This document shows positions 1 through 64,000 of a stretch of DNA of 64,000 bases, one piece after another. The DNA comes from Branchiostoma lanceolatum (taxonomy: Eukaryota; Chordata; Leptocardii; Amphioxiformes; Branchiostomatidae). The DNA is taken from assembly GCF_035083965.1 (NCBI RefSeq), contig NC_089732.1:16285424-16349423 (forward strand), in the 5' to 3' direction. The notes beneath the pieces are model-generated. The model did no database searches. It was not told the DNA's origin and saw only the letters and a program-made list of their open reading frames with translations. The first letter of the stretch is position 1. Each line of letters starts with the position of its first letter. Made by a program: the position numbers and the translations under genes.

Positions 1-1117
1 GAATTTAGTAGGCAACAATTCCATGATAATAGTTTAAGTTTATCATTTTCTCCTGTTGCCATGGCAACGGGATTCTGACAGGCATTTATACTTATGATTC
101 AATTTTTTTATGGCTTAATTCCACATAAAATAACATACAACATACACGGAGCAATAATGACAGTACGAATAATTCACGCTACGTAATTGATAATGTTACT
201 ACAGTAGTTTGCTGTTATTACAGAGAATATGTATGTATGTTGTATGTTATTTTATGCAGAATAAAGCCATATAAAACGATTAAATCACAAATAAGAAAAT
301 TCTGTCTCAAATATCTTACCGAGATACAGTCGCTTTGTCAGCTTTAACGTCAAATTGCTTTAATTCTTTACTCAGTAATCTAATGTTGAGTTGGTCCTGA
401 TGTCACAATTAAGACAGGTAAATAACAGAATGCAAGAATAAGATAAACGTAACTCCAGGTACAGAGGTTTTGGTTTAAAAATGAAATCTGTAATCTTCTG
501 TACAAAAAGGGACAAATGTAAACTTTCGGATGTATTTCCTAAAAATTGGACAAATGTGGTTCTATGCATAATATTAAGGGATCTATTCTTCATACACGTC
601 GTTACTTTTATATGGGTCGATTGGATAAGTCTTTATGCAACCGTGGACGTACGAATGTTTCCGACAATATAGCAGACGCCGTTGAAAAAATGCTACTGTG
701 AAACCCAGTTCTATGTTGTTACAATATGCGGTTGAGTGAGTGACACGAAATGTCATCGTCCTCTGTGTCGTTGACCCCTCTTTCTGTAACACTCTAGTAG
801 GTATTGATAAAGAACCAGTACCTTCAAATATAGCGGTCAAATCCTACAATAGGTAATGTACAAACTTATAGTAGACAAGACGCTTGTTTGTTTTATCTCC
901 CTTGTTATATCAAGGAGGTTTAATTAAACCTCCTTGGTTATATACACTATGATTATTGGCATCTGGTGACTTGTTTCCTTGCCGTTAGCCCTCGGGCAAG
1001 ATTGGCAATAAAGATTGTTGCTACAACCCTTGACTTGTCACAGTCGTCGCACGATGCTGCGCAAACTGGGGTCATTCAAAGGGCAGTCCTGGATATAGTA
1101 GTTGTACTAGTATCCAT

Positions 1118-1920
1118 TATTATCTTCGCCGAGTACTTGTACTCGGGAAGATTATGTTTTCGGTTGAAAAATCTGTTAGGTGGGTCTGTATGTATGTCAG
1201 GAGCATGACTCAAGAAAGCTTCGATGAATCTTTATGATTTTTGGTAGGTGTGTAGTGGTTGTGCAAAGGAAGGTCAAGTTCGAAAATGGTTTACCTTGCG
1301 TTTTTCAACAGTACTGCAGCGGACTTTTAATTCTTTTGTGTTTGTATGTAGGCAAAAAAAGTGACGGAAACGTTGATGGATCTTCATGATTTTTTGCAGG
1401 TGTGTAGATGTTGTAAAAACGGAGGTCAAGTTCAAAAATTGTTCTCCTGGCATTTTCCGTCGGTACTGCAGCGGGCTTTGTGTTGATGTGTATTTCTTGT
1501 GGACAAGATAACTCGAAAAGCTGTCGATGGTTCTGCATGATATTTAGTGGATGGATAGGGTTTACAAAAAGGAAGGTCAAGTTCGATAATGGGCATTCTA
1601 GCGGGTACCTAAGGTACTGCAGCCGAGCTTCAAAATTTGAGGGCATGTTTTCTACAAGTGTTATGGTCATGATTTTTGTGTGGTGAATAGTTCATGTTAT
1701 AGGAAGTAAGTTGTGAAAGTTTGGGCCCCCTAGCGTCTTGTTTGGAACTGCAGTGGTTGTTTTTGTTTTGACCTTCGGACAGGAATAACTTGAGAAGGGG
1801 TCGACAGATCGTCGTGACGTTTGGCATTCAGATAGCTCAGATGGTGCTTTACATAATAAACGACTAATTATGCGAATCAGGATATAATTGGCATAATTAG
1901 TAAGGAAAGTTTGATGCATT
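1118..1920 (+). repeat. Interspersed repeat with hairpin end (family B)
   Basis: Begins with a short hairpin around CGAGTACTTGTACTCG flanked by ATCTTC/GAAGAT. The same sequence recurs at 55289-56300 and in reverse at 34860-35217, with fragments at 36520-36715 and 59010-59392. It has no coding capacity and is probably a non-autonomous transposon. Confidence 0.75.
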
Positions 1921-3319
1921 TCATATTGGGACTCTTAAACATGTGACGGTTTCCCCGAAAACAGGTCTTACAAACAGTTGGCCTGGGAAAGTAGGTCAAA
2001 TAAACAAATAGAGCACAGCACTGCTCTCCAAGCAGAGGTGTGGGTCCGGCTGTTTTTTCACATGTTTAGTTTAGGCATGTTTGTCCAAAGCACGTTGGCG
2101 ACATAACGAAAAGGGGACGAAATAGAAAGCCCGACAAAACACCTAAAAACACGTCAAAAACACGGCTCTGCTTGGAAAGTACATTGCTCCAAAACTGCAC
2201 CACTGCTAGGTACGGTAAAGTCACATTTACTATGTCTTCCAAAATGTGTATGACATGGAATAAAGATTTATTCTATTCTTATTTATATATATTGACTGCA
2301 CCATTTCATTGTCACATTCAACTTACGACACTGCAATTTCAAACCTTTGAGGGCCCATAATTTCAACATACTGTACTCATTTTTTTTCATGACCAGTTTT
2401 AACATATATCAGCAGACAAGACACTTACATTGTACACTAGTCCTGTACCAGCAAATGATTCTTAACCCTATCTCCCCCCCCCCCTCAAAACTTACAAACA
2501 GCACATGGTGTATGATCAAGTTTTCAGGGGGTGATATCAAAGCATGTAAATATGAATTACTATCCATAATAAGCCTTGATTATTTGGCGAAGATAATGTG
2601 TTCGAGAGACTCTAGTTTCATTATACTGTTGCTAAGGTCACTGACACAGAGGTGGGCAGCAGTCGGCTAGTCCTTTCACCGCTCTTCTAAGACACTCTGT
2701 CCAGCGGGTTTACGCTGGTGAGGCCGCATATCTTTTAATGCCCTTCCTAGCACACTCCGACCAAGATTTCCTCGGTCTGCCACGACCCCTGTAACTGCAT
2801 TTTGGTGTTGGTGCTGAAGCAGCCACTGGCTCGTTAGACGTGGATACGTCGTACACAATTCAGCTCTCTTGTAATTGAAAAGGCAGTCGTGAATTCTACT
2901 CGACGGTCGGTTTAGTAGGTTTATCTCCAGATGAAAAATACAAAAACTGGAAGTTCCGCTGCAGAATCCGTCAACCCGCTAGGTGGCCGAAAGTTGAAAA
3001 ATTCGAGGTCTCATCAAGACATATACAGATGCTAAATATCAAGACAACCCTTCGTCCATTTGTTTGTTTGTCCGTATGCCTTCTTTTGTTATAGCACGCA
3101 CCTACAACTACATGTATCTCTTTAAATCGTCCGTCTTGTATATAGTATTCCATTACACGCGCGCGTGTGTAACAGCAGTGACAGTACATGCTGAAAAATA
3201 GTGTGTCATGGCATTTTTAGGAACGGGGCACACTTTGAATCCACCCATCCTGATAGTCCTACTGAGCGTGACAGTTGTAGATTTGTACATGCTTGTTCTG
3301 TATGCCAGCCCTGACATGT

Positions 3320-3560
3320 GGCATCGTGCGGTGCAATCGGTAGGGTGTTTTGCCCACAACTGAGAGGTCGAGGGTACGAAACCACCGATATGTCCCGATG
3401 TTGAGGCCCTTGGGAAAGGCACTTAATACGAATTTCCTCACTTCATTCAGGTGTAAATGAGTACCTAACCTCGGTTAGGGACGTCCCTCGGATAGGACGT
3501 TAAATGGAGGTCCCGTGTTTGAGGAGAGCAAAGGGGTCATTCCCGGTGTGAGTGGTTCAT
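3320..3560 (+). repeat. tRNA-derived SINE
   Basis: Has an A-box-like 'gtgcaatcggtaggg' and B-box-like 'gagggtacgaaacc', followed by the body 'cccttgggaaaggcacttaatacgaatttcctcac' found in other copies in the window. Confidence 0.6.
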
Positions 3561-3733
3561 AACCATACAGTTCAATGGGGCAATCGTCGTATTGAGGTCA
3601 CCTTGGGGCCAAAATGGCAGCCTCCAGACCCTTACGATTCAGCCCCGTTGGGTAGTAGTCGGTCAGTGCTGTACGACAGCGTCCTGTCAAATAATAACTG
3701 ACAGCCCAGCTGCTTAGAGGTAAAAAATGTCGG

Positions 3734-3890
3734 GTCGAGGGTATTTCTAGACTGCGCGGATTGTTGTAAAACTAAGTAACTAAAATTGAGCAATACCAAA
3801 CTAGTACCCTTTGTTTCAAAGGTGTCTGGGCTCTTCAGCAGTGGGGGTATATTTTTGCTCTAGAAATCCAACAGGACAAAGCTCAATAAA
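3734..3890 (+). repeat. Dispersed repeat, copy 1
   Basis: Shares 'agcaata.caaac.agtaccctt' and 'cagcagtgggggtatatttttgctct' with 18782-18945 in the same orientation. Confidence 0.6.
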
Positions 3891-4269
3891 GCATGATTTG
3901 AAAGCAACGTGTCCCTTGGCAAATACATGAAACGCCCGAATGCGCCAGTGAGTACTGTGCTCCTTTCGCGGGCTTTGTTTGAAAGCCCGACTGTGGTGTC
4001 GAATTTTACTTCCTTGTCTTTTGTGTCAGTGTCACTGCTGGAGGCCAAAATCCTGTACAGGTGTAACTTACACAGGGGGCGTAAAACTTGCGAGTCAGGG
4101 GTTTCCCTTTGTACCTGATCACTCATCCATTCAGACGAGTTGATCAAAGCTCGTAAGGTGACTGTCAGTGCCTTAAAGCAACTGGATAGAATTTGGAAAC
4201 GGTCAGACGCGTTTCAAATTCCCACTGAAGTTGAAGGGACAGTAGAACGTTATAGAAGTTGGAAAGAAC

Positions 4270-4692
4270 ATGGCGTCGTTGCAGCAGCAGGAGGCCTCAA
4301 GTTCGTACGAACCGGCTTTGACCGTGAACGTGAAACCGACGTCCAAGTCCAGGGCGGGTCGTGGGAAGGCGGTAGGTGAAACCGGGATGCACTTGAAGCT
4401 CCTCAAACTGGTTCTGTCCATGCTTCTCGGGTTAGTCGTGCTCGCCTGCCTCTCTCTGTCCCAACTCTCCGCGATCTCTCTGGTGAGAGATCTGCGTCCA
4501 CCTAAAGACAATGTCGAGAAATGCGAACCAGTTTCCTATTCGGACGGCAAACCTGACCGTGACCGTGACGTGGCCGCCCTGATGGTGGTGTACATGCTGA
4601 TGCTACCGTACGGAGTGTCATTGTTGAGGAGTCTGTGGAACGGCGCCTTCCAGGACTCTGTCCCGTGGCCGCACCCTAAAGCTTTTCTCGTG
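4270..4692 (+). CDS. chs: Chitin synthase exon 1 (start codon, residues 1-141)
   Basis: Begins at ATG 4270, the first ATG after an in-frame TAG at 4243. It encodes a basic cytosolic N-terminus and two predicted membrane helices (about residues 42-68 and 97-120), then [10 protein letters not shown]. It ends at GTG|gtaagt, phase 0. The next exon reads [12 protein letters not shown] in frame after a 9.7-kb intron. Confidence 0.9.
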
Positions 4693-7600
4693 GTAAGTCA
4701 AACCTTTACATTTTTTTGCCCAGAATTAAGAATTGAGTTGAAGCGATAAATGTACGATATAGTCTGGACGGGGGTCTTTGGATAGCTGAGACTTTGAAGA
4801 CAAACTTTAAGGTTATTCAGAAACAAGAATTAGGTTGAGACGATGAATATAGGCTTAAACATAATCTAGACGGGGAGTATTGTTCTTTCAGGGATACTGT
4901 AAATGCAGAAATGTTCGCGTTGGTTTCACGTTCGCGGTTTTCGCGACGACCGTTTCGCCGTGAACTTAAACTCACCGAAAACATTTTTGTCCAATACTGT
5001 AGCAGTATGTGACTATAGCGCCGCAAACAGCCAAACTTAAAACCACCGCAAAAAGTCCATTTTTGCCTTATCGTGACATAAAACCACGCGAACTTAAATG
5101 CATTTACAGCACTAGACAGTGAATATTAACGAACTTTTTTAGACCCTTTTAACTGCCGCACTGATAGGTGGGAATTGATGAAATTTGATAAGAAATACGA
5201 TTTGGAAGTAAAAATCAGCTTGAAGCGATATATGTACAGTTAAAAACAAAACGGGGGAATATTTTTCCTACCTGTTGGTACCAAAGAGTGATTATATAAT
5301 AAGATGATTTTGTAGTTTTGCCCCTCAACTTTCGTCGTAGTAAGTTTTATTTTACCAACGTTAGTCTACTCAGAAATAAAAACTAGAAATAAAAACATGT
5401 TAAGACGATAAATGTAAAACAAAAACTAGACGTGTGCATATTTTTTATCCGTTTGTACAAGACTGTGTCAGTAAGATAATTTTGTGGTTTGAGCCGCCAA
5501 CCTTTTTCCACGATATATATTTTTTTTTTACAAATTTCACTCAGGAATAGAACTTCTAAGTAAAACAGATTGTGACAAGTGTACAATATAATCTAGACGA
5601 GGTTCCTCGCAGAGACAACATAATAATTTTGTGGTTGGACTTTGAGTTTGTATCTAAGTTTTCTGTCAAAGTCTATGCGACGCCCTATACGTTAAGGTGC
5701 GATTTTGAAACATATCGCCTTACAACTAAAACAATGTTTTCACAATACCATCTACAATATGTACAAGGCATGAAATAATGGACTACTTTGCAGTTTACTA
5801 CTAATTACAATTAAGTAGAGCTTGTTAACTCGAATATTTTCTGAATAGAAGCCTTGTAATATTCTTCGCATAATCTTCAACACTTTTAGGGACAGTCGCA
5901 TGTATCTATTGGTCCTAATTTCTTCACGTTTACCGACAAAAAGAAAAACTTCCCTGTTAACATCACAAAACCCACACATTGCAGAAAAAGTAGGTTCGTG
6001 TCTATACGACGACGATATTAGAAAAAAATTCTACTGTTAAGAACTAAAGGCTGGCAGCATGTTTTACAGTGTGATAGATATATAGGCTAAGGTCTACTAT
6101 TCACAGGCCCCGATACTTCCTATTGTACACAGATACGAAAATGGCTGTCAAAAGTCACCTACCTGAAGTTTAGATCATGGAAAACTCACATTGGCAGCGT
6201 AGTCTGACCTCTCAAGTGTCGATCTAATGAGTTTCGCCTATTTTTCACCGGCGCAAAGTGGTTAAATTCTATCAAAACATGGTGAGATGACCTTTGACCT
6301 CCCTACCCAGGAACTGAAAATATCCAAACTACACCTATTTCAAAGTGTACCGGACACTCCAAATATGGCTAAAACCCTATTTTTCTAACTAAATAAAATA
6401 GCCACAACCCTTACCTGTCAATTCCAGCTCAAAAACGCCAACTTTTCCAACAAAGAGGCGTCCTATAGCTTCTTTTAACAAGCATATAAAAGGCTATTTC
6501 TATGAAATTAAAATGGACCTTTTGCGCATGACTGTAATCGTGACCTTTGGGCTACAGCAGGTTGCACAAGCTAACGCCACGCATGATAGGTGATGATATA
6601 AGCCTAGTGTGTACTCTAACGTTACCAGAATAGAAAAAAAAACTTACAAAGATTAGTATTGCTAGAGTGCGCCACTCCCTACTACCCAACTCGTGAGAAC
6701 TAGATAATATTTGTGACAATTCAAGTTGGATTGTATTACTTTTATCTCTGCAACACGCAATTGTGATTTAGAAGTTTTTTTTTTGTCGAGTCCAGTAAAT
6801 TGGTACAAGGTACTGGTTCTGTACTCTCGATCCCCTTTCCACGATTTTAATCGCATGTTGTTGATTCAAAGTAGGCAAACAAACACTAAACAGCCTGATG
6901 TAATTTCGTTGGATAAAAGAGGGTTTTCAGCAGTAATGCGACCGGTGTCGTGTGGCGTAATGGATAAAACATCCGACTGTCAAACAAGGGGACCCAAGTT
7001 CGAACCCGGGCTGCCCCCAGACATGTTTGGACATGCGTCCCGACGTAGCGCCCTTGAAAGAACCCTTCGAAAAAGAGTAGTGGCATGCCCCGGTGTGCGA
7101 TGGTCCAAATCATTCTGTCTGGAGTTGGTGATTCACTACAAATCACCCGGATGGAGGCCTGGCGAACCTCCGTCTCGTATCAGCCATACGGTGATTTACA
7201 CCATTCACCCGGACCGGAGACCTGGCGCATCCTCGTCTTGTATGACTGCCAACGAAAGGGTATGTCACCCCGTAAAAAGGGTGGTATAACCCCGACGTAG
7301 CGAAATCACGTCGACCGATGATGATGATGACGACCGGTGTCCTCGCAATCACTTTGGGATCCATTGTATGTTTCAGGGATAGGTTTATGTTCGCAGGCCA
7401 GCCGGTAATGTGACGGGGTAGATTTTTTCAGGCGAAACACACCCTCGACTCCCAGGTGACTTTAAAATTCGGCCATCAACAAGCTCACCCGAATGCCGTT
7501 GGCAGTTAAAATTCAAACATTTAACTGAAAAGTTCAAGGATGGAAAAAATTCCCGAAAAAAATTAGATGATTTGTTTACACAACAACCCACTGCTTGTTG

Positions 7601-10600
7601 CTTGTCAGAGACTAGACTGACTGTAAACACTCAACTGAAAAGTTCACGGAAGAAAATACCTCGGGTTTAAGGGACCGTGAAGCCTACGTGCAGGCCAGGA
7701 GATGAGCCTTTATCTCTCAAAATATGTACCTCTGGAGATGACTCTTCTTTCACTCTCTCCCCTCTCTCAGCTTAAAGGTATTTGTTATTTTCTCACCTTT
7801 GAGGTTTTTTTCAGGTGGGGCATTTCTGTTTAGGTAAACATACTAATAATGGAGAAAAGAAAACAGTAAACGACACACATTAGATTTTTACATGTTTTTG
7901 CACCACGGCAGACATGGATAGTGACGTCGTGTTTGCGTAACGGTTAGAACCCAAAGGTCCTGGGTTCGAATCCACTGGCATGTCACCGATGGTGTGCCCT
8001 AGGTAAAAGAACTGTATAGACGACTTTTCTTACTCCACCCAAGTGTAAAAGGGGCTTGATAATCTGTGCCAATAGAAAAGGTGACCCATCTTCTACATTC
8101 TTCAATCGCTCAGCTCAAAGATATTCCTGACCTTCTCACCTAAGAGGTATTTTTACTTTAGGTGGGGCATTTGTGCCCAGGTAAACATATTGATTATGGA
8201 CAAAGGAAACTACAAATTGGATTTAAATGTGCTTGAGGACTTGTTTTCGCACTTACCAGCTTCCATGTGTTTCCCAGTTTGAGCATCTGCGTTTAAGTAA
8301 ATACATTCATAACGGAGACAAAATATGGAAAGAAACGACGCACAATCATTATGGTCAGAATGTATGCGACATATTTTTTGCGCCAAGTAATCATGAATAC
8401 ATAAATGGAGAGAGAAAAACAAGTAAATGAAACGTCAAGCGTTTGAATACCGGTGACGCCTGTGAAGGTATTGACATCTACTTCAGCATGGTGTCCCATG
8501 AGGCTTCCCAAATGTTCGACTGTGAACTGGCTTGGTGTGTTTGTATCGCATGGCGGTTAACCGCTAGGTACCCATGTTAACCTGAGCGGAGTGAGGAAAT
8601 TCGTATAAAGTACCTTTCACAAGGGAACAATACAGCCTAAAAGGGATTCGAACCAGAACCTTTAAATAAGATAGTATTCTGCAGTAACTAATCGCCGCAG
8701 GATGACACCGCCAGACGCCAATAAAGAAGTCTAAGTATCGTCAGCAAAATAAATCGGACGACGTTCAGATATTTTCTTCGACAGTGGATCAAAACTGGAA
8801 ACACGTTCACACATACACGGACACACACGCACGCGCGCGCACACACACACACATATATACACACACACGCATACACACAAACACACACACTGGCACAGAA
8901 ACAGACACACACACACACACACATACATATACACATACACACACATATACATATCACAAACCCACATTTTTTTCTAAAAGGAGGCCGTGATACATTCTTG
9001 AATTAAACCTGGCTGGAACAATATTGACAAGCTGTCAGACACTCATTGTTTCAGAGGAGCTCTGTTTCTTTCTCGGAAAAGGAGCGCTCATTCTTAATTG
9101 TTTTCACCGTCGACCTTTGCAATGACCCTTGTCACAGCTGAAAGTTACCCGGGTGAGCATTGTTGACCGTGTTACTATTACGGCCAGCGTGTCAGGGTCA
9201 AGAAATCCGGCGGTCCCGTGTGTTATGTTGTCAAAGCGACGCCCGTCTAGGAAGACGAGAAGTATGCTATAAATAAACGAACGAGAAGTATGATACAAAA
9301 ATAAAAAGTCAACAAAACAGACAAAATGTACTAAAAATTGTTTTGAGCATGATTTTTATGTATTTTCTTTACATAAATATTTATATAATTTCATTTTTCG
9401 TTCCCGCAAACAACCCGACCGGGCCCCGGTTGGAAAATGTGCCCCTACCATATGGGAAAGCCTCATACGTCAAGACGCTGCTCGTAAAAGAACCCAACAC
9501 ACTTATTGAAAATAGTAGGTATACTTGGCTGAAAGTGATCCGTTGCGAAGCCGCATTGCACTGCAACATGTAGACATCTAACTAGCTGCAAAGAAAGAGC
9601 AGCGCCACACAACGTAACATACACAATATATCACAATACTGTGCGATGCACGGGCACAGTCCCTTGTAACCCAATACTCTGTACACGAAGACACAATACG
9701 CCTCTCGCCCTGGGAAACTGATTATATGTCAGTAACAAATATGTAGTAGTCACTTTATACTGTTGATGTTGATATGAATACTGGTACCAAAGAGCCTTGT
9801 TACAGTACAGACTTCGAGATATGCATCACAGTCCCGCGAGATTCCGCGGGACGTTCGGAAGGATAGTGCGGGGTGTATCGCGAGATATTGCGGGACGTAT
9901 TGCGGGATAGTGCGGGACGTCCCGCGAGATTTTATGGGTGTTTCGCGGGGTTTTCTGGATATCTCGAAAAATTTCGCGGGACTGCCGCGGTAGGCGAGGC
10001 AAATCCCGAATCCCTTACTGTGGCGTGAGACCTTGAATCTGATCGTGCCTTCCCAACTCCGCCGGCGAGTCCGCAATTAATTGTCATGTAACGTTAAATT
10101 TGCTACAACTTTGGTAAACCGGTGACGTAGCGCGCAAAATTAAGCTTTAGGCCCCTGTCACACTTGTAGGTATATACTATATATATATTCAAGTGCGCAG
10201 TAACATTTTTTTTTGGTTTAAGTCAATTTTCCGTGGAGAATTTTTTTTCTATTTTGACCCACCGTTGAGCAGTCTAGTTATCAAACCAAAGAAATTACTT
10301 CTTCGGCTGCAAAGTTAACCTTAACTAAAATCGTGTTAATACGCAACCCATGTGGGCTTAAATATACGCACAAGTGTGACAGAGGCTTTACAATGAAAAT
10401 AGAGAGCATGATTTTCTGTGGGTGTTTTATGTGCATAATATTTGTCCATAAATCAAAATTCCGGACAACAACCGTCAAAACGCATTTCTTGTACAGTTCG
10501 TGTGGTCAGTCCTCGGCTGGCCGGGGCCTCCCCTAAGGATAGGAAAATGGCAATGTGCACTCACTACTCAATCTAAGCGCCATCATACTTGTGGATTTTA

Positions 10601-13600
10601 CAATAAAGATGTCGTTGCAAACAATATGGTTCAAATAATTTCGACAAAAGTGTGACAAATTGTCATCAAATTGGTGTTGTGACGGTAGTCTCGACAACAG
10701 AGACTTTGTGTGTTTACATTCAGGGATTAACGCGTTAAGACACTAACGTTACACAAAGGAGGTTAAAAAGGGAGTGTTGTTGCTACAGTATGGAGTAAAA
10801 ATACAAAGAAATTCCTCTCATATTCCCCACGGCCGACCGGACCGTGTTTTCTGTTCTAGACCCGATCGAGTCGAATTACGTTCTAGAAATCGGGCAAAAT
10901 AAACATGTAACAGAATAAAAATACTCTTTTTTACACAACTAAGAGATTTATTCCACCGACGTTTCGGTGACCATCTGTCACCTTCTTCCAGGCAATTCTG
11001 ACTGGTTTACATAGCAATGCAGCACAGGTGTTGCTGCTTATACATAATGAGATGCATTCCAAAACGCAATATATTTACATATGTACAAATTATGTTTAAG
11101 CAGCAACACCTGTGCTGCATTTCTATGAGAACCAGTCAGATTTGCCTTGAAGAAGGTGACAGATGGTCACCGAAACGTCGGCGGAATAAATCTCTTGTTG
11201 GTTGTGTAAAAAAGAGTCTTTTTATTCAGTGACTTACCAACCTGATGAAACTATTAACGGTAAACATGTAACAATTGTTAAATAATTTATCGGGAATTTG
11301 TCTTGCCTGCATACAAGGAGATCATGTGTTAAATGCCCTTGATCAAATCTACAGGTGTGAGACTTAACCCTATCTAGACCGGGCTTTTTTTAGACTTCTT
11401 GGACCGGGGGGGGGGGGGCTCTTTCGACCCCCCGTCATAACTTCCGGCCGGTATGCTCTATCATCACCAAATTTGCAGGGAGTGATGTTCACGTAAAGTT
11501 TTATAATTCCTGTAATTTTGCTGACGTTATGACGTAATATGACGTAATTATGACCTCATCGATGTGATTTTATTGGCTAAATAGGGAATTCCCATAATAT
11601 CTAAAAGTATTAGACAAAATAGTGCGTATAATTGATTAAAAGGTATGCCAAGACATTTCACGTCAGTGGTGACTAACTTGACGTCAAAATGACGTCGAAG
11701 AATGACGTCATGTGTTATTAGCGACCCCCTGGGATCCGCCATCTTGGATCGGCCATTTTGTTATTTTTGAAAATACATTTTTTTCATGTATGATCCCAAA
11801 TAACAATCAAAATAGACTAAAAACATTAATCTGAATGATTCTGGTTAAGAAAATTCTAGGTTGTGACGAATTTAAAGGCAAAAAAGCCTGTTTCTACCGA
11901 AAATAATGATTTTGTCCGCCATCTTGGATTTTGAGCGATGACGTCATCAAATTAGCATGATTTATGAATATTTAATCATAAAAGTTACATTAAATCACAT
12001 GTGATGTTATACATGTAGGAAACTAGTGTTGTTGAGCAAGAAAACATTGGAAACAAGTATGTTTAAATCGAAATAAGCGAAATTTGCATAAAATGCCTCT
12101 TCAGAAACCCGTTGCCATGGCAACACGAAAATGATAAACTTAAACTTTTATCATAATATTGTTGCCAACTAAATTTTAGGAAAAGTCACCAAGTTTGGTT
12201 GTCCTACCATACGTCGTTTGGCAGTTATACGATGTCAAAGTTGGCGCGGGCACTTTTAGCCCCCCCCCCCCCGGTCTAGATAGGGTTAAGCCGCCATGGG
12301 TCAAAGGTGAAACAGGTATAGTCCATTTCAGATAGCGTGTAACACAGTACACGTCTTTTTGCTAGATTGAAAAATACATATAAACAAAAATAAAAGTTTT
12401 GAAATAAGTTATCAACACGAAAGAGCATTGCGCATGATTAATGTCACCGGCTTTAGTTACGTTACCGTGCACTCGTTAGCGCGAAAATAGAGAAGTAATT
12501 TTGCTTTTCAGGGCCGCGTTGAGATACCGAAGTAACTCCACTGAATGTTGTCCACTTCTGTCTCCACCTGACTGAAAGTAACATGTCTTGTCCTGAATAT
12601 ACTGGGCCCTCATGGAAATCATTCACGTTCTAGAAATCGGCCAAAATCATATTACAATTTAGCGTGAATTGGTCTTGCCCCCAAGCATTGAAAATGTATT
12701 TGATAGGAGGGTCTTGTCTTGATGAAATCTTTTTGGGAGTTCCACGTTGTATATAAACGTTTGAGGTAACGCCGCAAATAGCATATCAAGTTTTAGCATT
12801 AATCCATTACGCTGCACTTTCAATTTGTAACACAATTGTTTCAAATTAACGACCTATCACGCAGTTCTGTTTAAAATGCGGCCTCAACGAGACCAACACA
12901 GGAAGGTCTCGCACTAGGTTTTCTCTGTCTTGCGAGATGCGAGACGCGAGCGGATCCCGAAAGGTTCCGCGGAACATTTTGAATTATCTCGAAAGGTTCC
13001 GCGGGATGTCATATACTATCCTGTGGGACGTCTCGCACTATCCCGTGGGACGTCCTGCGGAACTTGATGCATATCTCGAGGGCTGTACTGTAGCATAGAT
13101 CCTTGTCTCGTGGGATATTTAGAATGTCGGTCATATTTCTTTCAACGGTGACATTCCAATAAAAGGTAACGTTTAAAAGCGGTTGAACCTCAGACTGAGG
13201 ACGAAGCATGACGCTTTTTTGTTAATAAGTAGTCCAAAACGGCTTTGCTGTGGGTCGCGTATTTCTAGCCAAGCACACTGGGTCACTCTTCTTGATAAGT
13301 GTGTTGGGTTCTTTTACGTGCAGAGCTTTGACGCTTGAGGCTTATGCTTAAAGCTCTCTCATACACAGGGCCGCAGGCTTTACGTCACCATCCCAAATGG
13401 TGAATGCAACAACATGTGAATGCAACAACATGTCCGAGCTGGGTGTCCGACCCTAGGATCGAACCCCGGATCAACGGAATTCGATCCAGATAGCCAAGCA
13501 GCAGGGTTGCGTTACCACTTGCACCACGGGGACATTCAAATAGGAATTTGCTTTTTTGACCTCGTCGAATATTGTAAGTTTAGTCTTCAACTTTTGGCAA

Positions 13601-16600
13601 TGTCGGTGTTCGCACGATTAGCACACGGAGTCTATTTGTTAACGGGTCCCGGGTTGATTTTAAGTACGAGTTAAAGTCCCTTCGGGGCCCTGCCGTGCCC
13701 CAAAATGAACCCGGTAGCCATAGGGTGGCCTTTTTTTAAATTTAGACTGAACTTAATGCACCGTCACGTTGCGCTTAAAAGAGATCTTGTGTATTTCCTT
13801 GGTGGTTAGCTTTGACAGTGCTAGCTGATAAACACCAAGCCTGGGCTATGTGAAATATTTGCACATTCTGAGGGTTATGTGGGCTTAGATGATTATGCTC
13901 CGTAGAAACTGCGGTTAAGGTGTACGTGTGTAAACATGGCTAAGGAATGGTAATTGTATCAAAATGACTACCGGCGGACTAGCAGCGTGACACAAATGCT
14001 CAACGACCTGCAGTGGCCCCTTCTCTCCGGAAGGAGGAGAAACATCCACCTCACCTTTTTCTACAAACTAGTTCACAAACATATTAACATACAGACTGAC
14101 AATTAGTACAACATTCTGAAACCTGCCCACGGGCGTTCCCGGGGGGGTCACCAACTAAGAAATCAAAATATCCACGCCCGTTCCGACGGATACAAATATT
14201 CATTCTTTCCACGTATAACACCTGAGTTTGTTTGTTTGTTTGTTTGTTTGTTTGTTTGAACCTTTGTTTATTCATGATAAGCTCAAATCGGCACGCAGGT
14301 CACTTTTCATTGAGGTCATGAGGGAAGAGGTAAGGGTCAGATGGAACGCCCTTCCTACCTTGTTTATCATATCATTAGGCAAACTAAATATCAACTTCTT
14401 TCCCCCCAGGGCGCCTTTCTCAGCATCTGTGAGGTTACCGGGCTGTGTGTGTTGACTCTGCGGGTGATGCCGTCCGTCACCCCCGCCCTAAGCGTGGTCC
14501 TCTCCAACGGTATTCTCTTCGTGTCCATTCTCAGTCAAACCATCAAACAGACGATCAGACTGTGGAAGCAGGAACAGAGACGAAATTGCCGACGTGTTTC
14601 TCGCCTTATTTCGTGTGTGGTCTGGGGTTTAAGTTGTGGAGGGCTTGTCGGCGTTTGGTGTCGTTTTAGAACACAGAGATATGTGATAGAAACGGTTGTC
14701 TCTTTGTTTCTTCTTTCCTTGGCCTGGGCTCCGAAGCTACAGGAGTTTCAGGCTCAAGGCGTTCAGTTAACCGAATCGTCGAAACCCGACCACGCGGCCA
14801 ACTCGAGATGGAAAGCGGGAATATTAAACAATTTCTTGAAACTAGTATCAGTCCTACTAATTCCAGAAGCAATGAAGCTTGCTGGACTCACGGATGTGTG
14901 TTCGAGCTGGGTGTGGATCCGAGCAGAACTGTATGCGCGCTTCACGATTCAGCACCCGGCTACGGTTAGCTTTGTCGTGAATGTTACCGCCAGTTTCGTG
15001 GGTTACATCTTAGCGTGGACGGCCTGTTCTGTCCGGATGGGTTTCTTCGGATTCGCGTTGCCGGCCTTTTTAAGCACCGTTGTTACAGGTACGTTATCTT
15101 GGTGTATAAATACTGTCTGGTGTTTCTTTACCTTTAAGTTAGCACTTTACTCTTTGACAAACAAACAAAAAAATCAACAGAGGAGCCACAATGGAAAGTC
15201 CCAAGTCCATTAGTTCTAAGCTCACAAGTTAGTTTTGATTTTGTTTAATAATGTAAACCGCTCATTATATATACATACGCTAAAATAGTAATGCTAGGGT
15301 CCGACCGGACTGTTTGAGAAAACAGAGAATAAAAATGCATATCAAGAACATACATAATTTACGGTGAGGAGCGATTCTTTAAAAGTTTGTTTATTTTGCT
15401 GTCTTTGATTATATCGTATTTTCCGTTACCGCAAGCTACCCGGCCGGGTCTCGCTTTGGAAATATGACCCTGGCATATCGCGTGAGATCCTTTTGTTGGT
15501 TTTGCGCATTTTTTGAATATGCCACATATCAACATGTATTTTCAGGTGCAATATTCACCAACCAAATCTGCACCACAACGCGCTTCATCCACGAGGACAC
15601 GTGTTTGATGTTTTTGAAAGAAGACTTCGTGTGGGATGTCGGGATCGGTCTGGGGCTGCTGCTGATCCAGTTCTTCACGACCACGTGGTTCGTCATGAGG
15701 AGTCCAACCATCGTCATGGAACATGAAGCCCAGGTAGAGTACGAAAACACGTCATCAGTAGACGAGCTCACACTTATGAGGAGCAAAGAAACTGCTTGCA
15801 TCATAATGAGGAGCACAGAAACGGCTTGCATTATAATGAGGAGCACAGAAACTGCTTGCATCATATAACAGCGGGACGTGCTTTATTTCAGCTAACATTC
15901 GAACTTATTCTAAGAACGTATTTTGCGATTACGTGGCCACATTCGAACGCGTTCGAATCAAGCATGCTTTTAAACTATTTGATACGCTCGAATGTGTCCG
16001 CTTAATCGCAAAATACGTTCTTATAACACATCGAATGTTGGCTTAATTGATTTACATCCCGCTGAATTGTGAAATCGTCTATTTTAGTCTTTACACCATA
16101 ATTAGTTACTCAAGCAACTGGATAAAAGTTTGAAAAAGTCAGACGTTTCAGACAGCATCTGCTGCCTTTCGTCAGTTACTAATAAAAGGACTGGGAAACC
16201 AGGTTTAAACCAAAAACTCTGAATAGATATGTTACTGAGGTTATGACAATTTAGGATGCCTTGGCATAGCTTTCAATAGAAGACTTAGTCAAGCAAAGAA
16301 TGTACAATCCCAACCTCAACAGGAAAAGAGGTCTACGTGTTGAACTTTCAGGCACTTGGGATAGTACACTCCCCTCACATACAGTCCCGGACGAAGAACA
16401 TTAGTTAGTGTACTAAAACAACAGTAGCTAATTGAACTATTTGCATACAACCTTGTCTTGACTTCTTCTTATCCAATCTTTCCCAGCTGTTCTGGCTGCC
16501 GGGGTACAACAGCGTGTTCCCGGCGCAGTGGCTGCTGCTGAGCCGGAAGAACAGGAACACGAAGGGCAGGGACTTCACCACGAGGAGGAAGACCAAACAA

Positions 16601-19600
16601 AACACGCACGTCTACATCTGCACCACTATGTACCACGAGGTTTGTTCAATTATGTTAAAAAGTTTGTTGTTTTCTTGGATGTTTTTCTCTTATCGAAATT
16701 TGGGCTGCACATCCACATGAGAGCTGCAGAGGAGGGCTGCATTCTCATTGGTCTTCGAAAGTAAAGAAACGGACATCATCATCATTGTAAATGGACTGTA
16801 CCGTGCCGTTATGTCAGGTTTAGGTCATAGTCTTTTAGACAGACAGACAGAGATACTGCTAAAAGCACATTGTGTATGACTGTATGTCTATATATATTTT
16901 TCTTTGAAATTTGAAATGTATAAGGCTCTAAAATCTTAGAGCGATGTCCTCATACCAAAAAATATGTATGATTTTGCCAAATGCATTCGAAGCTTTCAGA
17001 AGATCGAACTATACAAGAGCAAACTGAATGATAAAGAACGGGATAAAAGTAGTAACTATCATTTTTTTTAAATATAGAGAATAGAATTGACGTTACCGTT
17101 ACAAACGAGTCATGAATTTTATGCTGTTAAGTCCGAGCGTGAGATGGAGCAGCTCCTGACGTCATTACGTGCGCTAGCGGAGAGTCAAGTCGGAGAGCGG
17201 ACCTTCGAGTCCCACATCTTCTTTGACGGAGGGTGTCGACAGGGGCAGCCGTCTCAGTGGGCGCTTCAGCTGTTCAGTGTCATGGGGAGGACGCTTCAGG
17301 ATGAGAACGGTGGGGATGTTAAATATTGTAGTTAAGTCCCTTAACCCCCTCTCCACAAGTGTAACACTCCGCGCATGCGTACTTAGCCCTGCTTTATCTG
17401 GTGAGGAGACCATGCCTGAATAGACAAGTTTGATTGTACTCTGCGTGTCTGTGCAATCCTTTGTCATCTCGTGTTTTGAGTAAGTGGGAACCGAGACCGA
17501 TTAACAGGGGATACAAACGTCTTACTGACTTCTAATCTCGGTACCAATAGTGTATAGTTACAGTCTCCAGGACTAGGCTCTTTGCAGCATCTAGAACCAG
17601 GAAATTAATACTCAATACCACAAATGCATGATCTGTGTCATATTGTTAGAATCACAAGCCTTAGCATTCACAAGTACTTGCGTTGTATGTAGAATAAACC
17701 TATCAAAAGATCTATGAAAAATGATAAAACGTTCTGTTCTCGAAACCATTTCACCTCACTGACCCCTTTTTTGTGGACGTTGTATACGAAACGATACGCT
17801 TCGTTGAGTTCTTATGCAGTGGACGAGGAAGAAATCGTACAACAGTGCACCCGCTTTAAAACGCCTTACGTTAAGTCTAATGTATTTACGTTATGTTCTT
17901 AGACCCTGAAGACATCTTACAGCAGTGCACCTGCTTTAAGACGTCTTACGATAAGTCTAATGTACCTACGTTATGTTCTTAGACCCTGAAGACATCTTAC
18001 AGCAGTGCACCTGCTTTAAGACGTCTTACGATAAGTCTAATGTACCAACGTTATGTTCTTAGACCCTGAAGACATCTTACAGCAGTGCACCTGCTTTAAG
18101 ACGCCTTACGATAAGTCTAATGTACCTACGTTATGTTCTTAGACCCTGAAGACATCTTACAGCAGTGCACCTGCTTTAAGACGCCTTACGATAAGTCTAA
18201 TGTACCTACGTTATGTTCTTAGACCCTGAAGACATCTTACAGCAGTGCAGCCGGTGTAAGACTCCTTACGGGCTGCAGCTCCAGTGGAAACTGCACTACG
18301 GAAGCGGAGACGCTACCAGCGGGATGGACTTCACGGTTCATCTGAAGGACAACGTTCTGGTGAGTCTTCAGGTGTCGCCGAGACGTCTTTTACTCAAAAC
18401 GTCTTCACTGGCCTTTGGAACTGTATCATCCATTTCTTCTACGTAACTTTCCGCTTTTCAAATTAAGAAGCAGCTTGCCCTCGGCTGTCTTCCTCTCTGA
18501 TATTTTCTACATACTTTCTGATGTTTCGTCCCAACATATCGTATTCACATATAGGTGAAGAACAAGAAAAGATGGAGTCAAGTGATGTACATGTCTTATA
18601 CGCTGGATTACGCAGGTAAAGGGGAACTCTTGTTTATTTCATTTGCAATATTCGTTTCTCATTTATCAGACGAAATCCGTAATTCGTCGGGAGTCCTTTA
18701 ATTAAAACCCTAGTCCTGCTACGCCCGGCAATTGCCGGGTTGTACATTATTGTTCTGTATGCTAGCCCAGACAATTGCAGGGTTGGGAATATTTCTACAA
18801 TGCGCTAGTTGCACCCGCGCGGTTGTTGTACAGCGTGGTAACTGAAATTGAGCAATATCAAACGAGTACCCTTTCTTTCAAATTTTTCTGCACACTTCAG
18901 CAGTGGGGGTATATTTTTGCTCTGGAACTCCAGCAGGACAAGGGTTAATTATATTCGATGTGACTCAGTGCAAGCAGAAAGCGGAACTCATCTTTGAACA
19001 TCAAACTGTTATTTCTTAAGCAGCGCTAGCGTTATTAAAAGTTGAACTAAAATTTCCAGCACAAAAAGGAAAAAAATAAAATAAGATTGGACTTACCCCA
19101 TATCCAGTCTTTGTCACTGAGTGAGCAATCCGCCACTTCTGTAACAGTTACCGTCATGCAGATAGAACATGTGACTCGGTGATGAGCAGAAACTTATGAT
19201 GAACTGCTCACCGTGTCAACTTTGCTTTCGAATGATTTTCACTAACACGGATGATCTTTCCAGCTAAGTCGTCTTATGTCATTCACTAATTTTCAGCATA
19301 TTTCCATCCCCTGGGAATGGCGTCCGGAGTGATCGCAGACACGGACGTCCGTGCCACGTCTACGTACGGTACCGACGCGTCGCACGGGCCGCACCAGGCG
19401 AGGCTCAACGCCGTGGGGAACGGGGGCAGCACGGCCGGCTGGACGGCGGGGGATTCCGACATACACCAGGTGAACTAGATTGTTAATGTCTCAACACCTG
19501 TATTTCCCTACATCCAAAGCTATCTGCCACCGACAGATCGAGCTCATAGAACGTCCGGAACAAAATATACAAAAGCTGCAGTACCAAGGTAACACACCAG

Positions 19601-22600
19601 GGGGACCAAAATCATCGTTGACCTTCGTCTTCCCAAGATCTACCCCCATATAAAAATCATTACTATCTATCTAGAGGTTCTTACATTATGCTGACTACGG
19701 ATATCTGGAAACACAAGCAGATACATGGAGGTAATGATTGCCTTTGTCCAGTCGTTGCAGACATGGTTGTGACTGGAGTTGTGACTAAAATGTGGACTGT
19801 TTGAAATACATTTCTAAAAGCGTTCTTATGGTAGAAATCTCACTTATTGATAAACGATTTTTTGCCTTTGTCCAGTCGTTGCAGATCGACCTGGGAGAAG
19901 ACATGGTTGTGACGGGAGTAGTGACTCAAGGGAAGCACGGGTGTGAGGAGTGGGTGACTATGTACCGCCTGTCCTACAGTCGGGACAGCGAGTCTTGGGA
20001 GAGCTACAGGGACAAACACAACAAACCGGTGGTAGGTTTATCATAAATATGATGGTTTCCCTTTATCATGTATTCCAACAAAGTGTTTGATAACAAAAGG
20101 AAATTTATAGAATGGATTTTGGAGTGAAATCCAAATACAAAAAAAAATATTGGTTTCGAATACGTCATGGGGAACACAGTTTCACACGCAGCGATACCAT
20201 TCCAAGAATCAAGGCTCTCACAGTGAGACCGTCATACGTATAGCGCTATCTTTGCGAGTATCAGGGCTTGCAGTTTGACCTGCAAATCCCCACAACGTCT
20301 TTATTTGGGTAATCAGGGATTTAGCACATGACCTTTAAAGATTGACATTTGCGATCAAGAATTACCTTTTGAATGACACGGCTGCTTTTTGATATATATT
20401 AAAATCTCTAAAAGATGTTATAGTAACTACCAGTATACCTACTAGTAGGAAGGTCAATGAGAGGATGTTCCTGATGCTCCAAATAACGTCACTTTATATA
20501 GAAAAAGTTTTTGAAATGGATTTAACTTCACTTACATACACAGAAAGAGTACACAGAAATAAATCACCAGCAAATTACCACCGCTCTATCATTGCTTATG
20601 TCCTTATGTACATTCAATTTGAACGTGTCCCATATACAGTGTTGTCATTGCGACAATCAGGTACTGCTCACCGGTGCACCACTGAGTACTTCTTATAAAC
20701 GGCGTTAAATTATTGCAAACATCAGGGATCTCAACTCTTTTGAATAACCGTTCCAGGCATTAGACGGTAACGTCGACAGCGACACCCCCGTCCAGCACAT
20801 TCTGGACACGCCAATCAGAGCACGGTACATCAGATTCAACCCTGTCAGCTGGAAAGACAGGATCAGCATGAGAGTGGAACTGCTGGGGTATTGTAAAACG
20901 GGTACGTACTGGAAGCTATTACCATGCACGACAGTCTTGCTCATCATAATAAGACTTCATCAGTAATGCATGTGAATGTACGTCAATATTAAAGGAAACT
21001 TTTTGTGTGCTTTGACTGATTTTCTTAACCGGAGAGAGAAACAGAGACAAAATCAATCCAAGCGATAGTGTTGATAATTGAAAAAAAAGCCTCAAAGTCA
21101 CATTTGACCAACGACAAAAGAGATTGGCCAGTCATCAAACTAGGATTAAACAAGCTGTATTTGAGTGGGACCAATAGTCAAACTTTTAACATGGTACTGA
21201 ACAGCCCGCATGCACGGTTTTTCATTTATAATGTCCCAAACATTCAAACATGCAAACGAACAAACAAACAAGAATATCTTACTGTACAAGCTTCCTCTTC
21301 GATTCAGACGTTAAGTCTTCATCAACATAGCTTGTCGCTTTTTCTCTCCACCCAGTCCAGTGCATGTTCGTTGGCTTCTCGAAGGTCAGTGTCTGTGCAG
21401 GTAGGTGAAAGTCTGTAGCTGTACATCTGCAGCTGACGTTAAGTAAAGTACATTTTCTCTTCCATTTTAGACCTGGACCGAGACAGCTACATCCTGGCCA
21501 CAGACGCCGACGTCAAGTTCTCCCCACAGTCTGCTAAGGCCCTGATGGAGATAATGAGTACGGACCCTAGCGTCGGTGCCGTGTGCGCCCGGACTCACCC
21601 CCTGGGGTCGGGGCCCTTGGTCTGGTACCAGATGTTTGACTACGCGATTGGGCACTGGTTCCAAAAGGTGAGGAAAGAAGAACCTGTACTCAAGCCTACA
21701 GAGGGTATATCTTTTAAGTTCGCTGAAATTAAACGTTGTCCAACTTGCCGATGCACGTGCTGTTTGATAAGTAGACATGTGCTGGCGTTTACGCTGACCG
21801 TGACCCTAAGTTGTATACTGTGGAAGCCCACTTCATGAAGCTCCACGTATTTTATATATTACTTTATTCATATGTAACGCCATTATTTGTTAGCCTCCAC
21901 CAGGCCCTCCTACGGGCGTATTAATTGATCAGAAAAAGGAATAATTAGCCAGTAGAGTCAGTCCACGGTGAAGATCACATTGATCCTGTAAAGCCCAGGT
22001 TAAGCCTAGGTTACACATAGCCGAACATAGCTCCCGAACGCTAGCCGACTCAGGTCGGCGGTAGTTCGGGAGCATTCTGACCAGTTTTTGGGCCACGCCT
22101 ATCTTTGGTGCCGAACATGCGCCGAAGATGCGCCGATCATCTCCTAACCAGTACACGAATTACTCCCGAATGGGCCCCGAATGCTTTCTAGCTTACTCCC
22201 AACCTATGCTGACCTCTAACCGCAGACTGCCGAATCTCTCCTGACTAAACCCCGACCGAATGCAGACCCTCTCACGAATTTAAATGGACATATTCAGCGA
22301 CTTTCAAAGAGGGGTCATTTTCGTTTTTAATTGAAATAATCCATTCTATTATGTTGTTAACATTATCGAGAGATCGAATTCGGATCATGGCTAGCTTTAA
22401 TACTGCTTTCAGTGTTCTTCTTTGTTTTTGGTCGTGTGAAGGTCGGGGGTGATTCGCCCACGTTCCGATAGTAGTCACTTGGTTGAGAATGAGTTAGCAG
22501 AGTTTTGTCTACGGCCTTGGGGTGAGTTATGGGTAGGTTGGAAACTAGTTGGGAGTAAGTCAGTAGTGTTTTTGGCGTGGTTAAGGTTCTAATTTTACTA

Positions 22601-25600
22601 CTGACTCAATCCCGAATACCAGCCGAGCACTAGCCGACCGCGCCGAACACCAGCCGAACACCAGCCGACCCATTTCAGACCCTCCGTCCAGAGCCGAATG
22701 TTTTGAAAATTTCACCAGCCGAACACCAGCCGATTCAGCCGAACGCCAGCCGACTCGACCGAACGCCAACCAAGCTAGCTCCCGAATCACTCCCGAATCA
22801 CTCTAACCATGGTCGGGGGAGAGTCGGGAGGCCATGTTCGGCTGTGTGTAACCTAGGCTTTACACATAGCCGAACATGGCCTCCCGACTCTCCCCCTGCC
22901 ATGGTCAGAGTGATTCGGGAGTGATGCGGGAGCTAGGTCGGCTGGCGTTCGGCTGAGTCGGGTGGTGTTTGGCTGAGTCGGCGGGTGTTCGGCTGCGCCA
23001 GCCGAATGTTTTGAAAATTTGAAAATATTCGGCTCTGGACGGAGGGTCTGAAATAGGACGGCTGGTGTTCGGCTAGTGTTCGGCGCGGTCGGCTAGTGTT
23101 TGGCTGGTATTCGGGAGTGAGTCAGAAGTAAAATTGGAACCTTATTCACGCCAGAAACACTACTGACGTACTCCCGACTAGTTTCCAACCTACCCATAAC
23201 TCACCCCAATGCCGTAAACAAATCTCTGATAACTAATTCTCAACCAAGTGACTACTATATATATATCGGAACGTGGGCGAATCACCCCCGACCTTCACAC
23301 GACTAAAAACAAAGAAGAACACTGAAAGCAGTATTAAAGCTAGCCATGATCCGAATTCGATCTCTCGATAATGTTAACAACATAATAGAATGGATTATTT
23401 CAATTAAAAACGAAAATGACCCCTCTTTTAAAAGTCGCTGAATATGTCCATTTCAATTCGTGAGAGGGTCTGCATTCGGTCGGGGATTAGTCAGGAGAGA
23501 TTCGGCAGTCTGCGGCTAGAGGTCGGGATGGTTGGGAGTAGGCTAGAAAGCATTCGGGGCTCATTCGGGAGTAATTCGTGTACTGGTTAGGAGATGATCG
23601 GCGCATGTTCGGGGCCAAAGATAGGCGTGGCCCAAAAGCTGGTCAGACTGCTCCCGAACTTCAGCCGACCTGAGTCGGCTGGTGTTCGGGAGCCATGTTC
23701 GGCTATGTGTAACCTGGGCTTAAATGAAACCCTGGCAAATATTCTCCCTATAGCCGGCGTAGTTAGCTGGTAGACACTAAATATTTGTCAGCACCAACTT
23801 AAAATAACACCAAACATATGCTGTTGATACAGCAAACGGCGAAAATCAGTTATTCTGTTTTTCGTGTATAACATCTTTTGTTTTTGGCTCCCCAGGTCGC
23901 TAACAGTGTTCTGGGTACGGTGCTGTGCTGTCCCGGCTGCTTTAGTGTGTACAGGTGTAAGGCTGTCAGGGACACTCTGGCCACATACGCCTCTACAGTC
24001 AGTAAAGGGGAGGAGTTCCTCACTAAAGATATGGGAGAGGACCGCTGGCTGTGTACGCTCATGGTAAGACATTTTTTTACTGTTTTTTTTTCTCTACTTT
24101 ATACAGTCAAACCTGCCGAAGAAGACCACTAAGGGGACTGATAAGATCAAGTCTATATGGACAAAGGGTTATTGTATAGTTTTACGTGATTGTGTAAATA
24201 GGAAACGTATCTGAGACACAACTCGAAGGTGGTGATATGTTTTACAATTTCCACATTATATTCGGCACCGGGATTTCTTTGTTCTACTCATGGCTATAAT
24301 ACCTTCCATATCTCGTTCCAAGCTCTCAACACCGCTTGAGGGCTTTAACATGTCGACATTAGGTAAAACCAAGGGACACGAAATTACATACGAATGCCAT
24401 TTGATTCTCCAGGTAGAGAAGGGCTGGCGGTTGGAGTACACGGCTGTGTCAGAGGACAGCACCTACTGCCCGGAGGAGTTTGACGAGTTCTTCAACCAGA
24501 GGCGGCGGTGGATCCCTTCAACTATCGCTAATCAGCTGGAACTCATCAGGAAGTGGGGAGGGGGGCAAGTCAAAAGCGACTACGTCTCCAAGTTCTTCAT
24601 CATGTACCAGGGCTTCCTGCTGTTTTCATCCATGATTGGCCCGTCGACTGTTATCCTGATCATGGCTGGTAAGGAAGATTCCATATTGTAAGTGGCGAAG
24701 TGCAACGTGCTACGATGCCCTGCTGGTTGTCATATTGAATATGAAACGTTTATTCAAAAATCTGTTATGACAAGATCGGTGATAAACAACGATGATTGTA
24801 CATTGGTAGATAACTGGACTGGTCATCTTTCTGCTATTGTACGATTAAGCCCTAAATGTAATTATTAGAAGGTAATACGAGCACAATGTGCCGGAAAATC
24901 TCACATTTGTCTCAGAAATACTTTGATAGATTGATTTAAAGGGTCTTCAAGATTCTAAATGGACTTTCAGACTTTAACTTAGCTGGTGCCTTTGTCTCTC
25001 CTCCAAATACTCTACATTTTGTACCTTTTTCAGAAACGATGAAACGTTGAATTAGCTTGGGCGTCATCCTCCGTAAAAATCAAACAGCTGACTCAATCTT
25101 TTTGCTTGCTGATCACCGAAATATTGAGCCAGTGATTACTACGGAAGATGGCACGCCGGCTAACATAGAATTGCAGATCTGGTGGAAAAACTGTTACGAA
25201 GTATAGAATGACTGAATGGAAATGGCTCATGTTGATTTCAGCCGGCCTGGAGTTGGTGGTGGGCAGTGTAGGAGGAGGAATCGTGCCGACAGTTGTTGTG
25301 TTCTCTCTGATCTTCCTCGGGTACGGAGTGCTGTGCCTTTACGCCAAGCAAGACACACAGCTCAAGGTATTTTCAATTACAACATCTTCTTACATTTTCA
25401 TGTAAGATTAAACTGTTATCATCATAATGATCATAACTCATCATCGCCATGACCTTAGTTACGCCTCGTACTCTTATATTAGTTTGTAAATTTACAGTAA
25501 GGTTTTGTAACACATTGTAAATCCTCTTGCAGTGGGCGAATGTACTTACCGTGGTATCTATGATAGTGTGATATAGGTATATATGACATCAATGTAGGTA

Positions 25601-28600
25601 TACTAGACATCCATGATGTATAATGTACATAGGTGTCTAGTCTTCGTCAAGTCTTTACCATCCAGTTGCAGTGGGCGAAGGTGCTGACGATGGTGTTTAT
25701 GGTTATGATGGTGATACCAATTGGTATAATGAATTATGTACATGGATATCTAATGTTCATCGACGTATGGTCTTCACAATTGTGTTACAGTGGGCGAAGA
25801 TGCTGGCGATGGTGGTTATGGCAATGATGGGGATACTCATAAATAGAATGTACTAGTAGTATATACATTGCCGTATAATCTTTATTGACATATGATCTAC
25901 ACCATCCTGTTGCAGTGGGCGAAGGTGCTGACGATGGTGTTTATGGTTGTCATGGTGATGGTACTGATCGGGCAGGCGTGAGAGATGGTGATGGCCTTCC
26001 AAAGGCTGAACGCCCGGTTGACCCAGCAGAACGCCAACCACATCACGGACGCTCAGAAAAGTACGTTCTGCAATAATGCAGATGTGGTCACTGCGATTTA
26101 AGATTGCAGTTAATTGACAGCACTAGATGCAGCATTTACTGATTAGTAGAGTTTTAGAGATGCACACGCACGTGGACATGCATGTGTACGTAGACCATGC
26201 ACTACATTCATCAACTGTGTCTAGATGTGAACTGTACTTTGTCAGAGCTGCCCAGAGCAATGGAGGATAGGGATGGATGGAGGAGAATGGTCATGAGCAT
26301 CCACGAGACTGTCACGACTAGATCAGATGTGAGGTTTAGAGATTGCAATGCCTTTCATTAATTCAATCCAAGATTATCTGACATGCTTTTGTTGCATGAT
26401 TCCAATAATGGTTCTATACTCAGTCTGTATGTGTTGTCGCGAATGACTGTAACCCTTTTAGTGTATGGACATATAGACAAAATTATTCTAATAAATTGGG
26501 AAAAAATCATCACAAATTATCTCAACAGAATTGTAATATGTAGACGATGTTGTTTCATATGTCTATTTATTTCCTATAGGTTGCCTTGACTGTCTATCTA
26601 CTGGCTGTGGTGACTGCAAAACGTTAACATGCGACGGGCCTCTCAACTGGTCAAAGGATAACGTCTCGACATGGTTGATGGACTGTTTTGGCCCAGATGA
26701 CCAGTTTTGTAACATATCCGGCCACTTTACGCAATACAGGTGAGCACAAAATTCTAAATACATTAATCTTAATCAAGACATATGTGTAAATGGTTTATTT
26801 CAAAATTACAAAAAATGCACAAAAGTGGCAGCCAACAGGCTGAATTGTTAAAGTTTTGAGCTTTGATCCAACACAAAGAAGGAACTCACCATGAATTTTC
26901 GGTCTTGCTGTGTTAAAATCCGCACACAAAAATTAAACAATTAAGAGATGATTTATACAGCACAATAAGTTTGATTTACCCTGATCTAACTTATTGCAAT
27001 ATCATATGGGCTAGCACGTACACCACATCCATCAAACCTCTTTACCTCCGTCAAAAGCGCTTCGTACGAATTGCAGCCAATACCTCATTCACAGCACACA
27101 CAGCAGCTCTGTTTCAAGATTTAAATGTAATGACTGTTTTTGACATCAGTAAATTTCAAATTGCCTTATTTGTCCATAAAGTTGTCTATAATAGCTCTTG
27201 CCTACCTCAACAATACAAAAGTATTTTCAACTTTAACTCAGATTTTCGGCACGACTATACAAGACAACATAATATTGTAAGACCAATTATGACAAAATCT
27301 AGTCAAAAACAACATACAATAATGTTTAGAGGCCCCACCATATGGAACAATCTAAGCCAAATTCAACAGCCTTGTTCGTCATTACCCAGTTTCAAAAAAC
27401 TTCTTAAGATGGATGTCATAGAACATCCAAGCATTACTTTCTCCCGATTTGTTTGTTTTCCTTGTTTTCCTTTGATATTTGATAATAATTCATATGATTA
27501 TTATTTTTGTATAATTTTGATCTATTTCTTGATAAATTGTAAACTATGTTTAACATTGATCATGTATAGCATAATCACACTTATTATGTTAACAACTCAA
27601 AATTCATTTCTCCTTCATTTGTTTCATTAGGATTTATGGTATTATTTCCGTTTTTTTATTGTTGATTTTGCTTAGTGTCGATTATGTACAATTTAAAAAA
27701 TTCATATTGACTAGTTTCGAGGGAATGCCCATTAAAATCCACTTAGGCTTTTGGCCCCTCTGCATGTCTTTTGCCCTGTTTATCTTTGATTTTAGATATT
27801 TCTATATATTCGAATAAACAATAAACAAATACTCAAGTTGACCTTAAAACCATTGTCTCTGGGCGAACTAATTTTTAGAACTCAAAGGTGGCCATTACAT
27901 GTTTGGTTGGCGGAAACAACGCTGTTTTGGGGGAAGTCAGTCCTCTCATGCTCAATTTATTCCTTTATTTTTAACATGAATCATGATTATGAACATTCAA
28001 TCGATCTCAAATCGCGTGAATCTGTGTTAAACACTGTTTTCAATCTTGTCGCGCCTTTAATAGTGGTTTCCAGCTGTCTCTGTTTGACGAACAAACGCTC
28101 TGTGACGTGTTCGCGATGCAAAACGGAGACCCTTCCAAGGAGAGGGACTGTAAACTCATCTTCAGAGAGTTCGCCAAGCTCAGAGATGAAAACGGTGAAC
28201 TGTTTTCAACAATATTTTTCTCATTCGTCAGATATGAGGAACTCAGAATGCATGTATAGTATGTCACTATGGTCATGAAATACTATTATTTATAAAGACA
28301 CTCACTATTTTTAGTAACCCAACGACATGTAAAACTGCAGTGCTTCAACAGCATACATGGCAAAGTTCTCTCAATGACTCTAGACGCAGCTGAATGGCCC
28401 CCACACAAGATGTTGAAGAAATTGGCTTTTATTCATCGTCAAAAGCTGGAACTGTTGATTGCCACATCATTCAATTAAGGCAAAGGATAAGAGAGGTTAC
28501 GCCAAAAATAGTTACTCAAGCAACTGGATAAATGTTTTTGAAACAGTCAGACGGTTTAGACAGCACCCTCTATCGTTCGTCAGTGACTGACGAAAGATAG

Positions 28601-31600
28601 CGGATTCAGTCACTGACGAAAGATAGCGGATGCTGTCTGAAACGTCTGACTTTCAAAAGTTTATCCAGTTGCTTGAGTAACTATTTGTGGCGCATCTTAT
28701 TCCCTGGATGTCTAACCTTTATCAACGTGATCAGAGTGCTTGTTTGACAAATGTATGTAGAGATTGCATCAGATGTTGTATTGTTTGTTGCCTCTCCAGC
28801 TGCGGTAACAAGCACACCGCCGCCGACGATTCTGGACCAGCTGCCCCTGCCGATGAGCGTCATCTACTTTCTCAGCCTGGCGGCTCTGTACCTCCTCACG
28901 GCCCTGCTGCATCCGTCAGAGTTCCACAAACTTCTGTACGGGTTCGTGTACCTGCTGAGTTTGCCGTCTGGGTACATCCTGATGACTATCTACAGCGTCT
29001 GCAACATGACGGATCGATCATGGGGTAAGTTTTCCTGTTGTTGTTAGTTCATGTGGTAAGTTTCCCTTTTGTTGTTAGTTCATGACCCTGCTGTACGGGT
29101 TCGTGTACCTGCTGAGTTTACCGTCTGGGTACATCCTGATGACCATCTACAGCGTCTGCAACATGACGGATAGATCATGGGGTAAGTTTTCCTGTTAACG
29201 TTGTTGTTAGTTCATGTGGTAAGTTTCCCTTTTGTTGTTAGTTCATGACCCTGCTGTACGGGTTCGTGTACCTGCTGAGTTTACCGTCTGGGTACATCCT
29301 GATGACCATCTACAGCGTCTGCAACATGACGGATAGATCATGGGGTAAGTTTTCCTGTTGTTGTTAGTTCCTGGTGTAAGTTTCCCTTTTGTTGTTAGTT
29401 CATGACCCTGGTGTATGGTTTCATGTACCTACTGAGTCTGCCGCCTGGATGACCATCTACAGCGTCTCCAACGTGCCGGACAGGTCCTGGGGTAAGGACA
29501 TATCATGAGTGAAACATTTGATGTAACAATTACTCATCGAAATGCAACTGGATAGATTGTGTAATATGTCAGACGTTTCAGCTAGCATCCACTTCCTTTG
29601 ATCTTGATAAAGTGTTTACCAAATATTTCAAGCTGTTTGTAACTGCTATCTTGTTTATCTCAATACCTGAATTTCTAACCTTTCATGTAATATTGTTGTA
29701 CGCATCAATATTGATTATTATGTCATGCCTGGACCTGATACGGGTGTTCCGGACCGTGTAATAAGTATCCGTATCACATAAGGTTCTAGAGTTGTATCAT
29801 ACGGGCTTCCATAGAATATTTCAAATGCATTTCGAGTGCGCCGGTTGCGCCGCCGTCGAAGATTCGAATACTGGGTTCGGTGGTTGGAATCAATGTTGTT
29901 ACAGTTTTGTGTTCGAGGACACCAAAATCCCTCAACTTTTGGCGCATTGCGCATTGAAATGTGTGTTTTCTCGGGTGGGTATGACATATAGCACAACACG
30001 GTGTATTCCGCATCACCCTCGGTCCCAGCCCTCCCGCGGGTCGGATCGCCCTGAGGCCTACGGCCGTCGGGCGATCCGACCCGCTGTCGGGCTGGGACCT
30101 CGGGTGATACGAAATACCCTGTGCTGTATTCCATATTTATGGATTTTACAGGCTGCAAACGTTTTAAGCGTGCTCGATGGAAGAATTGACCGTTCGAGCT
30201 AGCTCGAAGAATTGAACGTTCGAGCTCGGTGGCAACATCGAACTTTCCAACTCGATGGAAATATTCCTATTTGGATGTCAGTGTGTTTGCAGTGGGTTAT
30301 AGTAAACAGTCGTGTAATCAACAACGGTTGGTCCTAAGTAGTATACTTTTTCCTTCGGTTAACATAACTGTTATTCAGTTTTGCCTTTCAAAGCCCGTTT
30401 TGTATTTTCTTTTCAGGTACACGAGAAATAAAAGTGCCAGGTGTTGCCGGCGTTGGAGGTAAAAGTGTCATCGAGGTTATCTCCAACTTATGCAGAACTC
30501 TGTGCAGGTCAGTGTTGTAGAGCCGAGAAAAATACTTAGATATTCACGTGGCAGAAGTTAAACAGTAATCCTGATACTTGTTGATACAATGATACAATGT
30601 TGATTGGTGGCAAAAATACAGTTGATATTCTAAGGGAGGCTATGGTTTTTCTGTGAATGTGTTTGTACTACTCCTGTATAAGTTGTCCTGGTTATTTCTT
30701 GGTTTTGTTGTGCCCTATGTATATCGATCTTCCGTGTATTTATTTGAATTTCTTATTTCCTTAAAAAAAGAAGGGAAAACAAACAAACAAACAAACAAAC
30801 AAACAGTAATCCTTAACTGATCCATTTTAACTTCCCAACAAAGCTGTTGCCGGCAAGAAGACACTAAGCAGCCGTCGGTGGAAAAGATTTCCAACGATGA
30901 CGTCGACGATGAGGAGACTGACGAGAGTGAAAGTGGATCAGAAGACGAGCAGAGTGAGAGCCGATCGCTACTAGGTAAGAAATATCATAATATTTCTGGT
31001 ACGACATTTTGACATATATATACATGTACACATTCCGATATTCTTTAGGCCTGAATTGATCCTTAATCGTTCAGTGGTGGGTAGAACAACATGAGCCTGC
31101 AATGTCCCCATGGATTTGGCTAAACGCACCAAGTCACCCCTGCTCTAGCTCTATCCAATTCTCAAAGGTTTAATGCCAACCATAAGCGGGACCAAAGGTT
31201 CCAAATTGACGATCTGATCTATGTATATTGCACCATTAAAGACCCCAGTAAAACTATATGAATACAGGATAATGTAAACTATAGGCTTCAGTATGCGCCT
31301 GGCAGCCGTACAGTGCACATCAGTGGAGGCCTGGCTGAGAAAGTTTACCATGTACAAGTTACTCTTCAAGTCATGTTTGAAATCTATAGATAACATATAA
31401 GACTTTGAAGTATGGCTACACATAAAAAAGTTAGCTTGAAGGACAGTTAGCCAAGAAATAAAGTAATGACAACACTAGCTTGCAATTTAGCTTTGAGACA
31501 TTGGCTAGCAGTTATACGTACTGTTCTACAGAGCCCTATTCTATGCTGGTAACAACAACAAGAAGACGCAAAAAATCCCAAGTCATATTTCTAGACACAC

Positions 31601-34600
31601 AACTACCTAGGCTAATGTTGGGAAGACATTGGAAATCTATATCCATTTAGACACTCTAACACAACGTTGACAGGGTCGATTTGAAAGTTTGAACATTTCA
31701 ACAAGGTTGACTTCCCCCAAACTGAAAGTTGTAGATAACATTGTCTTGATTATCCAATCTGATTGAAACTTCCTTGGATTATGTGACTTTTTGATACATA
31801 TCTGGGCCATTCTGCATTGTTTGATACTGTTCATAGAAAAACCAGTACAGAAAAAAAGTTTGAATTCTCTGACAGTTATTATGGTAATCTGTCCCTGCTA
31901 TTGTCCCAGGCTGGCAGACATCTAATCCTTTTATGAATTTATGTGGTTATGGGGGATTAATCCAGCCCTCAACCTGCTGGGCAGCTCACAGTAGGAGCAC
32001 TCCCTTTACAACTTCCCCAGGGCAAGGTTTTGGTTCCTTTAAGTATTACCATTTCTTTAAATCACTGTCGTGATATTGGCGCATATCATGAATCCATTAT
32101 CGTTAACGTGGGCATTTATTTTTTGATGGACAAGACCAATCAAAAATAGTAATGACCATACGGTAATTGTTGACCCTTAAGATAAAGGGTACTCCAAACA
32201 ATAAACGACTTTTATTTATTTATTGGTTCAGCATGTAACGTTGGGTAACATAAATTCGCGGGGTACTTAAATTCGCCATTTTTAGAAAAGGTGTATTCTA
32301 GGGATATGTGCTAGTTGCAAAATCAGTTATAACGCCAGCAATGCGAACCGAATAGACTAACGTATTCAGAACACTGACTGAAAAGCTTCGATAACCATGT
32401 ATTAGAAGTTGGCGACGTCAAAAACTTTCCGTCCCTTACTTAGTGAGTCTGGGGGCTTCTTGGGAGAATCACACTACACTGTTGTTCGCTGGTTTGTAAG
32501 ATAAATGTCACACCCGCTTCCTGCTAAACACAATTATTTACAATACAACTTATTACAATCTATTTTGCTAACCTGCAACTGGATTCTTAGTAAGTGTGAT
32601 CAATCATCAAAACCCCTCTTTGTTGCTACAACCTACGGCACGTGTATTTTCCCGCCGCCATATAATTACCCAAAATCCTGTTGTCAAGCAGACGACAAAG
32701 GTTTGTGAGGAACACTTTTTTGTCTAATTGTTGCGTGTGATAGTGGACTGAGGACAATATTTTCCTCAAAGTTTGCTCCTAACACAACAAGGAACACATG
32801 GACATAGTAGTATTACCATTGCTACGGCATCCAGCTAACTTCCCATGAATAATGTACACGTTTCCATGACGGTGGATGTCGACTTTAAATGACGTTCTAC
32901 CGACTCAACACACGGGTTGTTCCCGAAGGCCTGATGTGTGCGGTACGGCCGTTTTTTCGTGTATTTTTTTTTTACTTGGACACGTCTATATCCATAGCAC
33001 TCTCCTCAAGCCAAGGATGGAACGAATAGCTGCTGTATAAAATGTAATTAGCGGTAAGATATTCAAGACGAATTTTCTCTTCCGAAATAATGTTCACACC
33101 TGTCCGACAACACCGTCATTGTGCGTGCGGCGGACGGTAGTTTCAAGTTGAAATATTATGGTGTCAGCACGACTAGAGACAAAATCTACCACATATTTCA
33201 AAGATAGTACATGATACTGAGAGAATAATACTAATAGAAAAAAAGGATGGTTTATTGTTCTGCTAGATTGATTTCTGTCAACCATTATCGGAAAAATGGC
33301 GAATTTATTTTACCCAACGTTACATGACAGGGTTGCCCGACTAGCCGGAGGCTATTACTAAGGGCGAACCCATGTGCGGCCTTAGGACTGTAGGTTTTGA
33401 ACCACTCACACCGGGAAGGACCCCTACTCTTTTCGACAAGTGCAGTGGGTTCTTTAACGTGCTCGAGGTGTGGCTCTCTTCCACACGGGACCTCCATCTA
33501 ATGTCCTATCCGAGATAAACCACTCTACTTGGCTTAGACGTTTTGTTTCTTTTCTCACAAAAGGTGACGTGAAACCAGCTTCTGCAAACAAGAGCAATCT
33601 GTGGGGCGGGTCAGGTAAAGGCTCGGTCAGTGGGCACCGGTCATCAACACACGGGACACAGCGGGGACACCGTATGTTTGCCAGAAGTGGTAGCCACCAG
33701 TTGATACACAACGTGAGCGATTTTCTCCCAAGCCAATGGCCGGACGAACTAAGGGTAAGGTCAATATGAAAATAATAGATAATGAATGAATGAAGACCTT
33801 TATTGCATGTTCGTGCCCCGAGGGGCTTGATACATGTCAAACCTAACTAACATCTAAGTGACATATACAGTGAAATATGTACAGTACATTGTGTAAACAT
33901 ACATGGTAGAAGAAAGTGATTATACAACATTAATAATGAAAAATTAGTAATAAATGATAAATGAATAATAAACAATATAAATTATATAAGTAGCTCTAAT
34001 ATAAGTTATATGAATTATATAGATGATATAAATAGTATAAATGCTACGACTGATATAAATGATATATTTGATATAACAAATACAATTAGTGTCATTGATG
34101 CAATCAAAATAATTCATAAACAACTGCTTGATTTTCTCATATTTACAGGCCTACTCGTATCTTATTGAAATCCCTGAAAGTTTTGTATACTTCTAATATT
34201 GTTATTGACACTGTCGCATATATTTAACGTCGGACTTTACCATCTTTGTTCCAGCAAAAGTACGAGAAAAAGTTCAGGGAACACGGTTACGAAAACACGT
34301 CGTTCATTTTTGAGGTGACGAACAAGGTTTGTGAACCGATACTTGATCTATTATTCTCCTCAACATGTTGTCTTGGGTTTCAAGTCCTCTGTTCATGTGT
34401 TGAATCAACACAGGAACAGAGGACATGAACCCCAAGAGAACATGTTGTTTGTGGGAGCTTGTTTCACGTGGTATCTAACCAGCACTAGTGCGTCTCTATC
34501 AATAAGATCACTCCCGATAAAAACCACTAGTGCTGGTCAGATACCAGATGTAATTTACTATGAAGTGAAGAAGAGAAATTCAGAAGAGTGTTGTCGGTCA

Positions 34601-37600
34601 AGATTAATGTTCGCATGATGCATAAACTGTAAACAAACTGTAAATACTTTGAATAGGTTTTTAAATGTATTTTGTCTGTATATGACATATGCATTCAGTT
34701 ACAACCTGTGTACGTGTAATATCGTATAAGCTGCAATAAATACCTGTAACAATTATAACTGTGGATATACAATACATGCTTTTATTTAGTCATATCTTTG
34801 TATTTTATTGCAAAAAAATGTCATGCTGCACCATTGACAGCCTTTCGAGTTACATACACATACACACAAAGCCCGCTGCAGTACCGACGGAAAATGCCAG
34901 GGGAACCATTTTTAAACTTAACCTTCTTTCTCACAACCGCTACACCTCTACCAAAAATCATGAAGATCCATCAACGTTTCCGTCACTTTTTTTGCCTACA
35001 TACAAACACACAAAAATGCAAAGTCCACTGCGGTAATCTTGGGAAATGACAGGTGAACCATTTTTGACCTTGACCTTCCTTTGCACAACCACTACACACC
35101 TACCGAAAATTATGAAGATCCATCAAAGGTTTCTCGAGTTATGCTCTTGACATACATACAGACCCACCCAATAGCTGGAGCAACCGAAAATATAATCTTC
35201 GCGGCGAAGATAATAAACCAGTGTACAAAACTGACCAAATTCATGTTGAATGCTAGGATCTTGAGGCTATTGGCATCACCAAAAAGCTGCATCAAAACGT
35301 TCTAATGAAGGAAATAAAGAAACTCCCGGAGTCTGAGCTTGATGACACCATCCCGGTAAGGCCATGTACTTTCAATTCATACTGTTTTTACAGCGTTGGA
35401 CATACCACCATCGTTAAACGACTCAGAGATAGAACCACGCAATCCCAATGATGTTGCTGTGTACGAGGGGCTATCAATAAGTCCTCAGCCCCACCCAGAA
35501 ATATGGTGCTCAACTCAAAAAGCCTTTTATCAATGTCTACCAAAATTCAAATTATTGTGATCATTGCTTTGCAGGTGATACCCAGTAACATTAAGTGAGG
35601 TAGAAGGATAAAGACATGGACACTTGAGCTGCTGAAAGTCAGATACCCACTTTTTGTAGTTGAAATAAGAAGGGAATGTTCATCAAACATTTTGAGAATG
35701 TCTTCGAAGATTTTATGCCGATTCATGGCATGAGGAACTCGACCCACACAGCTCTGATCACAGTTCAACCTTGACCACAATAATTTGAAACTTGGTGGAT
35801 ATTGTTCAAAGACGTTATACTACATAATTATTTCCCGAAATGTGACTTGAGCACCTTATTTCTGGGTGAGGCCGAGGACTTATTGATCACCCCTCCTATA
35901 TGTCAGGGTAATATCGCGACCGGTGTTTTTGTCAACAAAGATCTTGATCAGGATCTCTGCCCGTAAAATCGGTGATTCTACCAGACTAAATATTATCATC
36001 GATTCTAACAATAGAAACCCCGAACGGAGATTGTTATCGTTATTTTTACCGCTAAAGCGCAAGAATCATTGATTGGGCCAAATAGCGATCTCTAAAATTT
36101 CATACATATATATGTATGAAGTGTCTCGCAGACGGAGATCAGTTTTGTTTTATTTGCCCCAGGAAAACTGTCGCCAGTGGCTAGAGTCTATCGGCATGGA
36201 AGAGTACATCAACAGTTTCGAAACGTATGGCATCATCTCCAAGGATCACCTGGCCAGTCTTAAGTCCACGGACGTGAATGATCTGCTGAAAGAGCTGAAG
36301 ATAACAAAAATGGGTACGTTATCATAGATTTACAGATGTATAGTATATAAGGGTTCATGACCAGTCCCGATATGTTTGCGCTGACTTTGATCCTGACCAG
36401 TGACGTATAATCAACAAGCCGCTAGGGGGTCCAAACTTACACAACTTCCTTCCTGCTACAAGAGCTATCCATCATTCCAAAATCAAGACCACAGCACATC
36501 CAGAACTTGAACTCCAAAATTTTAAAGTCCGTTGCAGTACCGTAGGTAGTTGCTGGGAGGCCCATTTTCGAACTTACCTTTTTTCTTTACAACATTAACT
36601 TTCCTACTAAAAATCATAAACATCAGTTCATGGCATCGACAGTTATACCGCGAACACCATCACTCCACAAATCCCGACCAAAAATATACCCTTCTGCCTA
36701 CGGCGAAGGCAACAAATAAACCACTGAATGAGCGACATAGGGAGAGAAGTGTGTCCTCCCCATCATTCTTACATATCTGTTCGTTATTGATGACTATCAA
36801 TGCACGGCTTTCTTCTTCTGATTCATGGATATGACGTCATAGCCAACAAAAATAAAGGCTTGTGATTTGTCTACACACCCTGGCTATGTGATGATTTATC
36901 AAAGCAAAAATTATCCAATTTGTATGATTATAAATTTAAGTCTGGATAACGTCAAGAAAGAAATACATGTAGTCTATCCCGTCTGAAGGCTTTGAATAAA
37001 ATGTATTTTGCGATGGTTTTCTGTTAATACCTCACATCTTGACATTATGATTCAATTTGTATGATTATAAATTTAAGTTTGGATACTGTCAAGAAAAGAA
37101 ATATTCTTTCCCGTCTGAACGGTCTAAATAAAATGTCTTACGTTGATTTTCCAGGTAATACCTCATATCTTGAATTTGTATGTATTGTTTCTCAACCCAG
37201 CTCATATCAAGAGGATCACGAATGCAATCAAGAAGATGAAGAGCCCAGAAGAAAGTATGTCCTGTTTCTCTTAGAACTTGAAGTGCATTAAGCTACTATT
37301 ATTAAGTTTTCGGCTCATTAGTACCGCGCACCTTTTTAGTTAACTTGTCGACGATGTTTGACAAATTTTTGGACAGTTATCCGGCATTGGTTACGATGCG
37401 TCATGCAAATATGCTGAGACTCCATACAAACAATGTAATTAATGGGAACCGGTTTTGGATTTTGAGATTTCGTGCAATTAACAGAAGTGTTCGTTAATCC
37501 GTTATGTAATCAGCTGGCTTCTACTGTAAATGCTATTTTCAATGTATTCCATAATCATATCTTGAAAGATTATACGGCAGCTGTCTTTCTTTCTTTCTTT

Positions 37601-40488
37601 TACAATACTTCGATTGACATGTTCTTCTTCATCCAATCCTTATATCCTAAGCGGGCCGAAGAATACACCAGGTGAAGAACATCATGAAGAAGGTTAAGAC
37701 CACCATCATGCAACACGACAGCACGAGGTCACTTGAGTTCAAGTTCTGGGACAAGTTACGTCAGGAGTGCCTGGACCCCGAGATCGCGCTCTTCAGTACT
37801 GATACGGACATCAGGTAAATGCTTCGGTCCCATTTCCAATCCAGGGCCCGGCCGGGCTGTTTGCAAAAACAAAACAAAAAATTTATATCAAGAAAATACA
37901 CAATGTATGGTCAGGTAAATATCTTTAAGATTTGTGTCTTTTGTTGTCTTTTATGTAATATTTTCGTTCCCACAAGCTGCCCCGGCCGGGCCCCGGATTG
38001 GAAATGGGACCAAAGCATAAACTGGGCTTCACACAAAACTGATATTTGATTTATTGGTTTGGCTGTGAAAGGCATTCAGTCAATCGTTCTAACTTTATAG
38101 CAAAGTGCACAATATATAATATGACTTCCTGAGATTCTATGCTTTTCAATAGAAAATGAAGAAACTTCATCCATTATATGCAATACCTATGACAGAGTAA
38201 TACTTTTTTGTTGTCTATGTCTATGCATTGTACAAACATGCAACTGTATTATAATACTGTATTACATATGTTTGTATGTACTTCATTTGCCAAATAGATA
38301 CACAAACAGTATGCAAATGCAACCGGTTGGTATCACAAAATGGCTTCACTGCACATGACAAATATTTGACATAAACAAAATCAATTAGTAATCATCTAAC
38401 TATAGTAAGGTCATCATTGTGCCTTCGACTATCATTTCAGAACGCAGCTTGTGCAGTTACGTAACTCGTGGATCCGGGTCCTCCTGGTGCTGAACGTGAT
38501 GTGGATCACGCTGATCGTGTCCCTGACGTACGTGCCCGAGCTCAGACTGTGGGACGCCAACCCGCTTAGTCTGCTTTCTCTGCTTGTGTTCGGCGTTCTA
38601 CAGGTAAGCCGTGTAGTGTTCTTACGGATCGAGTAGTCGAGGGTTCGAATCTCAGACCTCAGACTGTGGGACGCCAACACGCTCAGACTGCTTTCTCTGC
38701 TGGCGTTCGGCGTTCTACAGGTAAGCCGTGTAGTGTAAATAGTGTTTCCTTAGTCTTCTTACGAATCAGGTAGTCCAGGGTTCGAATCTCATGCTGCTAC
38801 TGGTAAGCCGTGAAGTGTTATGTTATATAGTGGTTATCAACCCTCCTTATAGATCTGATAGTCCAGGCTTAGGTTTGAATCTTAGACATCCGCTGTGGGA
38901 CGCTAACCCCCTGGAGTCTAACTCGGAATATAGCTGCCTGCAAACAAATACTGTGTGGTATTGTACACGCTCACACACATACATTTCTTACATTCAGAAA
39001 CAAAGTGAGGGAGAGAGAGAGAGACAGATAGACAGACATATAGAGAAAGACGGACGTCAAACATACTTCATCCAAGGGTTGAATTTAAAAAAAACATTGA
39101 TAAGTATCGAATTCTTTGCTACAAAGCGTTGTGCTATTCTAACATTACCTTGCTACATTTTCAGTTGCTTCAATTCCTGACGATGTTCTATCACCGGGTG
39201 CGGACTCTACTCCACTACCTGGCGCGGTTGCCTTACCCAGCATCCTTCAAGATGCGTACCAAAGGAACCGGAAATGGCAAGGCTGACGTCATAGAGATCA
39301 AATATCCTGGTCAGATATTTTTTCTGTTATTAAACCTAATTTTTGGGCGTTCTTGTTACTTTTTAATCGTTACTTATATGCAAAATCCATTCTTTTTGTA
39401 AATTTCAACATAACAATTATGTAACAACCATATGTTATGTTCATCGCAGTTCTGATTTCATCAATAGCAACATTCATTTTCTTTATACCTGTGGACTATA
39501 TTTGGACCCTGTCCTATTACGGAAACTTACTTTTACAAACAAACAAACGAACAAACAAAAACAGTACCTCCGTTTCACAGAGATCAAATAGTAATGTTTA
39601 TTGTTTATTTCAGGCTCGATGCCCCATATTGACAAACACACATACACATTTATAGGCAAACACATCTTAAACACATTGCTAAATATTCACAGTTGGTTTA
39701 CTTAAAGAAAGAATAGTACCATCAGGACGCCACGCCACAGGGAGGCCCCCTTAAAATAGGGTCACATTTCCAAGCCGGGGCCCGACCGGGCTGTTTGAGA
39801 AAGCAAAGAATAGAAAATGCATATCAAGAATATACACAATTTATGACAAGGAGTCAGTTTTTAACGTTTTGTGTGTTTTGTTGTCTATTATCTTTTTTTT
39901 GTTCCCGAAACCTACCCGGCCGAGTCCCGCTTTGGAAATGTGACCCTAGCATTACCGAAAGACGGAATAGTCGACGGTAGTTTCGCCAAAAAGGACTGGA
40001 AGGGAAGTCCTCCTTCCAAACGGAGCAGCAGCTTAATGATACCATCCCATTATCCCCATACCCTAACAGTCGAGAGACAAACGATCACGAGTACATCGAT
40101 TTCCGGCGCTTGGCGTCAAAGGTGTCCACACGCATATGTACAAAAGTTCACTATTGCTAGTGCTTCTCGGTTGAGACAACAGAATTTTAAGACCGTCGTT
40201 ATAGGCAACCCGTAGTCTATGGATGGTTCTACGTCTATAGCTAGACCAAAGCTGATCACAGGACAATGCGCTACAGTGTAACGATACATTGGTAGTTCAT
40301 TACTAATCTTAAGAACTATGCAGCAGCAGTACAACGAGTCTTTACTGTGACAAGTCTCTTTTACAGATCCGGAAGCTGACTTGTCGCAGGGAGCATCTCG
40401 TCGACCATCCTTATTCCGTTGGCACAGACATGACCAACCGCAACACTGGCCAGGGGCGCGAACAAACCCGGTTTATGAGGAGGACTAA
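4270..40488 (+). CDS. chs: Chitin synthase with inserted F5/8C and SAM domains (gene span, 29 exons)
   Basis: A processive family 2 glycosyltransferase of the plasma membrane that polymerises GlcNAc from UDP-GlcNAc. The 29 exons listed separately join without a phase break into 1,690 codons plus TAA. Motifs seen, with residue numbers: [10 protein letters not shown] ending at 481; HIFFD (D513); RWSQVMYM (592-599); D-A-D (773-775); [10 protein letters not shown] with E875/D876; QRRRW (912-916); WGTRE (1230-1234). These are the known hallmarks of animal chitin synthases. Unusual parts: F5/8C domain at about 607-761 inside the catalytic core, Cys-rich SAM-like domain at about 1059-1156 between membrane helices, two SAM domains at about 1350-1494. 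Codon 1032 is TGA (25979-25981), so this allele or assembly may not give a full protein. The start ATG has a good context (AAGAACATGG) and follows an in-frame TAG. Confidence 0.93.
6945..7110 (+). repeat. tRNA-derived SINE
   Basis: The tRNA-like head has A-box TGGCGTAATGGATAAAACA and B-box AGTTCGAACCC. Flanking sequence lacks a 7-bp acceptor stem pairing, so it is read as a SINE and not a functional tRNA. Confidence 0.55.
7928..8050 (+). repeat. tRNA-derived SINE fragment
   Basis: Head with 'gtttgcgtaacggttagaac' and B-box GGGTTCGAATCC, then 'ttctta ctccacccaagtgta', resembling the body of the other SINE copies. Confidence 0.55.
8590..8700 (-). repeat. tRNA-derived SINE, reverse copy
   Basis: On the minus strand there is a B-box GGTTCGAATCCC followed by 'gtgaaaggtactttatacgaatttcctcactcc', the shared SINE body. 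Confidence 0.55.
8807..8957. repeat. (CA)n-rich simple repeat
   Basis: About 150 bp of interrupted CA dinucleotides with CG and TA variants. The ORFs across it are artefacts of low complexity. Confidence 0.9.
9815..10010. repeat. GC-rich degenerate repeat (CCCGCGAGAT-like)
   Basis: Many short blocks such as 'gcgggacgt' and 'cgcgagat'. The sequence 12900-13105 contains the same blocks in inverse order and orientation, beside 'cagtacag...ctcgagatatgcatca'. Confidence 0.55.
10915..11229. mobile_element. Foldback MITE
   Basis: Long inverted repeat. The left end 'gaataaaaatactcttttttacacaact' and 'gagatttattcc.ccgacgtttcgg' pair with the right 'ccgaaacgtcggcggaataaatctc' and 'gttgtgtaaaaaagagtctttttattc'. 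The 'gcagcacaggtgttgctgctta' block is mirrored near the centre. Confidence 0.85.
11364..12289. mobile_element. piggyBac-like non-autonomous element
   Basis: Flanked by TTAA on both sides. Terminal inverted repeats are CCCTATCTAGACCGGG and CCCGGTCTAGATAGGG. TTAA target duplication with CCC...GGG ends is typical of piggyBac elements. It is about 920 bp long with no transposase ORF. The inside is AT-rich and carries many ATGACGTAAT/GACGTCA motifs. Confidence 0.82.
12900..13105. repeat. GC-rich degenerate repeat, inverse copy
   Basis: Blocks such as 'ttccgcgggat' and 'cccgtgggacgtc', ending 'gatgcatatctcgagggctgtactg', which is the inverse of the start of 9815-10010. Confidence 0.55.
13255..13535 (-). 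repeat. tRNA-derived SINE, reverse copy
   Basis: On the minus strand: 'gtgcaagtggtaacgcaac', then B-box GGGGTTCGATCC, then a body ending in 'gtaaaagaacccaacacac'. Confidence 0.5.
14225..14259. repeat. (GTTT)n simple repeat
   Basis: Eight uninterrupted GTTT units, 150 bp upstream of exon 2. Confidence 0.9.
14410..15088 (+). CDS. chs: Chitin synthase exon 2 (multi-pass membrane block)
   Basis: Acceptor ctttccccccag, donor ACAG|gtacgt, phase 0 in and 1 out. This 226-codon exon encodes about six hydrophobic helices (such as [18 protein letters not shown] and [13 protein letters not shown]), matching the N-terminal membrane block that precedes the GT2 core in animal chitin synthases. The AGLTDVC and [11 protein letters not shown] stretches lie in the loops. 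Confidence 0.9.
15295..15472. mobile_element. Short TIR MITE (family A), intron 2
   Basis: Ends are 'agggtccgaccggactgttt' and 'acccggccgggtctcgctttggaaatatgaccct'. The same organisation is found at 37826-38011 and 39757-39948. Confidence 0.75.
15546..15733 (+). CDS. chs: Chitin synthase exon 3
   Basis: Acceptor tattttcag, donor GCCCAG|gtagag, phase 1 in and 0 out. It encodes [14 protein letters not shown], a soluble segment and one membrane helix ([18 protein letters not shown]). The reading frame stays open for 45 codons past the donor, through a 33-bp tandem repeat. Confidence 0.88.
15773..15868 (+). repeat. 33-bp tandem repeat, three copies
   Basis: Three copies of a unit reading (I)MRSTETACI, starting 40 bp after the exon 3 donor and ending in TAA at 15866-15868. 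It is open in the frame of exon 3. Confidence 0.85.
15869..16066. mobile_element. Foldback MITE
   Basis: 'cagcgggacgt' and 'taacattcgaa...aagaacgtattttgcgatta' pair with 'taatcgcaaaatacgttctta' and 'tcgaatgttggctta...catcccgctg'. Confidence 0.8.
16487..16639 (+). CDS. chs: Chitin synthase exon 4 (entry to catalytic domain)
   Basis: Acceptor ctttcccag, donor CACGAG|gtttgt, phase 0-0, 51 codons. It contains [18 protein letters not shown] followed by a basic segment and [10 protein letters not shown]. The last motif corresponds to the conserved ATMWHE-type motif at the start of the chitin synthase GT2 domain. Confidence 0.92.
17132..17309 (+). CDS. chs: Chitin synthase exon 5 (HIFFD motif)
   Basis: Acceptor tgctgttaag, donor GAACG|gtgggg, phase 0 in and 1 out. 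It encodes [15 protein letters not shown] and [12 protein letters not shown]. In animal chitin synthases this position usually reads HIFFDDA; here the second Asp is Gly. The donor was chosen because it is the one that keeps phase with exon 6. Confidence 0.87.
17820..18222 (+). repeat. 80-bp tandem array of partial exon 6 copies
   Basis: Units begin at 17821 (diverged), 17901, 17981, 18061 and 18141, with exactly 80-bp spacing; the real exon is the sixth at 18221. Each includes the acceptor gttcttag and the first half of exon 6 (PEDILQQC), but not the donor. Read from any of the near-identical copies the frame ends at the TAG of the next acceptor. Confidence 0.9.
18223..18359 (+). CDS. chs: Chitin synthase exon 6
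   Basis: Acceptor gttcttag, donor GTTCTG|gtgagt, phase 1 in and 0 out. It encodes [19 protein letters not shown], then QWKLHYGSG and [11 protein letters not shown], matching the TPYGGRL.W...HLKDK region before the RWSQVMYM motif. Its first half is repeated five times immediately upstream with an 80-bp period. Confidence 0.9.
18555..18615 (+). CDS. chs: Chitin synthase exon 7 (RWSQVMYM motif)
   Basis: Acceptor cacatatag, donor TACGCAG|gtaaag, phase 0 in and 1 out. The 20-codon exon reads [28 protein letters not shown] is one of the most conserved chitin synthase motifs. In usual family members the D-x-D strand follows after a short loop; here the F5/8C exons follow. Confidence 0.93.
18782..18945 (+). 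repeat. Dispersed repeat, copy 2 (intron 7)
   Basis: Second copy of the 3734-3890 repeat, in the intron just before the F5/8C exons. Confidence 0.6.
19297..19469 (+). CDS. chs: Chitin synthase exon 8: F5/8C (discoidin) domain, N-terminal part
   Basis: Acceptor taattttcag, donor CACCAG|gtgaac, phase 1 in and 0 out. It encodes [19 protein letters not shown], then HQARLNAVG and [21 protein letters not shown] and ARLN are hallmarks of F5/8 type C domains. The Cys that normally precedes PLGM is absent; Tyr-Phe-His is found there. Confidence 0.93.
19738..19791 (+). repeat. Partial upstream copy of exon 9 acceptor
   Basis: 'tgcctttgtccagtcgttgcag' followed by 'acatggttgtgactggagttgtgact', matching the exon 9 acceptor and start but lacking 14 nt of coding sequence. 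Confidence 0.85.
19885..20031 (+). CDS. chs: Chitin synthase exon 9: F5/8C domain, middle
   Basis: Acceptor gtcgttgcag, donor CCGGTG|gtaggt, phase 0-0, 49 codons. It encodes [37 protein letters not shown] and a basic end. This is the classical LDLG...VTGV.TQG...WV..Y...YS.D...W core of discoidin domains. A partial copy of its 5' end lies at 19738-19791. Confidence 0.94.
20757..20901 (+). CDS. chs: Chitin synthase exon 10: F5/8C domain, C-terminal part
   Basis: Acceptor cgttccag, donor AAAACGG|gtacgt, phase 0 in and 1 out. It encodes [13 protein letters not shown], then [18 protein letters not shown] and MRVELLGYC, the end of the discoidin fold. The final Cys is kept (YC) although its usual N-terminal partner is missing. 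Exons 8-10 together are 465 nt and bounded by phase 1 introns on both sides. Confidence 0.94.
21471..21667 (+). CDS. chs: Chitin synthase exon 11 (D-x-D catalytic motif)
   Basis: Acceptor tccattttag, donor CAAAAG|gtgagg, phase 1 in and 0 out. It encodes [18 protein letters not shown], where D773-A-D775 takes the place of the LDGD donor-sugar/metal-binding motif. [20 protein letters not shown] and the EYA/GHWFQK-type motif follow. Confidence 0.94.
21991..23722. mobile_element. 1.73-kb palindrome (giant foldback) in intron 11
   Basis: Two arms of about 860 bp are near-perfect reverse complements, with the centre near 22855 and almost no spacer. Matching marks include the outer ends 'aagcccagg.t...ttacacatag' and 'ctatgtgtaacctgggctt', the block 'ggatcatggctagctttaatac' against its complement at 23330-23360, and GCCGAACACCAGCCGA sub-repeats. 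No ORF of note. Confidence 0.92.
23896..24063 (+). CDS. chs: Chitin synthase exon 12 ([10 protein letters not shown] motif)
   Basis: Acceptor ggctccccag, donor CTCATG|gtaaga, phase 0-0, 56 codons. It encodes [19 protein letters not shown] and [11 protein letters not shown]. The Asp of GED is the expected general base. The exon is separated from exon 11 by an intron holding a 1.73-kb palindrome. Confidence 0.95.
24413..24668 (+). CDS. chs: Chitin synthase exon 13 (QRRRW motif, first C-terminal membrane helix)
   Basis: Acceptor gattctccag, donor ATGGCTG|gtaagg, phase 0 in and 1 out. It encodes [37 protein letters not shown] and a membrane helix ([19 protein letters not shown]). QRRRW binds the growing polymer in processive GT2 enzymes. 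Confidence 0.95.
25242..25366 (+). CDS. chs: Chitin synthase exon 14 (membrane helices)
   Basis: Acceptor gttgatttcag, donor CTCAAG|gtattt, phase 1 in and 0 out. It encodes [35 protein letters not shown] and DTQLK. AK.DTQLK is typical of the C-terminal membrane block of animal chitin synthases. Confidence 0.92.
25533..25860 (+). repeat. Three partial copies of exon 15 with acceptor
   Basis: 'cag|TGGGCGAA' recurs at 25533, 25672 and 25791 before the real exon at 25916 (spacings 139, 119 and 125 bp). The copy at 25672 matches [11 protein letters not shown] exactly. None has the downstream part or the donor of exon 15. Confidence 0.9.
25916..26060 (+). CDS. chs: Chitin synthase exon 15 with in-frame TGA
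   Basis: Acceptor atcctgttgcag, donor CAGAAAA|gtacgt, phase 0 in and 1 out. It begins [20 protein letters not shown], the expected helix after DTQLK. The 22nd codon is TGA (25979-25981). The frame then stays open as [19 protein letters not shown] to a good donor in the right phase. This suggests a recent nonsense change, possibly CGA to TGA, or a sequence error. Three upstream partial copies of this exon exist. Confidence 0.8.
26580..26739 (+). CDS. chs: Chitin synthase exon 16 (Cys-rich start of SAM-like insert)
   Basis: Acceptor atttcctatag, donor AATACAG|gtgagc, phase 1 in and 2 out. It encodes [18 protein letters not shown], then [16 protein letters not shown] and [19 protein letters not shown] resembles the first helix of SAM domains. 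Seven cysteines and three N-glycosylation sequons (NWS, NVS, NIS) suggest that it faces outside. Confidence 0.83.
26950..27830 (+). mobile_element. 5'-truncated CR1/L2-like LINE in intron 16
   Basis: An open stretch from about 26971 encodes the C-terminal part of a non-LTR reverse transcriptase [19 protein letters not shown], a later LFVHKVVYN and [14 protein letters not shown]. It lacks the RT catalytic part and ends in an AATAAACAATAAACAAAT tail. Confidence 0.8.
28064..28194 (+). CDS. chs: Chitin synthase exon 17 (second half of SAM-like insert)
   Basis: Acceptor cgcctttaatag, donor GAAAACG|gtgaac, phase 2 in and 1 out. It encodes [20 protein letters not shown] and [14 protein letters not shown], the 'G..L..L....L' and final-helix pattern of SAM domains. 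The acceptor eight bases upstream of the obvious ttccag was chosen because only it keeps phase with exon 16. Exons 16-17 total 291 nt, a phase 1-1 cassette. Confidence 0.8.
28508..28684. mobile_element. Foldback MITE (AGTTACTCAAGCAACTGGAT family)
   Basis: Nearly perfect inverted repeat: 'aaatagttactcaagcaactggataaa' pairs with 'tttatccagttgcttgagtaactattt'. The centre carries two copies of 'cagtcactgacgaaagatagcgga'. Single-arm relatives lie at 4174-4225, 16104-16185 and 29538-29600. Confidence 0.9.
28800..29024 (+). CDS. chs: Chitin synthase exon 18 (membrane helices, start of WGTRE)
   Basis: Acceptor cctctccag, donor TCATGGG|gtaagt, phase 1-1. It encodes a Pro-rich linker, a helix ([20 protein letters not shown]), [20 protein letters not shown] and [12 protein letters not shown], leading into WGTRE. 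Three copies of its 3' half with the donor follow downstream. Confidence 0.93.
29079..29492 (+). repeat. Three tandem copies of the 3' half of exon 18 with donor
   Basis: Copies at 29079-29181, 29242-29344 and about 29400-29492 follow the real exon at spacings of about 157-163 bp. The first two are nearly identical to it ([18 protein letters not shown]). The last has a deletion that breaks the frame. With their visible acceptor gttgttag, the copies enter in the wrong phase for exon 17 or 18. Confidence 0.9.
29998..30115. repeat. GC-rich foldback
   Basis: 'gtattccgcatcaccctcgg' and 'gggtcggatcgccc' pair with 'gggcgatccgaccc' and 'cctcgggtgatacgaaatac', forming a long hairpin with a loop near 'ctacggccg'. 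Confidence 0.8.
30417..30507 (+). CDS. chs: Chitin synthase exon 19 (completes WGTRE)
   Basis: Acceptor cttttcag, donor TGTGCAG|gtcagt, phase 1 in and 2 out. It reads [20 protein letters not shown], completing the WGTRE signature of animal chitin synthases. Confidence 0.92.
30780..30806. repeat. (AAAC)n simple repeat
   Basis: Seven AAAC units close to the acceptor of exon 20. Confidence 0.85.
30844..30974 (+). CDS. chs: Chitin synthase exon 20 (acidic linker)
   Basis: Acceptor cccaacaaag, donor CTACTAG|gtaaga, phase 2 in and 1 out. It encodes [14 protein letters not shown] followed by a Ser/Glu/Asp-rich stretch, probably a disordered linker between the membrane block and the SAM pair. Confidence 0.85.
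33320..33515 (-). repeat. SINE-like repeat in intron 20
   Basis: Carries 'cactcacaccgggaaggacccctact' and 'gtgcagtgggttctttaacgtgc', shared with 49020-49110 and with the body of the 3320 copy. It lies about 50 bp upstream of exon 21. Confidence 0.5.
33564..33754 (+). CDS. chs: Chitin synthase exon 21 (linker and start of SAM domain 2)
   Basis: Acceptor ctcacaaaag, donor CTAAGG|gtaagg, phase 1 in and 0 out. The first part is Gly/Ser/His-rich. The end ([12 protein letters not shown]) leads into the SAM fold completed by exons 22-23. Confidence 0.85.
34255..34326 (+). CDS. chs: Chitin synthase exon 22 (SAM domain 2, middle)
   Basis: Acceptor tttgttccag, donor AACAAG|gtttgt, phase 0-0, 24 codons: [20 protein letters not shown] plus VTNK. 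This is the helix 2-3 region of a SAM domain (Y...F.E.G.....I...T..DL). Confidence 0.86.
34363..34546. repeat. Two adjacent foldbacks in intron 22
   Basis: 'caacatgttgtcttgggttt' pairs with 'aaccccaagagaacatgttg' (34363-34447). Directly after, 'tggtatctaaccagcactagtg' pairs with 'cactagtgctggtcagatacca' (34470-34546). Confidence 0.8.
34860..35217 (-). repeat. Family B repeat, reverse copy in intron 22
   Basis: Reverse complement of the first part of the 1118-1920 repeat (GTGGGTCTGTATGTATGTCA and AAGTTCGAAAATGG-like segments). It ends in TCTTCGCGGCGAAGATAAT, 40 bp before exon 23. Confidence 0.75.
35257..35355 (+). CDS. chs: Chitin synthase exon 23 (SAM domain 2, end)
   Basis: Acceptor aatgctag, donor ATCCCG|gtaagg, phase 0-0. 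It reads [20 protein letters not shown] followed by KKLPE, the DL..lGI.k..H...l...I end of a SAM domain. A repeat-family copy ends 40 bp upstream of the acceptor. Confidence 0.9.
36163..36313 (+). CDS. chs: Chitin synthase exon 24 (SAM domain 3)
   Basis: Acceptor ttgccccag, donor AAAATGG|gtacgt, phase 0 in and 1 out. It encodes [20 protein letters not shown] and [18 protein letters not shown], a clear SAM domain (W L..i...Y...F......L..L...dl...). Confidence 0.93.
36917..37177 (+). repeat. 137-bp intronic tandem duplication before exon 25
   Basis: 'caatttgtatgattataaatttaagt' followed by 'ggata.cgtcaagaaa' and 'aatacctcatatcttg' occurs at 36917 and again at 37054. The second copy runs up to the acceptor region of exon 25. 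Confidence 0.85.
37201..37254 (+). CDS. chs: Chitin synthase exon 25 (end of SAM domain 3)
   Basis: Acceptor ctcaacccag, donor GAAGAAA|gtatgt, phase 1-1, 54 nt. It reads [18 protein letters not shown], the final SAM helix. The intron just upstream contains a 137-bp tandem duplication. Confidence 0.87.
37652..37814 (+). CDS. chs: Chitin synthase exon 26
   Basis: Acceptor tatatcctaag, donor ACATCAG|gtaaat, phase 1 in and 2 out. It encodes [19 protein letters not shown] and [19 protein letters not shown], an amphipathic basic segment before the last membrane helices. The more obvious acceptor (acaccag) would break the frame, so the upstream one was chosen. A MITE starts 12 bp after the exon. 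Confidence 0.85.
37826..38011. mobile_element. Short TIR MITE (family A), intron 26
   Basis: 'ggtcccatttccaatccagg' at the left mirrors 'ccggattggaaatgggacc' at the right, with a CCCGGCCGGG block at each end. It begins 12 bp after the exon 26 boundary. Confidence 0.85.
38441..38603 (+). CDS. chs: Chitin synthase exon 27 (penultimate membrane helices)
   Basis: Acceptor atcatttcag, donor CTACAG|gtaagc, phase 2 in and 0 out. It encodes [20 protein letters not shown] and [13 protein letters not shown], the L.LRN......NA.W helix pattern of the chitin synthase C-terminus. Its 3' end is partly repeated downstream. Confidence 0.92.
38657..38925 (+). repeat. Partial tandem copies of the exon 27 3' end
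   Basis: A good copy at 38657-38735 (CTCAGACTGTGGGACGCCAA ... GTTCTACAG|gtaagc), a donor-only copy near 38800-38822, and a short piece at 38885-38920 (CGCTGTGGGACGCTAAC). Each is preceded by a similar 'gtagtc.agggttcgaatct' intron segment. Confidence 0.85.
39165..39309 (+). CDS. chs: Chitin synthase exon 28
   Basis: Acceptor acattttcag, donor TATCCTG|gtcaga, phase 0 in and 1 out. It encodes [20 protein letters not shown] then a basic stretch and [11 protein letters not shown]. It completes the last membrane helix and starts the tail. Confidence 0.9.
39757..39948. mobile_element. Short TIR MITE (family A), intron 28
   Basis: 'agggtcacatttccaagccg' mirrors 'gctttggaaatgtgaccct'. The inner part (AAAATGCATATCAAGAATAT) matches the intron 2 copy. 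A half-copy is seen at 9395-9448. Confidence 0.85.
40367..40488 (+). CDS. chs: Chitin synthase exon 29 (stop codon)
   Basis: Acceptor cttttacag, phase 1 in. It encodes [19 protein letters not shown] and ends NPVYEED-stop, TAA at 40486-40488. NPVY resembles an NPxY endocytic or adaptor-binding motif (inference). The first AATAAA downstream is at 41251. Confidence 0.87.
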
Positions 40489-41250
40489 AGCCCCTATCTC
40501 AGTGCACCGGCGTCGCTGCGCCCTAAACTGGATTTGTGATACCCTTGACTTAATAATGGGAATATCATTCAAATGTTTGACCAAAAAGACATCAAAAGTC
40601 AAAACACACAAAGCTTAAAAAGATTCGTTTTTTGTCGATGAAATTCGTTGAGTGCTTTGTCAATTCGATCGTGCCGCGGGTCCAGTGAGAGGGGGCTTAA
40701 GGAAGCCCATGATTTCCACTGCAGTACCAGTGGAAGCTGCTATGGGCCCAAAATATAACCATTGTCTTAAATTTTGCAATCTTGGTAGTCCTTCGAGTCG
40801 AAGATGACTGTCAGTGTCTCTCACGCATGATGTGACATTATGTGGCTTCTAATCTTAGTCCAAAACATCCCTACGTAACATATATCATATCAATCGGTCT
40901 ACGGAACCGCAAAAGAAAAGGAAACAGGATTTTGATTTTACCAGAAGAGTGTTACATATATAAGGTCAATTGTGTGTGTACTTTATCTTTTCTGAGGTTT
41001 GCTGCTGTTAATAATATGATCATTTTCTGTTTCATGCTGCTTTTGTGAAATCCGACAATTTTGCTGTTTATGTTGCTTTTGTGCAATCTGACAATTATGT
41101 TCGTTTATGTTGCTTGTTTTAAATCTAATGATTTTTTACTTAATGTCAATTATGTTAAATCTGATCGCTTTGCTTGTTGTGTTGCCTAATAGTATATTAA
41201 ATTCGATAACTTTATGCTTTATGTTACTTTTTTTCAAATCTGATCATTTT

Positions 41251-41256
41251 AATAAA
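41251..41256 (+). promoter_or_regulatory. Possible polyadenylation signal of chitin synthase
   Basis: First AATAAA after the stop codon, about 760 bp downstream. Nothing else marks the 3' end. Confidence 0.3.
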
Positions 41257-42521
41257 ATGTTTGCTCTGAGCATTACAAGGTCATTGTTTTCTACATTCAT
41301 TCAGTGCAAAAAATGTCCTACAACACGTTTGCGTACGCTTTCATTAGAGAGAAAAGACATGCTTCTATGTAGTATTTTAATGCATACAAGTTGAAATATA
41401 GTTGACAGGTACTAGCATAATGACAATTTGGTGTGAGAAGAAATGCCAGAAAAAAGTGCTCTTGGGAGCAATTGTCTAATGTGGAAATGTTACATAGTGG
41501 AACAATAGTAGTGTACATTTATAGATATTGATAAAGATACGCTAGGTCGCACATAGCTGAAGGTCCTAAATGAAATTAATTTTTTACCGTTAATTCGTAG
41601 TTATTAGGTAACATTTTTTAAAGTTCATTGCAAATTACTGCCCGTGGGCTAATTGCAAGTACATATAACACGGAGTGGACGGACAGACAATGATAAACAA
41701 TAAAACATATGACTACTCTAGTGTTGTTAACTACTGACACTAGGTTCTAACTTATTGGGTTCGGCTTCTTTTTCCGAGACAATGGGAGACGAATGATCCC
41801 ACTTTTTCTGTAATGTGTGGGATTTTGTGATGTTAAAAGGAGAGTTTTCTTATCGTCTGAAAACGTGGAGAAATTAGAACGGAAAATGGTGGCCTCTTTA
41901 AACAGCTTATTTCTATGGGAATCTTTGGTATGTAAATGATGACTTTGCGAGCATAACACAGCATTCATATTTGAATATATCAGCATACATTAGCTTATAT
42001 CGCTAAATTAATTGTGATCACCTACTTGCACAGTTTTCGGTCCAAAACTTGATTCTTGAACTTGGCTCAAGCAATAAAGAGTGTAAGTTATTACCTTAAT
42101 CAATATGATATAATAATTATAATGCTTCCATTGTTGCAGAATTTGAGAACTACCAGGCATCAAGTTAGAGTTAAATTGCATCTGAATCTTAAAGATTTAC
42201 ATCCGTATTCGACATACAGTAGTGGGAAAAGCATATCGGCAATTACATTTGTTCAAACTTTGTAACAATGTCCAAAATCGGGCACGAGGTCTAGCTCATA
42301 CGCAAACACATATATGACTAAGCTTTAAATTTGTGAACAAAAATGTTGGCGGGATAACAGAGAAGAGATTTGACAAATATATACTTGTATACACCAGATA
42401 ATACCATGCATATGATATCATACATATAATATTGAGTGTGTAAATATATATCATACACGAAAACTGGCAGTAAAATATTTCGTCCTCACTATGACCCAAT
42501 GGAGTTCCTTTACGTTCAGAG

Positions 42522-43694
42522 CAGGGCTCTAGCCAGCCTGAAATTTTATCCCGTAAGCCCTAAAATTTTGTACAAACCTAACATATCGAGCGCCGAAGGC
42601 GCGAGGCGTCGCGCCGTAGGCGCGACAATTCTAGGGGGGTCCGGGGGTATTCCCCCCCGGGAAATTTTTTAATCTAGACCCTCTGAAACGCTATCTCCAG
42701 CATTTTGAGGGGCAAGTTTGGGTGAAAAATTAATTGGGCCTTCGTTGTATACAATCGGCAAATAAATGAAATTTAGCACCACAAAACTTTCTTATTTATT
42801 TGACAAATATACACGTGAATTCAAGTCGGCAGAAATAAAACATTTTCAACACCGGTCGACGCGTCGTACCGGTCCCGTTTGCGCCCTGTACTAAATATAG
42901 TAGGAAATGAGACACCCTACATTGGATAGAACGCCCTAAAAGACGTTCAATATTTTCCTTCCGTGTTTTCCATGGTCGATTTCTCCGGTAACTTCCACTT
43001 GATTTGATCAAAATTCGTCGATTCAAGCCCCATCTTCGCACCAAATATCAATTTCTGATAAAACCTCGCGGATTCGCGCCTCTCGTGAACCGCGAGACTT
43101 GTATGTCATTGGTCGATTTTCCGTGACGCGGCGTGAACGAACGCTGTTATTGGTAGATGATATCTGATTCTGAGGTCTAAAACTATCAACACCAGTTTTC
43201 GCGGGAAGAGTGCGTGTAACTCGGCGTAAAACTTTAACAATGTTTACCAAAAAAATACGGAAAGCCTGGTAACTACCGGAGTATTTTTTGTGTGGCTATA
43301 ACTAGCGGTGAACCGGGGAAAACAGCCGAAAAAACGTCAGCCCGATGCGACCGGCCAGAATTGTAGTGGGGCACTAGTAGTGGGGAGGGGGGCACACGAT
43401 GCTGATTTTCTCTCGGCCCACGAACCCCTGGCAACCTCCGCGCCTCCGTTTGTCTGCTATAAAGCCACCTTGAGGTTGTCACCTGCCGCCGGCGGAAGAT
43501 AGAAATGGCCTGAATCGACCTCCATTTAAACTTCCGCTTCTTTTCTGGAGATCTTTGAAAAAGTTCAAGCCCTGTCTATATCTTTTCTCCCGATTTTTTT
43601 CCGTCAAGGTTTACGGATTGGTCTTGAATTTTTTCCGTAACACGCAGCAAAGTTCCGTAAATTTACGGCAAAACTGGCGCTGGCTAGAGCCCTG
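42522..43694. mobile_element. Non-autonomous hAT transposon
   Basis: Terminal inverted repeats CAGGGCTCTAGCCAG and CTGGCTAGAGCCCTG. It is flanked by a perfect 8-bp direct repeat GTTCAGAG (42514-42521 and 43695-43702). CAGGG ends with an 8-bp target duplication are hallmarks of hAT elements. It is 1,173 bp long with no transposase. The perfect duplication suggests a recent insertion. The inner sequence is GC-rich and unlike the surroundings. Confidence 0.93.
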
Positions 43695-43797
43695 GTTCAG
43701 AGTCAATCTGGACAATCGGCCGGCTACACTCACAAAAACAGACTTTTGCTACATTAGATGCACACGTGTCAATGCTCAATCGCAAGCATCGCAATAC

Positions 43798-43941
43798 CTA
43801 TTCCTGGTATATCACCATACCTATACCAGGAGAATAGATATTGCCAGACGGCTCTGACTCTGTGGATGCACTATTGGAAGGCTGGAGGTTGTTTCTCTTC
43901 ACATAATGTTCCAGGAACGCGAGGGTTGCCAGAGCTCCTAG
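43798..43941 (-). CDS. Patatin-like gene terminal exon
   Basis: Minus strand. The acceptor tcagcaag keeps phase and gives LGALATLAFLEHYVKRNNLQ then a Ser/Glu-rich tail ending VIYQE-stop. The nearby acceptor tttcag would give a shorter, unrelated end. The stop lies 104 bp from the hAT insertion. Confidence 0.72.
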   Translation of the reverse strand, partial: LGALATLAFLEHYVKRNNLQPSNSASTESEPSGNIYSPGIGMVIYQE

Positions 43942-46900
43942 CTTGCTGAAATTTAACAAAACAAACAGAATATGATTTAGCTAACTAAAGGTAATCATCT
44001 AAAAACCATTGAAAAGCGTAGTAGTAGATTAACAGATCGAAAACATTTATATAAGTACTAAACATACCCTCATGAGGAAGGTCTGGTCCTCCGGCTCCAG
44101 GTTTAAGTCCAAGGTGCATAGTCCATAGTCCACGTCAATGGCAATACATCTGCCCACGTCCTCTTTCTGGAAAAGAAGTAAAGAGCTGAGACGACGCCAA
44201 GACAAGGCGCTCCGTTTATGCCAAGGTCCGAGCTTTGCAGGAACCTATTGTACGGCACCACTGAGTACACCTGTTCAACCTTTCTACATTTTGGATTGCT
44301 TAAAAACAACCCTTGATACTTAATCTGCTTCAATTTTTGTGTCATCTGCAAAACTAGCAGACTTTCACATATCAGTTTTTATGACAAGACATCCACATCC
44401 ACATCTCTAAGCTGCCTTTGTAATACATTTGGACTTTGCAACACAATCTTATATACATACATAATAGTTTTGTTCATGTATTTCCTTGGCAACGTTTGTC
44501 CTTCTTCAATTTCTTTAAGCCGCCAATCCTCTCTTAAATTCTGGATCAATCGTGATTTTTAGATGTAGAGATGTTTACATGGAAAAACATAATGGATTAA
44601 ACCCTATGCACATATGCATATGGCGTTTCTATGATTAGCTGAGGAACAACCTCCATCATCTCACTCCTTAACGGCAACCAGTTATTGTAGACATTTTTCA
44701 TTGTTTCGGCTGTCACCTAAGGGAGCATTATACACCAAGATCTCTTAATGAAGTGTTAAATCATGGTTTTATATCATTTGTATCATAGCTCGTATTCAAA
44801 TAGGAAGGGTATTTTCTTAAATAGTGTGAGAAGAAATACCAGAAAAAAGTGCTCTTGGGAGGAATTGTCTAATGTGTAAATGTTACAAAGTCGAACAATA
44901 ATAGTGTAGAGATTGTTGTTACGGGCATCATTGTCAACATATATATATAATATGTAAACTTACCGGTCCACCTGCGAACTTTGCAAACAAGATGTCGAAC
45001 ACCACTTCGTGGGATTCGGCTTCGTCAACAAATTCCGTAAGCTCCCTTATCGGAAATTTCTAAAAGAAAAAAATGGAAGCAGTGATGGGTTTCATTAGAA
45101 CGATAAAGCGTTTCAGATACTATTATTGTCTCATATAAATATACATATTCGAAATAGTTACTAGAAGCTTACGTATAGAAAAATTGGTAAAACAGTTAAA
45201 TTGAACTAGTTACATATTTTACAATGTACGTCAATGCTTACTTCCTTGAAGCATTCAAACATGTCTTCCCTATTTCGTGGCGCCCTCAGAACCTCATTCA
45301 GCCTTTGCTTCTTTGCATCATAATCTGTTAGCATGGCCTCAATATCGTCACTGATTCGGATGCTTCTGATCTCCTCATTCATTTCCTCATTTTGTTGGCG
45401 CCACCTGGAAAAAATATTGTCACAATTCATCTTTCTGAAAACTTCAAAAGGTGTTTTAAACTTTTAAGACTAGCTAAACCTTAACGTGAGGCACCTCTTG
45501 ACTTACATGACTTCCTTGGCTTCGAAAAATCATATAAATTATTAAAAATATTTATCAGTTTGACGGCCACCAAAATTCAAACGACTACGATGACTTGCGC
45601 TATTTTTATGGCAACATTTCATTCCAAAATAATAGTTGGATGGTACGTACTTTGCCAACTCTGTCCCTGGCATTTCGTTTTTGAACTGGACTTTATCTTC
45701 CTTTTTCAAGACTTCAAGTCGGTTGCTGAAGACGTGTTGATAAGCCTTTGTATCCGTCTTCGATTACTGGTGAGCCAAATCGAAAACAAAATGCAATCAT
45801 GAAGACAAGTTGTTGGCTTTTAGAATAGAATCTTAACTAATGTTAATTCAGTTTACTGATAAATGCTCACATTAAGTGCCAAGCAAGTTCGTTTGAACAC
45901 TTTTATGAAAATCACAATGTGTGGGCTGTGAATGTACAAAATGCTGAATTACCACCATTAATCCAAGAGTCTTTTGCAGTTGCTGATTTCTCTGTTGTTC
46001 AGAAACATTTGCAGTCTGGAAACGTGCCTCGATGCTCTGCTGGAAGAAGTAGCTGCTTTTTTTCACATCGTCGATCTTCTCCCAAACGCCTCTGGAAGCT
46101 ATCCTGGTCGTCCATGGCGAGCCACCATCCTAAATGAAAGAACATCTGGGTAAACAGATTTCAAACCACATCCACAGTTCTTCATATTATCAAGTTAATC
46201 GCCAATGATTGCGATGTCACTTTTAAAACATTCAGTCAATGAAACAAAGAGAGATATCAAAATGAAAGACAAAAGCGACAATTTGAATTGAAAATTAGCT
46301 GAGCTCTTGTTATACATATATCTCCACCTGATCAAATTTCAAACAAATATTGCTGCATAAATGGCATGAGTCTAGCTGTAAGTAAATCATGCCATTTATG
46401 ATGGATCTGAATGAGCAATAATGAGCCTGTATAAAGGTTGGTAGCGGCAACCATTGTGGACCTTACCGTCATAGCAGTAGATAGGGAAGTTGGCACACAC
46501 GCCACCATCTATGTACAGGTCTGAGTCATTTTCATACTTAAAAGGAATGAACATTACTGGAAAATAATAAACAAAAGATTTACGATCTCATACCATTGAA
46601 AAATTATATTTAACAATTTCAGTGACATATTGTAAATGTTTCGCATTTGTTATGCAAATAAAATCCTAATTTGCATTAATTATATACGTTCATCTCTACC
46701 CAAAGACTTGATAAGCGATGTTGGTCAAATAAGTGTCTTATCTCAGCAAATAAGGCTACTGTAGCTTTTCCTCATAAATTATGTAAATGAGGCCCTGATG
46801 TGCATAATGATTTAGGTCTGATACCCTTCACCTTTACTTGACTTCCAAATACCACAATAATGAAATTTTTCATCATTTTGATAGTCATTTCAAGTATGCA

Positions 46901-47481
46901 AATGACCTCTTGAATTGCATGATTGCATAAAATTAATTTGTAAATTATCAGTTTAACTATCTCCATCCCCGAAATCATGATCCATTAGGCACTTCTTGTT
47001 GTTCTCTTTCGAAGAGACCTGCACCATTTACCATTTGCCATAAGACGTACCTAACCCAAGAAATAAAAGCTGGAAAATTTATAACGTAAAACGTATTACA
47101 TCATAATTTCCGAATGATTTTTTTACTGTTAATCCAGCCAAATCACCAAACCAGATAGTCTGTCTAATGTTATACATGACATATACATATATACGTAGAT
47201 ATATACATACATAAACATATATGATAGCTTATTGTTCAGACAGTATGGTTTCATGGCCCTGTCATTCATTCAAGCTATCTGTCATTGATGAAATTGCCAC
47301 TAGTAAAGTTTCAAATATCAATATACAGCACCAAGAGCGTTTAACCTGGCAATGACATGGAGTGTCGCACAGCGTGGGGAATAGTGCAGAGAGGCGCTGT
47401 CTTTGCATGGCAGTACATCTCGATATCGTACCTCAAATTGTAGGTGACTATACACATCTCTTTGCCGAAGGCGTTCCGGTG
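43798..47481 (-). CDS. Patatin-like phospholipase, C-terminal part (gene span)
   Basis: Eight minus-strand exons, listed separately, encode the second half of a patatin-like acyl hydrolase and a coiled-coil-rich C-terminus. The best evidence is AVRHSMSLP joining in phase to VMFIPFKYENDSDLYIDGG, where DGG carries the Asp of the Ser-Asp dyad, followed by VCANFPIYCYDG. The G-G-G-x-R/K-G oxyanion region and the GxSxG serine exons should lie upstream (above 47481), but none was found, so the gene may be truncated or the exons may lie far away. A 1-nt discrepancy occurs at about 46080. Stop codon TAG at 43798-43800. It converges with the chitin synthase gene. Confidence 0.8.
44068..44166 (-). CDS. 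Patatin-like gene exon
   Basis: Minus-strand acceptor cttttccag, donor ATGAGG|gtatgt, phase 0-0, 33 codons: KEDVGRCIAIDVDYGLCTLD then LNLEPEDQTFLMR. It resembles the 'i.i...gv.tldF.ls.ed...l' strand seen near the end of some patatin-like proteins. Confidence 0.85.
44964..45059 (-). CDS. Patatin-like gene exon
   Basis: Minus-strand acceptor tttcttttag, donor GGACCG|gtaagt, phase 0-0, 32 codons: KFPIRELTEFVDEAESHEVV then FDILFAKFAGGP. Confidence 0.83.
45242..45404 (-). CDS. Patatin-like gene exon (coiled coil)
   Basis: Minus-strand acceptor ttttttccag, donor AAGGAA|gtaagc, phase 2 in and 0 out. It encodes WRQQNEEMNEEIRSIRISDD, then DYDAKKQRLNEVLRAPRNRE and MFECFKE, a highly charged helix likely to form a coiled coil. 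Confidence 0.82.
45651..45757 (-). CDS. Patatin-like gene exon (charged helix)
   Basis: Minus-strand acceptor taatcgaag, donor TTGGCAAA|gtacgt, phase 0 in and 2 out. It encodes DTKAYQHVFSNRLEVLKKED and KVQFKNEMPGTELAK. The acceptor is weak; the stronger caccag ten bases upstream would put a TAA in frame. Confidence 0.65.
45956..46129 (-). CDS. Patatin-like gene exon with possible frameshift
   Basis: Minus-strand acceptor ttcatttag. In the phase set by the previous exon it reads WWLAMDDQDSFQRRL and then runs to a stop. From about 46082 a shifted frame reads EKIDDVKKSSYFFQQSIEA and RFQTANVSEQQRNQQLQ to a possible donor ATG|gtggta. The exon length is one base more than the phases require. A weaker donor (GGTAAG|gtcc) in the previous exon would avoid the shift, at the cost of the WWLAMDDQDSF start. 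Confidence 0.65.
46467..46556 (-). CDS. Patatin-like gene exon (DGG catalytic Asp)
   Basis: Minus-strand acceptor tattttccag, donor TATGACG|gtaagg, phase 1-1. It reads VMFIPFKYENDSDLYIDGG then VCANFPIYCYDG. DGG plus the following N.Pi is the patatin dyad motif. Confidence 0.92.
47346..47481 (-). CDS. Patatin-like gene exon (AVRHSMSLP)
   Basis: Minus-strand acceptor attgcatgcag, donor TTGCCAG|gttaaa, phase 0 in and 1 out. It reads HRNAFGKEMCIVTYNLRYD, then CHAKTAPLCTIP and HAVRHSMSLP. This is the patatin 'tP...i..AvRaSmsiP' block. Confidence 0.87.
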
Positions 47482-49400
47482 CTGCATGCAATTGGTGAAA
47501 GCAATATGGAACAAATTGCTAAGTGAACAAAGTCATAATTGACACAACCCAAATAATCCATGCAGCTACCCCGGCACATGGAGGTTAATACTCAATAATA
47601 TAAATATCCTTTTCCGAAATCTCCGTAATATGCAACCTATATTTGTACATAGGGCATTATGATAAGAATTATTACTTTGAACAAGGAAAATGTTTTTTCC
47701 AAGACACTGCCCAGTGAGACCTAACTAACTCAATTCAACGCGATAAATTATGAACAAGAAAATATCTTGATGCTATAAATAACTTTGACATTCGTAAAGC
47801 GATAACTCAGCAGTCATACGTGGAAAATAGAGACGGGCAGATATTGTAGCCCCTGACCAAAGCTTTGCCAATTTTGTCCAATGGAAATTGCCTGAAGATG
47901 AACTTTACTTTGTTATGGAATGCTCTTGATATGATGTTTTACGTAATAAGTTATTCACATTTCTCAAAACAAGTACAAGTTTTGATAGTCTCGATGCTAC
48001 AGACTGTTATTAGTACATAATTTACATGTAACAATCCCCACAATGCCAAAATAGGTAAAATTCTTTACGACTGCTTTATCATTAGAAAAAAACGAAACTA
48101 ATGATTAACCCCGCCCGCTCGATTATAACATTATATAAAAACGTATGCTAGCCCTTATTGTATTGTATTAGTAGTTACGATGTTAACTGTTAAGTTTTCT
48201 TCTATACCCCTTCTTTAATGTTTAAGAATTTGTGCCATGCTTTGTACCATGTACAAATATTGTCGTGCAATTAACTTCTTCTTCTATAAAGTTCTTCCAC
48301 AATCCTTTAAAACTATCCAGACTGGGTTTTTTTGGGATATCTGAGATATTCGCCCCCCCCCCCCGATAACTTCTGAACGGTATGATGTATCCTTCCCAGA
48401 CTTGTAGGGAGTGATGTTCATGTAAAGTTACTAGAATTAATAGACTTTTTGTGACGTTATGACGTAATATGACGTAATTATGACGTCATTGATGTGATTT
48501 TACTGCCTACATAAGGAATCCCCGTAATATCTAAAGGTATTAAACAAAATAGTACGTATTGTTTATTCTAAGGTATACCAAGACATATTACGTAAATCCT
48601 TACTACGTTTACGTCAAAATGACGCCATAAGATGGCGTCACGTGTTGTTAGCGACCCCTTGGAATCCGCCATCTTGGCCATTTTGAAATTTTCAAAAATA
48701 CTTTTTTTCCACTTATGACCCCAAAAAACACTACAAATAGACTAGAAACGTTAATCTAAATGTTTCTGGTAAAGAAAATGCCACGTAGTGACGATTTTGA
48801 AGGCGAAAAAGCCTGTTCAAACAAGTGCAAAATTCCCAATAATTCCTTAGCAGTAGATGGAGTTCTGCCAAAGGTTATGACTTTCTCGCATACAATGTAT
48901 GTATGCACGATTTTTTTTTTTTGTATTGCATGTCAAGTTAACTGCCTCATGACGTAACACACCAGGTCTGTATTGAAGAGTACAAGCTGCATATCCGGAC
49001 TGATTTCTTTTATTCACTCATACTGGGATAGACCCCTACTTATTTCTATTTTAGATAAGTGTTGTGGGTGCTTAAACGTACTAGAGCTGTGGCTCTCCTC
49101 CAACATTTGCATATCAATGTGATCCAAGATGGATGCCATGTGATTTTCCCCTGCATTTTCAGTCTTCTATCTACTGAAAATTCCTATATTCCTTTGCAAT
49201 CCGCTCCCGAAATTAGCCCGGAATGAAGTATATATCCATACTTTCTGTGAAACCTTTTCGTGAAATTTGCTACTTTTTCGCTCCAAAACGAATTTTTACT
49301 TTCTGAAGGGGTAGCAAGTATCCATCTTGGTCTGTGTAATTTGTACGCTCATTTTTTGTAACCTTAGAGAGACTTCGAATTCTTCAAATGTGAAGCATAA
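47482..49400. other. No gene recognised; MITE remnant
   Basis: AT-rich. The only structure seen is the piggyBac-like remnant (48310-48830) and a SINE-body fragment at 49020-49110. No patatin upstream exon was found here. Confidence 0.5.
48310..48830. mobile_element. Diverged relative of the piggyBac-like MITE
   Basis: The left end 'aaaactatccagactggg', a C-run, then 'gacgttatgacgtaatatgacgtaatta' and 'ccgccatcttgg' follow the order of 11364-12289. The right end is not recognisable. Confidence 0.7.
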
Positions 49401-49899
49401 GTAAGTATATTGGTAATCATGCTGTTGTTTCAGTGTTGTATAGGTAGTGTAAGGGGCGCTGCCACATTCGGCATCCCCAGGGCAGTATTTGCTGTTGTAC
49501 TGCTCCTGGCTGTACTCCCGCGACCTGTTGTTGTACCGAAATGGAACAAGATCGATAGCAAAGTAAGTGCTGAAACAGGTGACTGGACGTTATTGGATTC
49601 AACAAACATTAGAAAGATCAACTATGGACAAAATGGGCTGAAGCTTGTTGCGCCATCACCCTCCCGAAGTGGTAGGACCCAACGAACTCTAAACACACTC
49701 TCCTGCCTGGCTCTACTGCTATCCGGTGACATCTAAACCAACCCAGGACCCAGGGCCTAGAGACCCTCTTGTGGACACTGCCTCCGAGATGTAGGTAACG
49801 GCACTAATACTAGTTATGTATCATGTAATACCTGCAGCGTCACTGTCGATGATAATGCACCTTCTCATAAAAAGTCTCACATAATCTCTGATTCACCTG

Positions 49900-52800
49900 T
49901 TAAATCCCACTGTAAAGGGCTATTATTTGCTCATCAAAACATTAGGAGTCTTTTGAAAAAGAAACCACAAGTAGAAGTGTTCTTAGAAAATAGAAATGCT
50001 GATATTCTTGATGTAACTGAGACAATGTTAGACGAAGCGGTTACTGACAATCTCCTGTCAATCAACTCGTACAATGTACTGAGACATGACCGTGGTTCAA
50101 TGCATGGAGGGGGTGATGCGTTGTATATTTCAAGTAAGATCGCTTTTAAATCCCGCCCGGATGTTTCAGTCCCGGGCCTTGAGGCCATATGGGCAGAATT
50201 TAAGCCACCCTCCCGCAAGAGTAGTATGTAGCATTTATCGCCCTCCATCCGATGACCACACATTTTTCAACAAATTTGAGGAATGCATGGACAAGGTATG
50301 TGACGAGCACAAGGAAGTCATAATTATGGGGATCTAAACTGTGATTCTTTGTCTACTGACAACTCATCGGCAAACTTAGATTTTCCTGTATGATGTATCA
50401 ACTTGAAAGCATCATAACCACACCGACTAGAATAACACAAAACACTAGCACCTCCATAGACGTAATCCTGACAAATGAGAAGTCACACCTGCATAACCAT
50501 GGCACATATGAAGGTGGTTTCAGCGACCACGCAATGACTTTCGCATTTCACACTGCGAAAAGCCCCCGAACACAGCCAAATATTACTTACAAGAGGAACT
50601 ACAAAAATTTTAGTGAAGAAAAGTATCTTCATGACTTAGCACAAATACCGTGGGACGTAATAGAGAACTTTACAACCATTGATGAGCAGCTTGAGACATG
50701 GGGAAACCCTGCTCGTAGGTGTAGCCAACATACATGCTCCCACCAAGAAGCTCAAGGTCAGAGGTACGCCGGCCCCATGGCTTACCGACGACTTGAGACA
50801 GCTTATTTCGCTCAGGGATCAATTGTACAAAGAGGCTAAGAAATCAGGTAACCCGAGGGAAATGCTAGAATACAAGTGCATAAAGAGCAAGGTAAACTAC
50901 CTGTGTTGTGAAGCCAAAAAAGAGCATGCATCTCAGTCAGTTATACAAGGGTCTGAAGAGGGACAGTCTGGAATGTGGAAAGCAATCAGCAACTTACTTC
51001 CAAGTAAAACACCAAATACCATCAATTGTATTCAGCATGAAGATCAGAACATTACTGACAAGTTGGGAATAGCGGAATACTTGAATAAGTTTTTCCATAA
51101 AGTCATAGATGACTTGTACAAGTCAATCTCAAATACTGTTCCCCACTTTAGCCCTTTTCAGTTTGTCAACAACGCTGACAGGATTTTCTCTTTTACTCCC
51201 GTCACTGAGGAGTCTGTCATAAATCTACTGTCCAGCCTCAAAGCTAATAAAGCAACTGGACTAGATACCATCGACAATAGGCTCTTAAAAATGGTGCACG
51301 TATTCTCGGTCCCACTCTCACCAAACTGTTCAACTCTTCACTGAGAACCGGAGAGTTTCCACAAAAATAGAAACAATCCAAAATCACGCCGATACACAAA
51401 AAGGGGGACAAAACAAATCCGAATAACTACCGGGGGTATCAAAGATTCTTGAGAGAGTAGTTCACAACCAACTGGACACATACTTGAGCCATCACGGACT
51501 GCTAACATCCTGTCAGTCTGGATTCAGAAAACTACACTCATGTGAGACAGCGTTACACTCTGTGGTGGAAGACTGGACTCAATCCATAGAAAAGAAAGAG
51601 CTAACTGGTGTAGTTTGTGATCTGTCAAGAGCGTTTGACACGCTAGATCACGATATACTACTGCTAAAACTTAAATGCTATGGCATGGACGACTCATCTT
51701 GTGGCTGGTTTAAGTCTTACTTGACTGGTAGGCAGAAATGCATGGGTGTAAGCTCAGCTTTATCCTCCTCAACTTGTGTCACCTGCGGTGTACCACAGGG
51801 ATCTATTTTAGGTCCACTCCTGTTTATCGTTTACATAAACGATCTACCAAATTGCATCCAGTCGTGCAAAGTTTCCATGTACGCCGATGATACTATTCTA
51901 TATTTTGCGGCGCGAAGCTTTCACACTCTGGAGAAAACACTCCAGAGCGATGCAACCCGGCTTTCCCATTGGTTTGCTGCTAACAAGCTTTCCTTGAACC
52001 CGACAAAGTGCAAAACAATTCTAATAGGTACACATGGAAGGAATGTGGGAAAAATAAAGCTTAATATTGTACTAGACGGGGCCAGGCTTGAACAAGTAAA
52101 CGTTTTTTAAATACATGGGGGTTACCATTGACAACGTACTTAAGTGGAGCTATCACTTTGAACACATTTTCAAGAAACTCGCTCAGGTAATTGGCATTAT
52201 CAAGTATGTTAAGCCATATGTCAGCAGTCAGGCTCTTCGGTTAATGTACACAACGTTATTCATACTCCACATCAACTACTGTAGCACAGTTTGGGACCAG
52301 GGAGGGAAGGGATACCTTGATAAGCTTGAAAAGCTGCAGAAAAGAGCAGGTCGGGTAATTCTTGGATGTGACCGTTACACTCCCACATCAACCCTTTCCA
52401 ACACACTAGGATGGCTCCCAGTAGCTGAAATTCACAAGAAGAGTAAAGCTACACTTCTCTACAAGGCCCTTAATGGTCTGACTCCTCCCTACATCACTGC
52501 AATGTTCACCCAATTATCCCATGTACACACCCGCCCAAGGGCACAAGGCGGCCTTCAGTTGCCAATGACACACTTGGAATACAGAAGACGAGCCTTTTCG
52601 TCCTCGGGGACTGCACTTTGGAACACATTACCACAACATCTCAAAATAAGCCAGATCACTTCCACTTTTTAAACAACTATATGATGTCCACTGCCTCTCT
52701 GCCAAACATTGATTTGCAAATTCCGTTCTAGTCCTTTCTTTTCTGACGTTATTCCATTGTTTTTCTATGTTACATTTTGTTAAATTTATGTTTTATTCAT

Positions 52801-53015
52801 TTTGTTATTTGAAATCAGTTGTAATAAGTTAGTATTTCCAAGCATTTAGTTCAGTTTACTTTGTATTAATATTCAATTACAGTTTGTGTTACTTTTGTTA
52901 TCTTGTGTATCTAAGTTTGAATGTGGGGATTTGCCCCCCCAGGGCACATTGAACGAAAAACGCCATCACAGGCGATATGTTACCCCTGGATAAATAAAAA
53001 TAATCAAACAAACAA
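49900..53015 (+). mobile_element. Broken CR1/L2-like LINE
   Basis: In order: an apurinic-type endonuclease (HQNIRSLLKKKP, DVTETMLD, GGGDALYIS; 49918-50230), a middle region in other frames, and a reverse transcriptase (51400-52110) with VCDLSRAFDTLDH, GVPQGSILGPLLF and YADDT. A C-terminal part (52115-52672, KLQKRAGRVILGCDRY, FSSSGTALWNTLPQ) and a 3' region ending in (ACAA)n follow. At least four frameshifts or stops separate these pieces, so the copy is dead. The open stretch at 49410-49736 may be its 5' part. Confidence 0.9.
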
Positions 53016-53019
53016 ACAA

Positions 53020-53150
53020 GAAGCTGGTGTGTTATGCCAGTTATACCAGCTATACAGATATAGAAGCTGGTGTGTTATGCCAGTTATACCAGCTATACAG
53101 ATATAGAAGCTGGTGTGTTATGCCAGGTATACCAGCTGATGTGTTATGCT
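53020..53150. repeat. 43-bp tandem repeat, three copies
   Basis: 'aagctggtgtgttatgcca' recurs at 53021, 53064 and 53107, directly after the LINE tail. Confidence 0.85.
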
Positions 53151-53436
53151 GAAGGTCTGTTTTGCCGGCTATACAAATACAGATATTATACTTGCCAACA
53201 ATCCTTACATAATGTGATTTTACTCTTTGTTATCCAGCCATACACACTTTCACTGTGTCAGTCATGTAAATGTACTCTTCATTTAATTAATGATAGGGAC
53301 ATTTCTCAAGGCCCTACAATATAACATTTGATATGTATGTAGACAACAACAGTTCATGCTGTGATTTTGGCCTTATTCCAAAAAAATTGAGTTCCCAGTC
53401 TAGTTGTATTGACAGAGCGATGTATTTTGTCCCCAG

Positions 53437-53729
53437 GTCTAATGAACTCCTCTTCATAAACCCACAAAGAGAACAGTACATCAGCTGCAGGTACAAGCCT
53501 GAACACCTTCCTCACTCCTCAGCCATGACAGTCACAAGTGATAATGATGTCTACATTTTGAGTTGTGAGCCAGAGCATTATGGTCGGAGGTCCATATTCA
53601 AGTACAACCATGCAGAGAACGTGTGGAAACATGCTGGTATGTCCTCAGTATCTACTTTGCTGGGAGATGATTTCATTCGCGAAAGTGAGCTCCTTGTTGA
53701 AGTTGAGCGTATTTATGTTGAGCCCATAG
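53437..53729 (+). CDS. Kelch-type exon, partial gene
   Basis: Acceptor ttttgtccccag, phase 2 in; probable donor CCATAG|gtatgg. It encodes SNELLFINPQREQYISCRY, SSAMTVTSDNDVYILSCEPE and RSIFKYNHAENVWKHAGMSS, the '..LF.......Y.P......a.t...d.Y.......y....N.W' rhythm of kelch repeats in KLHL-type proteins. No BTB or BACK exons were found upstream in the window, so it is a fragment or its other exons are distant. Confidence 0.6.
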
Positions 53730-53746
53730 GTATGGGCTCAACATAT
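53715..53746. repeat. Short perfect hairpin
   Basis: 'tatgttgagcccata' and 'tatgggctcaacata' are separated by two bases, at the apparent 3' boundary of the kelch exon. Confidence 0.85.
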
Positions 53747-53758
53747 TGTATTTGTCTG

Positions 53759-53791
53759 GTTCTTCTTCTTCTCCTCCTCCTCCTCCTCCTG
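53759..53791. repeat. (CTT/CTC)n simple repeat
   Basis: Run of CTT and CTC triplets just after the kelch exon. The Leu-rich ORF over it is not considered real. Confidence 0.85.
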
Positions 53792-55288
53792 ACAAATCTT
53801 CAAATGGATTCTACTCCACCATTTTTTAACCAGCCGACCTGAAATTTGGTGTGGAAGTTAATATTGCAAAAACCCCAAGACCCTTTTTTAATTGTTGCGA
53901 AACAGGCCTTAAAATCATTTTTATGGAGGTTTTCTGGGGCATTTTTAGACAATTTTTATATTTTGGGCTCCTGTGCCGTGGTATTACAAGCAAATGACCT
54001 GTAATTCAGCACAAGGGTGCCTTGAACATGTTCCTACAGGATTTCAATCACATTTCTGGTGTACATCACTTCAAAATGCTTCGTTTTTGGGACTTTTGGA
54101 CCCATTTTCAGACCAAAAACGGGTCAAAAGTGCTGTCCCCGTTCCATGTTCTATCTAAGAATCCATGTTCTATCTAAGGTTCCGGGCGTTCTATTTGCTA
54201 CTGGCCGAAGAACATGAGTTCTTTTCTGGTTACCTGAGGTCATGTTGCAGGTAAACACGCAAGCCTTTGCGTCTCGCAGAACTTGTAGTAGGGGTTGTGC
54301 AGAGCCCGAAATTTGTTCTCCGGGCCCGTCAAAACCGAAAAATGCGCCAAATTCAAGGCGTACGATCTGATACATAACGGTCAAAAATCGCTTATATTTT
54401 TTATCAGTAGTTAAAAAAGGTTCTTAACTCAATATCTGTGAAAGATTTACTAAAATACCGTCAACCATAAGCGAGAAATCGCCCATCGGGTTACGCGCGT
54501 TTCGCCCGCGGGAGCAGGCGGACCCACTTTCCCGGTCTCGCACTTGAGTGTTACGTCACTCCTAAAGAAGAAAACTAGTCGCCAATTTGTAGCCAGCATT
54601 ACGAGCTACAAAATGATGTAAGTGGTCAAATTTTGATTTTTCAAATTGAAATTCCGGAGGGAGGTACCCCGTTAAAAAAATTTCAGCCACTGGTATCCTT
54701 GGAAAATTCAAGAGATTGTGGTTATTTTGGTACCAAATTCGCATATATTCGAGCCATGGTGGGCTCCGTAATCGGCTGATACTTTTACCATTGAGAGCCA
54801 GTTTTGGGAAGGAAGCAAGATGGTGGACGGCGGCCCGGGCGCTACTGACCCCTGTAGTTCAGAGCCGATTACGTCGTCATCGGGCCAAAATACGGACACT
54901 TCTACCACCCAAATGCCAGGTAATGTCTTTTTCCAAGTCTTTACGTAGTTTTTATGTGGGTTTTGGGTTATTTTTATGTCAAATTTGGCCGCATGATTAT
55001 CGGTAAACACTGTTGTTTTGTATGCCGCATGGTAGCTCAAATAATTTGAATTTGCCGTTTTAATACGTGGATTTTCGTGCCAGTGGTTGCATGTATGATT
55101 ACTATAAATCATTTTCAACGCCCTATGGATGCATTTGGTTCCTGTTTTTTTTTTTGCTAGTGCCGTAATCTAAACTTAAAATGAAGAAAACTGTACTTGC
55201 TATCCTCACCTTCTGACGTCACTGCTAGGGGGAGGGGGGCGGCGGGGATACCAAGCTGCCCTCTACTCGAGTCGTAGTTTCCGTTGTA
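53792..55288. other. No gene recognised
   Basis: AT-rich, then moderately GC-rich sequence, with 'ccatgttctatctaag' repeated twice at 54143-54178. Nothing resembling a protein family was seen. Confidence 0.5.
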
Positions 55289-56300
55289 ATTATCTTCGCC
55301 GAGTACTTGTACTCGGAGAAGATTATGTTTTCGGTTGAGAAATGTGTTGGGTGGGTCTGTATGTATGTCAAGAGCATAACTCAAGAAAGCTTCGATGAAT
55401 CTTTATGATTTTTGGTAGGTGTGTAGTGATTGTGCAAAGGAAGGTCAAGTTCGAAAATGGTTCACCTTGCGTTTTTCAACAGTACTGCAGCGTATTTTGC
55501 ATTTTTTGGTGTTTGTATGTAGGCAAAAAAAGTGACGGAAACGTTGATGGATCTTCATGATTTTTTGTAGTTGTGTAGATGTTGTAGAAACGGAGGTCAA
55601 GTTCAAAAATGATCTATCTGGCGCTTTTCTACAGTACTGCAGCATGCTTTGTGTGTACGTGAGTTTGTATGTCACCAACATAACTCGAGGAGCTGTTGAC
55701 AGCTGTGCATGATATTAAGTGGATAGGCAGGGGTGTCAAAGAGGAAGGTCAAGTTCGATAATGGGCCTCCTAGCGGATATCTAAGGTACTGCAGCGGAGC
55801 TTCAAAGTTTGAGACCAAATTTTCTGGAGGCGTCAGGTTCATCATTTTAAGGTGGTAGATAGCTTCTGGAACAGCAAGTGACTGGTGTAAATTAAGGCCC
55901 CCTAGCTGCTTGTTTGGAACTGCAGTTGGCATTTTTGTTGTTACCTTTGAAGACGAATAAATCCAGCAGGGATTGATGGATTATCATAATTTATGGCATG
56001 CGAATAGTTTGGGTGATGCTTTACATTGTTGAATACTTATCATGCAAATAAGGAAATAATTTGCATAATAAATGAGGAAACTTTATCAATTCACCAAAAG
56101 CTTGTAGTCAAATTTCATGCAAGTGCTATAGTCATAATTTTTATGTGGTTTATAGCTCTTGGGGCAGGGAGTAAGTGATGTAAGTTTAGACCCCCTAGTG
56201 GCTTAGAACTGCAGTGGGCTTTTTTTTATGTTACCTTTGGAGGCAAATATCTCGGGTAGGGTTTGATGAATTTGCATTGTTTTTGACAGGTAGCCTATTG
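55289..56300 (+). repeat. Family B repeat, longest copy
   Basis: Closely matches 1118-1920, including the terminal hairpin and successive 'ggaaggtcaagttcga...ctgcag' blocks. The internal blocks are themselves similar to one another at a spacing of about 150 bp. Confidence 0.75.
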
Positions 56301-57283
56301 AGGTAATGATTAACAAATCTAGATGTATGAAATTGTAATCAGGGTATAATTAAGTGGTGAAATAGGCTTGTTTATAATTGCGTTAAAGTACCTCTTGTCG
56401 ACCTACATCTAAGGACAACACCTGTTTGTCACTTGGGCTCAAGATTGATGCTCTGCATTCCTTATATGGGTCAGGCAGCACCACATCACCCACTTGGGGG
56501 GAGCTAACATCAACAAACACAGGAGGTCAATCCTACACAGCTCCATACAAGTAGATACCACAGTCACTAAACTATCGACCACAGTCAACAGACCACACTC
56601 CTTGCCTGAAGCAGCCTTTATCGATAGACTACAAAAACTTCATACATCAACTTCTAAGTGCCATCTTGACAATTATCCTTGGTAATTTCAATTTCAACCT
56701 CTTCCTCCCCAAATCCTTATAATTAGTAACGGGACAGTTCAAGCTCCACTGACAATAGTACCCTTCTAGATCACTTTTACGTCCGAGGACATGTACAAGA
56801 CAGTATCAGAGTTACTGTAATCATCATCATCTTCTGTGTTGCCTTGATATACCAACAAACTGTCAATTGATAGACTCAACTTAATATATGAGGTAACATT
56901 ATAAACATAATAGACTTAAGAACTCTATAAAACACCGTACTCTGCACTCTTTATAGAAACCCTTGATTATTCGGCGAAGATATGTGTTTGTGGAACTCTA
57001 GATCTAGTTTATTTTATTAGTAGAAGTATAAACCTCACTTAACAGAACTATGCTGGTCTGTTAAGTTTATTAAGTTGTTACATTTATAATGAATGATAGC
57101 CTTTATTATTGTATGCAATTACCAGTACTACTTAGTATATATGTATGATAGCTAATGGAGGAAATAAAGTACCCAAGTATCCAAGTTTCATATTTATCTC
57201 ATCATAGATTGTTTGAAATGTGTGTCTGCCATGAATGTATTATATAGTTTGAATTTCAACAGACGTTTTCTCTTTTGACACAG

Positions 57284-57344
57284 GAATGAAGAGAGTGAAG
57301 AGGAGGAAAGTGATGAAGAACCAACAGAACTGCCAGTGAACTAG
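57284..57344 (+). CDS. Possible terminal acidic exon
   Basis: Acceptor cttttgacacag, then NEESEEEESDEEPTELPVN-stop. Good acceptor and a clean stop, with AATAAA 270 bp downstream at 57615. It could be the last exon of the kelch-type gene, but the phases of the two exons do not match directly. Confidence 0.4.
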
Positions 57345-59009
57345 AAGACGAGACTAGATATTCTATTTGCCGTAAATAACTTTGTAGTTTTGGTACATAA
57401 CGAAAGAGAACTTCAGTAACTTCTACCCTTGTAGAGATCAGCATGTGTGTCTTGGTTATCTCAGCTGGATAGAGAAACCATACAAAAAGTAGATTTAGCT
57501 TTTGTAGTTGATTCAACTGTAGAAATAGTTCCAGACCAGAGAAGCAATGGCCACCTATTCCATGATCCAGTTGTCTGATTCCCGTAAAATTGAAATGTAA
57601 TACATGAACAATACAATAAATACATGTACTTTGCCACTCAACTGCCCTGCAACAAGAAACGAAAGTCCTGCAGTGAAAAAAGGGGAAGAGATGAAATGAA
57701 TGCTGGATATTGAGTTGTCGGACCAATATTGCAGATTGTACAATGTATGATATCAGTGTGTACAAATGTAAATATATAGCATTGGGTAATACATGTAGTT
57801 CAATATTTCTGGATCAGATTATATTTTTGAGGCTAGATTTGAAATCAGCATGTGTCTAAACCTCTGTGTACCGAGTTTTTTTCTTTTATCTTCAAGTATA
57901 TGGAAGATATGGCAAGTTGCATATTTAATTAGCGGACGCGCATCTTATTACCTCAGGAAATCAATTATTCATCAAAATTCATAATTTCTGAAGCAGATAT
58001 TTAGATTTTATGGCCATTTTTAAATTCAGCATGTTACAGAACCCATGTAGGCCAAGTTGTTTCCTTGTATATTGTACGGTTACAGAGATATCGCAATCTT
58101 GCATATTAAAGATGTCCTGTGCCCATTTTCCCACTTTTGGTGATATTTTGAGATGAGAAATCTAAAGAAATGATGAGGGCAAAGCTGCAAGCTTTAAGGA
58201 CTTGTTAATATCATTGTAAATAAAGAGAATGCAGCTTATTTGGTGCTTCTGTTGTGAATTATTACTGAGTTATGACAGTTTTAAAACATTACATTTCAAC
58301 GGTTTTTACGGATTCCGGAGAATTTGAGGACTAATTCTCAGACCTTTGAAGGGCCGTAACTCGCTAATGGTATGTCCGATTTTGTTGAAACAAAAACCAT
58401 TCTGTTTCTTTTACAAATACCTATCAGATGACAACCATTTTAAAAATAGATGAAGAGTTTGAAATTTTTGTTTTTGCAAGGGTGATTCTGGAACAGTCAA
58501 TTTATCCATCGGGAGGGAGATTGGCAAAGTATGATGCTCTCGCAAATGTTACCTTCCAACATGCAGTTAATATTTCGATTTGCCCAGGAGTTATTTTGGG
58601 ACAGCCCACTTCTTGCATGAGGAGGAGTATGGGCAAAACATGCTGTATTTGCTCAGGGGCAAATGACTGCCTTTCTAGTTTTGTATATCTCTGTCTAAGC
58701 TACCTGCATACTAAGTATCATATTGACACTCCTATAATTTTCCAATTAGATGAGATATGGTGTTTTGCATCAATGATGCAAATTAGGAATTTATTTGCAT
58801 AATTGGTATCTGTTGATGATCCACTTTCCATAAATTACATACCTTACATGTATTTGAGTCTGATAATGGAGAACACTGCAAATATAGATTTTCCTCATTA
58901 GCTATGCAAATAAAGTCCCAATTAGCATAATAGCACTTCATTGTGTATATCTCTATCTAAGCTACCTGCATACTAAATATCATGGAAACCCGTTGTTCCT
59001 TTGTTCAGT

Positions 59010-59392
59010 TATTCTCCTCAGAACATTTTCACAAAAACGCCCATGCAGTTCAAGCGGAAGCTGCTAGGAGGCCCAAACCTACAACACCTCTTTATTACAT
59101 CACAAGCTATCTGCAACCCAAAAATCAAGACCACAGCACGTCCAGGTCAAAAGATACAAAAAAAGTTCTGCTGCAGTACCAAGGTCACATACCAGGGGGC
59201 CCAAAATCGACCTTGAATTTCGGCTTCACAACACCCGCCCACATACCTTATATCATTGTAATCCATCAAGAGGCTCTTGAGTTATACTGACTGGAGTGGT
59301 GCGGAAAGACAAACAGACAAACAAACAAACAGACAGACAAACAGACACACCCAAAACTATATCTCCATTTTTCATGGAGATAATAAAACAAC
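59010..59392 (-). repeat. Family B-related repeat, reverse fragment
   Basis: Carries the 'gctgcagtaccaaggtcac...gaccttgaatttc' pattern seen in other copies. It ends with a run of (acagacaaacaa) and TCTCCATTTTTCATGGAGA. Confidence 0.5.
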
Positions 59393-59577
59393 TATAAAAC
59401 AGGTCCTTTGAGCCCAGGGTCAAATCAAGAACATGTACATGTATTAGATTTTTTTTTTACTTCCGAATCGGTTTTTGACAGGCAAGGACGACAATGCACT
59501 GCACTCAATTCTTTATAACTTATATTAACAGTGCCACGTACAGATGATAACATACCCATTTTAATTTTTATACACTT

Positions 59578-59705
59578 GGGCGAAGTGAGGAAAGTCGTGT
59601 AAAGTGCCTTTCCCAAAGGCACAACATCGGTGGCGTCAGGGAGATTGGAACTTGGGACCTCTTGGTTCTGAGTCGAACACCCTGCCGTTACGCTACACGA
59701 CCCCA
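59578..59705 (-). repeat. tRNA-derived SINE, reverse copy
   Basis: On the minus strand: GGTCGTGTAGCGTAACGGCA (A-box region), B-box AAGTTCCAATC, then 'tttgggaaaggcactttacacgactttcctcac'. Same architecture as the 3320 copy. Confidence 0.6.
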
Positions 59706-60487
59706 CTTATAATTAGATTTGTGAACTGATGATATCTACATCATCCCAAAACAGACGTACCGATAATCTCTAGCCGGGATTTTATTTTCAACAGGTTGCA
59801 GCTAACATTGCAGATGCTAAATAAAGGAAGAAGGCTCCATGTACTAGCAAATTAGCAGCAGGTAAAACCTACAGTGACACGATATGTACGCTTCATATCA
59901 TTTGCATCTAGGCTATTGAGCGCCAGTACCTTTGGCATAATTGTGATGTTATGCCCTGTTCCTAAGTCATATTTGTTGATATAACTACTTAATTTTGCTA
60001 CACTAGGGTCCTGCGGAAGATCATGAGTTTTCATATGGTTCCGGGTAACATTCAAGAAAATCCTAGCAAAGACTTTAATCATATTCGCAACTGATGATAT
60101 CATCCACATTAGGTATACTGGGCAGGTACTCTGACATGCAATTACAATGCGAAGTTATTGAAAACATGTAGATCATATATATAATTGAAACTGTTGGCTA
60201 AGCTTTTGGGTCCCATCTTCAAGATTACAACACACATGCAGATCCCTCTAACACATGGACCTTTTTCTAACTTATCATAAAAACCATCTGGGTTTTACAA
60301 TATTCCACCGGGTCTATATTAAAAGACGATCACAGAAAAGTGTTACTTGTTCTTCTCATTCTTACACCAACCTACTATTGATCTTTTGAATCCTGGCTAA
60401 TTCTTTGTGACTATTCATCTATTTCTGTCATTCCGAGGACTCAGGACCCCAAGCTGTCTGTTGGACCGAGGGCCGGGAACTCTGGGC

Positions 60488-60568
60488 TCACTGTGCCTTT
60501 GGCTTCGACCCCACGATGCTGAGCTGACTGACGATACAGTCCGACGGTGTCTTCATCTCGAAGGTCAG
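60488..60568 (-). CDS. DOC-domain gene, last exon
   Basis: Minus-strand acceptor ccttcgtacag, then LTFEMKTPSDCIVSQLSIVG and SKPKAQ-stop (TGA at 60488-60490). It supplies the final beta strand of the DOC jelly roll. Confidence 0.82.
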   Translation of the reverse strand: MTFEMKTPSDCIVSQLSIVGSKPKAQ

Positions 60569-63500
60569 CTGTACGAAGGACTGGATGAGCAAAGAAAAAA
60601 AATGGTATTCAAAAGTTAATTTAGTTTAGAACGGTGACTTTTTAGTGGTTTGTCAACTAGTGCCTTAGTTACCATGACCCTGTTTGAAATACATGGAATA
60701 GTACGCAGTAATCAATCGTACGTACTGGCACCTGTTGAGAGAACTTTGGTATGGATGTTGTGTTATAACATGGTTTAACTTGCTCAATTATAAATACATG
60801 AAATTGATCTTATGACTACCCTAGTATCATGTGCATGTTGTGCTTGAATATTTAGAAGTGCACGGGACAATATAGAGCTTTTTCCTGCAATAGTGATAGT
60901 TGTCGGAGTGCTTAAACACCAAAAGACAAGTGCGTGGTTTTAAAGGTTATTTTCACCTTTTCTGCCTCTATGTTGAGGGTGATGTCTCGCTGTTCCTCGC
61001 CGATGGACACCGTCTCCAGGGCGGCCATGTTGTCGAAGTCCTCCCCAGTCAAGACGACGACTTTCTCCGGCTTGTGGTTCTCTGTCCACTTGTCCGGTGG
61101 TTGGGGAACGAGAGACAGTCGGAGGGTTCTAGCCTGGACGCCGGGCATCAGCTGAAGGCGCACCCAGTGCTACAACAGATGAGAAAAGGCATCGTGCATG
61201 TAAGGGTTGACATTGCAATCTGGTAAAATCAATGATTCTACCGGTAGACATCTCGCGATCGAAGAGTGTACTTTTTTTCGAAACAATGTCATGTGGACTT
61301 ACGCTTAAAGGCACCGTCAAACCCAGAAGGAGTGTTCTGGTTCAATTAATAACATTTTTTTTAAATCCAACAACGTATTGACAATTCGACCTTGAACCTG
61401 ATCTAGGCGGCAGTTGCATTATACAGCATCGATATTCTGATAACCCCCGAGTACTCTTCAGATTAATCACAGCCAAGTGAAACATGTTATATCGTAAACA
61501 ACCATTGGCCAAACTTCAACTTGGCGGGCTCGTAAGAGATATTGGGTTGAGCTTGAAAACTTCTTATACCTTTACAATGTGTTTCTTTATACTCGTTTAT
61601 CAACTTATAGCCTTATTAATTAGTAACTGTATGTTCCACTTGCTTTGGATCAAAAATGGACGTTGATCTTTGTCAATCACCCCGTTAAAACCCATACTTT
61701 AAGACTTGAAAAATGTCCCTCACAAAAATGGGGCGCTCTTAAAAAATATAGACTCGTTGTTGAAAATAATGTGTCGGGCTTGTGTTTGAAGTTATTCATT
61801 AATTCCCACCCTTAGAAACTTAATTCTTTAATTGCGTTGACCCATAAATTGACCTGGAACTTCAGCAATTATCCCATAGGATCCAATACCTAAGATGATT
61901 CCCATCATGCATCACACCCCATGTTTCTGCATGAAGGGGCACCCTGGATTACAAATGGTTCATTTATTTGTTCATCTGCGAATTTTCTTTTCACCTTTGG
62001 TTGATTTTGAATTCATAAAAATGTGGTCTTTTGCAAAATAACATCCGTCTCTGCGCTTGACTATGCCTTTAAAAGACAGGCAGAATTTTTGAACTTCGAT
62101 TCGTGTCACTTTAGAACACTGGATTGACTTGAAAATAAGGACATATATATGGGAGGCCACCCTAACATATTTCTGACATTCGGTTAGATTTTCTTGCCCT
62201 GAAAGTGTTGGGCCTGCCGTCGATCAGACTGTTTTCGTTGTTATAGACATACTGTTGATTTTGGTGATAACTGGAGGCTATTATGGCTGTCAATGGCAAC
62301 AAACAATGAAGTATCATGTCAACCTTTCAAACAATGAAGTATGATGTCAACCTGTCAAACAATGAAGTATGATGTCAACCTGTCAAACAATGAAGTATCA
62401 TGTCAAGCTGTCAAACAATGAAGTATTATGTCAACCTGTCAAACAATGAAGTATCATGTCAAGCTGTCAAACAATGAAGTATCATGTCAAGCTGTCAAAC
62501 AATGAAGTATCATGTCAACCTGTCAAACAATGAAGTATCATGTCAAGCTGTCAAACAATGAAGTATCATGTCAACCTGTCAAACAATGAAGTATCATGTC
62601 AAGCTGTCAAACAATGAAGTATCATGTCAAGCTGTCAAACAATGAAGTATCATGTCAAGCTGTCAAACAATGAAGTCTGATGTCAACCTGTCAAACAATG
62701 AAGTATTATGTATACCTTTCAAACAATGAAGTATCATGTCAAGCTGTCAAACAATGAAGTATCATGTCAACCTGTCAAACAATGAAGTATCATGTCAAGC
62801 TGTCAAACAATGAAGTATCATGTCAAGCTGTCAAACAATGAAGTATCATGTCAAGCTGTCAAACAATGAAGTCTGATGTCAACCTGTCAAACAATGAAGT
62901 ATTATGTAAACCTTTCAAACAATGAAGTATCATGTCAAGCTGTCAAACAATGAAGTATCATGTCAACCTGTCAAACAATGAAGTATCATGTCAAGCTGTC
63001 AAACAATGAAGTATCATGTCAAGCTGTCAAACAATGAAGTATCATGTCAAGCTGTCAAACAATGAAGTATCATGTCAAGCTGTCAAACAATGAAGTATCA
63101 TGTCAACCTGTCAAACAATGAAGTATCATGTCAACCTGTCAAACAATGAAGTATCATGTCAAGCTGTCAAACAATGAAGTATCATGTCAAGCTGTCAAAC
63201 AATGAAGTCTGATGTCAACCTGTCAAACAATGAAGTATTATGTAAACCTTTCAAACAATGAAGTATCATGTCAAGCTGTCAAACAATGAAGTATCATGTC
63301 AACCTGTCAAACAATGAAGTAGTATGTCAACCTGTCAAACAATGAAGTAGTATGTCAACCTGTCAAACAATGAAGTATCATGTCAAGCTTTCAAACAATG
63401 AAGTATCATGTCAACCTGTCAAGCAATGAAGTATTATGTCAACCTTTCAATGAAGTATCATGTCAAGCTTTCAAACAATGAAGTTTTATGTCAAGCTTTC

Positions 63501-63890
63501 AAACAATGAAGTATTATGTCAACCTTTCAAACAATGAAGTATCATGTCAACCTTTCAAATCAGTATAGTGCTACCTCAAAACGGTACGACACTTTAGGTA
63601 CCATTGCCAACGTGGAGATTATTCTCACACTGGAAACTTGAAGTCCTGTTATGCTCTCTGAGATTTTATGGAACAGATGTTCTATCGTACCTGGGCTTCG
63701 AGGCCGCTGTTGCTGTGCCAGTACGTCTCGGGCCTGCCGTCGATCAGGTTGTTCTCGTTGTAAGAGACATACTGTTGATTTTGGTGATAATAGCCAAGAC
63801 GGTGATATTGTTGGTAGTGCGGGTTATGCTGTGTGAAGGAAGATGAAGCTGACAGCACTTGCACACACTCGTACCAAGATTGGGTGAGTG
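60488..63890 (-). CDS. 3' end of a gene ending in a DOC/APC10-like domain
   Basis: Three minus-strand exons join in phase (63691-63890, 60957-61169, 60488-60568). They encode a galactose-binding-like DOC domain: NLIDGRPETYWHSNSGLEAQ, HWVRLQLMPGVQARTLRL, PEKVVVLTGEDFDN, and a last strand ending VSQLSIVGSKPKAQ-stop. DG...YW.S.G..QHW.RL...pgv is the DOC signature shared by APC10 and several ubiquitin-ligase proteins. Here the domain is at the C-terminus. The rest of the gene lies beyond the right edge, so the family cannot be named. Confidence 0.85.
60957..61169 (-). CDS. DOC-domain gene, penultimate exon
   Basis: Minus-strand acceptor atctgttgtag, donor GAAAAG|gtgaaa, phase 0-0, 71 codons. It contains HWVRLQLMPGVQARTLRL, LVPQPPDKWTENHKPEKVVV and DITLNIEAEK. 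Confidence 0.9.
62210..62271 (-). repeat. Partial copy of the DOC exon
   Basis: 'gggcctgccgtcgatcag' then 'acatactgttgattttggtgataa' repeats the middle of the exon at 63730-63790 (codons for YHQNQQYV and LIDGRP) with a few substitutions. It has no splice sites. Confidence 0.88.
62295..63562. repeat. 28-bp minisatellite, about 45 copies
   Basis: The unit is AACAATGAAGTATCATGTCA plus AGCTGTCA or ACCTGTCA. Variant units (GTCTGATG followed by TATTATGTAAACCTT) recur at 62675, 62871 and 63207, that is 7 and 12 units apart. This shows higher-order duplication. Confidence 0.95.
63691..63890 (-). CDS. DOC-domain gene, third-last exon
   Basis: Minus-strand acceptor ttatttccag, donor GCCCAG|gtacga, phase 1 in and 0 out. 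It reads LTQSWYECVQVLSASSSFTQ, a His/Tyr/Gln-rich stretch (HNPHYQQYHRLGYYHQNQQY), then LIDGRPETYWHSNSGLEAQ. Confidence 0.87.
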
Positions 63891-64000
63891 CTGGAAATAA
63901 ATGTTACATGACGTTTGCAACAAGGCATCAGAAAGTCGAAGTTAACATAATAGTTCGTATACAGCGGAAAAAGCCTTTTTCCAAAAGGTTCAATTGATTC

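What the first reader, a model, noticed from the sequence alone, without database searches (positions are those of the whole stretch)
19297..20901. F5/8C (discoidin) domain inserted inside the chitin synthase catalytic core
Exons 8-10 encode a full discoidin domain between RWSQVMYM (exon 7) and the D-A-D strand (exon 11), two motifs normally joined by a short loop. The three exons total 465 nt and have phase 1 introns at both ends, the classical form of a shuffled module. All GT2 motifs on both sides remain in frame. Discoidin domains are usually extracellular, while the GT2 core is cytosolic. The domain has lost the first of the two Cys that usually form its disulfide, as expected in the cytosol. 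It may bind phosphatidylserine on the inner leaflet or gate the active site (inference). I do not recall this architecture being described, but could not search.
Basis: partly seen in the sequence, partly recalled or inferred. Interest (0 to 1): 0.93.

Follow-up and report, generated by a model that had tools for sequence, protein, structure and literature searches.

The report
Discoidin domain inside amphioxus chitin synthase
In the European amphioxus, a gene for a chitin-making enzyme carries a discoidin domain, a module best known from blood-clotting and cell-surface proteins, spliced into the middle of the sugar-transferring part; most amphioxus relatives examined share it, its presence in amphioxus enzymes was likely reported already in 2012, and it likely serves as a docking site inside the cell.

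Summary
Exons 8-10 (474 nt, not 465; phase 1 at both ends) encode a discoidin domain (Pfam F5/8 C, E 2e-25) between KRWSQVMYM and the DAD strand of a chitin synthase. NCBI model P0001 (Branchiostoma lanceolatum) is identical to the joined window exons 1-14 and includes it. So do relatives in three species and two hybrids: 23 of 25 amphioxus proteins examined, two decayed. The other 101 listed hits carry no Pfam discoidin match. AlphaFold2 predicts an intact discoidin fold on an intact GT2 core. Both terminal cysteines, not one, are lost in 22 of 22 domains read. A tree without the domain's columns puts the two domain-less amphioxus enzymes inside the domain-bearing set: likely one gain, then decay and loss. 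Phosphatidylserine binding is weakly disfavoured for this gene, open for paralogues whose first spike keeps hydrophobic residues. A cytosolic docking role is likeliest but untested. Novelty is reduced: Guerriero 2012 (title seen, text not held, abstract recalled) reported discoidin and SAM domains in nine B. floridae chitin synthases. The place inside the catalytic core, the cysteine loss and the gain-loss history may be unreported; I could not check.

The parts
4270..4692 (+). Exon 1 of the chitin synthase gene (P0001 residues 1-141)
14410..15088 (+). Exon 2, N-terminal membrane region
15546..15733 (+). Exon 3
16487..16639 (+). Exon 4, start of GT2 core ([10 protein letters not shown])
17132..17309 (+). 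Exon 5, GT2 core
   Evidence: start refined; identical to P0001
18223..18359 (+). Exon 6, GT2 core; last of five tandem copies of its acceptor
18555..18615 (+). Exon 7, holds [17 protein letters not shown], ends phase 1
19297..19469 (+). Exon 8, discoidin domain part 1 (phase 1 to 0)
   Evidence: Pfam; P0001
19876..20031 (+).
   Evidence: P0001 and relatives have SLQ, RLQ or YLQ here
20757..20901 (+). Exon 10, discoidin domain part 3 (phase 0 to 1)
21471..21667 (+). Exon 11, strand with the DAD motif of the GT2 core
23896..24063 (+). Exon 12, GT2 core (GEDRW)
24413..24668 (+). Exon 13, QRRRW motif and next membrane helix
25242..25366 (+). Exon 14, membrane helix
25916..26062 (+). Exon 15, third tandem copy; in-frame TGA at 25979-25981
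26582..38606 (+). C-terminal exons (last membrane helices, SAM-type region) by tblastn match to P0003, P0006 and P0018; not modelled exon by exon
   Evidence: SAM domain of P0003 by Pfam

Best explanation
An amphioxus chitin synthase gene carries a discoidin domain inside its GT2 core, between the KRWSQVMYM helix and the DAD strand, and the domain likely serves as a docking module facing the cytosol rather than as a part of catalysis. Shown: the exons, the frame, the domain match, the presence in 23 of 25 amphioxus relatives examined, and the loss of both terminal cysteines. Predicted: the discoidin fold stands intact on an intact GT2 fold. Inferred from the tree: one gain in the ancestor of these amphioxus enzymes, then decay in one pair of paralogues and loss in another. 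Inferred from general GT-A topology: the loop before the DAD strand lies at the edge of the sheet away from the catalytic pocket. The two ends of a discoidin domain meet at its base (recalled), so the core would hold them together in place of the lost disulfide, and the three spikes would point into the cytosol. Inferred and untested: the spikes bind a protein partner or a neighbouring enzyme, working like the SAM domains at the other end of related enzymes.
Against: No partner, ligand, transcript or expression was tested. The spikes vary between paralogues, which suits divergent partners but suits drift equally well; hydrophobic residues in spike 1 of 11 of 18 domains leave lipid binding open. 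Decay and loss in one lineage show that the module is dispensable there. The docking role rests on analogy. The window copy itself may be truncated by an in-frame TGA.
Confidence: 0.42

Rival explanations
1. The domain was a chance insertion that the loop tolerates; it folds but has no selected role and is decaying.
For: Faster change than the core, a decayed copy in P0015/P0094, complete absence in P0017/P0018, variable spikes.
Against: Kept in frame in most paralogues of three species, with the fold supported by profile and prediction. A neutral 158-codon insert beside the DAD strand should have been lost or broken more often. No codon-level test was possible.
Confidence: 0.22
2. The domain binds acidic lipid of the inner leaflet (phosphatidylserine) and anchors or orients the enzyme.
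For: Best structural matches include lactadherin C2 and factor V/VIII C2 domains, known lipid binders. 11 of 18 amphioxus domains have F, I, L or M in spike 1, for example LFM in P0011. The Trp of the FVIII Trp2313-His2315 segment (named in a PDB title) has a counterpart in most amphioxus domains, as in non-lipid discoidin domains.
Against: In the window's gene and its four nearest aligned relatives spike 1 has no such residue; the spike-1 Trp of 12 of 13 canonical domains is absent in 18 of 18; spike 3 is 8 residues in 15 of 18 against 10 in factor V/VIII, though 6 of the 7 sea-star and coral domains have 7 or 8 too. GT-A topology suggests that the insert hangs away from the pocket and membrane (inference). 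Odds raised from 0.15 to 0.18 after the count.
Confidence: 0.18
3. The domain is an allosteric gate: a ligand on its spikes moves the helix before it or the DAD strand after it and so switches catalysis.
For: It is joined directly to the KRWSQVMYM helix and to the strand that carries the metal/UDP-binding DAD.
Against: Absence in P0017/P0018 leaves the core motifs unchanged; no ligand known.
Confidence: 0.12
4. Exons 8-10 are skipped in the working mRNA, or belong to a minor isoform, and the enzyme is ordinary.
For: The skip would keep the frame. No transcript data were available here.
Against: Database gene models with the domain in three species and two hybrids, divergent paralogues keep it open, and none of the 25 amphioxus proteins examined joins exon 7 straight to exon 11.
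Confidence: 0.06

Closest known systems
Amphioxus chitin synthases with discoidin and SAM domains (Guerriero 2012, Genomics Proteomics Bioinformatics 10:197; PMC4937987, not held)
   Same: Same genus, same enzyme family, discoidin and SAM domains (abstract recalled: nine of twelve B. floridae genes). B. floridae relatives P0003, P0007, P0008 and P0014 carry PF00754 with the chitin synthase domain.
   Different: Whether that paper places the domain inside the GT2 core, or notes the cysteine loss and the gain-loss history, could not be checked. In Pfam scans the Chitin_synth_2 match starts only after the insert (profile position about 200 of 527), so the domain can look as if it preceded the catalytic domain.
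Metazoan type I chitin synthases (Zakrzewski et al. 2014, PMC3942024)
   Same: GT2 motifs and, in most members, C-terminal SAM domains; two Branchiostoma enzymes of Guerriero 2012 are placed there (passages).
   Different: Non-amphioxus relatives have a short linker where the domain sits (95 of 101 listed). The figure legends seen list Cyt-b5, DEK, MMD, SAM and IQ domains, and the word discoidin does not occur in the main text.
Lactadherin C2, factor V/VIII C2, neuropilin b1 discoidin domains
   Different: Those are extracellular with a terminal disulfide (recalled); the amphioxus inserts lack both Cys and the spike-1 Trp.
Lophotrochozoan myosin-fused chitin synthases (PMC3942024, abstract and passages)
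   Same: A cytosolic interaction module added to an animal chitin synthase.
   Different: Myosin is fused at the N-terminus, not inserted into the catalytic core.

Membership tests
Metazoan type I chitin synthase | GT2 core motifs ([21 protein letters not shown]) | tested here: met
   Most of these residues are invariant or nearly so among 58 aligned sequences; Chitin_synth_2 E 1.7e-27
Metazoan type I chitin synthase | C-terminal SAM domains | tested here: inconclusive
   The window has exons matching the SAM region of P0003/P0006, but an in-frame TGA at 25979-25981 precedes them, and the window's own SAM exons were not scanned with Pfam
Metazoan type I chitin synthase | Groups with type I enzymes in a tree | tested here: inconclusive
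   Amphioxus proteins form one clade beside cnidarian and mollusc enzymes; no type II enzyme was placed as outgroup
F5/8 type C (discoidin) domain | Pfam PF00754 above its curated cut-off | tested here: met
   89.7 bits against 28.2
F5/8 type C (discoidin) domain | Discoidin beta-sandwich fold | tested here: met
Disulfide-bonded extracellular subclass of discoidin domains | Cys at both ends of the domain | tested here: not met
   0 of 22 at either place
Phosphatidylserine-binding C2-type discoidin domains | Hydrophobic residues at the tips of spikes 1 and 3 | tested here: inconclusive
   Spike 1 of this gene and four near relatives has no F, I, L, M or W; 11 of 18 amphioxus domains have one; no Trp in 18 of 18. 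Which residues bind membrane is recalled
Phosphatidylserine-binding C2-type discoidin domains | Binding to PS vesicles | not testable with these tools
   needs purified protein
Amphioxus discoidin-SAM chitin synthases (Guerriero 2012) | Discoidin domain in an amphioxus chitin synthase | tested here: met
   the paper itself was not read

The most novel reading that the evidence does not exclude
Amphioxus turned an extracellular adhesion module into a cytosolic control arm grafted between a core helix and the metal-binding strand of a processive sugar polymerase. Ligand or partner binding on its spikes tunes chitin synthesis, and paralogues with intact, decayed and lost arms form a natural series of switchable and unswitched enzymes.
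Probability: 0.12. Interest if true: 0.8.

Novelty: new member of a known kind. Interest (0 to 1): 0.48.

Why it matters
It is a clear case of a whole domain accepted inside the catalytic core of a membrane glycosyltransferase, with the core motifs kept. It is also an unusual discoidin domain, expected on the cytosolic side and stripped of its disulfide. Paralogues with intact, decayed and absent domains in one genus make the effect of the insertion directly testable. For annotation it matters too: several of these chitin synthases are named MFGE8, EDIL3 or CASKIN2 in a public B. lanceolatum gene set, apparently because of the discoidin and SAM domains.

Tried and rejected
Whole-genome search for the window: none held. 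The key paper, Guerriero 2012, is not held under DOI or PMC number. Searches for chitin synthase or chitin with discoidin, amphioxus, Branchiostoma, cephalochordate, SAM or Guerriero listed no held paper whose title or shown abstract start describes the domain in a chitin synthase. Of the papers I saw the abstract and passages of PMC3942024 and passages of PMC5122149, PMC6109156 and PMC10216261; the rest as listings.

Rejected: skipped-exon artefact, against the models of several species. Rejected: Nucella lapillus P0036 as a second case; its long linker is a low-complexity repeat. Considered: separate gains in amphioxus paralogues; same site, same start (PLGM shortly after DY) and same end make one gain simpler, but the tree does not strictly exclude two. 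The tree is rooted at the midpoint for drawing and has no type II outgroup; the loss reading assumes that the root lies outside the amphioxus clade.

P0017/P0018 could be gene models that missed the exons. Rows left out of the tree: amphioxus P0005, P0006, P0008, P0122, P0124 (5 of 25), and 72 of the 101 other hits. P0005 was left out of the cysteine count; P0006, P0009, P0014 and P0122, whose models look faulty inside the domain, were kept. The alignment with canonical domains used 18 of the 23 domain-bearing proteins. AlphaFold2 was run once, with 58 rows; a second fold, for which the alignment was made, was not run.
Full report
What is there. The window carries one chitin synthase gene on the + strand, from 4270 to at least 38.6 kb (tblastn). 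A model of 14 joined exons, 1013 residues, is identical to the first 1013 residues of NCBI protein P0001 (chitin synthase chs-2-like isoform X1, Branchiostoma lanceolatum, 1064 residues). P0001 is very likely the model of this locus. Exons 8-10 (19297-19469, 19876-20031, 20757-20901) encode a discoidin domain: Pfam PF00754, 89.7 bits against a cut-off of 28.2, E 2.2e-25. The closest solved structures by sequence are factor VIII, factor V, neuropilin and lactadherin domains. The introns are GT-AG, phase 1 at the outer edges of the module and phase 0 inside it. The module is therefore 474 nt.

Where it sits. It lies between KRWSQVMYM and the DAD strand. In 120 listed hits this linker could be read in 115: 97 short (7-40 residues) and 18 long. 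The 18 are 17 amphioxus enzymes and one snail model with a low-complexity stretch. Of the 19 amphioxus proteins among the 120, P0017 and P0018 have short linkers of 29 and 37 residues. Six more amphioxus proteins with the domain appeared, making 23 of 25 amphioxus proteins examined with the domain; two of the 23, P0015 and P0094, have a decayed one. None of the other 101 listed hits carries PF00754 in its Pfam column. A search from the P0003 domain returned 12 proteins, all amphioxus chitin synthases. A search from the P0010 domain returned 36: P0010 itself and 35 discoidin proteins without a chitin synthase domain, namely factor V, neuropilin-2, a coral and a sea-star protein. That search missed the other amphioxus enzymes, so its reach is short.

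Cysteines and spikes. 0 of 22 amphioxus domains keep Cys at either canonical end, while 13 of 13 canonical domains aligned have the last one. This fits a reducing cytosol, and also a domain whose two ends are already held by the core. The spike-1 Trp present in 12 of 13 canonical domains is absent from 18 of 18 amphioxus domains; this gene and its four nearest aligned relatives have no F, I, L, M or W there at all, but 11 of 18 amphioxus domains have at least one such residue. Spike 3 is 8 residues in 15 of 18, against 10 in the factor V and VIII domains; 6 of 7 sea-star and coral domains have 7 or 8 too. Membrane insertion is therefore weakly disfavoured for this gene and open for paralogues such as P0011.

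History. A tree from the core alone (49 rows, 379 columns, domain left out) puts all 20 amphioxus rows in one clade (100/99). The two domain-less rows P0017/P0018 group with P0015/P0094 (100/98), inside the domain-bearing set. Forcing the domain-bearing rows together is rejected (log-likelihood 26.0 lower, p-AU 0.0114). A quicker tree of 55 rows gave the same grouping. P0015 shows no PF00754 match at E 0.001, yet its insert matches a profile of canonical domains over nearly the full length (E 1.3e-9). The simplest history is one gain, decay in one branch and loss in another. Caveats: P0017/P0018 are predicted models, and the tree has no type II outgroup. Between eight close pairs the domain is 82-90% identical while the core parts are 91-100%.

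Is it new? [quoted passage not shown] I recall its abstract as reporting a discoidin and a SAM domain in nine proteins; the text is not held. Zakrzewski 2014 does not use the word discoidin in its main text. I therefore file the gene as a new member of a known kind. The exact place in the core, the loss of both cysteines and the gain-loss history may be unreported, but I could not verify that.

Mechanism. I commit to a cytosolic docking module (inferred, about 0.42), by analogy with the SAM domains of related enzymes, against neutral passenger (0.22), lipid anchor (0.18) and allosteric gate (0.12). What is shown is the architecture, its spread and the cysteine loss; what is predicted is the fold; what is inferred is the side of the membrane, the spike direction and the function.

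The window copy may be impaired: the exon copy that fits the relatives carries an in-frame TGA at 25979-25981, and P0001 ends in another tandem copy of that exon. The domain's meaning therefore rests on the family, not on this copy alone.

Noticed in passing
window 25979-25981: In-frame TGA in the third tandem copy of the membrane-helix exon, where P0003 and P0006 continue open; NCBI model P0001 ends in the first copy instead. The allele in the window may make a truncated enzyme.
   Followed up: partly
window 17828-18270: 80-bp tandem repeat, 5.5 copies, with five copies of the exon 6 acceptor and exon start; the four upstream ones run into a stop after 26 codons, only the last is open.
   Followed up: yes
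window 25672, 25791, 25916 and 28934-29448: Two further exons exist in tandem copies: the membrane-helix exon three times and a 157-bp unit with the [30 protein letters not shown] exon 3.2 times.
   Followed up: partly
window 22000-23723: Large palindrome in intron 11, arms 82-99% complementary, possibly a foldback transposon.
   Followed up: no
window 49761-52669: Probable retrotransposon remnant: a reverse transcriptase ORF at 51427-52107 (Pfam RVT_1, E 2.2e-29) between ORFs without a Pfam match.
   Followed up: no
P0006, P0124, P0025, P0015: Chitin synthases named MFGE8, EDIL3 or CASKIN2 in a public B. lanceolatum gene set, apparently after their discoidin or SAM domains.
   Followed up: no
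P0094 (B. belcheri): Two consecutive decayed discoidin units in the same insert; may be a chimeric gene model.
   Followed up: partly
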